Positions 1 through 33,704 of a DNA stretch of 33,704 nt are shown here, piece after piece. Under the pieces are notes generated by a model. That model saw only the letters and a list, made by a program, of their open reading frames with translations, ran no database searches and was not told where the DNA came from. Made by a program: the position numbers and the translations under genes. The first letter of the stretch is position 1, and each line of letters begins with the position of its first letter. Source of the DNA: Candidatus Bathyarchaeota archaeon (lineage in GTDB: Archaea; Thermoproteota; Bathyarchaeia; 40CM-2-53-6; RBG-13-38-9); contig SMYQ01000001.1 in NCBI GenBank assembly GCA_007050885.1, positions 1 to 33,704 of the forward strand, given 5' to 3'.

Positions 1-2619
1 CGGGACGTCGTGATGTCCGACAACCTTTACCTGTGGAACGGAACGCACAAGGCCTTCGCGACACCAAAATATTTCACGGCAAATTCGTCCTTCGTCCTGA
101 CGGGTGAATGGATGACCCGCATGTTCGAGGCCAGGCAGGTGTACCATTCATCCAATTTCACTGAAATCGTGGATTCACCCACAGGGGACGTGGATGACGA
201 CTCGCTCTGGGAGAAGTTCAAGAGCGCCGTTTTCTCACTGGTGGGAAATATTGCTGGTGTGCTGAACCTGCCGCAGGGAAGCTATTCCTCCTTCGGGAAC
301 GAAGTGAGCGTCGCCCTTGACAATGGGACAATCCGCACTTACGGCCTGAGCCTGTCAACTCCGCGGATGGGTTGGTTCACGGGCTTCTGGACCAACGTCA
401 CTTCCGGTTCTGGGTGGATTGCACTGAATTCGTCGGAAACCTTCAGAATAGACTTCAATGTCACGGGATTCATTTACAACGGCACGGATACGCTGAACAG
501 CTTTGGCTTCAAGTGCCAGAACGCCACTTACTCGAAGTACATGACTGTGACAAAGTTCTCGAACCGCAGCTTCCGGATAGCCAACACGACCGCTGACGGG
601 AAATACTACTGCAGCATCTACCCCCAGTGGGACACGGCTTTGCCGCTGACGTTCCCGACCCGCGATCTCACGATGTATGTCGATTCACAGTGGCCGAGTA
701 TAAATGACGCAACAGGACCGGTGGCCATATCTTCCACTGTGGCATTCAACGTAACAGTAAATGTAACCGAGGATTCGGAAATAAACCTGTTTAGGGTTTA
801 CACGAACCACTCCAGCTTTTTCCCGGCAGTCTCGGGTTTCACTCTTGACGAGACGGGCGCTTACCAAATATACACGGTGACCATGACGGTCACTGACGTG
901 GTGGGGATACCGCCCGCCCTCATCAGGCTCAACATCACGGCCCAGGATTATACAGGCAAAATCAGCGGCAATTATACCGTGGGCAACATGACCGTCTACA
1001 ATGCCAACCCGCCTGACACCGAGATAATCAACACGGCCCCAGGAAACAACATACAGGACTTCGCCACCGTGCCCCTGAATCTGTCCATACGGTCCTTGTC
1101 GACTGACGATGCCAAACTGAGCTGGATGAACGCCACGCTTTGGCAGGACACCCTGCTTCAGGCATATGGTGAAGCTACGGGTATAAATTATCCCAACCAA
1201 ACCCTGTGGCTGAATGCCAGCCTTTCGGGGTATAACCAGACTTATGTTGTGCAAATAACTTCGGTTGACATCACTGGAAACAAGAGGGAAAGTTCCATAG
1301 GGATATTGCGCCACGGTTCCCAGACCATAACTGTTTCGGGCAAGTGGTTCAGTTCCATCACGGGTACCCTGAAGGTCTACTGGGACAACGACTTCACGAG
1401 CGGGACTGGGTTGAGGAACAGCCAGCAGATAACCGACACCCAAACAGGAACGAACCAAACGGATGCCACGACTTATTCGGTCAAGCTCAAAACTCCTAAT
1501 GTGGATGTTGACGAATGGTACGTCCAAGCGAACGCTTCTTCCACGAGCCTCAAGTATGTCCGGCTGCGGTACCTCACAGCACAGCCGTCGAATGCGGTCC
1601 AGTACGTCTATGCAACCTCCTACATATATGGTCTGAACACGACCGACGACCCCGACAGCATTATCGTGCGGGGTGAACGGTCCATGGGCAGCTCGGAGAA
1701 GATGTGCCTCAAGATTTGCGACGAGTATGACGTGGGCAGCGGGGACTGCGACAGCAGCTGGGTCGAGGAGAAATGCGCGTCTGCCGGTGTGGATGAATAC
1801 AACTTCGTGGTCAGCGGCAGCAACGACCTGCTGGACAATATTGGCACGGGAACCGGCTTCTGGGTGGACAAGGTCACAATAACCTCGGACACGGTCGTCG
1901 ACGACACAGGTACGCAGACCACCACCGGGCTGATTGGCACCGCAGTCGTGACAATAACTGCCCCGACATCCAAGAGTGTGGACGTGGATGACTGTGCGGA
2001 CGTGACATTTACAATAAAGAACACGGGCTCCGCATCAGCAAGTATATCCAGCATTACCGCCTCCGGTTTCAGCACCAGCGAGATGACGTACACCATGCTG
2101 TCCGACATCGACTTCCCGTATGGCCTTGGCGTGAACCAGCAACTACAGGCCATACTTTCATTCTGCCCGCTGAAAGCTGACGTGTTCAACCCGAGCGTAT
2201 GTGCGAAGGTCGGCAGCTCCAGCAAGTGCATCACGGTGAAGATAACCGGGCTGGGTGAGGAAGGGGAGGAAGAGGAAGAGGCAGAACTGAATCTCACGGT
2301 CAGCGTGGAAACCTTCAACGATGAATACATAGTTCTGGTCAATACATCAAGCGGTCCCGTGGAAGGCGTGACCGTGACTATAACTTATTCTGACGGGACA
2401 ATCGAAAACTACACGACGAACGTCTTTGGCAAAATTAACTTTGTTCCCAAGCTGGCAGAATTCACCGTGAAAGTCCTCCACGGTGGTGAGACCGTTGAGA
2501 AAACCATACAGGAGCTCACGGAGCCCATCGGACTTACCTTATGGAGAATCCTCGTTGACCTGTTGATAATCGCCGTGCTTATCGGGTTTGGCGTCCTCTT
2601 GGACGAGAAAATGCTTTGA
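1..2619 (+). CDS. Surface glycoprotein-like membrane-anchored protein, 5' end outside window
   Basis: The frame is open from base 1, with codons before the first GTG at 10, so the true start is upstream and the N-terminus is missing. At least 869 residues are visible. The sequence is rich in Thr, Ser and Asn with many N-X-S/T sequons, as expected for an exported, N-glycosylated archaeal cell-surface protein. It reads as a series of beta-sandwich-like domains. A segment around residues 650-735, with a CxDVTFTIKNTG-type start, resembles CARDB/APHP-like adhesion domains. An acidic Glu-rich linker follows, then a carboxypeptidase-regulatory-like beta segment. One hydrophobic helix (WRILVDLLIIAVLIGFGVLL) near the C-terminus would anchor it with a very short cytoplasmic tail. 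It converges on and overlaps the neighbouring radical SAM gene by 41 nt. The exact function is not recognisable. Confidence 0.8.
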   Translation, partial: RDVVMSDNLYLWNGTHKAFATPKYFTANSSFVLTGEWMTRMFEARQVYHSSNFTEIVDSPTGDVDDDSLWEKFKSAVFSLVGNIAGVLNLPQGSYSSFGNEVSVALDNGTIRTYGLSLSTPRMGWFTGFWTNVTSGSGWIALNSSETFRIDFNVTGFIYNGTDTLNSFGFKCQNATYSKYMTVTKFSNRSFRIANTTADGKYYCSIYPQWDTALPLTFPTRDLTMYVDSQWPSINDATGPVAISSTVAFNVTVNVTEDSEINLFRVYTNHSSFFPAVSGFTLDETGAYQIYTVTMTVTDVVGIPPALIRLNITAQDYTGKISGNYTVGNMTVYNANPPDTEIINTAPGNNIQDFATVPLNLSIRSLSTDDAKLSWMNATLWQDTLLQAYGEATGINYPNQTLWLNASLSGYNQTYVVQITSVDITGNKRESSIGILRHGSQTITVSGKWFSSITGTLKVYWDNDFTSGTGLRNSQQITDTQTGTNQTDATTYSVKLKTPNVDVDEWYVQANASSTSLKYVRLRYLTAQPSNAVQYVYATSYIYGLNTTDDPDSIIVRGERSMGSSEKMCLKICDEYDVGSGDCDSSWVEEKCASAGVDEYNFVVSGSNDLLDNIGTGTGFWVDKVTITSDTVVDDTGTQTTTGLIGTAVVTITAPTSKSVDVDDCADVTFTIKNTGSASASISSITASGFSTSEMTYTMLSDIDFPYGLGVNQQLQAILSFCPLKADVFNPSVCAKVGSSSKCITVKITGLGEEGEEEEEAELNLTVSVETFNDEYIVLVNTSSGPVEGVTVTITYSDGTIENYTTNVFGKINFVPKLAEFTVKVLHGGETVEKTIQELTEPIGLTLWRILVDLLIIAVLIGFGVLLDEKML

Positions 2620-4102
2620 CCTTGTCAAAGCCGAACAGCTTGACATAGTCACCGAAAAATCCGGGGCACCGGGGTTTCATAATGCATTTGTCACAGTCCC
2701 ATGGGTAGACGCGGAGGTCTGCTGCAATCCGGTTCACGAACTCCCGTGGACGTGGTTCGCTGCCCGAAAAATCGTCCAGGTTCACCCAGTACTCCTTTTC
2801 CCTTCCCTTGCGGATACAGAGCGGAACATTCATCCATTCGCCCCTGGCACTTTTGAGTCCTTTCTCAAGGTTCAGCATAGCTCCGGAAGTGTCCATAATT
2901 ATATTGCTGTTGTGGAAACTGTACTTCACATAGGGGTATGGGTTGGTTGGTGAAAAGACCTTGTCGAATTTTTTGAAGTCATCCAGGCGGGCCAGGCTCT
3001 TGTGGTTCACGCGGAACTCCAGCTCGCACGGCAGGCCCGCGGATTTGGCGGCTTCCAACTTTTCGGCTGCCTGCTTCAGGCCGAGGTTCATGCCATCGAA
3101 TACGGGGCGGATGAATGGCTTCATCCCCTGCTTCTCGACTGCGGATGCCTGGCTCGGGTCATCTATCAGGAAGTTCTCTGAAAACTTGGACGCATTTGCA
3201 GCCTTGTCAACACTTCCTGTGACGTAAGAAAGCTTGGCACCCTTCATCCGGGACCTCAGAACATTTATGTGGTCGCAGAAAGGTCCGCCTTCACAGTATT
3301 CGCACTTCAGGGGATCACAGATTCTCTCGTCCCTCCATACCATTGGCCACATCGAAATGACGTCATGTGTAATGACTTCCCACGGTTCCTTGTGGTACTC
3401 GTATCCCCTCGAAAAATCCTGAATGGGCGTCCGGGTAACCCAGACAATTATCTGGTTCCTTTCTGCATAGTCGAACGCTTCCTTCAGTCCTTTCTTGACG
3501 TCCTCGTGCTTCGGCAGCAACTTGTGCTGCCAGGTGCGGCCATTCGGGGAGGTGCCAACTATGTCGTAGTCGAACCTCCTGAAGCCCATGTCGGCATGGA
3601 TATACTTCACTATATTCCCGAGGTCGAGGACGTTCAGGCTGCTCAGGGCCGTGTTGAAACTCAGGAGGAGTCCCAGGTCCCTGCAGTTTATTGCTGCCTG
3701 TGTTGCTTCCTTGAAACTCCCGGGAGTGCGCGTAAGCGCATCGTGCTTCTCTGGCGTCGAGCCGTGGAAGCTTATTGTCAACTCTGTGAGCCCTGCGACC
3801 TTGGCCTTTGTCGCGAACTTCTTTGAGGAAAACATACGGCCGTTGCTCACCGTCTGGATTCTCTCAAAGCCGAGGCCTTTGGCGAACCGGACAAAGTCGA
3901 GGAAGTCCTTGTGAATCGACGCCTCGCCACCAGTTATGACCAGCCAGGTCGCCCCCCTGGTACGCTCTTCAACAATTTTTTTGAGTATTTTCTCCCTCGG
4001 GAAAAAGGCGGGTTTCCTGGTTTCTTGCAGACAGAATATGCAGTTGCTGTTGCAGCCCATCCCCGTTACGACGATGGACTTCTTGAGAAATTTCTCTTCC
4101 AT
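2579..4102 (-). CDS. Radical SAM protein, HxsC-like paralog A (507 aa)
   Basis: The radical SAM signature C17-x3-C21-x2-C24 is near the N-terminus. The SAM-binding loop reads GGEAS, with Ala where Pro is usual. An SNGRMF strand and an SFHGSTPEKHD segment follow. There are two extra Cys clusters, one mid-protein (CDPLKCEYCEGGPFC) and one C-terminal (C-x2-C-x5-C-PGFF), typical of auxiliary Fe-S binding. The C-terminal motif, the NGRMF strand and the SPNGRTW segment are shared with the rSAM genes at 4102 and 5486, and resemble what I recall of HxsC from bacterial His-Xaa-Ser systems. At 507 aa it is the longest of the three because of a large insert before the C-terminal cluster. ATG 4102 overlaps the upstream stop (TGATG) and has a GGTGGGG ribosome-binding site, so it is co-transcribed and coupled. 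The substrate is unknown; a local peptide is the inference. Confidence 0.85.
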   Translation of the reverse strand: MEEKFLKKSIVVTGMGCNSNCIFCLQETRKPAFFPREKILKKIVEERTRGATWLVITGGEASIHKDFLDFVRFAKGLGFERIQTVSNGRMFSSKKFATKAKVAGLTELTISFHGSTPEKHDALTRTPGSFKEATQAAINCRDLGLLLSFNTALSSLNVLDLGNIVKYIHADMGFRRFDYDIVGTSPNGRTWQHKLLPKHEDVKKGLKEAFDYAERNQIIVWVTRTPIQDFSRGYEYHKEPWEVITHDVISMWPMVWRDERICDPLKCEYCEGGPFCDHINVLRSRMKGAKLSYVTGSVDKAANASKFSENFLIDDPSQASAVEKQGMKPFIRPVFDGMNLGLKQAAEKLEAAKSAGLPCELEFRVNHKSLARLDDFKKFDKVFSPTNPYPYVKYSFHNSNIIMDTSGAMLNLEKGLKSARGEWMNVPLCIRKGREKEYWVNLDDFSGSEPRPREFVNRIAADLRVYPWDCDKCIMKPRCPGFFGDYVKLFGFDKVKAFSRPRGRQTR

Positions 4103-5037
4103 CAGTCCCCACCCGCCCTGCTAACTATGGTCTCCGGCTTGACGAATACAGGGAAAATTTCTTCAGTTCCATACAGGTCTGCATATCCTTTCTTAACACC
4201 CGGACAAATTTCCTTTATCCAGCAAGTGCAACATGCATCGCCCCGAACATATTGCTCTTTGAAGTAGTCATCATTGTGACTTACCCTTTCGACTCGCCTC
4301 ATTATGGTGTTGGCTTCCTTTGTAACTATCCGCCTTAGCTCGGTGGAGTACTCCGAAAACTCCAAGATATAGCAGAGGGGAACTCTTTCGATTCTGAACG
4401 TTTTCCCTTCGTTTACGAGGAAGGCGAGCGACCGCATGAGGAAAGGCTCGATGTGACTAATCCTTGGCACGACTTCTTTATTGTCTCGGGCCCTGCCGAC
4501 CGGGTCCACGAAGTTGAAAGTATAATGCCTAACGAATGGGTATTTTTCAACCATGAACCGTATAAAATCAGGCAGCATCTTGTAATTTTGTTGGACTATC
4601 ACCACTGTCACGGGTGTGTCTAATCCAACATTGTGGGCATTCATCAAGCCGCCGAGCTGCTTCTCGAGGATGCCCACACCACTCATAAGGGCGTCCTCCA
4701 TGGCCGGGTCGTGTGAGTGGATTGAAAAAATTGCCTGGCCGAGCCCGGCTGACTTGAGGCTCCTTGCCTTTTCCTTAGTCATGTAGATGCCGTTGGTCTG
4801 GACGGTCACTTCCGCAAACCCCAGCTCGACAGCATACGTCACGACTTCCTCAAGTTTTTCGTAGACAAGCGGCTCGCCGCCCGTAATGAACAGTTTCTTG
4901 TAGCCTTCTGCCCGGCACCTTTTCAGGAAATCTTTCATGTCACTGAGCTTATGTGAACTCTTCTTGTTACCACCCAGAGAACAGAATATGCAGTCTAGGG
5001 AACAGGCTTTGGTAAGTTCGAGATAAGCATTCCTCAT
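4102..5037 (-). CDS. Radical SAM protein, HxsC-like paralog B (311 aa)
   Basis: Radical SAM C12-x3-C16-x2-C19, then ITGGEP and VQTNG strands, support a TIM-barrel SAM enzyme. A DPVGRARDNKEVVPRIS segment corresponds to the SPNGRTW and HPAGRSWDN segments of its paralogs. The C-terminal cluster is CCTCWIKEICPG, that is C-x2-C-x5-C-x-G, followed by Y...G.EE..PV as in the 5486 gene. I chose ATG 5037. The frame runs upstream to 5091, but the extra 18 codons would include a TATA-like box at 5060-5068, which lies 27 nt before ATG 5037, and the core alignment begins there. It is the first gene of a two-gene unit with 2579-4102. Function is inferred as peptide modification from the family and neighbourhood. 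Confidence 0.85.
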   Translation of the reverse strand: MRNAYLELTKACSLDCIFCSLGGNKKSSHKLSDMKDFLKRCRAEGYKKLFITGGEPLVYEKLEEVVTYAVELGFAEVTVQTNGIYMTKEKARSLKSAGLGQAIFSIHSHDPAMEDALMSGVGILEKQLGGLMNAHNVGLDTPVTVVIVQQNYKMLPDFIRFMVEKYPFVRHYTFNFVDPVGRARDNKEVVPRISHIEPFLMRSLAFLVNEGKTFRIERVPLCYILEFSEYSTELRRIVTKEANTIMRRVERVSHNDDYFKEQYVRGDACCTCWIKEICPGVKKGYADLYGTEEIFPVFVKPETIVSRAGGD

Positions 5038-5045
5038 CGAAAAAG

Positions 5046-5056
5046 TTATTAAATAA
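5046..5056 (+). promoter_or_regulatory. TATA-like box for the 5074 gene
   Basis: The A/T element TTATTAAATAA is centred about 23 nt before GTG 5074, which fits leaderless transcription. It sits next to the opposing TATA element inside a 36-bp divergent spacer. Confidence 0.45.
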
Positions 5057-5059
5057 CCC

Positions 5060-5068
5060 AATATAAAT
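5060..5068 (-). promoter_or_regulatory. TATA-like box for the 5037 rSAM operon
   Basis: On the minus strand this reads ATTTATATT, centred 27 nt before ATG 5037. No ribosome-binding site precedes that ATG, consistent with a leaderless mRNA. Confidence 0.5.
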
Positions 5069-5073
5069 CTAAT

Positions 5074-5499
5074 GTGACTGAAATAGACCAAGAAAAGGTG
5101 TTTTTGGCCATGGGGGCGCTGGTTGTTGGTCTTTTGATTGGGTACTTCGTCGGGGGCATGGGACCCGGACTTGATGCTTCGGATGCATCCAGCGTTATCG
5201 ACAAATTCGCTCCGGGCCAGGCTATCGGAAACCTGACTTTTTCGATGGCACAGAAAACAACCAGCAGGTGTGCCCGGTTATTCTTCAGGACTGAAGAGGG
5301 CGGAATACTCACAGTGAGCGTATGCCCCAAGGACCTGTCAGCCCAGGAAATAGAAGCATTGCGCAGCTTTGAGGATTATCCATTGGCTACCGAGGGGGCT
5401 CTTTACTTTTACGAACTATTGAATGCAAGCGCCATTACGAATAACATCGACGTCCAAAAGAAAGTCGAGTCAGACATAATAACATTCATTGAGTCCTGA
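5074..5499 (+). CDS. Small membrane-anchored extracytoplasmic protein (141 aa)
   Basis: I do not recognise a family. One N-terminal transmembrane helix at about residues 10-32 (VFLAMGALVVGLLIGYFVGG) is followed by a soluble domain of about 105 residues with two Cys, in the contexts SRCARLFF and VSVCPKD, which could form a disulfide. The predicted topology is N-in with the domain outside. It starts at GTG 5074; there is an in-frame ATG at 5110, but that would cut the helix. It is divergent from the rSAM operon with only 36 bp between start codons and overlaps the end of the next rSAM gene by 14 nt. Its place among the rSAM genes suggests a surface component of the same system, which is inference only. 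Confidence 0.7.
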   Translation: MTEIDQEKVFLAMGALVVGLLIGYFVGGMGPGLDASDASSVIDKFAPGQAIGNLTFSMAQKTTSRCARLFFRTEEGGILTVSVCPKDLSAQEIEALRSFEDYPLATEGALYFYELLNASAITNNIDVQKKVESDIITFIES

Positions 5500-6421
5500 G
5501 CACTTCGTTGGCAGAAATACGCTTGCCCGGGACGGGAATAAATTCTTCTGAGCCGCGTTTCTCGACGTACTCCTTCCAGGGTCCCTCGCAAATGCCAAAG
5601 AATGCGCATTCCTTGCAGGAGTCGCCTTTCCATTTTCCCTCGGTCATCCGCCATTTTTCCCATTCCTTCACCTGGAAGTCCGCTTCATAGACGTCGGCCG
5701 GTGGGATGTACAGTTCCGAGACGTATCGCTCGTAGCCGCCCATCAGGCAGAAGGGCATGGCCTCTGACATAACCTTTATGTCGGCGTCTATGCCGACCTG
5801 AAGGCCTTTGTGGATATAGGGCGCGGCCAGCGAAATCCAGGGGACTATGGAATCGAAGTTGTCCCATGACCTGCCTGCCGGATGCGCGAACGCAAGCTGA
5901 TATTGGTTGACGCCAAGTTTAACGAGAAGCTGGGATATGTTCCGCATGAAACGGTAATTTGGCTTGGTGACCACGGTGTTCGAGATTATTTCCACATCGT
6001 ACTGGCGGACGTTCTTGATGCCCTGGACAGTCTGCTTCCAAGAGCCGGGCACGCTTGAAAGATAGTCGTGGAGCTCAGGGACATGCCCGTTAAGTGCGGG
6101 CGAGAACTCGTTCATGCCTGCATCGACCATCTGCTTTGCGAACTTCCCGGAAGCGAACATCCTGCCGTTGGTCTGGACCTGGATGAACTTATAGCCAAGC
6201 TCCTTGGCAAGGGTTACCTGCCTGACTATGTCCTCCCTTATCGTCGGCTCGCCGCCCGTGAATACGACCGCCCTTATGCCCCTCGAAAAAGCTTCCTCGA
6301 GCTCCTGCGATATCTCCTTGGGTTCCTTGTCGCGCTTGGTGTAACGCTTCTTTCCCTGGACGCAGTGCCTGCAGAGGTTGTTGCAGGAGTAACCTACCTT
6401 AAGATCGAGTTTCCTGTCCAT
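5486..6421 (-). CDS. Radical SAM protein, HxsC-like paralog C (311 aa)
   Basis: Radical SAM C13-x3-C17-x2-C20 is followed by VVFTGGEPT, VQTNGRMF and ALNGHVPELHDYL. The segment from the NGRMF strand to PGSWKQTVQGIKN aligns well by eye with the 2579 paralog (PGSFKEATQAAIN), and HPAGRSWDNFDSIVPWIS aligns with the 4102 paralog. The C-terminal cluster is CKECAFFGICEG, again C-x2-C-x5-C-x-G, followed by Y...GSEEFIPV. The PELHDYL strand, PGS block and C-terminal cluster are the features that most resemble HxsC of bacterial His-Xaa-Ser loci as I recall it. The gene starts 8 nt after the stop of the membrane protein at 6430 with a weak AGGGGGTT ribosome-binding site and no TATA box, so it is the second gene of that transcript. 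Confidence 0.85.
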   Translation of the reverse strand: MDRKLDLKVGYSCNNLCRHCVQGKKRYTKRDKEPKEISQELEEAFSRGIRAVVFTGGEPTIREDIVRQVTLAKELGYKFIQVQTNGRMFASGKFAKQMVDAGMNEFSPALNGHVPELHDYLSSVPGSWKQTVQGIKNVRQYDVEIISNTVVTKPNYRFMRNISQLLVKLGVNQYQLAFAHPAGRSWDNFDSIVPWISLAAPYIHKGLQVGIDADIKVMSEAMPFCLMGGYERYVSELYIPPADVYEADFQVKEWEKWRMTEGKWKGDSCKECAFFGICEGPWKEYVEKRGSEEFIPVPGKRISANEVLRTQ

Positions 6422-6429
6422 GCAACCCC

Positions 6430-7152
6430 CTACTGCCCAGTTATACCGAGAACATCCTCTTTATAGTCAATATAAGAGAGGTAATAACAGGTGAAATCAG
6501 GGATGGTCTGCGGCTCCTGCATGACTATGGTCGCATAATCAGAACTGTCATCGAGGCAGTGCTGCCGTAACCTCGCCCGGTAGCGGGCGACACACAGGTC
6601 CTCTGGCACCTCTGCCGTGTATACCTGCGCAAAATTTTCACAGGCTGCAGCATGGACATCTCCTTCGGCCATTTTATGCCGGAGGACGCCCTCAAAATGC
6701 AGGTACTTCCTATAAACGTCCTCATAGGTCTGCGGCACAAATCCATCCACTTCCCCATAGAGGTAATCGAGACTGGCACCCGCCTCACGCTTTATGGACA
6801 GGCATCTCCAGAATGCTATGCCTGAATAGTCCGAACAATTGAAGTCTGGCGCTTCGTTCCATCTCTCAAGGGAATACCAATAAATGACTTCCCCGTCCTT
6901 GGTCTTGGGCTCCTGCAGCTCAAAGTCCACTCCCGGCACCCGGGCAAGAGGATACCCCAAAAGAACGATGGTTATGTAATCTTCGGCAGGTACCGGGTAG
7001 TCTATCTGCGCAAGGAAGACAGGGGTCAGCCGCTCAATCTTGGCTTCAAACTGTTCCTTTATGTTGTCGGAAGAAGGGCTGCCCGATGGCCACAAAAAGA
7101 AAACCCCCGCGATGACCAAGAGGCCCAGAACCCAGGGCAGGTACTTTTCCAT
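6430..7152 (-). CDS. Membrane-anchored Cys-containing extracytoplasmic protein (240 aa)
   Basis: I recognise no known family. One N-terminal transmembrane helix (residues 5-21, LPWVLGLLVIAGVFFLW) is followed by a short Ser/Pro linker and a soluble, largely helical acidic domain of about 210 residues. That domain has eight or so Cys spread along it (FNCSDY, WRCLSI, AACENF, EDLCVAR, RQHCLDD, FTCYYL), so disulfide stabilisation outside the cell is likely. It is the first gene of a two-gene unit with the downstream rSAM gene (8-nt gap), which suggests a dedicated partner, or possibly a substrate or exported scaffold. A TATA-like box lies 26 nt before ATG 7152. Confidence 0.75.
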   Translation of the reverse strand: MEKYLPWVLGLLVIAGVFFLWPSGSPSSDNIKEQFEAKIERLTPVFLAQIDYPVPAEDYITIVLLGYPLARVPGVDFELQEPKTKDGEVIYWYSLERWNEAPDFNCSDYSGIAFWRCLSIKREAGASLDYLYGEVDGFVPQTYEDVYRKYLHFEGVLRHKMAEGDVHAAACENFAQVYTAEVPEDLCVARYRARLRQHCLDDSSDYATIVMQEPQTIPDFTCYYLSYIDYKEDVLGITGQ

Positions 7153-7174
7153 TGAGACAATTATACTACGGACA

Positions 7175-7182
7175 TTTTATAT
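7175..7182 (-). promoter_or_regulatory. TATA-like box for the 7152 gene
   Basis: The minus strand reads ATATAAAA, centred about 26 nt before ATG 7152. The whole spacer to the next gene is 34 nt, so the element overlaps the space immediately after the upstream stop. Confidence 0.5.
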
Positions 7183-7186
7183 GTTT

Positions 7187-8212
7187 CTACACCCACCCGC
7201 GGGCCTTGATGAGGGCACGCTCGGACTTGCAGTAAGTTTCCTCAAAGGTCACCTTGCCTTTGGAGACTTTCCTCTGCAACGGGCAGCCCCCACAATAGTC
7301 TTTCGCAAAGCAGCCGGCGCATTTTTCCGGGACATGACCCGCGAACTCCAGGAACCTTTCTAGTCGCTCCCCGTCCACTTTGACTTCCCCATCGACTTCC
7401 CCGACTATGAACATTTCGTGCTCCTTGGCGGCCTCGGAGGCGACGGGTATACTCTGGCATGTGACTATTTTCCCGTCGACCGTCAGGAAGAACGAGACCG
7501 TCCCACCTCCGCACGATGGCCAGCGGGGCGACTTGGTGGGGGCGGTCTTCGAGAGCCTCAGGTCAAGTCCCCGGGCCTCCAGCAGCCTTTCAAACAGGGG
7601 CACGCGCCGGAAGCACCCAAGGGTATCAACATGGGCGTAGGTGCAGCCTTTCCCGAGGGGGTATAGCACACCCAGGGATACATTTTTCACGCCCAGGGAC
7701 GCCAGGAAATCAGCAATCTCCGCCTCCCTGCCGACCTTGTTTTTAGAGTAATTCATGCGCAAGACGAGCTTGTCGGGGTCTTCGGCAACGACATCCCTGA
7801 TTGTCTTCAACACAAAGTCGCTGGAACCCTTCAAATCCGGAAAAGGCCTTTCCAAGTCGTGGATATCCGGCAAGCCCTCGAAGGTAACATGCAACAGGAC
7901 ATCCCTCTTCAGAAAGCCTTTCAGCTTGCTGTGAGGGAACACGCCGTTTGTAGCGACCCAAACATGGGGGTCAACGTAGTTTTCTTCCGCGACGTCCACC
8001 ATGTCGAGGATTTTCGGGTGCAACGTGGGTTCGCCGCCAGTGAAGTGAATCTTGGTCCGCGGGATGGCATAGTCCGAAAAGAAACTCAAGAAGTTTTCAG
8101 CCCTGCCGTAATCAAGAAGCCGTCCCTCCCTCGAGGCGCTGATGAAGCAGTACTTGCAGCTAAGGTTGCAATGGCTCGCAAGGGAGAGGCCGAGCCACTC
8201 CACAGTGTTCAT
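7187..8212 (-). CDS. Radical SAM/SPASM protein (341 aa)
   Basis: Radical SAM C15-x3-C19-x2-C22 is followed by HFTGGEPTLHP and a VATNG strand. A full SPASM-type C-terminal region carries a SCGGGTVSFFLTVDGKIVTC pair and then CAGCFAKDYCGGCP, that is C-x2-C-x5-C-x2-C, plus a last Cys in TYCKSER. SPASM domains bind auxiliary Fe4S4 clusters and are characteristic of enzymes that modify ribosomal peptides (anSME, PqqE and sactipeptide maturases). It is distinct from the three HxsC-like paralogs and from HxsB in this window. ATG 8212 has a TATA-like box 26 nt upstream and no ribosome-binding site, so it seems to be a single-gene leaderless transcript. A peptide substrate is inferred; which one is unknown. 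Confidence 0.87.
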   Translation of the reverse strand: MNTVEWLGLSLASHCNLSCKYCFISASREGRLLDYGRAENFLSFFSDYAIPRTKIHFTGGEPTLHPKILDMVDVAEENYVDPHVWVATNGVFPHSKLKGFLKRDVLLHVTFEGLPDIHDLERPFPDLKGSSDFVLKTIRDVVAEDPDKLVLRMNYSKNKVGREAEIADFLASLGVKNVSLGVLYPLGKGCTYAHVDTLGCFRRVPLFERLLEARGLDLRLSKTAPTKSPRWPSCGGGTVSFFLTVDGKIVTCQSIPVASEAAKEHEMFIVGEVDGEVKVDGERLERFLEFAGHVPEKCAGCFAKDYCGGCPLQRKVSKGKVTFEETYCKSERALIKARGWV

Positions 8213-8234
8213 GGGGATATATCGGCCAACAAGC

Positions 8235-8241
8235 TATAAAA
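8235..8241 (-). promoter_or_regulatory. TATA-like box for the 8212 rSAM gene
   Basis: The minus strand reads TTTTATA, centred 26 nt before ATG 8212, in a 47-nt intergenic gap. Confidence 0.5.
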
Positions 8242-8259
8242 CCGTAGGTAGGCTGTTGC

Positions 8260-9084
8260 TCAAGCGTTTTCCACCCACTCGAAGAATTCATCAGACGAAT
8301 GGAACAAGACGCATTCTTCGTCGTCGAATGCAAAGTACACGTCGACCCTGCTTATTCCCATGAATTCTGCGTATCCAGCCAAGGCCTCCTCGACCGATGA
8401 TGCACTGTAATCGCCGTGCCTTTGACTGAATACCGAGAACCTTTCCCCAAAATCACACATGGCCAGGGTGTAGTCGCCGTCGACCTCACCTTCCCGCACG
8501 AAGCCGCAGCACTTGGTCTCCGGCGTCACGTTTTTCATTATGGAAAGGAAAGCGACAGTCCAGTCCTCACAATCCCCCGAACCCATCCGCAAGAACTCAT
8601 CCGGCAAAGCCCAAAAATCAAGTTTGTTATAATTCCGTTCGTCGAATGCGAATCCCAGATTTTCTTTCAGCCAGGCCGAGGTTGCGTGGGCCCTTTCGTA
8701 CGCGGCCGGGGACGAAAACTTTATTTTTTCGAGATAGCCGGAAACAAGGTCCGGTCGGATGTACCTGTTGAGGCAGTCGGCACTCCTGTTCTCAAGGAAA
8801 ATTTTTGGTCTGTTCCTGTCCTCCTTGGAAAGTTTGTAGGAGATGTCGTATGTCCCGTCGGGTTCTATGTCAATCCACATCAGAGCCCCATCCATGATAT
8901 CCGATTTGTTCACCATGACGGAGCTTCCGGAACCGACCAGGACATCATCGATGTAGAAGTCAACAGGTATTCTTGAAACGAATTCCACCCTCTGGCCGCC
9001 GAATTCCCCGAGGACAAGATTGTGTACGCACCCACTAATAAGAACAAGTATAAACAATGAAAGTTTCACTGTTCCGGCTGCCAC
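8260..9084 (-). CDS. Transglutaminase-like putative lipoprotein (274 aa)
   Basis: The N-terminus is a signal peptide ending in a lipobox-like VLISGC (Cys19), so the protein is probably exported and lipid-anchored. A beta-rich segment (residues 30-85) with a PEGA-like look precedes a helical region. The core WALPDEFLRMGSGDCEDW (Cys172) then matches the catalytic-Cys helix of transglutaminase-like/BTLCP cysteine proteinases. The family's His strand should follow about 30-40 residues later. The segment there reads DGDYTLAMCDFGERF, with no His in the usual position, so the triad looks incomplete and the fold may act as a binding or structural module. The start is GTG 9084, 25-26 nt after a TATA-like element; an in-frame GTG at 9069 would also leave an intact signal peptide. 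Role in the cluster is unknown. Confidence 0.7.
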   Translation of the reverse strand: MAAGTVKLSLFILVLISGCVHNLVLGEFGGQRVEFVSRIPVDFYIDDVLVGSGSSVMVNKSDIMDGALMWIDIEPDGTYDISYKLSKEDRNRPKIFLENRSADCLNRYIRPDLVSGYLEKIKFSSPAAYERAHATSAWLKENLGFAFDERNYNKLDFWALPDEFLRMGSGDCEDWTVAFLSIMKNVTPETKCCGFVREGEVDGDYTLAMCDFGERFSVFSQRHGDYSASSVEEALAGYAEFMGISRVDVYFAFDDEECVLFHSSDEFFEWVENA

Positions 9085-9104
9085 GTGCCTATCAGGACAG
9101 AGAA

Positions 9105-9112
9105 ACTATATC
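9105..9112 (-). promoter_or_regulatory. TATA-like box for the 9084 gene
   Basis: The minus strand reads GATATAGT, centred about 25 nt before GTG 9084. It supports the GTG start and a leaderless message. Confidence 0.4.
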
Positions 9113-9127
9113 ATTTTCCTTTTCAGG

Positions 9128-9478
9128 CTAGCAACTGTTGTGGGTGCCGTGGGAGCCGTGGGAGCTGTGGGTGCCGTGGGAGCTGTGGGAGCCGTGGGTG
9201 CCGTGTGTGGAATGGGTACCATGTGTGCTGTGGGTGCTGTGGGTGCCGTGGGTGCTGTGGGAGCCGTGGGACGTGTGGCTGGCAGTTATTTTCCCGGTTG
9301 CATCCGAATAGCCCACCGTGGGATTGGCTGCCAGGGATGGTAGCATTGAAAGAGAAACTGCCGAAATCAATGACGCGGCCGTCACCAACTTGTTTTTGTC
9401 AAAGAACGCGCTCTCGTCCTTGAAGAGCTTCTCGATTTTTCCGGCGAGGCCCTTCTTGGCCTTTTTCTCCTCCACCAT
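9128..9478 (-). CDS. hxsA: His-Xaa-Ser/Thr repeat precursor-like protein (HxsA-like, 116 aa)
   Basis: This is the likely substrate of the adjacent maturase. Residues 1-30 are charged (Lys/Glu/Asp-rich), residues 31-51 form one hydrophobic helix (LVTAASLISAVSLSMLPSLAA), residues 52-67 are a linker, and residues 68-115 are 16 consecutive His-X-Ser/Thr triplets without a break, ending in Cys116. The middle position is Gly 8 times, Ser 6, Thr once and Asn once; the third is Thr 9 times and Ser 7. Bacterial HxsA proteins of the His-Xaa-Ser system (described by Haft and co-workers) also have an export or membrane segment followed by HXS repeats and lie beside HxsB, HxsC and HxsD. Here the HxsB-like gene ends 42 nt upstream. 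A strong TATA box lies 26 nt before ATG 9478, giving the gene its own promoter. Any modification is inferred. Confidence 0.8.
   Translation of the reverse strand: MVEEKKAKKGLAGKIEKLFKDESAFFDKNKLVTAASLISAVSLSMLPSLAANPTVGYSDATGKITASHTSHGSHSTHGTHSTHSTHGTHSTHGTHGSHSSHGTHSSHGSHGTHNSC
9131..9277 (-). repeat. 9-nt coding minisatellite encoding 16 His-X-Ser/Thr triplets
   Basis: The tandem 9-nt unit encodes His-X-Ser/Thr and continues in frame to the terminal Cys codon. All His codons in the stretch I checked are CAC or CAT, while the other two positions vary in both codon and residue. The protein pattern is therefore kept more strictly than the DNA unit, pointing to selection on the repeat and not recent slippage alone. 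Confidence 0.9.
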
Positions 9479-9499
9479 CAGAATGAGGTAAGCATATTT

Positions 9500-9508
9500 G
9501 TATATAAC
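9500..9508 (-). promoter_or_regulatory. Strong TATA box of the HXS precursor gene
   Basis: The minus strand reads GTTATATAC, centred 26 nt before ATG 9478. It is among the best TATA matches in the window and separates the precursor from the maturase operon, allowing much higher precursor expression. Confidence 0.6.
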
Positions 9509-9520
9509 TTTAACTGCAAG

Positions 9521-10957
9521 TCAGTAAATGTCCTTCGCGCCGAAATAGAACTGCCTTTTTTCCGTTGACCTTGCCCAGTTTTCGAGCATCTGCCGGAACT
9601 TGCCGTCCTTGGAGGCACGCTTGATAAGGTACCGAAGCATCTCGCGGTGCATCTTGTGCCTTCTGTCGAATGCTATTTTCGCGTCTATGCTGCCCGTCCT
9701 GTTGTAAGTCTCGAGGGGGCAGATGCCGCAGAACGGCTTCAGCTCGCAGGAGTCGCAGAGGTTGAACAGCCCGCTCGACGACATGCTCAGACCCTGGAGT
9801 ACGGAACTCTTCATCACTTGGGGATAGCTCATTGAAACGTCGCCTATCCTGAACTCCTCGAACATCCTCCCCTCGTCGCACGTGTATACGGAGCCGTCGG
9901 GCGCATACGCCAACTGGCTCAGGCCCGCACCGCAGGGCATCTGGAGTTCGCAGAATCCGGGGTCTAGCCGTGAAAAAAGTTTCCGCGCCATCACCTGGGT
10001 GATGTTCTCCTTGACGTCTATGCCCCTGTTGTTGAGCTCATACATGTATTCGAGAACGTCCTTCCATGCCTTCACAAACTCTTCAGGCGTGTATCCAATC
10101 TCTTTCCACAGGGCCGGGGCCCTGCCGAAGTAGCTGAGGTACTTGAACCTGACAATATTGAAGCCGTGGGACAGGTACTCGTCGACAATGTCCTTGCCTC
10201 TCGACAGGGAGTGCCTGGTTATCACAGGGAGCGCATTCAGGCCCGGGTATCCCTCCCGCTGGAAACGTCGTATCCACCTGACCACGTCCTTGTAGCTGCC
10301 GCCACCCACACGGTAAGGCCGGTGGATATTGTGCAGGTCTTCGGGCCCGTCGAGCGAGAAGCACACGCCGATATGGTTGTCCATGAAGAACCGCACCTTC
10401 TCCTCGTCCCAGTTTGTGCCGTTGTGTATCATGGCGAATCCCAGGCCCTTGCCGTTCTTTTCAACAATCGGCCTGGCCTTCTCGACTGCTGCTTTGATTG
10501 CCTCAAAGTTCAGGAGCGGCTCGCCGCCGCTGAACTCAATTATCACGGTCTCTGCCGGAGACTGCATTACGAAATCAACGACTTTCTCGGCTGTGTCCAC
10601 GCTCATTTTTTGTTTGCCCTTCGTGTTGGCGTAGCAGTACTTGCAAGCGAAGTTGCAGTCGTCGGTCACGGCCAGCACATGCAGGGAAGTCCCCTTGGTG
10701 AGGTGCCAGAGCCTGTCCTTCATCCTGGCTTTCACGTCGGGAAAATCCTGTTCCGTCACAACTATTCCGGCGGCCCTCAATGAAGCGAATAACCGGGCAT
10801 CCGTTTCCACCCGGTGCGCATTAAGCAGGTCAAGCTCTCTATTTGTGAGCAGGGCCCAGCTGCCCGCGTCCGTGGTAACCAGGAACTTGTCCTCAAGCTT
10901 GCCTTGGCGGAAAGGCAGGACCACGTATTCGTCCACAAAATCGCCAGGGCCTATCAA
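9521..10957 (-). CDS. hxsB: HxsB-like radical SAM/SPASM maturase (478 aa)
   Basis: An N-terminal PqqD-like region begins VVLPFRQGK, with an LLTNREL strand, as in HxsB proteins I recall. It is followed by the radical SAM motif C101-x3-C105-x2-C108, an IEFSGGEPLLNFE loop, FSLDGPEDLHNIHRP and a DPGFCELQMPCGAG segment. The SPASM part has Cys in MPCGAG and in DGSVYTCDEGRM, then CDSCELKPFCGICP (C-x2-C-x5-C-x2-C). This order, with GGEPLLNF, SLDGP.DLHN.HRP, IVDEY..GF and CDE.RM, is what I associate with the His-Xaa-Ser system maturase HxsB. The start is TTG 10957: a GGAGGTG ribosome-binding site sits 8 nt upstream (10966-10972 on plus), and TTG overlaps the preceding stop as TTGA. The expected role is modification of the HXS repeat protein; chemistry is unknown. 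Confidence 0.85.
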   Translation of the reverse strand: MIGPGDFVDEYVVLPFRQGKLEDKFLVTTDAGSWALLTNRELDLLNAHRVETDARLFASLRAAGIVVTEQDFPDVKARMKDRLWHLTKGTSLHVLAVTDDCNFACKYCYANTKGKQKMSVDTAEKVVDFVMQSPAETVIIEFSGGEPLLNFEAIKAAVEKARPIVEKNGKGLGFAMIHNGTNWDEEKVRFFMDNHIGVCFSLDGPEDLHNIHRPYRVGGGSYKDVVRWIRRFQREGYPGLNALPVITRHSLSRGKDIVDEYLSHGFNIVRFKYLSYFGRAPALWKEIGYTPEEFVKAWKDVLEYMYELNNRGIDVKENITQVMARKLFSRLDPGFCELQMPCGAGLSQLAYAPDGSVYTCDEGRMFEEFRIGDVSMSYPQVMKSSVLQGLSMSSSGLFNLCDSCELKPFCGICPLETYNRTGSIDAKIAFDRRHKMHREMLRYLIKRASKDGKFRQMLENWARSTEKRQFYFGAKDIY

Positions 10958-11157
10958 TTTGTCAGCACCTCCAACATCCTGTTGAACCCTTCGTATACTT
11001 CCTTCTCGTCGAACTTCCCCTGGAACACCAGGTAGTCGCCTACTTTCTCGCCTTTGCCGAAGCAGAGTTTGACAAGCTTTTCCGGGTAGAACCTTAGATT
11101 CACTCGAAAAACTGTTTCACCCTTTCTTTTTGTTACTCCCTTCACTGCCCTCACCAA
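10954..11157 (-). CDS. Small HxsD-/PqqD-like partner protein (about 67 aa)
   Basis: This is a short beta-alpha protein with no family I can name firmly. Its FRVNLRFYPEKLVKLCF opening parallels the KIKAEVFPIDLVYTAA opening of the HxsD-like protein just upstream, followed by a second strand (DYLVFQGKF) and a helix (EVYEGFNRMLEVL). It may be a shortened duplicate that binds the precursor leader or the maturase. The start is uncertain: TTG 11157, GTG 11154 or GTG 11145, the last having a GGTGAG site 4 nt upstream. All overlap the HxsD stop, and its own stop overlaps the HxsB TTG. Translational coupling on both sides argues that it is a real gene. Confidence 0.65.
   Translation of the reverse strand: MVRAVKGVTKRKGETVFRVNLRFYPEKLVKLCFGKGEKVGDYLVFQGKFDEKEVYEGFNRMLEVLTN
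10966..10972 (-). promoter_or_regulatory. Ribosome-binding site deciding the TTG start of HxsB
   Basis: GGAGGTG on the minus strand lies 8 nt before TTG 10957. It favours this start over the in-frame GTG at 10936. Confidence 0.65.
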
Positions 11158-11554
11158 ATTTGTCTTCCCAGAGGGTAGCTATGTCCTTCTCGTCGAAGTC
11201 TTCCTCGGGCTCTTCCTGCTCCACTACAGGGGCTGCAGCAACCCTCCCTTCGGCAAGACTCGCCACCAGGGCTTCGCGCATCTCTTTGTTTCGGACGAAC
11301 TGAACGGTGTGGAACGCTGCGGCTATAAGCTCGTCGTAGAATATCCGGCCCAGCTCTTCCAGGTCGCCCTTGTATTTTCTCGGCTTTAGGATGGCATAGA
11401 CTTCTTCACTGGGCGAACCGTCAAGAATTACGTAAGCCCTCTCCATGACTCGATGGGCGGCGGTATAGACTAGGTCAATCGGGAATACCTCGGCCTTTAT
11501 CTTGACCACGACTACTCCGCTTTTCTTATCCGGCTTTATGAATTCGGAGGTCAT
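11117..11554 (-). CDS. hxsD: HxsD-like protein (145 aa)
   Basis: HxsD is a small protein of unknown biochemistry that accompanies HxsB and HxsC in bacterial His-Xaa-Ser loci. Here a strand (VVVVKIKAEVFP) and a helix (IDLVYTAAHRVMERAYVILD) are followed by a second strand (EVYAILKPR) and a helix with FYDELI and MREALVASL. That is the strand, 'aa-x-ra-YV-ilD', 'L-P', 'F-x-(N/D)-(D/E)-L ... (L/M)RE' order I recall for HxsD. The last 40 residues are an acidic tail ending in a Ser/Asn/Lys stretch, possibly a lineage-specific extension. ATG 11554 overlaps the stop of the A24 peptidase gene (ATGA), with a GGGGTGGGAT site upstream. The similarity is moderate, so the call depends partly on context. Confidence 0.6.
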   Translation of the reverse strand: MTSEFIKPDKKSGVVVVKIKAEVFPIDLVYTAAHRVMERAYVILDGSPSEEVYAILKPRKYKGDLEELGRIFYDELIAAAFHTVQFVRNKEMREALVASLAEGRVAAAPVVEQEEPEEDFDEKDIATLWEDKFGEGSEGSNKKKG

Positions 11555-12255
11555 ATCCCACCCCAGACAAGAAGGTAAATAAAACTTGCGGAAATGAACG
11601 GCGCCGACGGCAGGTGGCCCTTGAACCGGATTGATGAGACCAGGAAGAATATGAATGTGGACGCCAGGGCCTGGAGGGCCCGCGCAGGCGACATCAGGAA
11701 GGCCACCAGGGCTGCCGCAGCTATCGGCACCTTAAGTTTCTCCAGCTTCTGCCCTAAGAAGAACAGCATAAAGAATATGGGGAAGGCACTGACACCCAGA
11801 GAGGCCATGAACGGCGAGATGACGACTGGCAAGAGCATGCCGGGACTGAACCGGGGGCGGAACTCGAATTTTCTCGTGACGAGTGCCTCGAGAACTGTGG
11901 CAGCTATGGACAAGATGAGGAAACAGAGGAGCGGTGTCAGGAACTGCGACGAACTGGTCGGGTGGATAAGCGTGCTCATGGCTGTATAGAACTTCACGTC
12001 GCCGGGTTTCCAGAAGTCAACAAGCCAGAGGAGGAGGGATATCAGCGCTGAAACAATTACGAACGCGAAAAAAATTCCCATTTTCCCCGAGTTCGTGAAA
12101 TCGGAGAAAAAGACGGAGTTGAGAATAACCGAGACGGCCAGGATGCGCACTACCAGGGCATTGGGAATTTTCCTGTACCTGAAGTCCAAGTAGGATGCTG
12201 TGGTTGCAAAGAACAATAGCGACGGCACGAAGAGGAAGAGTTCAGCACCTTGCAT
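11551..12255 (-). CDS. A24-type (prepilin peptidase-like) membrane aspartyl protease (234 aa)
   Basis: A24 proteases (PilD, FlaK, EppA) are polytopic membrane enzymes that cleave class III signal peptides using two Asp. Here D24 lies in YLDFRYRKIPNALV, matching the D-x5-IPN motif, and D86 lies in KPGDVKFYTA, matching the GxGD motif with its first Gly replaced. About six to eight hydrophobic helices and a HLPSAPFISAS end resemble the family's FGPFLA end. The start is ATG 12255, because GGTGAT lies 5 nt upstream; the reading frame could extend to TTG 12261. It overlaps the upstream gene by 14 nt and the HxsD-like gene by 4 nt. Bacterial HXS loci are not known to me to include such a protease, so a role in processing the HXS precursor or a pilin-like protein is an attractive inference. 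Confidence 0.8.
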   Translation of the reverse strand: MQGAELFLFVPSLLFFATTASYLDFRYRKIPNALVVRILAVSVILNSVFFSDFTNSGKMGIFFAFVIVSALISLLLWLVDFWKPGDVKFYTAMSTLIHPTSSSQFLTPLLCFLILSIAATVLEALVTRKFEFRPRFSPGMLLPVVISPFMASLGVSAFPIFFMLFFLGQKLEKLKVPIAAAALVAFLMSPARALQALASTFIFFLVSSIRFKGHLPSAPFISASFIYLLVWGGI

Positions 12256-12577
12256 CCGCAATCACCCTGTTCCTGCCGTCGGGGAGGAATATTGAAATGT
12301 TTGTCAGACTCTCGCCCGGCGGGAATGAGAGAATGGAACTGTTCTCATACACGACTGTCCAGAGCTGGTAGATAGTAATTGTGATGTTGCACTCAATTTC
12401 CTGGTCGAAAAAGTTTGTGAATCCCAGTTCTGCCTTCCCGGCCTTTCCATCGATAACCCGCCCGCCTTCGTAGATTTTGAGCGCAGATGGTCCCCCCGCG
12501 CTGCGCGGAGAATTCCTAACGAAAAAAAAAATTGATAATGCGACAAGGAGAACCAACAAAATGTCGAAATGTTTCAT
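12242..12577 (-). CDS. Small membrane-anchored extracytoplasmic protein, first gene of the HXS operon (111 aa)
   Basis: I recognise no family. One N-terminal hydrophobic helix (residues 5-20, DILLVLLVALSIFFFV) is followed by an extracytoplasmic beta-rich domain of about 85 residues. It has an EIECNITITIYQLW strand, N-glycosylation sequons (NIT, NSS, NIS) and a C-terminal Cys (ADARC), an immunoglobulin-like or pilin-like beta layout. The hydrophobic N-terminus, small size and adjacency to an A24 peptidase raise the possibility of a pilin-like substrate, but no clear class III cleavage motif is visible. ATG 12577 lies 26 nt from the TATA-like element it shares with the giant divergent gene. Confidence 0.7.
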   Translation of the reverse strand: MKHFDILLVLLVALSIFFFVRNSPRSAGGPSALKIYEGGRVIDGKAGKAELGFTNFFDQEIECNITITIYQLWTVVYENSSILSFPPGESLTNISIFLPDGRNRVIADARC

Positions 12578-12598
12578 GGAATCAAGAGAACCGTCAGC

Positions 12599-12606
12599 TT
12601 AAAATA
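12599..12606. promoter_or_regulatory. Shared bidirectional TATA-like element between HXS operon and giant surface gene
   Basis: TTAAAATA on plus (TATTTTAA on minus) is the only clear A/T box in the 51-nt spacer. Its centre is 26 nt from ATG 12577 on the minus side and 26 nt from ATG 12629 on the plus side, the leaderless spacing seen elsewhere in the window. Confidence 0.5.
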
Positions 12607-12628
12607 TGTGGGTATTTACACAATTCCA

Positions 12629-15600
12629 ATGGCGTTAAGGCATGCTTTAGTTATCATCCTACTCATTTCCACGGCCTTTGGAGAATACGCCTATGTTGTC
12701 GTAAGGGACCCCACCACCACCTGGAGAAGTGGAGGCATGCAGTTTATGTCATACCTTAACGGCACGTCTCCACCTTGTAATACCCAAAATGGTCAAAATG
12801 CAATAAGTACTTGTGGTTATCAATACGATTGGAGTATAACTGGTCATTGTGACGTAGAAGGGGACTGGCAGGCCCAGGTTTATTCGTACACAATGGACTG
12901 CGACAAGAGCTCTACCTGCTCTGGTTCCGCAGGGGGCAACACATATTGCATTGACTTCCCTAACGAGTGCCCTTGTGGCGGCGGATCGTGTAGTGGTTCT
13001 TTTCCAGGTGTATGTTTGAACGGCTGTGGTTGCAGCAGCCCTTCTCCATATTCCTGCACAAAAGTCGAATACAGCGGCTGGGTCAACATCTACAATATAA
13101 ACTGGGACGCCAAATCCACGGACTGCACCTGCTACGGAAAGCAGTGGTTCACAAGTGTTTCTGGAGGCACAGGGGGGAACTGCTGCGGGGACGACACGAC
13201 CGCAGACGACTTTTATTATCATAGCGCCAACCCGACAATCGCGATCTCACTGGCCTGCACCCGTTGCCTGGACGGAACAAAGTACGGGCCCACAACACTT
13301 TACGGGAACGGGTACTGGACGGGGACCACCTGCTATTATGGGAACATAGTCTGCACAGCCAGCAGCGCGTCACACGGCACGAGTGGGTCTACATACTGCT
13401 CATCAGGCATAAGCCAGTGCTGCCCAACCCAGGCCAACCGGGCTGAAGGCGTTTCGTGCAGCGACGGGTCGATAGGCGGCACCCTTTACGACAGGGACAC
13501 TAGCTCGGCGAGGTGCACCGACGGGAGCAGCACCGGGTGCACCGCCTACACCTGGACGGGCACGGCATGCTGCGGGAATGACGGCAGCGAAAGCTATTGT
13601 GAGGGTGATAAACAGACTGCATGTGTGAGCGGGACTGCCTACAATACCGACTCAAATTCAGGGGCCTGCTCGCAGTGTGGCGGGACTTGGATGGGCGCCT
13701 CGTGCTGCGGGGACGACGGGGGCGAAGTCTACAGGACCCGGGTGTGCACCTCCGGCTGCACCTCGGACAGCGGCGACAACGCCTGCTGCGATGCCTCGAC
13801 GGACTGCGTCCTCAGCGGGACATGCTACAATAGCGGGAGCTACGCCTGCAACGGGGACACGGTGCTTTACTGCAACTCGGGCAGTTGGCAGTCTGCCAGT
13901 AACCGCGGCGACACGGATACCGATGGCAACAGGGAAGGCTGCAAGAGCGGGCAGTGGGTCGAAACCAAGATAACCAGCGCCTCAAGCTCATACAATTATG
14001 ACGGGCATCCGAGCCACTACAAGTATTGGCCGGAATACGTGAACTACGTAATTTACTACGTCAATTACCAGACTGAAGCGCAGGTGGCTCAGGTGACCAC
14101 TCCAACTGTAAGTGGCGAGGGCGATTACAAGGTGACTTACTGCGTGGATGACGACCTTTTCACAGGATGCACGCCGACCACAATCGGCAACCGAGGCACC
14201 TGCACAGACGGGGTCGTGAAGGACTACGGGGCCCTTGAACCCGCTTCCGGAACCACGTATTATGACGACCAGTACCGCGACTGCGACACAGGCAACCCAT
14301 CCAACATCCTGTCAAGGGACCCGTATGACAGCGGAAACAACATGAGAATCTACTATGAAGACATGGCATGGCCTTACGGCAAGTACCAGATATGCGCCAA
14401 CTACACTGACGTGAATGACCTGAACTCCGACCCGTATTGTGTGATAGTGATAGACGAGTATGAGGACGTGACGGTGAGTTCCCTGAATACCAACTACCAG
14501 AAAGGCACCACCGGAGTGTCCTGGAGCGGGACGGTAACCGACCGGTATGATACTTCACCCCCACAAGACAACTTCTTGGAACTCAGGTGCAGGACATATG
14601 ATGCGGACTGGTATCACAGTGTCACGAGCGACAATGGATTGTCGTTCAGCGCGAGAGGCATATACCAGTGGGACGATTACTGGGCATACTTCTATTTGTA
14701 TTATGGAACTTCGAGCAGCTCGGGACAGAGCGGGACGGTAACTTCAACCATAACGTTCCCCAGCAGCTGCTACCTGAGGGACAGGGACAGCAGCGACGAT
14801 TATTCATTCTATCACCACAACTGCAACTGGTATCATGAAGTTGATGGTGCCGACAAGACTGTCTGGTGCTGTCCCGGGGGAAGCTGGTCCACGAGCAGCT
14901 GCACCAATGGCGACTCTTTCACGGTGTCTGGCCAGTATGGGGGCACGCTCACGATAGCAAATGCCATAACCTATTCAGGAGGCACGACACCCAATGACAA
15001 CAGCGACGATATACGCGTATATGTAGAGTGCCCCAGCGGGACAGGCCTCGGCAACCCCTCAGACCCTTACTCAATAAGCCTGTCCGGACACGACTACTTC
15101 TGGATGGGTGACGTAGACTACGGCGGAAGCTCCTTCTCGGCCCCGTTCCCCGACGGGGCATACACCTCGAACTATGACTTTACGGGCGCCAGCAACAACG
15201 AATATTCCTGTTCAATCGACCTCATAACCTGCGGCAAGCAGAAGCTTGGGACTGAAGCCTATGACTCCTACGAAACTCATGGAGGCACTTGGACGAGTGT
15301 AACAATGGTCGACGAAATCACAGTCTCCAACCCGGGACTTTCCGGTTCTACAAACACCCTGACTCCGAGCGTGGACCTAATCTACTGCTCACACGACAGC
15401 CGCAGCGCACAGATAACCTGCGAACTCAACGACGCCACGCCGGACACCTCCGGCTACTACTGCCAGGGGAGCGACACTCTGGCCAACACCGCCACGTCAG
15501 TGAACTGCAATATCAACGGCGCCAGCTGCAGTGGCGGGTCTAACACCGTATACTGCCGCGCGGATGACCCCACATACACGAACATAGAGGGCACGTCAAT

Positions 15601-18600
15601 CTCACAGTTTTCCTTCAATCCAGATGACGGCTCAGGTTACTGCCAGGGATGTGGTCACAGCTGGCTTTCGGGCACATGCTGTGGGGACGACAGCGGGGAA
15701 GACTTTGAGAACCCGGGCAGCGGGAACTCTTGCTGTATCAATGCTGAAGCAGTTCCAAATAATGCAACCGACACGAGTGGGAAGTTGCTTTGCCTCGACG
15801 GGGAGATTTATGGGTGCATAAGTGGATGCGGTGCCAGCGGCGAGACCATCGACGGCGCATGCACAAGGAGGGACGGCCGGTATTGCGACGACATAACATC
15901 CGACACATGGGTGACCCAGATTTCTGCGGGTGGGACGCCGGACGACTGCGACGGTTCGGGGACTGAATATCCATACGGGGCTGACGAAGCAGGGACAACG
16001 TATGACAAGGAGACCTGCCTGGGAAATGCCATGTGGAATGACCGCGGCAATGGAGTGTCAAACCAGAACATGGGCTATCAGTGCCGGGACAACACATGGA
16101 ACGGCCCGTTCATCGCAGACTGCACGCTCTCGCAAAGCGGCTCCGGGGACGAATTCATGACCATAACGGCATACTGGGAAACTTCTGATGAAACGCCTGA
16201 CACATATTCCAATACGGGCCACCACAGATGGAGAATCGACAATGATGGCGCGGGGACAGGTGCCTGCGTCTATGGCACCAATGGCTGCTACTATGACACG
16301 GGACTTCACAACGGCTGCGACAATGTCGACGCCAACGAGGGCTCAAATGGTGACTACCACAGCGAGACCATCCAATGGTCCGCCTTTGTCACCAAGCCAA
16401 GCGCCGAGACTACATATTATCTCGAGATAGGCGAGGAGGAATGCAGCTCCTCACAGATAACGGCCGATGAAGACCCGAACGACAATGAGGGGTCATGCAC
16501 TGACACGGCGACGCTCTGCGTGCCGCCGGGGTATCTTGCCACCACTGACAGCGGCTGCTGCCCTAACGGCGCCACTACCGGCACGTATCCGGGCAAGGAC
16601 GACGACGGCGGCAACTGCGTGAAGTGCAGCGCGGAAACGCAGACGCTTGGCGGCACAGGCAACGGTGCCTGCGAACAGAAATGTGGTGCGGCCGCAAACT
16701 GCGACGAAACTGTCGCCGGCGAATGCCCGAACAACCAGTACATTTGCACCTCGAGTTGCGCATACACGGACAGGGACACATCGGAGGCCTACTGTGAAGA
16801 CAGCTCCGGCTGCACGGCCTTTGTCTGGACGAGCGCGAGCTGCTGCGGCAATGATGGCGCGGAGACGTATGTGGACGCAGGGGACACCAATTTCCTGTGC
16901 AACCTAGGCACCGCATACTCGTGCAACTCGCCGCACACCAAGACCACTGACGTGGACCACAACACGGGTGCCAAGGTGGGCAGCTACTACTGCACGGCCT
17001 CCGGATGGAGCATGACACCTCCTCCCGAGGACGAGAATATAGTCAGCTGCGAAGACGGCAGCGACATCTGGATTGGCGGCAGTCTTGAGGAGGGCTGCTG
17101 CGAATCGGGCGAAGAATTCATCGCCGAGGACGTCGTGGAAGACCGGATGGAAGCTTATTTCAAGTTCGACGAGTCACCCGGGACAAACAAGACAGACGAC
17201 GAGCAGATAGGGCTTGTCGGCGACCTGCTTGCGGACACGACAATCGTCACTTCCTCGTCGGAGGTCGTTTCTGGCAACGCCATGTCATTCGACGGGGCGG
17301 GCGACTATATCAACGTGCCACATAGCGGGCTGCTGAATGTGAGCCAGAACATGACGATTTCATTCTGGGCCAAGCCGGGCTCCATGTCCAACTACATACG
17401 ATGGCTTAGCAAGAGCTACTACTCAACAGACAAGCGGGGCTGGACCATCCTGAGAGCCACAACAGATTCGGTCTACCTCGCGATGTGGGATTCCAGCAGC
17501 GTCGAACGGAGCAGCCCACAGATAAGTTACACTCAGGGCGAGTGGGCGCATTTCGTCTTTGTCTATAAGCATCCGTATGTGTATTCTTACAAGAACGGCG
17601 TGCAGGTAGGTTCACCTACCAATGTCGGCAGCTGGACGTTTGCGAACTCTGCAGAGTCGCTGAAATTCGGCAAGGGCTACGGCTCAAGCTATTACACAGG
17701 GAACTTGGATGAGGTCATGATATGGACGCGCTCTTTGAATGGCGACGAAGTGGCCGTGCTTTACCGGCAGTTCCCTGAGTACCCGCAGAGTGATGTGCTC
17801 ATATACCTGCCGATGGACGAAAATTCAGGAGGCACGACCGCCGACTATTCCCAGGCTTCAAAGACAGGCACACTCCAAGACAACACGGCCTGGGGGCCTG
17901 GAAAGAGCGGCAGCGGCCTGGGCTTTGACGGGAGCGGCGACTACGTGAGCTTCTCCAGCGGCAGCGTCGTAGAGACGGAGGACCAGCTCACGGTTGCTGC
18001 CTGGATAAATATCACCGAAATGAGCGGGGCAGACTACTTTGTCGGTGAGGGCGCGGCCTTCAGGGTTGGCGTCACGGGCACAGACGAGGTGACTTGTTGG
18101 ATACGTGGCAACAACTCAGGCGGGTCTGACACTTCGGATGCCACCACAACGACTTCCAGTCCAGTGGCTTCGACCAACAAATGGTACCATGTGGTCTGCA
18201 CCTGGGACGGGGCGGGAGGCGGCGACAGAAAAATCTATGTCGACGGGCGGCTGGTCGTTGATGGAAGCTCGGCCGTTGTGGAACTGAATGGCGACAGCGA
18301 CAATTTCGCCGTCGGGACGGGTTATGCTGGGTCAACCGAATACTTCAAAGGCGGTGTTGAGGAAGTCCGCGTCTACAACAGGGTTCTCACCGAACAGGAA
18401 ATCAAGTACCTATATGGCGTGGAGAACTGGAGGAAGTACGGCTGCGACTCCGGAGCGCTGGTCAGCTGTGAGGGCGGGGATGACTGCACGAAGAACCTGG
18501 ACGAAGGCGGAATAGCCTATTATTGTTATAACGGCACATTCAAGGACTACCGGGAGGTTGTGGATGACTGTCCTGGTGCATGCACGAGCCAGGGGGGAAC

Positions 18601-21214
18601 CTGGACGGGCGGCGGAGGGGACAAGAACTGCTGCATAAGCAGCAGCGAGTACTGGTGCAATGAAACCGCGGGTGTCGACAAGCTCTGTTACGGCGGCATT
18701 GTCTACCCCTGCGACTACTGGTGTGATGCCTTCGGGGAAGTCGAGTCAGTGGGGTACACATGCACCTCCGAGGCCGACGGCGACTGCACCTCCAACACGA
18801 CCTGCGGTGGGAATGAATGCAACTGCTTCAAGAGCCAGGGTACCCCGTGCAGCTGGGACTGGGAATGCTCCGAAAACAACTGCCTTGACTATTCAGACCA
18901 GGCACCCGCAGACCCGAGCCTGGGAAGCATATCTGCAGACCTGGATGGCAGTGTCTGCTGCCAGGTAGGCACCTGTGCATTTGACCAGGACACCAACGGA
19001 ACGGTCGACTCCTGCGCTGTGAATACCAGCCACTCCCTGGATGTCGATGGGGACAATGACCTGGATTACTGTTTCGACGGAGGCTGGAGGGAGTGCTCGG
19101 ACTACGTTGCCGAAAACAGCAAGGCAAACGACTGTGCCTGCCTCGGGAATGGAATCGCCATTGACAAATATTCAAACGGCACCTGGCTTTGCAGAGTCCC
19201 GCCAGTGAGCTTCACCTATGACACTGAAGCCTCGTGCGGGACGCCCTGCGATTCCGATTCCGACACGTCCAACACGGAAATGCTGGACAGCAGCGGGAAC
19301 TGCAAGGTATTTGACACCAGCTGCTCCGAAATACTGACGGAAGCGTGGTGGGAAGGAAACACCTCGCTTATAGCAGCCCATGTCGTGACATATTGCCCGT
19401 GCGGCGGGACGACCAGCTGCAATATATCTGTGGAGAGCAACGGCATACGGGCGAGTGACAGTTTCTCTGCTCCGACAGGACAGAACGTAACGGCCGCACT
19501 GGCACCGAACTTTGCATATGGCGAAAACAACGTGACAATCGCCTGCACCTGTGCAGTATTGTCGACGACCTGCTGGGACAAGTCGGAAGCCACCGTAAGC
19601 AGTTCAATCACAATTCCTGCAATAGAGTGTGCCGCCGGCAAAGCCTGCGGTCTCAAAGCCAATGTCACGAATATCGGGGATGTGGACGCCAATGTGAGGG
19701 CATACCTCCAGGCCAGCCGCAATTCGCAGCAACGCGTAAACGGAAGCAGCTACTTAATGGCGGACGGCACGTACCATGAATTTGACTACACAGACACTTA
19801 TTCGTGTTCCTGGCAAAATGCCACCTGGCTGACCGGCACGGCAGGTGTGCCTGTTGACTACACAGGCACTGTCGAAATGGTCGACCTGGCCTACAACTTC
19901 AGCACCAACAAAACAGGTAATCTTGTGCAATGTGAAGCGTCTGCCGACTGCAATACCTGCTGCGCGGGCTACTGGTGGTGCTGGACCAATTCCTCCAACC
20001 CGGCCGATTTCGCATGCTCGGCGGGCGTCTGCTGCCCGACGGGGAAGCACTTCCAGAAAGGGGCCTGCTGCCTCTCCTCGGAAAGATGCTGCATTGACGA
20101 CGGAGACTGCAACCAGGGCGAATGGTGCGACAACTACACGACGGGCTTCCCGGACGGCAACCTGTTCTGCAGGGAAAAGAAGGAGTTGGGCTACACATGT
20201 CTGGAGGACAGAGAATGCGACTCAGAGTACTGCGGTGACGGCATTTGCGCCGACCCCGAGCCTGTGGCGCTCACGGAGTGGTTTGAATGCAAGTCAGATG
20301 TGACTGACAGCTACTGTATGTACCAGAGTATTGGGAAGGGCGGCTTTGACCCCAAGGGATGCAACCTGGATGGGGACTGCAATGCCTCACACTACTGTTA
20401 TCTTCCAAGGCGGGCATGCATCAGGTGTGCCGAAGCGGACACGACATATGCTGGCCTCAACATAAGTGACGACGGGCTGTGTCCGAGTATCTCGTGCATC
20501 GGCTACGACCTTGACTGCTGCACATCCGACAGCGACTGCCAGGCCGCGGAATGGTGCGACGCTGCCGCATCATGCACGGCATGCTCGACGCGCAGCGACG
20601 GCGTCTGCTCCTCGTCATCGTGCATCGGCACGGACCCGGACTGCTGCTCGACCAGCAATGACTGCGGCGAGGGGCTCAGCTGCGTCTCCAACACATGTAC
20701 AGGCAATGTTGGTCAGGCCTGCAGCGGCGACGGGCAGTGCACCGGCGGACTGAAATGCCTCGGCGGAGTCTGCGCCAAGGAGACCTTTATGTCCCTGAGT
20801 CCGGAGGAGGACACCTATGACGCCAACCTGGGCGACACGCTCAAGCTGACGCTTATAGTGGCGGACCCGCAGAACCAGCAGGACAGCTACACTGTGTGGG
20901 TGGACCAGAGCTATATCCCGGACTCTGCCTTCGTTGAAATTGACGGCGAGAAGAGCGAAACGTTCGAAATGGGCAAGGGCGAGGTCAGGAAGTTCCTGGT
21001 GACTGTGGCGGCTGCAAGGGTGACCGACAGTTCGCCGGACATTGACACATTTATCCGCGTCAGCAGCAATTCCAATTCATACGTGACCGACAATGTGGAA
21101 ATAAAGGTGGATGTAACGCCTGTAACGACCACAAATGTGCCCTCTGCACCGATGGATGCCTGGTCTTTGGTGCTCATTCTAGGGTACATAATCGGCATGG
21201 TAACTCCTAGGTAA
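12629..21214 (+). CDS. Giant secreted Cys-rich LamG-domain surface protein (2861 aa)
   Basis: ATG 12629 gives a signal peptide (MALRHALVIILLISTAFGEY). The frame extends upstream to 12569, but that would lengthen the signal and cross the TATA element. The N-terminal 450 residues have about one Cys per ten residues. A recurring unit ends in W-x4-CCG(D/N)D-x2-E, seen for example in TGTACCGNDGSESY, MGASCCGDDGGEVY and TSASCCGNDGAETY. Two concanavalin/LamG domains lie at about 1507-1718 and 1722-1934, each with an F(D)G.GDY.. strand and a DEV or EEVR.YNR end. The last 600 residues contain small CCxDxDC knots like those in disulfide-rich surface proteins. A short hydrophobic segment (WSLVLILGYIIGMV) near the C-terminus is a likely anchor. 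The expected role is adhesion or surface contact, with dozens of disulfides. No enzymatic motif was seen. Confidence 0.9.
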   Translation: MALRHALVIILLISTAFGEYAYVVVRDPTTTWRSGGMQFMSYLNGTSPPCNTQNGQNAISTCGYQYDWSITGHCDVEGDWQAQVYSYTMDCDKSSTCSGSAGGNTYCIDFPNECPCGGGSCSGSFPGVCLNGCGCSSPSPYSCTKVEYSGWVNIYNINWDAKSTDCTCYGKQWFTSVSGGTGGNCCGDDTTADDFYYHSANPTIAISLACTRCLDGTKYGPTTLYGNGYWTGTTCYYGNIVCTASSASHGTSGSTYCSSGISQCCPTQANRAEGVSCSDGSIGGTLYDRDTSSARCTDGSSTGCTAYTWTGTACCGNDGSESYCEGDKQTACVSGTAYNTDSNSGACSQCGGTWMGASCCGDDGGEVYRTRVCTSGCTSDSGDNACCDASTDCVLSGTCYNSGSYACNGDTVLYCNSGSWQSASNRGDTDTDGNREGCKSGQWVETKITSASSSYNYDGHPSHYKYWPEYVNYVIYYVNYQTEAQVAQVTTPTVSGEGDYKVTYCVDDDLFTGCTPTTIGNRGTCTDGVVKDYGALEPASGTTYYDDQYRDCDTGNPSNILSRDPYDSGNNMRIYYEDMAWPYGKYQICANYTDVNDLNSDPYCVIVIDEYEDVTVSSLNTNYQKGTTGVSWSGTVTDRYDTSPPQDNFLELRCRTYDADWYHSVTSDNGLSFSARGIYQWDDYWAYFYLYYGTSSSSGQSGTVTSTITFPSSCYLRDRDSSDDYSFYHHNCNWYHEVDGADKTVWCCPGGSWSTSSCTNGDSFTVSGQYGGTLTIANAITYSGGTTPNDNSDDIRVYVECPSGTGLGNPSDPYSISLSGHDYFWMGDVDYGGSSFSAPFPDGAYTSNYDFTGASNNEYSCSIDLITCGKQKLGTEAYDSYETHGGTWTSVTMVDEITVSNPGLSGSTNTLTPSVDLIYCSHDSRSAQITCELNDATPDTSGYYCQGSDTLANTATSVNCNINGASCSGGSNTVYCRADDPTYTNIEGTSISQFSFNPDDGSGYCQGCGHSWLSGTCCGDDSGEDFENPGSGNSCCINAEAVPNNATDTSGKLLCLDGEIYGCISGCGASGETIDGACTRRDGRYCDDITSDTWVTQISAGGTPDDCDGSGTEYPYGADEAGTTYDKETCLGNAMWNDRGNGVSNQNMGYQCRDNTWNGPFIADCTLSQSGSGDEFMTITAYWETSDETPDTYSNTGHHRWRIDNDGAGTGACVYGTNGCYYDTGLHNGCDNVDANEGSNGDYHSETIQWSAFVTKPSAETTYYLEIGEEECSSSQITADEDPNDNEGSCTDTATLCVPPGYLATTDSGCCPNGATTGTYPGKDDDGGNCVKCSAETQTLGGTGNGACEQKCGAAANCDETVAGECPNNQYICTSSCAYTDRDTSEAYCEDSSGCTAFVWTSASCCGNDGAETYVDAGDTNFLCNLGTAYSCNSPHTKTTDVDHNTGAKVGSYYCTASGWSMTPPPEDENIVSCEDGSDIWIGGSLEEGCCESGEEFIAEDVVEDRMEAYFKFDESPGTNKTDDEQIGLVGDLLADTTIVTSSSEVVSGNAMSFDGAGDYINVPHSGLLNVSQNMTISFWAKPGSMSNYIRWLSKSYYSTDKRGWTILRATTDSVYLAMWDSSSVERSSPQISYTQGEWAHFVFVYKHPYVYSYKNGVQVGSPTNVGSWTFANSAESLKFGKGYGSSYYTGNLDEVMIWTRSLNGDEVAVLYRQFPEYPQSDVLIYLPMDENSGGTTADYSQASKTGTLQDNTAWGPGKSGSGLGFDGSGDYVSFSSGSVVETEDQLTVAAWINITEMSGADYFVGEGAAFRVGVTGTDEVTCWIRGNNSGGSDTSDATTTTSSPVASTNKWYHVVCTWDGAGGGDRKIYVDGRLVVDGSSAVVELNGDSDNFAVGTGYAGSTEYFKGGVEEVRVYNRVLTEQEIKYLYGVENWRKYGCDSGALVSCEGGDDCTKNLDEGGIAYYCYNGTFKDYREVVDDCPGACTSQGGTWTGGGGDKNCCISSSEYWCNETAGVDKLCYGGIVYPCDYWCDAFGEVESVGYTCTSEADGDCTSNTTCGGNECNCFKSQGTPCSWDWECSENNCLDYSDQAPADPSLGSISADLDGSVCCQVGTCAFDQDTNGTVDSCAVNTSHSLDVDGDNDLDYCFDGGWRECSDYVAENSKANDCACLGNGIAIDKYSNGTWLCRVPPVSFTYDTEASCGTPCDSDSDTSNTEMLDSSGNCKVFDTSCSEILTEAWWEGNTSLIAAHVVTYCPCGGTTSCNISVESNGIRASDSFSAPTGQNVTAALAPNFAYGENNVTIACTCAVLSTTCWDKSEATVSSSITIPAIECAAGKACGLKANVTNIGDVDANVRAYLQASRNSQQRVNGSSYLMADGTYHEFDYTDTYSCSWQNATWLTGTAGVPVDYTGTVEMVDLAYNFSTNKTGNLVQCEASADCNTCCAGYWWCWTNSSNPADFACSAGVCCPTGKHFQKGACCLSSERCCIDDGDCNQGEWCDNYTTGFPDGNLFCREKKELGYTCLEDRECDSEYCGDGICADPEPVALTEWFECKSDVTDSYCMYQSIGKGGFDPKGCNLDGDCNASHYCYLPRRACIRCAEADTTYAGLNISDDGLCPSISCIGYDLDCCTSDSDCQAAEWCDAAASCTACSTRSDGVCSSSSCIGTDPDCCSTSNDCGEGLSCVSNTCTGNVGQACSGDGQCTGGLKCLGGVCAKETFMSLSPEEDTYDANLGDTLKLTLIVADPQNQQDSYTVWVDQSYIPDSAFVEIDGEKSETFEMGKGEVRKFLVTVAAARVTDSSPDIDTFIRVSSNSNSYVTDNVEIKVDVTPVTTTNVPSAPMDAWSLVLILGYIIGMVTPR

Positions 21215-21216
21215 AA

Positions 21217-21225
21217 ACTTATAAT
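21217..21225 (+). promoter_or_regulatory. TATA-like box for the 21246 gene
   Basis: ACTTATAAT is centred about 25 nt before ATG 21246, directly after the stop of the giant gene. Confidence 0.5.
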
Positions 21226-21245
21226 CTGATGATGCTTTTCTGGGC

Positions 21246-21611
21246 ATGGGAATAGTCCGCAAGATACTCGGGGAAGAAAAACCAACAAAAGAGGACCTCC
21301 TCACTATAAGGAACAGTGTCGAGGAAGAAATATCAGACGAACGCATGAAACGCGTGGAAGACGAAGAAGTTACCTCTGAAGACCTTATTCCAAAGGGTAT
21401 TGAGATGTTCGTGAGGCTCTCGGACTACAATAAGATTGTCTCGCAACTAAAGCGCTTCGACGCCGTCATTGAACGGGTCGAGGAAATAGAACGCATGCAT
21501 ACTGAGCTTCAGGACGTCCACGACAAATTCACTGAGCGGCTCGAAACGACCTTGACGGAGATGGAAGAGATAAAAGAGGAACTCAGCTCCAAGCTTGGTC
21601 CCATGAAGTGA
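21246..21611 (+). CDS. Coiled-coil cytosolic protein (121 aa)
   Basis: This is a hydrophilic, strongly charged protein with no signal or membrane segment. Residues 20-50 are acidic, with an EDLIPKGIEMFVRLSDYNKI segment. Residues 55-115 form a long heptad-like helix rich in Glu, Lys, Leu and Met (ERVEEIERMHTELQDVHDKF), so a coiled-coil dimer is likely. Similar short coiled-coil proteins are common in DPANN and other archaeal genomes, but I cannot name a family. It lies 30 nt before the TyrRS gene, which has its own TATA-like box. Confidence 0.75.
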   Translation: MGIVRKILGEEKPTKEDLLTIRNSVEEEISDERMKRVEDEEVTSEDLIPKGIEMFVRLSDYNKIVSQLKRFDAVIERVEEIERMHTELQDVHDKFTERLETTLTEMEEIKEELSSKLGPMK

Positions 21612-21614
21612 AGG

Positions 21615-21622
21615 ATTTAAAG
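21615..21622 (+). promoter_or_regulatory. TATA-like box for TyrRS
   Basis: ATTTAAAG is centred about 24 nt before ATG 21642, in the 30-nt gap after the coiled-coil gene. Confidence 0.45.
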
Positions 21623-21641
21623 ACACGGGTATAGAGCTGGA

Positions 21642-22721
21642 ATGGACGTCGAGGAAAGGGTTAGACTGATCACCGGGCCGCCGACTGAAGAATTTCTGGT
21701 TCCAAAAGAGCTCAGGGAAAAGCTACAGGCAGGGGTGCGACTGCGCCACTATATTGGCTATGAAATTTCCGGCCTGATTCACCTTGGGCAGCTTCTGACG
21801 GCGCTCAAAATCGCCGACCTGCAGAAGGCGGGCGTTGAAACGAGTGTATTTATGGCTGACTTCCACACCGTGATAAACCACAAGCTTGGCGGCGACGTTG
21901 ATTTTATCCGGAAAGTCGCCAAAAACTATTTCAAGAAGGCGGTGGAGGCAGGCATCAAGCTGTCAGGCGGGCAGCCTGAGAAAACGCGTTTCGTGCTCGC
22001 TTCCGACATCTACGACACGAAGTACTGGGAAACGGTGATACAAGTGGGAAAAGCCACGACGCTGTCCCGCTCGCTCCGCAGCATAACCATAATGGGCCGC
22101 GAGGAACAGGAGGGCGTCCCGACCGCATGGGTTGTATATCCGCTCATGCAGGCCGCCGACATATTCCACCAGGGCATCAATATTGCACATGCAGGAATGG
22201 ACCAGCGGAAGGTTCATATGCTCGCGAGGGACGTGGGCATGAAGGTTGCAGGTTACAAGCCCCTGGCACTGCACAACCACATGCTGCTGGGACTGCATAA
22301 GCCGCCCGTGTGGCCGGTCCCGAAGGACAAGGAAGGCAGGTGGCAGTCGTTCAAAATGAGCAAATCCGTCAAAGGGAGTGCAGTTTTCCTGACGGACAGC
22401 GAGGAGGACATTCGCAAGAAGGCAGCGGCCGCTTTCTGTCCCGACGGGGCAGACTACAATCCCGTTCTGGACTGGGTTAAACACCTGGCGTTCGCACCAC
22501 AGCTCGGCGGGCGCTTCGAGGTGAGGCGGAGCGAGAAGTATGGCGGCAACACGGAATACATGAGTTATGCATCTCTGGAGAAAGATTTTCTCGCAAAGAA
22601 ACTGCACCCGTCGGACCTGAAGGGTGCACTTGGGGAATTCCTCGTTGAGCTGCTCAAGCCATTCCGGAAGCTTTCCGGCGATGCTATCGTGAAGGACCTC
22701 CGGAACCGCGTCACAAGATAA
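21642..22721 (+). CDS. tyrS: Tyrosyl-tRNA synthetase, archaeal type (359 aa)
   Basis: This class I aminoacyl-tRNA synthetase charges tRNA-Tyr. The HIGH-like signature is HLGQ (residues 47-50) in GYEISGLIHLGQ, the KMSKS loop is intact (SFKMSKSVKGS), and YPLMQAADIFHQ plus AGMDQRKVHMLARD are the TyrRS tyrosine-pocket and dimer blocks. Tyr37 in HYIGYE corresponds to Tyr32 of the Methanocaldococcus jannaschii enzyme, and the Y..MQ.AD block supplies the expected Tyr, Gln and Asp. Two departures from the usual sequence are EIS for EPS before the signature and Gln for His at its last position. The length is at the upper end of the archaeal range. TrpRS was considered, but GMDQRK and the Y..MQ.AD block favour TyrRS. 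It converges on the permease gene with an 11-nt overlap. Confidence 0.92.
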   Translation: MDVEERVRLITGPPTEEFLVPKELREKLQAGVRLRHYIGYEISGLIHLGQLLTALKIADLQKAGVETSVFMADFHTVINHKLGGDVDFIRKVAKNYFKKAVEAGIKLSGGQPEKTRFVLASDIYDTKYWETVIQVGKATTLSRSLRSITIMGREEQEGVPTAWVVYPLMQAADIFHQGINIAHAGMDQRKVHMLARDVGMKVAGYKPLALHNHMLLGLHKPPVWPVPKDKEGRWQSFKMSKSVKGSAVFLTDSEEDIRKKAAAAFCPDGADYNPVLDWVKHLAFAPQLGGRFEVRRSEKYGGNTEYMSYASLEKDFLAKKLHPSDLKGALGEFLVELLKPFRKLSGDAIVKDLRNRVTR

Positions 22722-23808
22722 GCTCGACGACGGAGAAGACGAATACGAATGCATAGAAGAGCCCGGCCAGCACAGCCGCCGTTTCCGGGTATGGTGTCTT
22801 TGGTTTCAGTTTTGGGAGCGCCCTGAGATAGGCATACGAGACCGTTATCGTGAACAGCGGCAGCGTCAGTTCGCCAGCGAGACCAAGTATGTCCAGGAAG
22901 CCGAAGCCGAGCGTGCCTGACCACGAGAACACTGCGAGCGGCGGGAGCATGACCGCAAGTGTCGACATGAGGCGGGGTAGCTTGAAGTCAAACTCGTATA
23001 TGTGGCGCATGCCCAGGCCGATGCCGAGGAATGACGTGAAAAGAGCCGTTATGGTGAAAAGGGATATCAGGGGGTTGTAGATTCCGCCATAGTGGAGCGC
23101 CAGGCCCCTTGTTCCCAGGTCTGTCGTTTCCGGGCCAAGGACGCCCACTGTCGTGAAGGCGAATCCAAGATAGAGAACCAGACAGAGCAGAGTGGAGATG
23201 GCATAGACCTTGGCCGTTTTTCCCTTAGAGAGGAAGTTGATTTCAGGGATGACATTGAGCCCGAAGAGGGCGAAGAGCATGGTTCCCGTAAATGTGAGTA
23301 GGCTTGCCGTTGTTGGCGTGGTGAAGGCAAACCCCGAAAAATTTGTCAGGTTCACGCCCGACAGGAGTACTAGGAAGACGACAAGGGCTGCGGCCAGGGG
23401 CAGGTCGATTCGCTCGATGGCCTTTGTCCCGCGATACACGAGATAACCGCATAGCACGAATAGCGCTATCCCACTGTAGAGGTCCGGCGTGCCCGTCAGG
23501 GCGTTGAGCTGGCTGCCAAAACCGATTAAGTAGGCAGAAAGCGCACCATACATCGAAAATATGAGCGTCATGTAGACAAAGTATTTCCATTTCTCGCCTA
23601 GGATTCTGGACAGGAGCGCCGGCAGCTGCACCGGTTTTTTCTCGCGCTGGAGCATGTCCGAGAGCATCATGGCCGACAGGAAAAGAAAGAAGGCAACTAT
23701 GACGCCGATGAGGACGCCAGTGGGTCCTGCCAGGTAAAGCGCCTTGGGGAGGCCCAGAACGCCGGCACCTATTGTGGTGGACACGGCGAGTGCGATTGCC
23801 CCAAGCAT
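22711..23808 (-). CDS. Amino-acid permease, aromatic amino-acid (Trp/Tyr) type (365 aa)
   Basis: This is an integral membrane protein with about eleven hydrophobic helices. The first helix has TTIGAGVLGLPKALYLAGP, the conserved helix-1 motif (IGaGiLglP) of the APC superfamily, closest to the aromatic amino-acid permease/AAAP-like branch. It probably imports an amino acid by proton or sodium symport. ATG 23808 was chosen because the helix-1 motif follows at once and a TATA-like GCATAAAT lies 26 nt upstream; the frame could extend to 23832 with a Cys-rich stretch that looks non-coding. It faces the TyrRS gene and overlaps its end, so tyrosine is an appealing substrate, but that is inference. 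Confidence 0.85.
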   Translation of the reverse strand: MLGAIALAVSTTIGAGVLGLPKALYLAGPTGVLIGVIVAFFLFLSAMMLSDMLQREKKPVQLPALLSRILGEKWKYFVYMTLIFSMYGALSAYLIGFGSQLNALTGTPDLYSGIALFVLCGYLVYRGTKAIERIDLPLAAALVVFLVLLSGVNLTNFSGFAFTTPTTASLLTFTGTMLFALFGLNVIPEINFLSKGKTAKVYAISTLLCLVLYLGFAFTTVGVLGPETTDLGTRGLALHYGGIYNPLISLFTITALFTSFLGIGLGMRHIYEFDFKLPRLMSTLAVMLPPLAVFSWSGTLGFGFLDILGLAGELTLPLFTITVSYAYLRALPKLKPKTPYPETAAVLAGLFYAFVFVFSVVELIL

Positions 23809-23830
23809 GCAAGAACGGCACGGGCAGCGC

Positions 23831-23838
23831 ATTTATGC
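23831..23838 (-). promoter_or_regulatory. TATA-like box for the permease
   Basis: The minus strand reads GCATAAAT, centred about 26 nt before ATG 23808. It is a weaker match than its neighbours. Confidence 0.35.
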
Positions 23839-23858
23839 TATATGTTACTACTGAAAAG

Positions 23859-23866
23859 ATTATAAA
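23859..23866 (+). promoter_or_regulatory. TATA-like box for the zincin pair
   Basis: ATTATAAA is centred about 26 nt before ATG 23889, supporting that start over the longer frame beginning at 23772. Confidence 0.55.
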
Positions 23867-23888
23867 GGAAAACTACCACTTTCAAACC

Positions 23889-24596
23889 ATGACGGACAAT
23901 CCTGTACTTAACAGGCTATACCAGTATGGTGGTGAACAACTGGAGAAGTACATCAAGGGTTTGTATGTGGTTGCAAAGGCAATACCCACGTCTTATGTGT
24001 CTGCTGAATGCAACTCGGAAAGCCCGGAGATAGTCCTTAGCACGACCCCCGGTCAGCCCGTAAGAACCGTCGTTGAAAACGAAAATACGACATGGACGGA
24101 ATTTCCTCTGGCGGGAATTCCTGAAATTCAACGGGACCTGGACAAGTACCAGGGAAAGTGGTTGGGGGATGCAATTGGGATGGCGGCAGACGAGTACATG
24201 ACCGCGGGTTCTCCCAAAGGCAAAAAGCTTGCTGAAAGCATCTTGAGGGACATATACCACGAGGTGGGGCACAAGTTGGTGCATTACGCAAACCTCCAAG
24301 GCAGGGACAGGACTGTGGAGGAGGGGGTTGTCATGTTTCTCGAGAGATTCTGGTTCGCTTACACTGAATTGAAAGACGAAAAGGAAGCAATCAAAAAAGC
24401 GGAGGAATACTTGATGAAAGACCTGCAGTCACATGCGGGGATGCCCATAATAACAGATGAAGAAAGGGGGTACTCTGCCAACAAGTTTAGATACTTGAAC
24501 CAGGCTTTCGGTGCCCACAAGGCTGTCGTGAGGGAAAACGCAAAGCCTGAAGACCTGATTTTCAGCGATTATATGCTCCCAAAGGGACTTAAATAA
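23889..24596 (+). CDS. HExxH zincin-like protein, paralog 1 (235 aa)
   Basis: This is a cytosolic, hydrophilic protein with a zinc-protease-like motif HEVGH at residues 124-128 in ILRDIYHEVGHKLVHY. Glu145 in VEEGV lies 17 residues after the second His, a candidate third ligand as in gluzincins. The neighbour at 24602 has HELAH and a Glu at exactly the same spacing. Both proteins also end in a PEDLIF..Y motif, so they are tandem paralogs. The family is not one I can name. The start is ATG 23889: a TATA box precedes it and the longer frame overlaps the permease gene. It could be a peptidase or a zincin-fold protein with another role. Confidence 0.75.
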   Translation: MTDNPVLNRLYQYGGEQLEKYIKGLYVVAKAIPTSYVSAECNSESPEIVLSTTPGQPVRTVVENENTTWTEFPLAGIPEIQRDLDKYQGKWLGDAIGMAADEYMTAGSPKGKKLAESILRDIYHEVGHKLVHYANLQGRDRTVEEGVVMFLERFWFAYTELKDEKEAIKKAEEYLMKDLQSHAGMPIITDEERGYSANKFRYLNQAFGAHKAVVRENAKPEDLIFSDYMLPKGLK

Positions 24597-24601
24597 CAGG
24601 G

Positions 24602-25282
24602 ATGGTGATAAAAGTGGGGCAAGTCCTCCAGATACCCAATGTCTGGGAAAGACTTTCAAACTATGGCGACGACGTAGTCAAATACGGCAAAGGTTTGGAA
24701 GTCACCACAAAGGTTTTGGATGAGCTTCTCAATGCACGATTCCGGGAAAGAAAGAACGGGTCGCCGGAGGGGATAGAGCTGAACGAACTGTATTTCGGAA
24801 AGCTGGAACCGACGAGGCTTGAAGGCTTTCTCTCAAAGGCCACAGATAAACTTGACTTTCTCTCTTCAGAAACAGGTTACCACGAACTGGCACACGGACT
24901 CATAAGGTATGACAACCCGAAAAAAATAGACCGCAAGAAGGATGAGGGGGTAGCAACTTTGTATGGCTTTTTCATCAACTATAACAACTTGTTCAGGACA
25001 CTTGAGAATAACGCTGAGTTCAATTTAGCAGCGTTGGGTGACCTGGTGTACACTGGGAAAGCCGACATAAAAAACTTGGAAAAAATGACGTGGGAATGGA
25101 CTTTGAATATTCTCTGTGAAGGGCTGGAAAACTTAAGAGACCCCAAAAATAAGATGGACGTGCAATACAAAAAATTCCTCAAAGAAACGCGGACTTTGTC
25201 AGCATTGAGGGCCTGCAAATATGCACTTAGAAATGGTCTGAGCCCAGAAGACCTGATATTTGGCGGTTATGTCCAGGAATAA
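24602..25282 (+). CDS. HExxH zincin-like protein, paralog 2 (226 aa)
   Basis: This is a paralog of the preceding gene: HELAH at residues 94-98 in TGYHELAHGLIRY, Glu115 in KKDEGVAT 17 residues later, and a C-terminal PEDLIFGGY. The rest is helical and charged, with no signal peptide. It begins 5 nt after the upstream stop and must be co-transcribed. The start is unresolved: ATG 24602 is reported, but a GGTGAT ribosome-binding site at 24604-24609 lies 4 nt before an in-frame GTG at 24614, which may be the real start. The paired HExxH-17-E layout suggests the fold is kept for zinc binding. The substrate is unknown. Confidence 0.72.
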   Translation: MVIKVGQVLQIPNVWERLSNYGDDVVKYGKGLEVTTKVLDELLNARFRERKNGSPEGIELNELYFGKLEPTRLEGFLSKATDKLDFLSSETGYHELAHGLIRYDNPKKIDRKKDEGVATLYGFFINYNNLFRTLENNAEFNLAALGDLVYTGKADIKNLEKMTWEWTLNILCEGLENLRDPKNKMDVQYKKFLKETRTLSALRACKYALRNGLSPEDLIFGGYVQE

Positions 25283-25296
25283 GTGCCACTATTAAG

Positions 25297-25304
25297 TATT
25301 TAAA
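25297..25304 (+). promoter_or_regulatory. TATA-like box for the 50-aa ORF
   Basis: TATTTAAA is centred about 25 nt before ATG 25325. It is the main support for the small ORF being a separate gene. Confidence 0.45.
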
Positions 25305-25324
25305 GTAACATCGAACTTGAGTGC

Positions 25325-25477
25325 ATGTCGAACGAGCAATATGTGGAAGAAGAATCTGCTTCCATAAGGAGTTACAAACTTCAACGAAATGCGCCCCCAT
25401 CATGCAGGATTGCTCTTACAGAAGATGAAATCAGATACAACCTTGAGCACTTGAAGGACTCATCTGAAGTCGAATAG
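25325..25477 (+). CDS. Small hypothetical protein (50 aa)
   Basis: This short ORF starts MSNEQYVEEESASIRS and ends in an acidic helix (LTEDEIRYNLEHLKDSSEVE). It fills the gap between the zincin pair and the convergent acyl-CoA synthetase gene, stopping 2 nt before that gene's end. It has a TATA-like box at leaderless spacing and an acidic, helix-forming composition. No family is recognised. It could be non-coding, since no ribosome-binding site or homolog can be shown here. Confidence 0.45.
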   Translation: MSNEQYVEEESASIRSYKLQRNAPPSCRIALTEDEIRYNLEHLKDSSEVE

Positions 25478-25479
25478 CT

Positions 25480-26793
25480 TCATCTCAGGACTGAGAGCAC
25501 TCCTGCCGCTTTTTCGGGTGAAGAGACCAGGGGCAAGTCTTCCATCAGCGAGTTTATGCCGCTGGCATATGTGCCCGGCGGGGAGACGACGACTATCGGC
25601 TTTTTGCCCTGGGCGAAGCCGCGGAGCACGTCGACTATTTTTGAGGTCAGTCGCGGCAGCTGCATAAGCAGTATGACGACTATGGCGTCGACCGCCGGGT
25701 CGTCCGAGAGTGCGTCCAGCGCCCATGCGAACATTTCCGGCGTGGCGTCGCCCGTGAGGTCGACCGGATTGTCAAGGCAAACGCGCCTGGGGAATTTGCC
25801 GGCGAGGCACTTCTTGGTTTCGTGCAGTTCAGCCAGTTTGAGTCCCTTGGACTCGAGGGCATCGCTTGCCATGACGCCGAATCCGCCGCCGCATGTGACG
25901 ACCGCAACGTTCTGGACGTCGCGCTTCCAGCGGCTGCGGGCCTTGAGCGAGAGCAGGAACTCCTCCGGGTCGCGTGCCATCCCCCAGTCCATCTGGCGGG
26001 ACACGCCGTGGAAAACCTGGTAGTCGCCAGCAAGGGCGCCCGTGTGGCTCTTGGCGGCCTTCACGCCCGCAGTGGTCTTGCCAGCCTTCAGGACTATCAC
26101 CGGCTTGCCGCCCTCACGGGCGACCTCCAGCAGTTGCTGACCGTCCTTGAGCCCTTCGACATAGAAGCCAATCACGTCCGTTTCGGAGTCGTGAAGGAAA
26201 TAGTCAAGTATTTCCCAATCCGAGACGTCGAGCTGGTTGCCATAGCTGGCCACCTTGGAGACCCCCAAATTGATGGTGCTTGCCCAGTCGAGCACCGAGG
26301 CGACGGTGGCACCGCTCTGGCTGAGGATGCTCACGTTGCCTTCGGGCGGGATGGGAAGACGCGACAGCGGGAGGAACGTGGCGTTGACCCTGGCATGTGT
26401 GTTCATCACGCCCAGGCAGTTGGGGCCCCAGATGCGGATGTCGTGCTTCTTCGCCGCCTTCATCAGGGCCTCGTCAAGTTCCTTCTGCCCAGCCTCGCCG
26501 AAGCCACCTGAGACGACAAGTGCAGCCTTGAGCCGGTCGCCCGCTTGGTCGAGTACCTTCGGCACTATCGGCGCTGGCACCACGAAGATGCCCAGATCGG
26601 CAGCAGGGAAGTCCCCCGCCGAATAGACTTTGAGGTTGTCAAGCTCGTCGACATTGGGATTGACAGGATATACCTTGCCCTGGAACCCGCCATATAGGAG
26701 GTTACGGAGCATGACACGACCCGGCTTCTCGAGCGTCCTGCTCGCACCAAAGACGGCAACGCTCTTTGGCTTGAAGAACCTGTCCAGGGACAT
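25480..26793 (-). CDS. acdA: Acetyl/acyl-CoA synthetase (ADP-forming) alpha subunit (437 aa)
   Basis: This subunit converts acyl-CoA, ADP and phosphate to acid, CoA and ATP together with a beta (ATP-grasp) subunit, a substrate-level ATP-yielding step in archaeal fermentation. The N-terminal CoA-binding Rossmann part starts FFKPKSVAVFGASRTLEKPG. Two succinyl-CoA-ligase-like domains follow, with the phosphorylatable His in KSHTGALAGD and TCGGGFGVMASDA in the second. No ATP-grasp region is present, so the beta subunit must be encoded elsewhere. ATG 26793 was chosen: the frame runs to 26904, but the extra stretch overlaps the TATA box at 26813-26821 and looks non-coding. Which acid it handles cannot be told from the sequence. 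Confidence 0.9.
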   Translation of the reverse strand: MSLDRFFKPKSVAVFGASRTLEKPGRVMLRNLLYGGFQGKVYPVNPNVDELDNLKVYSAGDFPAADLGIFVVPAPIVPKVLDQAGDRLKAALVVSGGFGEAGQKELDEALMKAAKKHDIRIWGPNCLGVMNTHARVNATFLPLSRLPIPPEGNVSILSQSGATVASVLDWASTINLGVSKVASYGNQLDVSDWEILDYFLHDSETDVIGFYVEGLKDGQQLLEVAREGGKPVIVLKAGKTTAGVKAAKSHTGALAGDYQVFHGVSRQMDWGMARDPEEFLLSLKARSRWKRDVQNVAVVTCGGGFGVMASDALESKGLKLAELHETKKCLAGKFPRRVCLDNPVDLTGDATPEMFAWALDALSDDPAVDAIVVILLMQLPRLTSKIVDVLRGFAQGKKPIVVVSPPGTYASGINSLMEDLPLVSSPEKAAGVLSVLR

Positions 26794-26812
26794 TGAAAGA
26801 GATGGAAGAGGA

Positions 26813-26821
26813 ATTATAAAA
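26813..26821 (-). promoter_or_regulatory. TATA box of the acyl-CoA synthetase alpha gene
   Basis: The minus strand reads TTTTATAAT, centred about 24 nt before ATG 26793, which supports that start. Confidence 0.55.
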
Positions 26822-26824
26822 GCA

Positions 26825-29035
26825 CTATCTGAAGTAGGTGGGTTCCTCTTTTGGCATCCGCATGCGGAAACTTTTCTTGATACCGGCATAGACGTCAAGG
26901 ACACGCGCGTCCAGGCTGGGACCGACTTTTTCGACGGCCGCTTCGAAGTCCTTTGCCGTCACTTCCCTCCGGTTTTCGCGGATGGCGAACATCGCAGCCT
27001 CGCGGCACACCGCTTCCAGGTCGGCGCCCCCAAAGTTCTCGGTTGCCTTGGTCACCGCACGGAGGTCGACAGCTTTGAGGGGCATGGACTTTGTGTGAAT
27101 CTTTAGGACTTTGAGGCGGGAATCTGCATCTGGCGCCGGGACATAGACGAACCGGTCAATCCGGCCGGGACGCAGGAGCGCTGCGTCAAGCAGGTCGGGG
27201 CGGTTCGTGGCAGCGACAAAGATTACGCCTTCGCGTTTCTCGATGCCGTCGAGTTCCGTGAGCAGCTGGTTGACGACGCGCTCCGAAACCTTGTTGGAAT
27301 CCATGCCGCGGGTGGAAGCAATCGAATCAATCTCGTCAAAGAAGACTATGCATGGCGCGAGCTGGCGGGCCTTGCGGAATATGCTGCGGACTGCCTTCTC
27401 ACTTTCACCGACCCACTTGCTCAGGACTTCCGGTCCCTTAACGGAAATAAAGTTGGCGTTGGCCTCATTCGCCGCCGCCTTAACCAGGAGCGTCTTGCCA
27501 CATCCGGGCGGGCCGTAAAGAAGCACGCCGCGCGGCGGCTCGATGCCCATCTTCCTGAACTTTGCAGGGCTTGTCATGGGCAGCTCAATGCTCTCGCGGA
27601 TTTCCTGCTTCACGTCATCAAGGCCCCCGACGTCCGTCCACCTGACCTTGGGAATCTCCACAAGCACTTCACGAAGTGCACTGGGCTCCACGTCCTTGAG
27701 CGCTTCCAGAAAATCGTTCATGGTGACCCTTATCTGGCTAAGCACTTCAGAGGGTATCTCGTCGTCCAGGTCTATCTTGGGGAGGATGCGGCGGATCGCC
27801 AGCAGGGATGCCTCCTTTACAAGGCCTGCCAGATCGGCGCCCGTGAAGCCGGGCGTGAGATCCGCAATCTTGTCAAGGTCCACGTCCTTGATAGGGAGTC
27901 CCTTCACGTGTATTTGCAATACTTCTTTCCGCCCCTTCCGGTCAGGGACACCTATTGCGATTTCCCGGTCGAATCTGCCGGGGCGGCGGAGGGCCGCGTC
28001 AATTACATCCGGACGGTTCGTGGCTGCGAGGACAATCACCTGACCCCTGTCCTTCAGGCCGTCCATAAGCGTGAGCAGCTGTGCCACTATGCGCCCCTCA
28101 ATCCCATAGAGGTCGTCGCGCTTGCTGGCGATTGCATCTATCTCGTCGACGAAAACTATCGCGGGCGCGTTTTTTTCTGCATTTGCGAATATCCTGCGGA
28201 GTTTTTCCTCTGCCTCGCCCGCGAATTTCCCTACTATCTCGGGGCCGTTTATGCTTATGAAGTGCGCGTGAGTCTCGTTGGCCACCGCCTTGGCAAGAAG
28301 AGTCTTGCCGCAGCCAGGGGGACCATGCATCAGCACACCTTTGGGTGGCTCGATTCCCAGCTGTGTGAATATCTCGGGATGCTTGAGCGGAAGCTCGACT
28401 ATCTCGCGGATTTTCGTCACGAGGCCCCCCATACCTCCCACATCCTCGTATGTGACGAACGGACGGCGGACCACTTTTTCCTCTGACTTCTCAAGCAAAA
28501 CGGCGGTGGCATCGTCTATCAGGACGGAGCCTCCCGGCTCGACAGACTGGACACGGAACTTCACCTGGGGCCCGAAAAGCGGGACTATTATTTCCAGGTC
28601 ATGCGTGTAGTCGTCTCGTACGCTCTTGGGCAACGTTCGCAGGGAAATGAAGTCGCCTTCAGTCATTACACGCCCTTTGAGAAGTTTTGTGATGGCCGTC
28701 GGGTCAATGGGGGGGACCTTGAGATTGCCCACAGGCGAAATTGCCAGCTTCTTGACGGGGAGCGCCTTGGCGCGCGCAACCCTGACGCGTTCGCCGATAG
28801 CAGCGCCCGAATTGGCACGGATAAGGCCGTCCATACGTATTATGCCAAGGCCTATATCACTGGGGTAAGCCGTATCGACAATGGCAAATGTGTTTTTTGG
28901 GCCGCGAATAAGGACGGGGTCGCCGGGAGAAACTCCTGCGACACGCATGCTGCGCGAGTCGATGCGGACTATGCCCCGGCCCGTATCGTTTTGATTTGTT
29001 GGGGGAATCTCTGCAACTCTAAGTTCTATTTCCAC
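26825..29035 (-). CDS. cdc48: CDC48/VCP (VAT) AAA+ ATPase (736 aa)
   Basis: This hexameric unfoldase extracts and unfolds proteins for the proteasome or other proteases. The N-domain (double-psi barrel, RVAEIPPTNQNDTGRGIVRID) is followed by D1, with Walker A GPPGCGKTLLAKA and Walker B IVFVDEIDAI, and D2, with GPPGCGKTLLVKA and IVFFDEIDSI. Second-region-of-homology strings ATNRPDVIDAALRRPGRFD and ATNRPDLLDAALLRPGRID carry the Arg fingers. The C-terminus ends in a short basic tail (KKSFRMRMPKEEPTYFR). The best start is GTG 29035: upstream of it there is only a 29-nt gap to the TBP stop, a TATA-like TTATTTTAA-type stretch at leaderless spacing, and no ribosome-binding site. The frame formally extends to 29116 inside TBP. 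Confidence 0.95.
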   Translation of the reverse strand: MEIELRVAEIPPTNQNDTGRGIVRIDSRSMRVAGVSPGDPVLIRGPKNTFAIVDTAYPSDIGLGIIRMDGLIRANSGAAIGERVRVARAKALPVKKLAISPVGNLKVPPIDPTAITKLLKGRVMTEGDFISLRTLPKSVRDDYTHDLEIIVPLFGPQVKFRVQSVEPGGSVLIDDATAVLLEKSEEKVVRRPFVTYEDVGGMGGLVTKIREIVELPLKHPEIFTQLGIEPPKGVLMHGPPGCGKTLLAKAVANETHAHFISINGPEIVGKFAGEAEEKLRRIFANAEKNAPAIVFVDEIDAIASKRDDLYGIEGRIVAQLLTLMDGLKDRGQVIVLAATNRPDVIDAALRRPGRFDREIAIGVPDRKGRKEVLQIHVKGLPIKDVDLDKIADLTPGFTGADLAGLVKEASLLAIRRILPKIDLDDEIPSEVLSQIRVTMNDFLEALKDVEPSALREVLVEIPKVRWTDVGGLDDVKQEIRESIELPMTSPAKFRKMGIEPPRGVLLYGPPGCGKTLLVKAAANEANANFISVKGPEVLSKWVGESEKAVRSIFRKARQLAPCIVFFDEIDSIASTRGMDSNKVSERVVNQLLTELDGIEKREGVIFVAATNRPDLLDAALLRPGRIDRFVYVPAPDADSRLKVLKIHTKSMPLKAVDLRAVTKATENFGGADLEAVCREAAMFAIRENRREVTAKDFEAAVEKVGPSLDARVLDVYAGIKKSFRMRMPKEEPTYFR

Positions 29036-29055
29036 ATCGACTGGAGGCGCAACAG

Positions 29056-29067
29056 TTAATAAAATTA
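29056..29067 (-). promoter_or_regulatory. TATA-like stretch before CDC48
   Basis: An A/T-rich stretch (TTAATAAAATTA on plus) spans the TBP stop and lies about 26 nt before GTG 29035. It may give CDC48 its own promoter in addition to read-through from TBP. Confidence 0.35.
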
Positions 29068-29640
29068 GTCCTTGCGGACGCCGCGGATGGCGCCACTCTC
29101 GTTGAGCGTTTCGCAAAGTTTCGAAATGGCGCGGTCCACATCCTCAACCCGCTTGAGACCGACCAAAACGCATTTGCCGCTTGAGAAAATAAGAAATGTT
29201 GCGGGCGGGTCGTAAATTTTGAAGGTCAGGCCCGGGAAAAGTTCGGGGGAATAGTAGCTGTCATATACCTTGTGGACAAAATGTTCTAGGTTTATCTCGA
29301 CGTGCAGGTCTAGGCTGAGGACGAGATTCTGTATCTCGATGTCCACCTTGGTGATTTTGATGCCCAGTTTTTCCTTCGCTTCCTTCTTGAACTTGTCTAT
29401 TGCTACGTGCATCTGGTCAAAGCTCTTCACTCCTGCGAGGACCGACTTGCCGTTGCGGAACAGGAGGAATGTGTAGCCTTCGCGCTTGCGGTAGATGGCA
29501 CCCGGGAAGTTGCTCGGGTCGTAGTCAGCTCCCAGAATGCGCGCGACTTCAGGGAGTTTGAGACTCACATAGAAATTAAGGCTCGCCACGAGATTCTGCA
29601 CCTCGCGGCCAACATCTGCTAGCTCAACTTTGACTCCCAC
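29065..29640 (-). CDS. tbp: TATA-binding protein, TBP (191 aa)
   Basis: TBP recruits TFB and RNA polymerase to TATA boxes. The two saddle repeats are visible: NLVASLNFYVSLKLPEVARI...YDPSNFPGAIYR...FLLFRNGKSVLAGVKS and NLVLSLDLHVEINLEHFVHK...YSPELFPGLTFKI...FLIFSSGKCVLVGLKR. Each carries a DNA-intercalation-type Phe before the FPG block and the GK strand. The N-terminal repeat has FLLFRNGKS where most archaeal TBPs have an IFxSGK string, a mild divergence. GTG 29640 lies 28 nt after a strong TATA box (29662-29673), so TBP appears to be transcribed from a consensus-like promoter of its own. Confidence 0.93.
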   Translation of the reverse strand: MGVKVELADVGREVQNLVASLNFYVSLKLPEVARILGADYDPSNFPGAIYRKREGYTFLLFRNGKSVLAGVKSFDQMHVAIDKFKKEAKEKLGIKITKVDIEIQNLVLSLDLHVEINLEHFVHKVYDSYYSPELFPGLTFKIYDPPATFLIFSSGKCVLVGLKRVEDVDRAISKLCETLNESGAIRGVRKD

Positions 29641-29661
29641 AGAAAATAAGGGGTCGCCAAG

Positions 29662-29673
29662 TATTTATATATT
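29662..29673 (-). promoter_or_regulatory. Strong TATA box of the TBP gene
   Basis: The minus strand reads AATATATAAATA, centred about 27 nt before GTG 29640. It is one of the closest matches to an archaeal TATA box in the window. Confidence 0.6.
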
Positions 29674-29687
29674 GAGTGGGGGGTGCC

Positions 29688-30554
29688 TCAAAGATACTTT
29701 AAGACTTCCCGGACTGGCGCAGAGGGAGAAACATATGCATCCTCCGGAATGCGGGGACACGCGGCCGTTATCCAAAAATCTACACTGAAATTACTGATTT
29801 CGGGCGTTATAACGTCGCCAGCAACCATTATTACTTCTTTGCCCATTTCTTCCAGTTTTTTTTGGGCTCTTTTGGCTTCTTTCTGGTAGTTTTGTCCCGG
29901 CTTTATGCCCGTCAAGATGGCTATTTTCTTCGCGGTGAAGAGGGCAGCCATCGGAAACTTTGGCGCCTCAGCACGTTCGCCGAACCAGTTGAATGTCGGC
30001 TTGCCAAGCGCAGCCACGGCGTTGGCGTGGAAAAGACCATCCGATACGACCACGAATCCGTCCACTTCGTCAGCTACTTCCCTGGCAGCGCCTATATCGC
30101 AACCAGTAACCTGTGAATCGTATGTAGCCATAAAATCGGGAGTGCCTCCCTTTACAACTTTTTTTCCTGAATTCTTGAGGAATTCTGCATACCCCCCAAA
30201 TGTATCTTTGTACTGTATGACATAGACAAGCCCGACGCGCTTGAAGTCCGGCACAAATTCAGGGATTTCGTCCTTCACCTGAACCTCAAAAAAGTGGACA
30301 TTCCCTGGGTAGTGTATGCCCTTGGGACGGCTGTGACCGAAATTGAATATTGCATCCGCCTTGAACTTTTCGAGGAGGTGTGCCGGGACGTCGCAGGCAC
30401 CGTAGCACGGGTTGGAAAGAAAAACAGGTTCGGGGATGACGTCAAGCAGGTCACCCACCCTAGCCATCACACCGGCCGGCAGAAGCACGATTACTCGGGC
30501 ATAGCCACGGGACTCAATGGTTTTTTTAACAGTGTCAATTTTTATATCGAGCAC
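29688..30554 (-). CDS. dph2: Diphthamide synthase subunit Dph2 (288 aa)
   Basis: Dph2 starts diphthamide formation on EF-2 by transferring the 3-amino-3-carboxypropyl group of SAM to a His, using a non-canonical Fe4S4 radical mechanism. The three cluster Cys are visible in their usual contexts: C54 in SNPCYGACD, C152 in VTGCDIGAA and C266 in TAACPRIPEDA. The archaeal enzyme is normally a homodimer of about 340 residues, so 288 is short, with the N-terminal domain trimmed. GTG 30554 has a TATA-like ATTAAATA about 23 nt upstream within the end of the HAD gene and no ribosome-binding site. It is the only Dph gene here. Confidence 0.88.
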   Translation of the reverse strand: MLDIKIDTVKKTIESRGYARVIVLLPAGVMARVGDLLDVIPEPVFLSNPCYGACDVPAHLLEKFKADAIFNFGHSRPKGIHYPGNVHFFEVQVKDEIPEFVPDFKRVGLVYVIQYKDTFGGYAEFLKNSGKKVVKGGTPDFMATYDSQVTGCDIGAAREVADEVDGFVVVSDGLFHANAVAALGKPTFNWFGERAEAPKFPMAALFTAKKIAILTGIKPGQNYQKEAKRAQKKLEEMGKEVIMVAGDVITPEISNFSVDFWITAACPRIPEDAYVSPSAPVREVLKYL

Positions 30555-30561
30555 ACCCGCG

Positions 30562-31143
30562 TTACTTCCGGGTATTTAATAGTTTTACTATCCGCTCTTC
30601 AAGCTCATCCGGAGTCCTGAGGGCGTCCCTGAGGGCGTCCCTCTGGTGCTCGTCGTCCAGAAACCAGAGCGCCTGGAGGGCGTTTACGCCGCGCGCCCTG
30701 AGCTCTTTCACGACGGAGGCCTTGTCATCCACAAACAGGTCGACGCCCATGGCTGCGGCCTTCTCGACCTTGTCGCCGTCCCCCTTGACTATGAAAACTT
30801 TGGAGTGGGGGAACCCCACAAGCTTTTCAAGCTGGTAGCGGTTGCCGACAGAAACTATGAAGATGTCTCCACCCACTGCTATCACGGAGGCGGCAATTGA
30901 CTTCATCTTCTTGCTCATATGACTGTCAGCATCGCCAAAAAGGATTTGCCGGATCTCCACCTCATGGAAGTCTCGCTTAAGAATGTCGAAGAGGTGGTCA
31001 ATGCTTTTCCGGCCGGGTGTGTCCTTGAAGATTTCTTTGAAGCTTTTTCCGACCTCGTGGAGGCGGTCCTCAAGTGAATGGAAGTACGTGTTCGTGTCAA
31101 ATATCACGCGGTCGAGGTCGAGGGCTACCTTAAGAGTTTGCAA
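30562..31143 (-). CDS. HAD-superfamily hydrolase-like protein (193 aa)
   Basis: HAD enzymes hydrolyse phosphate esters through an Asp nucleophile. Motif I is D9-L-D11 in VALDLDRVIFDT, motif II is VSVGN, and motif IV is the acidic DLFVDDKASVV, so the catalytic set is present. The cap looks helical and small, about 75 residues between motifs I and II. The start is TTG 31143, decided by AGGTGAT 5 nt upstream (31149-31155 on plus). It overlaps the stop of the YvcK-like gene by 19 nt. The substrate cannot be named, but its operon with a nucleotidyltransferase and a YvcK-like protein suggests sugar-phosphate or cell-envelope metabolism (inference). Confidence 0.8.
   Translation of the reverse strand: MQTLKVALDLDRVIFDTNTYFHSLEDRLHEVGKSFKEIFKDTPGRKSIDHLFDILKRDFHEVEIRQILFGDADSHMSKKMKSIAASVIAVGGDIFIVSVGNRYQLEKLVGFPHSKVFIVKGDGDKVEKAAAMGVDLFVDDKASVVKELRARGVNALQALWFLDDEHQRDALRDALRTPDELEERIVKLLNTRK
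30573..30580 (-). promoter_or_regulatory. TATA-like box for dph2
   Basis: The minus strand reads ATTAAATA inside the 3' end of the HAD gene, centred about 23 nt before GTG 30554. Confidence 0.4.
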
Positions 31144-31949
31144 AGAACATCACCTAATTTTTCAGGGCTGTGTATGTGGTTATCGTGTGCAACATCGCCG
31201 AGAATGAACCGCCCGCCGTGGACGTCGATTGGCAGCCCGCGCTCGGGCGACTGGACAATCACGTGGTCAACTTTCAGGTGCTTCTCCACTTCACCGACAT
31301 ACCGTGAAACTTTGAAGCCGTGAACAATCGGCAGGTCGTTGGTTATTCCCATTACGAATATTCGGTTGGGTATTTTTGAAAGGGCGCGCGGCAGGCCGTC
31401 AGGTACAAGGTGGGGTATAATGCTCGTGTAAAGGCTGCCCGGTCCGAGAATGAAGACGTCAGCCTCATCCACTAGTTCAAGCACCTCCGGGTTCAGCTCC
31501 CGCTTGGGTTCAAGCCAGATTCGCTCGACTTCGCCCTTGGAATCGTCCACCTGGAATTCCCCGAATACTTTCTGGCCGGAAACCGTCGCCACGAGGTCGC
31601 AGGGCTCCAAAAACTGCGGGACCACCCGCTGGCGGACGCCCAGGGCCTTTCTGTATTTTTCCAGCCCCTTCCCGAAGCCCAGACGCTTCACCAGGTCAAG
31701 AATCGCCAGGTTTCCCAAGGCGTGGCCATCGTACCGGGACTCCATGACCGCCGGCAGCGTGCCCGTCGACAACGCATCCACGACACGCCTGAAGTCGCCC
31801 ACAGCAGGTATGCCAAACTCCTCGCGGAGGCTGCCAGTGCTCCCGCCGTTGTCAGTCGTGCCCACGACGGCGGCGAAGTCCTTGTCGTTCAGCCGGAGCG
31901 CCCGGACGGTCGCGCTAAGTCCCTTGCCTCCCCCAAAACAGATTATCAC
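31125..31949 (-). CDS. YvcK/CofD-like protein (274 aa)
   Basis: This family contains CofD (2-phospho-L-lactate transferase of F420 synthesis) and YvcK (UDP-sugar-binding regulator of growth on gluconeogenic carbon sources in bacteria). The start IICFGGGKGL and TTDNGGSTGSLREEFG are the shared nucleotide-binding blocks. PAVGDFRRVVDAL resembles YvcK's PGDIRN block and differs from CofD at that point, and GPGSLYTSIIPHLVPDG is also YvcK-like. I favour YvcK. GTG 31949 overlaps the upstream stop as GTGA; AGGTGGT lies just before it. The reading frame formally extends to 32012 inside the upstream gene. Confidence 0.8.
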   Translation of the reverse strand: MIICFGGGKGLSATVRALRLNDKDFAAVVGTTDNGGSTGSLREEFGIPAVGDFRRVVDALSTGTLPAVMESRYDGHALGNLAILDLVKRLGFGKGLEKYRKALGVRQRVVPQFLEPCDLVATVSGQKVFGEFQVDDSKGEVERIWLEPKRELNPEVLELVDEADVFILGPGSLYTSIIPHLVPDGLPRALSKIPNRIFVMGITNDLPIVHGFKVSRYVGEVEKHLKVDHVIVQSPERGLPIDVHGGRFILGDVAHDNHIHSPEKLGDVLCKLLR

Positions 31950-33160
31950 TTGACCACCTTTTTCTGGACCACGTAGACCCTCTTCCCGTCGGGAACATTG
32001 CTGTCCACACATGTGCTTGGTCCTATCGTCACGTCTTTACCCAACAGAATGCCGGGCATTATCCTTGAACCTATGCCTACCTTGGTCCCGTTGCCCACGA
32101 TGCACCCGAGGTGGCCGCGCCCCGTCGGGCATTTTTTGTTTTTGACCCTGGCAACAACCTCTTTCTTGTCGAACCTGCGGTTTGCCGTCACGACTCCGAA
32201 GCCGAGCCAAACTTTCTTGCCCAGCACGGAATCCCCGATATATGAGTGGTGGAGCGCGCAACCCGGGCCGACCAGGCTGCGGGCCACCTCGCTTCCGAAG
32301 CCAATTACGGAGCCCATCTCCACACTGCTCTGGCGGACCAGTGATGAGGTGCCCACAACAGCGCCCCTGCCTATGTAAGCGGGGCCGGAAACAAAAGCTC
32401 CCTCCATTATGCGCGCGCCCTGGTCTATGAAAACGTCGCCTGTTATTGAAGCGCTTTCAGACACTTCGCCGAGCGACTTGGTCTTGACTTCTTCAAGAAG
32501 TCTTTCCATGACTGAAAGGGCATCCCAGGGATACTTGAGACTTGGAAGTTCCTCCTTCGGGATAATTTCGAACTCGGACGGGTGGTCCTTCAGGTACCGG
32601 GAGAGCACTCGCTCGAATTTATAGTGGTCGTCCCCCTTCGAGGATTCCAGCGCGCTCACGAACTTGTGGCTCAGACGGTAGATGGAATTGACTATCAGGT
32701 CCGACTCGGATTTTTTCGGTTTTTCTTCTATGCCTACTACAAAGTCGCCCTTCACTGTGGCCACACCGTATCCTTTGGCGTTTGAGAGCTTGGACAACAG
32801 GAGCTTTGTGCCAACGCCCGTCATCAGCTTGTCCGTGGCGAAGCGGCTGAACTGGTGGCCGGAAGCCACTATCACATCGTCCCCATAGTCGGCCGCACCC
32901 GTGATGATGGCGTCCCACATCCCCAGGGGCTTTTCCTGGACGCGGAACTGAACTTCCTTGTTCAGCTTTTTTTCCTTCAAGACTTTGCTGACGCATTCGT
33001 TTGCAGGCTCGACAACAACGACTTCGTCTATCTCCTTCGGGAAGTTGTTTATCGTCCTCACTATCAGGGGCTCACCCATTATTTCAAGCAGTGACTTGTG
33101 GCATCCGCTAAACGGCCAGAACCGCGAAGACTCCCCACCGGCGAGGACTACAGCCCGCAT
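31946..33160 (-). CDS. Sugar nucleotidyltransferase with left-handed beta-helix domain (404 aa)
   Basis: The N-terminal half is a nucleotidyltransferase fold with the signature VVLAGGESSRFWPFSGCHKSLLEI, in which a Lys aligns with the catalytic Lys of GlmU- and RfbA-type enzymes. The C-terminal half (from about residue 235) is hexapeptide repeats (ITGDVFIDQGARI, AYIGRGAVVG, VGNGTKVGIG), a left-handed beta-helix as in bifunctional GlmU-like archaeal enzymes, often acyl- or acetyltransferases. It likely makes an NDP-sugar for glycosylation or envelope synthesis; the exact sugar cannot be deduced. ATG 33160 has a TTTTTTAA box 24 nt upstream, back to back with the SRP RNA promoter. It is the first gene of the operon with the YvcK-like and HAD genes. 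Confidence 0.85.
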   Translation of the reverse strand: MRAVVLAGGESSRFWPFSGCHKSLLEIMGEPLIVRTINNFPKEIDEVVVVEPANECVSKVLKEKKLNKEVQFRVQEKPLGMWDAIITGAADYGDDVIVASGHQFSRFATDKLMTGVGTKLLLSKLSNAKGYGVATVKGDFVVGIEEKPKKSESDLIVNSIYRLSHKFVSALESSKGDDHYKFERVLSRYLKDHPSEFEIIPKEELPSLKYPWDALSVMERLLEEVKTKSLGEVSESASITGDVFIDQGARIMEGAFVSGPAYIGRGAVVGTSSLVRQSSVEMGSVIGFGSEVARSLVGPGCALHHSYIGDSVLGKKVWLGFGVVTANRRFDKKEVVARVKNKKCPTGRGHLGCIVGNGTKVGIGSRIMPGILLGKDVTIGPSTCVDSNVPDGKRVYVVQKKVVK

Positions 33161-33180
33161 GCCATGCCGTGGCTTCCAGC

Positions 33181-33188
33181 TTAAAAAA
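33181..33188 (-). promoter_or_regulatory. A/T box for the nucleotidyltransferase operon
   Basis: The minus strand reads TTTTTTAA, centred about 24 nt before ATG 33160, 20 nt from the divergent SRP RNA TATA box. Confidence 0.4.
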
Positions 33189-33205
33189 GATTGCCAGGCT
33201 GAACC

Positions 33206-33213
33206 ATTATAAA
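33206..33213 (+). promoter_or_regulatory. TATA box of the SRP RNA gene
   Basis: ATTATAAA is centred about 26 nt before the first base of the predicted closing helix at 33235. Confidence 0.6.
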
Positions 33214-33234
33214 CCGCAAATGCGGAGTGTTTAT

Positions 33235-33518
33235 GCCCGGCTAGGCTGGGGGGCTGACGTCCCCTGTCCCTTAGGGGTCCACAAATCGTCTTGGTGGGGC
33301 CGAAGCCTGGGGGAAGGGGTACACTGCGCGGGGTGACATCCTGGAATCCGGGACGTCGAAGCCCTGCACTGCGGTGGCCTCATGAGTGCTGAAACAGGCC
33401 AGGTCCGGAAGGAAGCAACCTTAGGTGCTTCTTGGGGTGCCCGTAGAACGCGGGGTGGAGTTCCGCTCTGGGGAGAAACCTTGCGAAAGAACTTCGACCC
33501 TTGGGTGTGCCGGGCACT
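33235..33518 (+). ncRNA. Signal recognition particle 7S RNA
   Basis: The helix-8 asymmetric and tetraloop block is unmistakable at about 33388-33425 (AGGCCAGGTCCGGAAGGAAG, then the CAACC counterpart of the usual CAGCC). The 5' GCCCGGC (33235-33241) pairs with the 3' GCCGGGC (33509-33515), closing helix 1 around a body of about 280 nt, typical of archaeal 7S RNA. GAC/GUCC-rich helices in between are consistent with helices 2-5. The SRP RNA scaffolds SRP54 and SRP19 for co-translational membrane targeting, needed for the many exported proteins here. The ends are approximate; a T-rich stretch (CTTTTTAATTT) follows at about 33531. Confidence 0.93.
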
Positions 33519-33530
33519 CTCTTTCAACAG

Positions 33531-33541
33531 CTTTTTAATTT
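33531..33541 (+). terminator. T-rich stretch after SRP RNA
   Basis: CTTTTTAATTT follows the SRP RNA 3' end by about 13 nt, as expected for archaeal oligo-T termination. No hairpin is required. Confidence 0.4.
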
Positions 33542-33630
33542 AGAAAAACTGCATAATTTAGTCGAGATAAATGTCAACGATTTCGTAGCGACTTGGAGCG
33601 AGGCGGAAAGGAGCGTAACGAGATGGTTGC

Positions 33631-33704
33631 GGGGCCGTGGTCTAGACGGTTATGACGTCGCCTTGACATGGCGAAGGTCCCCGGTTCGAATCCGGGCGGC
33701 CCCA
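33631..33704 (+). tRNA. tRNA-Val(GAC)
   Basis: The complete cloverleaf runs to the last base of the window. The acceptor stem GGGGCCG pairs with CGGCCCC and the discriminator is A. The anticodon stem TCGCC (33658-33662) pairs with GGCGA (33670-33674) around the loop TTGACAT, giving anticodon GAC (33665-33667). The T-arm is CCCGG-TTCGAAT-CCGGG. GAC reads valine codons GUC and, by wobble, GUU. No intron is seen. A CCA tail, if encoded, would lie outside the window. Confidence 0.95.

Follow-up and report, generated by a model that had tools for sequence, protein, structure and literature searches.

The Hxs system, in which HxsA, HxsB, HxsC and HxsD are associated (TIGR03976, TIGR03977, TIGR03978), is attributed to Haft and Basu (PMC9062424). 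Triceptides, the products of radical-SAM enzymes that form three-residue cyclophanes (YhhB, HaaB and ScaB), carry the aromatic residue at position i and the modified residue at i+2, and C2(His)-Cβ links are known among them; the accessible portion of their description, in contrast, contains no long tandem His triplets such as those considered here (PMC11002830). For none of the Hxs systems did our literature search return a product, a mass or an activity.

In the 33,704-nucleotide stretch of contig SMYQ01000001.1 analysed here (the window), a repeat protein, an HxsB-type SPASM enzyme and an HxsD relative are encoded side by side, as in the Hxs system. In contrast with that system, the repeats use Thr as well as Ser at their third position, HxsB scores 15 bits below its cut-off, and the radical-SAM proteins of the window all stay below the TIGR03977 cut-off for HxsC (best 86.9 versus 267.9 bits). 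The window also adds a short HxsD-like protein beside the first, of a kind that is frequent at other HxsB loci, as well as an A24 peptidase and four further radical-SAM genes. Among NCBIfam models, HxsA4 (NF038313) fits the repeat protein best and HxsC4 (NF038332) two of the extra radical-SAM proteins, but the scores fall far under the cut-offs of 55 and 500 bits, and here three HxsC4/HxsC/MoaA-like proteins occur in one cluster. Because the Hxs cut-offs are missed and HxsD lacks a direct match, the locus is not a textbook HxsABCD set but a divergent relative of it; to triceptides it corresponds in motif spacing only.

Gene order and archaeal setting

The six genes that an earlier note on this DNA had named between 9128 and 12577 are all present on the minus strand, but the locus is larger than was proposed, its run of genes continuing from 12577 to 2579 on that strand with the exception of one opposite-strand ORF (5074..5499, +). 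Read from 12577, the run encodes a small protein, the A24 peptidase, the HxsD relative, a 67-aa protein, the HxsB relative and the repeat protein, followed by four more radical-SAM genes, so that five radical-SAM genes accompany the repeat-protein gene and the membrane protease gene. The overlap claimed for all the genes is present from 12577 as far as HxsB; the repeat gene, however, begins 42 nt past the HxsB stop. Archaeal TBP and CDC48 genes and an archaeal SRP RNA lie in the window and, together with the HxsB homologue, the HxsD linkage and the recurrent A24 neighbours, uphold the proposal of an archaeal Hxs-type system. Our searches returned no paper describing an archaeal Hxs system; since NCBI already names archaeal proteins HxsB, however, such an occurrence is not wholly unknown. 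The cluster is common to the window and five Altiarchaeota genomes, each visible in part because of contig ends, and the combination of A24 peptidase, HxsD, short HxsD, HxsB and repeat protein recurs in distant archaea.

Repeat protein, HxsB and the probable HxsD pair

The HxsA-type repeat protein (9128..9478, minus strand, as are all features below unless marked) consists of a charged leader, a hydrophobic segment, 16 H-X-S/T triplets and a terminal Cys. The 16 triplets already reported are perfect and in register, with Thr at nine third positions and Ser at seven; 20,000 shuffles of the 48 repeat residues produced at most 7 consecutive triplets. The protein matches NF038313 with 33.5 bits (E 6e-8). 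Among 43 repeat proteins (L032 and L062 dropped beforehand; L118 and L119, fetched later, excluded), Thr is the third residue in 42 of the 90 triplets that belong to the window's Altiarchaeota branch versus 0 of 574 in the 38 others, and this split between branches makes the target residue directly testable. A leader motif is common to the repeat proteins compared, the further comparison covering 42 sequences after removal of L014, cut off by its contig. In the window, and in the five Altiarchaeota loci whose contigs include this point (L001, L002, L115, L116, L118), HxsB is followed immediately by the repeat gene, an order shared by distant archaea and bacteria.

The 478-aa radical SAM/SPASM enzyme (9521..10957) is an HxsB homologue, as suggested (TIGR03978, E 6.8e-106), but its 354.8 bits miss the equivalog cut-off of 370; its near kin G001 HxsB scores 370.5. 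The radical-SAM CX3CX2C motif corresponds to C101/C105/C108. SPASM cysteines C342, C360, C401, C404, C410 and C413 are invariant in an alignment (A1) of 22 of the 120 listed proteins, while the final SPASM Cys is replaced by His434 in the window and by His in L115, and is kept in L001, L002, L116 and L118. In the whole-protein AlphaFold2 model (pLDDT 87.8), whose nearest solved folds are anSME and CteB, strands at 11-37 precede helices at 39-46 and 54-63, and this N-terminal domain aligns with CteB from residue 15. The enzyme differs from anSMEcpe (4K36) in this additional domain, in His434 and in its substrate, which would be the repeat peptide. CteB, the maturase of the Cys-based SCIFF precursor (5WGG/5WHY), differs in having no Asp after its Aux I Cys. 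This Cys-Asp pair is missing, by pattern, in 5 of 83 HxsB proteins (L052, L055, L059, L068, L077); because the L068 locus nevertheless carries a 17-triplet repeat ORF, some HxsB proteins can do without the Asp. High scores with the window HxsB are also given by PapB and QhpD models, and the NCBIfam YhhB model gives E 5e-18 only.

The 145-aa product of 11117..11554 had been expected to match HxsD directly; it has no NCBIfam or Pfam match at E≤1, including TIGR03976 (cut-off 50 bits). Blastp nevertheless connects it to L001 (2e-38) and to ORFs of L003 (3e-23) and L027 (6e-25), the last two of which pass TIGR03976 with 55.9 and 51.1 bits; an IAxPWEEK-like C-terminal motif is common to it and HxsD proteins, and a profile grown from it matches ORFs in 74 of the 79 listed loci. 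By the refuting test that the earlier note had set, a direct match, the HxsD half of the proposal fails; by the indirect, sequence-based assignment the protein is a divergent HxsD relative. The adjoining 67-aa protein (10954..11157, TTG start; P0121, a database entry of 63 aa, points to initiation 4 codons downstream), for which the note had offered no explanation, occupies the slot held by a short HxsD in other loci and is probably a shrunken second HxsD paralogue, though the link is weak by sequence: hhalign gave 48.6% (E 1.8e-4) against the short-HxsD profile and 21.6% (E 0.001) against the long one, compared with 98.4% (E 6e-15) for short versus long profiles (alignments A3, 36 of 42 short ORFs, and A4, the window plus 38 of 61 long ones). 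Foldseek with HxsD yielded no match at E≤0.001, and the idea of an HxsD dimer therefore draws on weak likeness to Rpb11, DCoH and Pcc1.

Further cluster members and distribution of the locus

Beyond the repeat gene lies a transglutaminase-like/LapG-like protein with an N-terminal hydrophobic segment (8260..9084; PF01841, 25.2 bits, cut-off 23), which among the loci compared the window's cluster alone contains: blastp gave no match in the 79 listed loci or in L118 and L119, and tblastn none in L001, L002 and L115-L117. It is followed by a 341-aa, PapB/HxsB-like radical-SAM protein (7187..8212; PF04055, 47.6 bits), homologues of which immediately follow the repeat gene in L002 (two copies), L115, L116, L118 and L119. 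The other three of the four extra radical-SAM proteins are nearest to HxsC4, HxsC or MoaA models. That at 5486..6421, closest to HxsC4/HxsC (NF038332, 146.1 bits; TIGR03977, 84.2), is the best conserved among the cluster proteins compared, with 64-71% identity to its five Altiarchaeota kin; that at 4102..5091 (PF04055, 71.4 bits), closest to MoaA/HxsC, is below cut-off for both TIGR02668 (86.8) and TIGR03977 (81.8), as is the 507-aa protein at 2579..4102 (PF04055, 55.4 bits), closest to HxsC4/HxsC, for NF038332 (108.3) and TIGR03977 (86.9), the latter protein being 57%, 54% and 55% identical to its counterparts in L002, L115 and L118. Two proteins with N-terminal hydrophobic segments are interspersed: one of 240 aa (6430..7152), with weak homologues in L002, L115, L116 and L118 and its slot in L119 filled by an unmatched 255-aa ORF, and one of 141 aa (5074..5499, +), matched at the same place in L002, L116, L118 and L119 and replaced by an unmatched ORF in L115.

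At the other end, the A24 aspartyl protease recognized earlier (11551..12261, TTG start; prepilin-peptidase family) passes the PF01478 gathering cut-off of 26.5 with 35.1 bits, displays both catalytic-Asp motifs (D26 in DFRYRKIPN, D88 in PGDVK) and is 36% identical to the A24 peptidase of L001. The first gene of the run encodes a 111-aa protein (12242..12577) with an N-terminal hydrophobic segment, predicted to be exported; it has no meaningful NCBIfam or Pfam family match, and a homologue occupies the same position in L001 (31% over 68 aa, E 2e-6).

A contig scan for HxsB loci matched 598 stretches, 558 of which were confirmed; the best 80 of the 558 gave 79 loci, 37 archaeal and 42 bacterial (L006 and L073 are one genome), a selection that takes in the bacterial loci closest to the archaeal query and so biases the frequencies. 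Neighbours were counted over all 79, gene maps cover 54, and TIGR03976/TIGR03977 searches covered 45 loci in 44 genomes. Two HxsD-type ORFs lie within 4 kb of HxsB in 28/37 archaeal and 32/42 bacterial listed loci, and a repeat of at least 3 triplets in 17/37 and 20/42 (10/23 and 16/29 where flanks are good); because a repeat ORF is near HxsB in only about half of the loci, other or distant HxsB substrates may exist. In a tree of 83 HxsB proteins, biased in sampling to the query, archaeal and bacterial sequences are apart but for one row.

Proposed modification and competing explanations

We consider it reasonably probable that the locus is a divergent archaeal Hxs variant in which the His-X-Ser/Thr triplets are the predicted targets of modification by HxsB, likely before export. 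The charged leader would be held by the N-terminal domain of HxsB, which would resemble the RRE of CteB, and by HxsD and the short HxsD, which probably form a heterodimer. HxsB would abstract hydrogen from the Cβ of Ser or Thr in each triplet, the reaction we favour, and the Cβ radical would most likely attack the imidazole of the preceding His, at i−2, giving a three-residue ring as in triceptides; the alternative would be its oxidation to a carbonyl, the outcome with anSME. Further modifications may come from the HxsC4-like and 7187 radical-SAM enzymes. The hydrophobic segment would direct the product to the membrane, and cleavage of the leader or signal segment by the A24 peptidase would allow a string of modified His residues to be released or displayed outside. 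Against this explanation, all Hxs cut-offs tested are missed, and a link to imidazole at Thr, so frequent in the Altiarchaeota branch, would need a quaternary carbon. The repeat protein also shows no identifiable A24 cleavage site, and many A24 relatives near HxsB did not fit the motif patterns used.

The HxsB proteins without a Cys-Asp pair count against this explanation and also against a rather unlikely alternative, in which HxsB acts like anSME, converting each Ser/Thr side chain to a carbonyl (formylglycine or ketone) with no ring and yielding a reactive His-rich exported peptide. For simple Ser oxidation, a strict three-residue period with an aromatic His would be superfluous, and the high-scoring PapB and QhpD models represent makers of cross-links. 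It is quite improbable that the repeat protein stays unmodified as an exported metal-binding His-rich protein while the radical-SAM enzymes serve the synthesis of some other cofactor or peptide. Unmodified His-rich repeats can bind metals, and 42 of the 79 listed HxsB loci, some cut by contig ends, have no recognisable repeat ORF nearby; the recurrent position of the repeat gene behind HxsB, the common leader motif, and presence and absence that agree across the phylum (10 of 10 genomes) nevertheless argue against this reading.

The peptidase and the 111-aa protein could instead belong to a pilus or archaellum pathway and adjoin the cluster by chance. Pilins are the normal substrates of A24 enzymes, the genomes concerned carry additional A24 genes, and the repeat protein, as read from its sequence, has no classical class III signal. 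The neighbourhood survey that had been called for makes this chance arrangement unlikely, since 25 of 37 archaeal listed loci have an A24 gene no more than 4 kb from HxsB, where about 2% would be expected, as do 9 of 42 bacterial ones, among them three Clostridia loci (L061, L065, L066), two of which (L061, L065) have HxsC above its cut-off.

Beyond the divergent Hxs variant itself, we offer tentatively, and with considerable doubt, a broader picture in which Altiarchaeota and DPANN export a polymer of back-to-back modified His-X-Ser/Thr rings: an RRE-bearing HxsB would build it, an HxsD heterodimer present it, an HxsC4-like radical-SAM battery decorate it and a dedicated A24 peptidase trim it, the Altiarchaeota enzyme having been extended to Thr in a natural specificity switch within a system that may be old in archaea. 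Hxs systems were originally named from sequence patterns; by the listed loci and the HxsB tree, both biased to the query, they are frequent in archaea. The short second HxsD and the A24 peptidase, as recurrent partners, hint at the way in which the substrate is bound and processed, and the anSME-like Asp, D361 in the window HxsB, limits the reactions to be considered. If true, the predicted modification of the repeats would amount to an archaeal kind of peptide chemistry with a wide distribution.

An Altiarchaeota-like cluster with five radical-SAM genes

Every gene of the finding lies on the minus strand, and in transcription order the run extends from 12577 down to 2579. It opens with a 111-aa protein carrying a hydrophobic N-terminal segment (12577-12242), an A24 (prepilin-peptidase family) peptidase (12261-11551), a 145-aa HxsD relative (11554-11117), a 67-aa protein that is probably a shrunken second HxsD (11157-10954), a 478-aa relative of the radical-SAM/SPASM enzyme HxsB (10957-9521) and the repeat protein (9478-9128). 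These are followed by a transglutaminase/LapG-like protein (9084-8260), a radical-SAM protein (8212-7187), a 240-aa protein with a hydrophobic N-terminal segment (7152-6430) and three radical-SAM proteins (6421-5486, 5091-4102 and 4102-2579). The radical-SAM enzyme of the earlier note is thus present but not alone, since four further radical-SAM genes in the same-strand run bring the total to five. A Cys-rich protein of 2881 aa that includes two Laminin_G_3 stretches (12569-21214, plus strand) diverges from the first gene, with which it may share a promoter region. At the other end, a large protein carrying a hydrophobic segment at its C-terminus (10-2619, plus strand) is convergent with the cluster and has relatives there in L002, L115, L118 and L119.

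Loci compared from Altiarchaeota-phylum kin were L001 and L119 (genome G001), L002 (G002), L115 (G050), L116 (G048) and L118 (G049). The downstream cluster is kept in them, with 64-71% identity for the 5486-6421 product; only L001 shows what lies upstream of the 67-aa gene, and there the genes match one for one. The 8212-7187 gene has two copies in L002. In L119 a convergent large gene immediately follows the 4102-5091 counterpart, and no match to 2579-4102 was found; the L116 contig stops before that point. Inside the cluster, 5074-5499 on the plus strand encodes a protein with a hydrophobic N-terminus, with similar proteins at the same point in L002, L116, L118 and L119 and an unmatched ORF in L115. 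The transglutaminase-like gene, which separates the repeat gene from the 8212-7187 gene, had no match among the kin loci compared; its product could process the repeat protein or cross-link it. Of 10 genomes of the phylum, 6 have both HxsB and the repeat protein (counting a partial HxsB at a contig end in G049 and a G047 repeat protein found by local blast and missed by the genome search), and in the other 4 neither was detected.

The window's HxsB clusters with Altiarchaeota loci. The RNA at 33234-33516 (plus strand), at first called Bacteria_small_SRP, is instead an archaeal SRP RNA (94.6 bits, slightly below the gathering score); because the window also holds TBP, CDC48 and diphthamide-synthesis genes, its gene content identifies the host as an archaeon.

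The repeat protein

The repeat protein contains 16 perfect H-X-S/T triplets followed by a terminal Cys; 20,000 shuffles of the 48 repeat residues gave at most 7 consecutive triplets. Its leader, KIEKLFKDESAFFDKNKL, precedes a hydrophobic stretch and is common to the Altiarchaeota kin, and many other repeat proteins carry a leader of the type KIKKxIxxFLxxEEGKISK. A hydrophobic segment is found in 40 of the 42 repeat proteins in the loci listed; the tree places the HxsB proteins of the two exceptions, L024 and L068, in its Myxococcota part. The third triplet position is Ser or Thr in 85/90 triplets from 5 Altiarchaeota proteins (43 Ser, 42 Thr); among the other repeat proteins it is Ser in 518/574 and Thr in 0/574 (38 proteins, loci listed).

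HxsB neighbourhoods and tree

Among the best 80 of 558 confirmed matches to the archaeal query, 79 HxsB loci comprised 37 archaeal and 42 bacterial ones by record title. An A24 gene lies within 4 kb of HxsB in 25/37 archaeal and 9/42 bacterial loci, or 18/23 and 7/29 of those listed that are well flanked (upstream flank of 2.5 kb or more, downstream flank of 1.5 kb or more). Pfam detects 45 A24 genes in 20 of the archaeal genomes (about 23 Mb), so chance would place one in about 2% of such stretches, a figure whose true value is somewhat higher because the local profile detects A24 genes more sensitively than Pfam's. Repeat ORFs of at least three triplets lie within 4 kb in 17/37 archaeal and 20/42 bacterial loci (well flanked, 10/23 and 16/29); many HxsB loci are therefore without a visible substrate, some ending at contig edges. 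In the well-flanked loci listed, at least one further radical-SAM ORF occurs in 19/23 archaeal and 29/29 bacterial cases, and at least three in 12/23 and 13/29. Of the six HxsC-type matches in the complete genome of locus L013, five are no farther than about 10 kb from HxsB. Elusimicrobia-type loci (L043, L057, L058, L071, L072, L076, L079) have a second HxsD-type ORF directly behind HxsB, not before it.

Across a tree of 83 HxsB proteins, with sampling biased to the query, the archaea/bacteria label switches only twice. The sole bacterial record among archaea is L017, an Aminicenantes metagenome bin, suggesting transfer or misbinning. The window groups with L001, L002, L115 and L116 (support 100/100, bootstrap not fully settled; stem 0.92). 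Altiarchaeales IMC4 and Nanohaloarchaea-type proteins (L020, L025, L031, L036, L045) form another clade, with no HXS repeat ORF of at least three triplets within 4 kb (L031 and L036 lie near contig ends). His434 of the window's HxsB occupies the last SPASM cysteine position, equivalent to the Aux II ligand Cys348 of anSMEcpe; L115 also has His, and L001, L002, L116 and L118 have Cys, making a His-ligated cluster possible. The Myxococcota-type branch (L052, L055, L059, L068, L077) has no Cys-Asp pair by the pattern used, and its chemistry is possibly altered.

Relation to the His-Xaa-Ser families

The earlier note knew of no archaeal description. NCBI already names archaeal proteins HxsB, and NCBIfam holds HxsA4 and HxsC4 models; a literature search, with most subscription papers outside it, found no paper on an archaeal Hxs system and no description of a second HxsD, an A24 partner or any Hxs product. 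The expected model matches were borne out in part. HxsB matched its model at 354.8 bits (E 6.8e-106; cut-off 370), the repeat protein HxsA4 at 33.5 bits (cut-off 55), and the extra radical-SAM proteins HxsC4 at 146.1 and 108.3 bits (cut-off 500) and HxsC at 82-87 bits (cut-off 267.9), all below cut-off. The HxsD relative had no direct match among NCBIfam models, but blastp links it to L001 (2e-38), L027 (6e-25) and L003 (3e-23), and ORFs of the latter two pass TIGR03976, the HxsD model (51.1 and 55.9 bits). A profile grown from it found ORFs in 74/79 HxsB loci (from the best 80 of 558 matches), and its C-terminus retains the family's IAxPWEEK-like motif. Because the cut-offs are missed while these ties of HxsD exist, the comparisons identify the system as Hxs-related but divergent, and as a non-member by NCBI's cut-offs.
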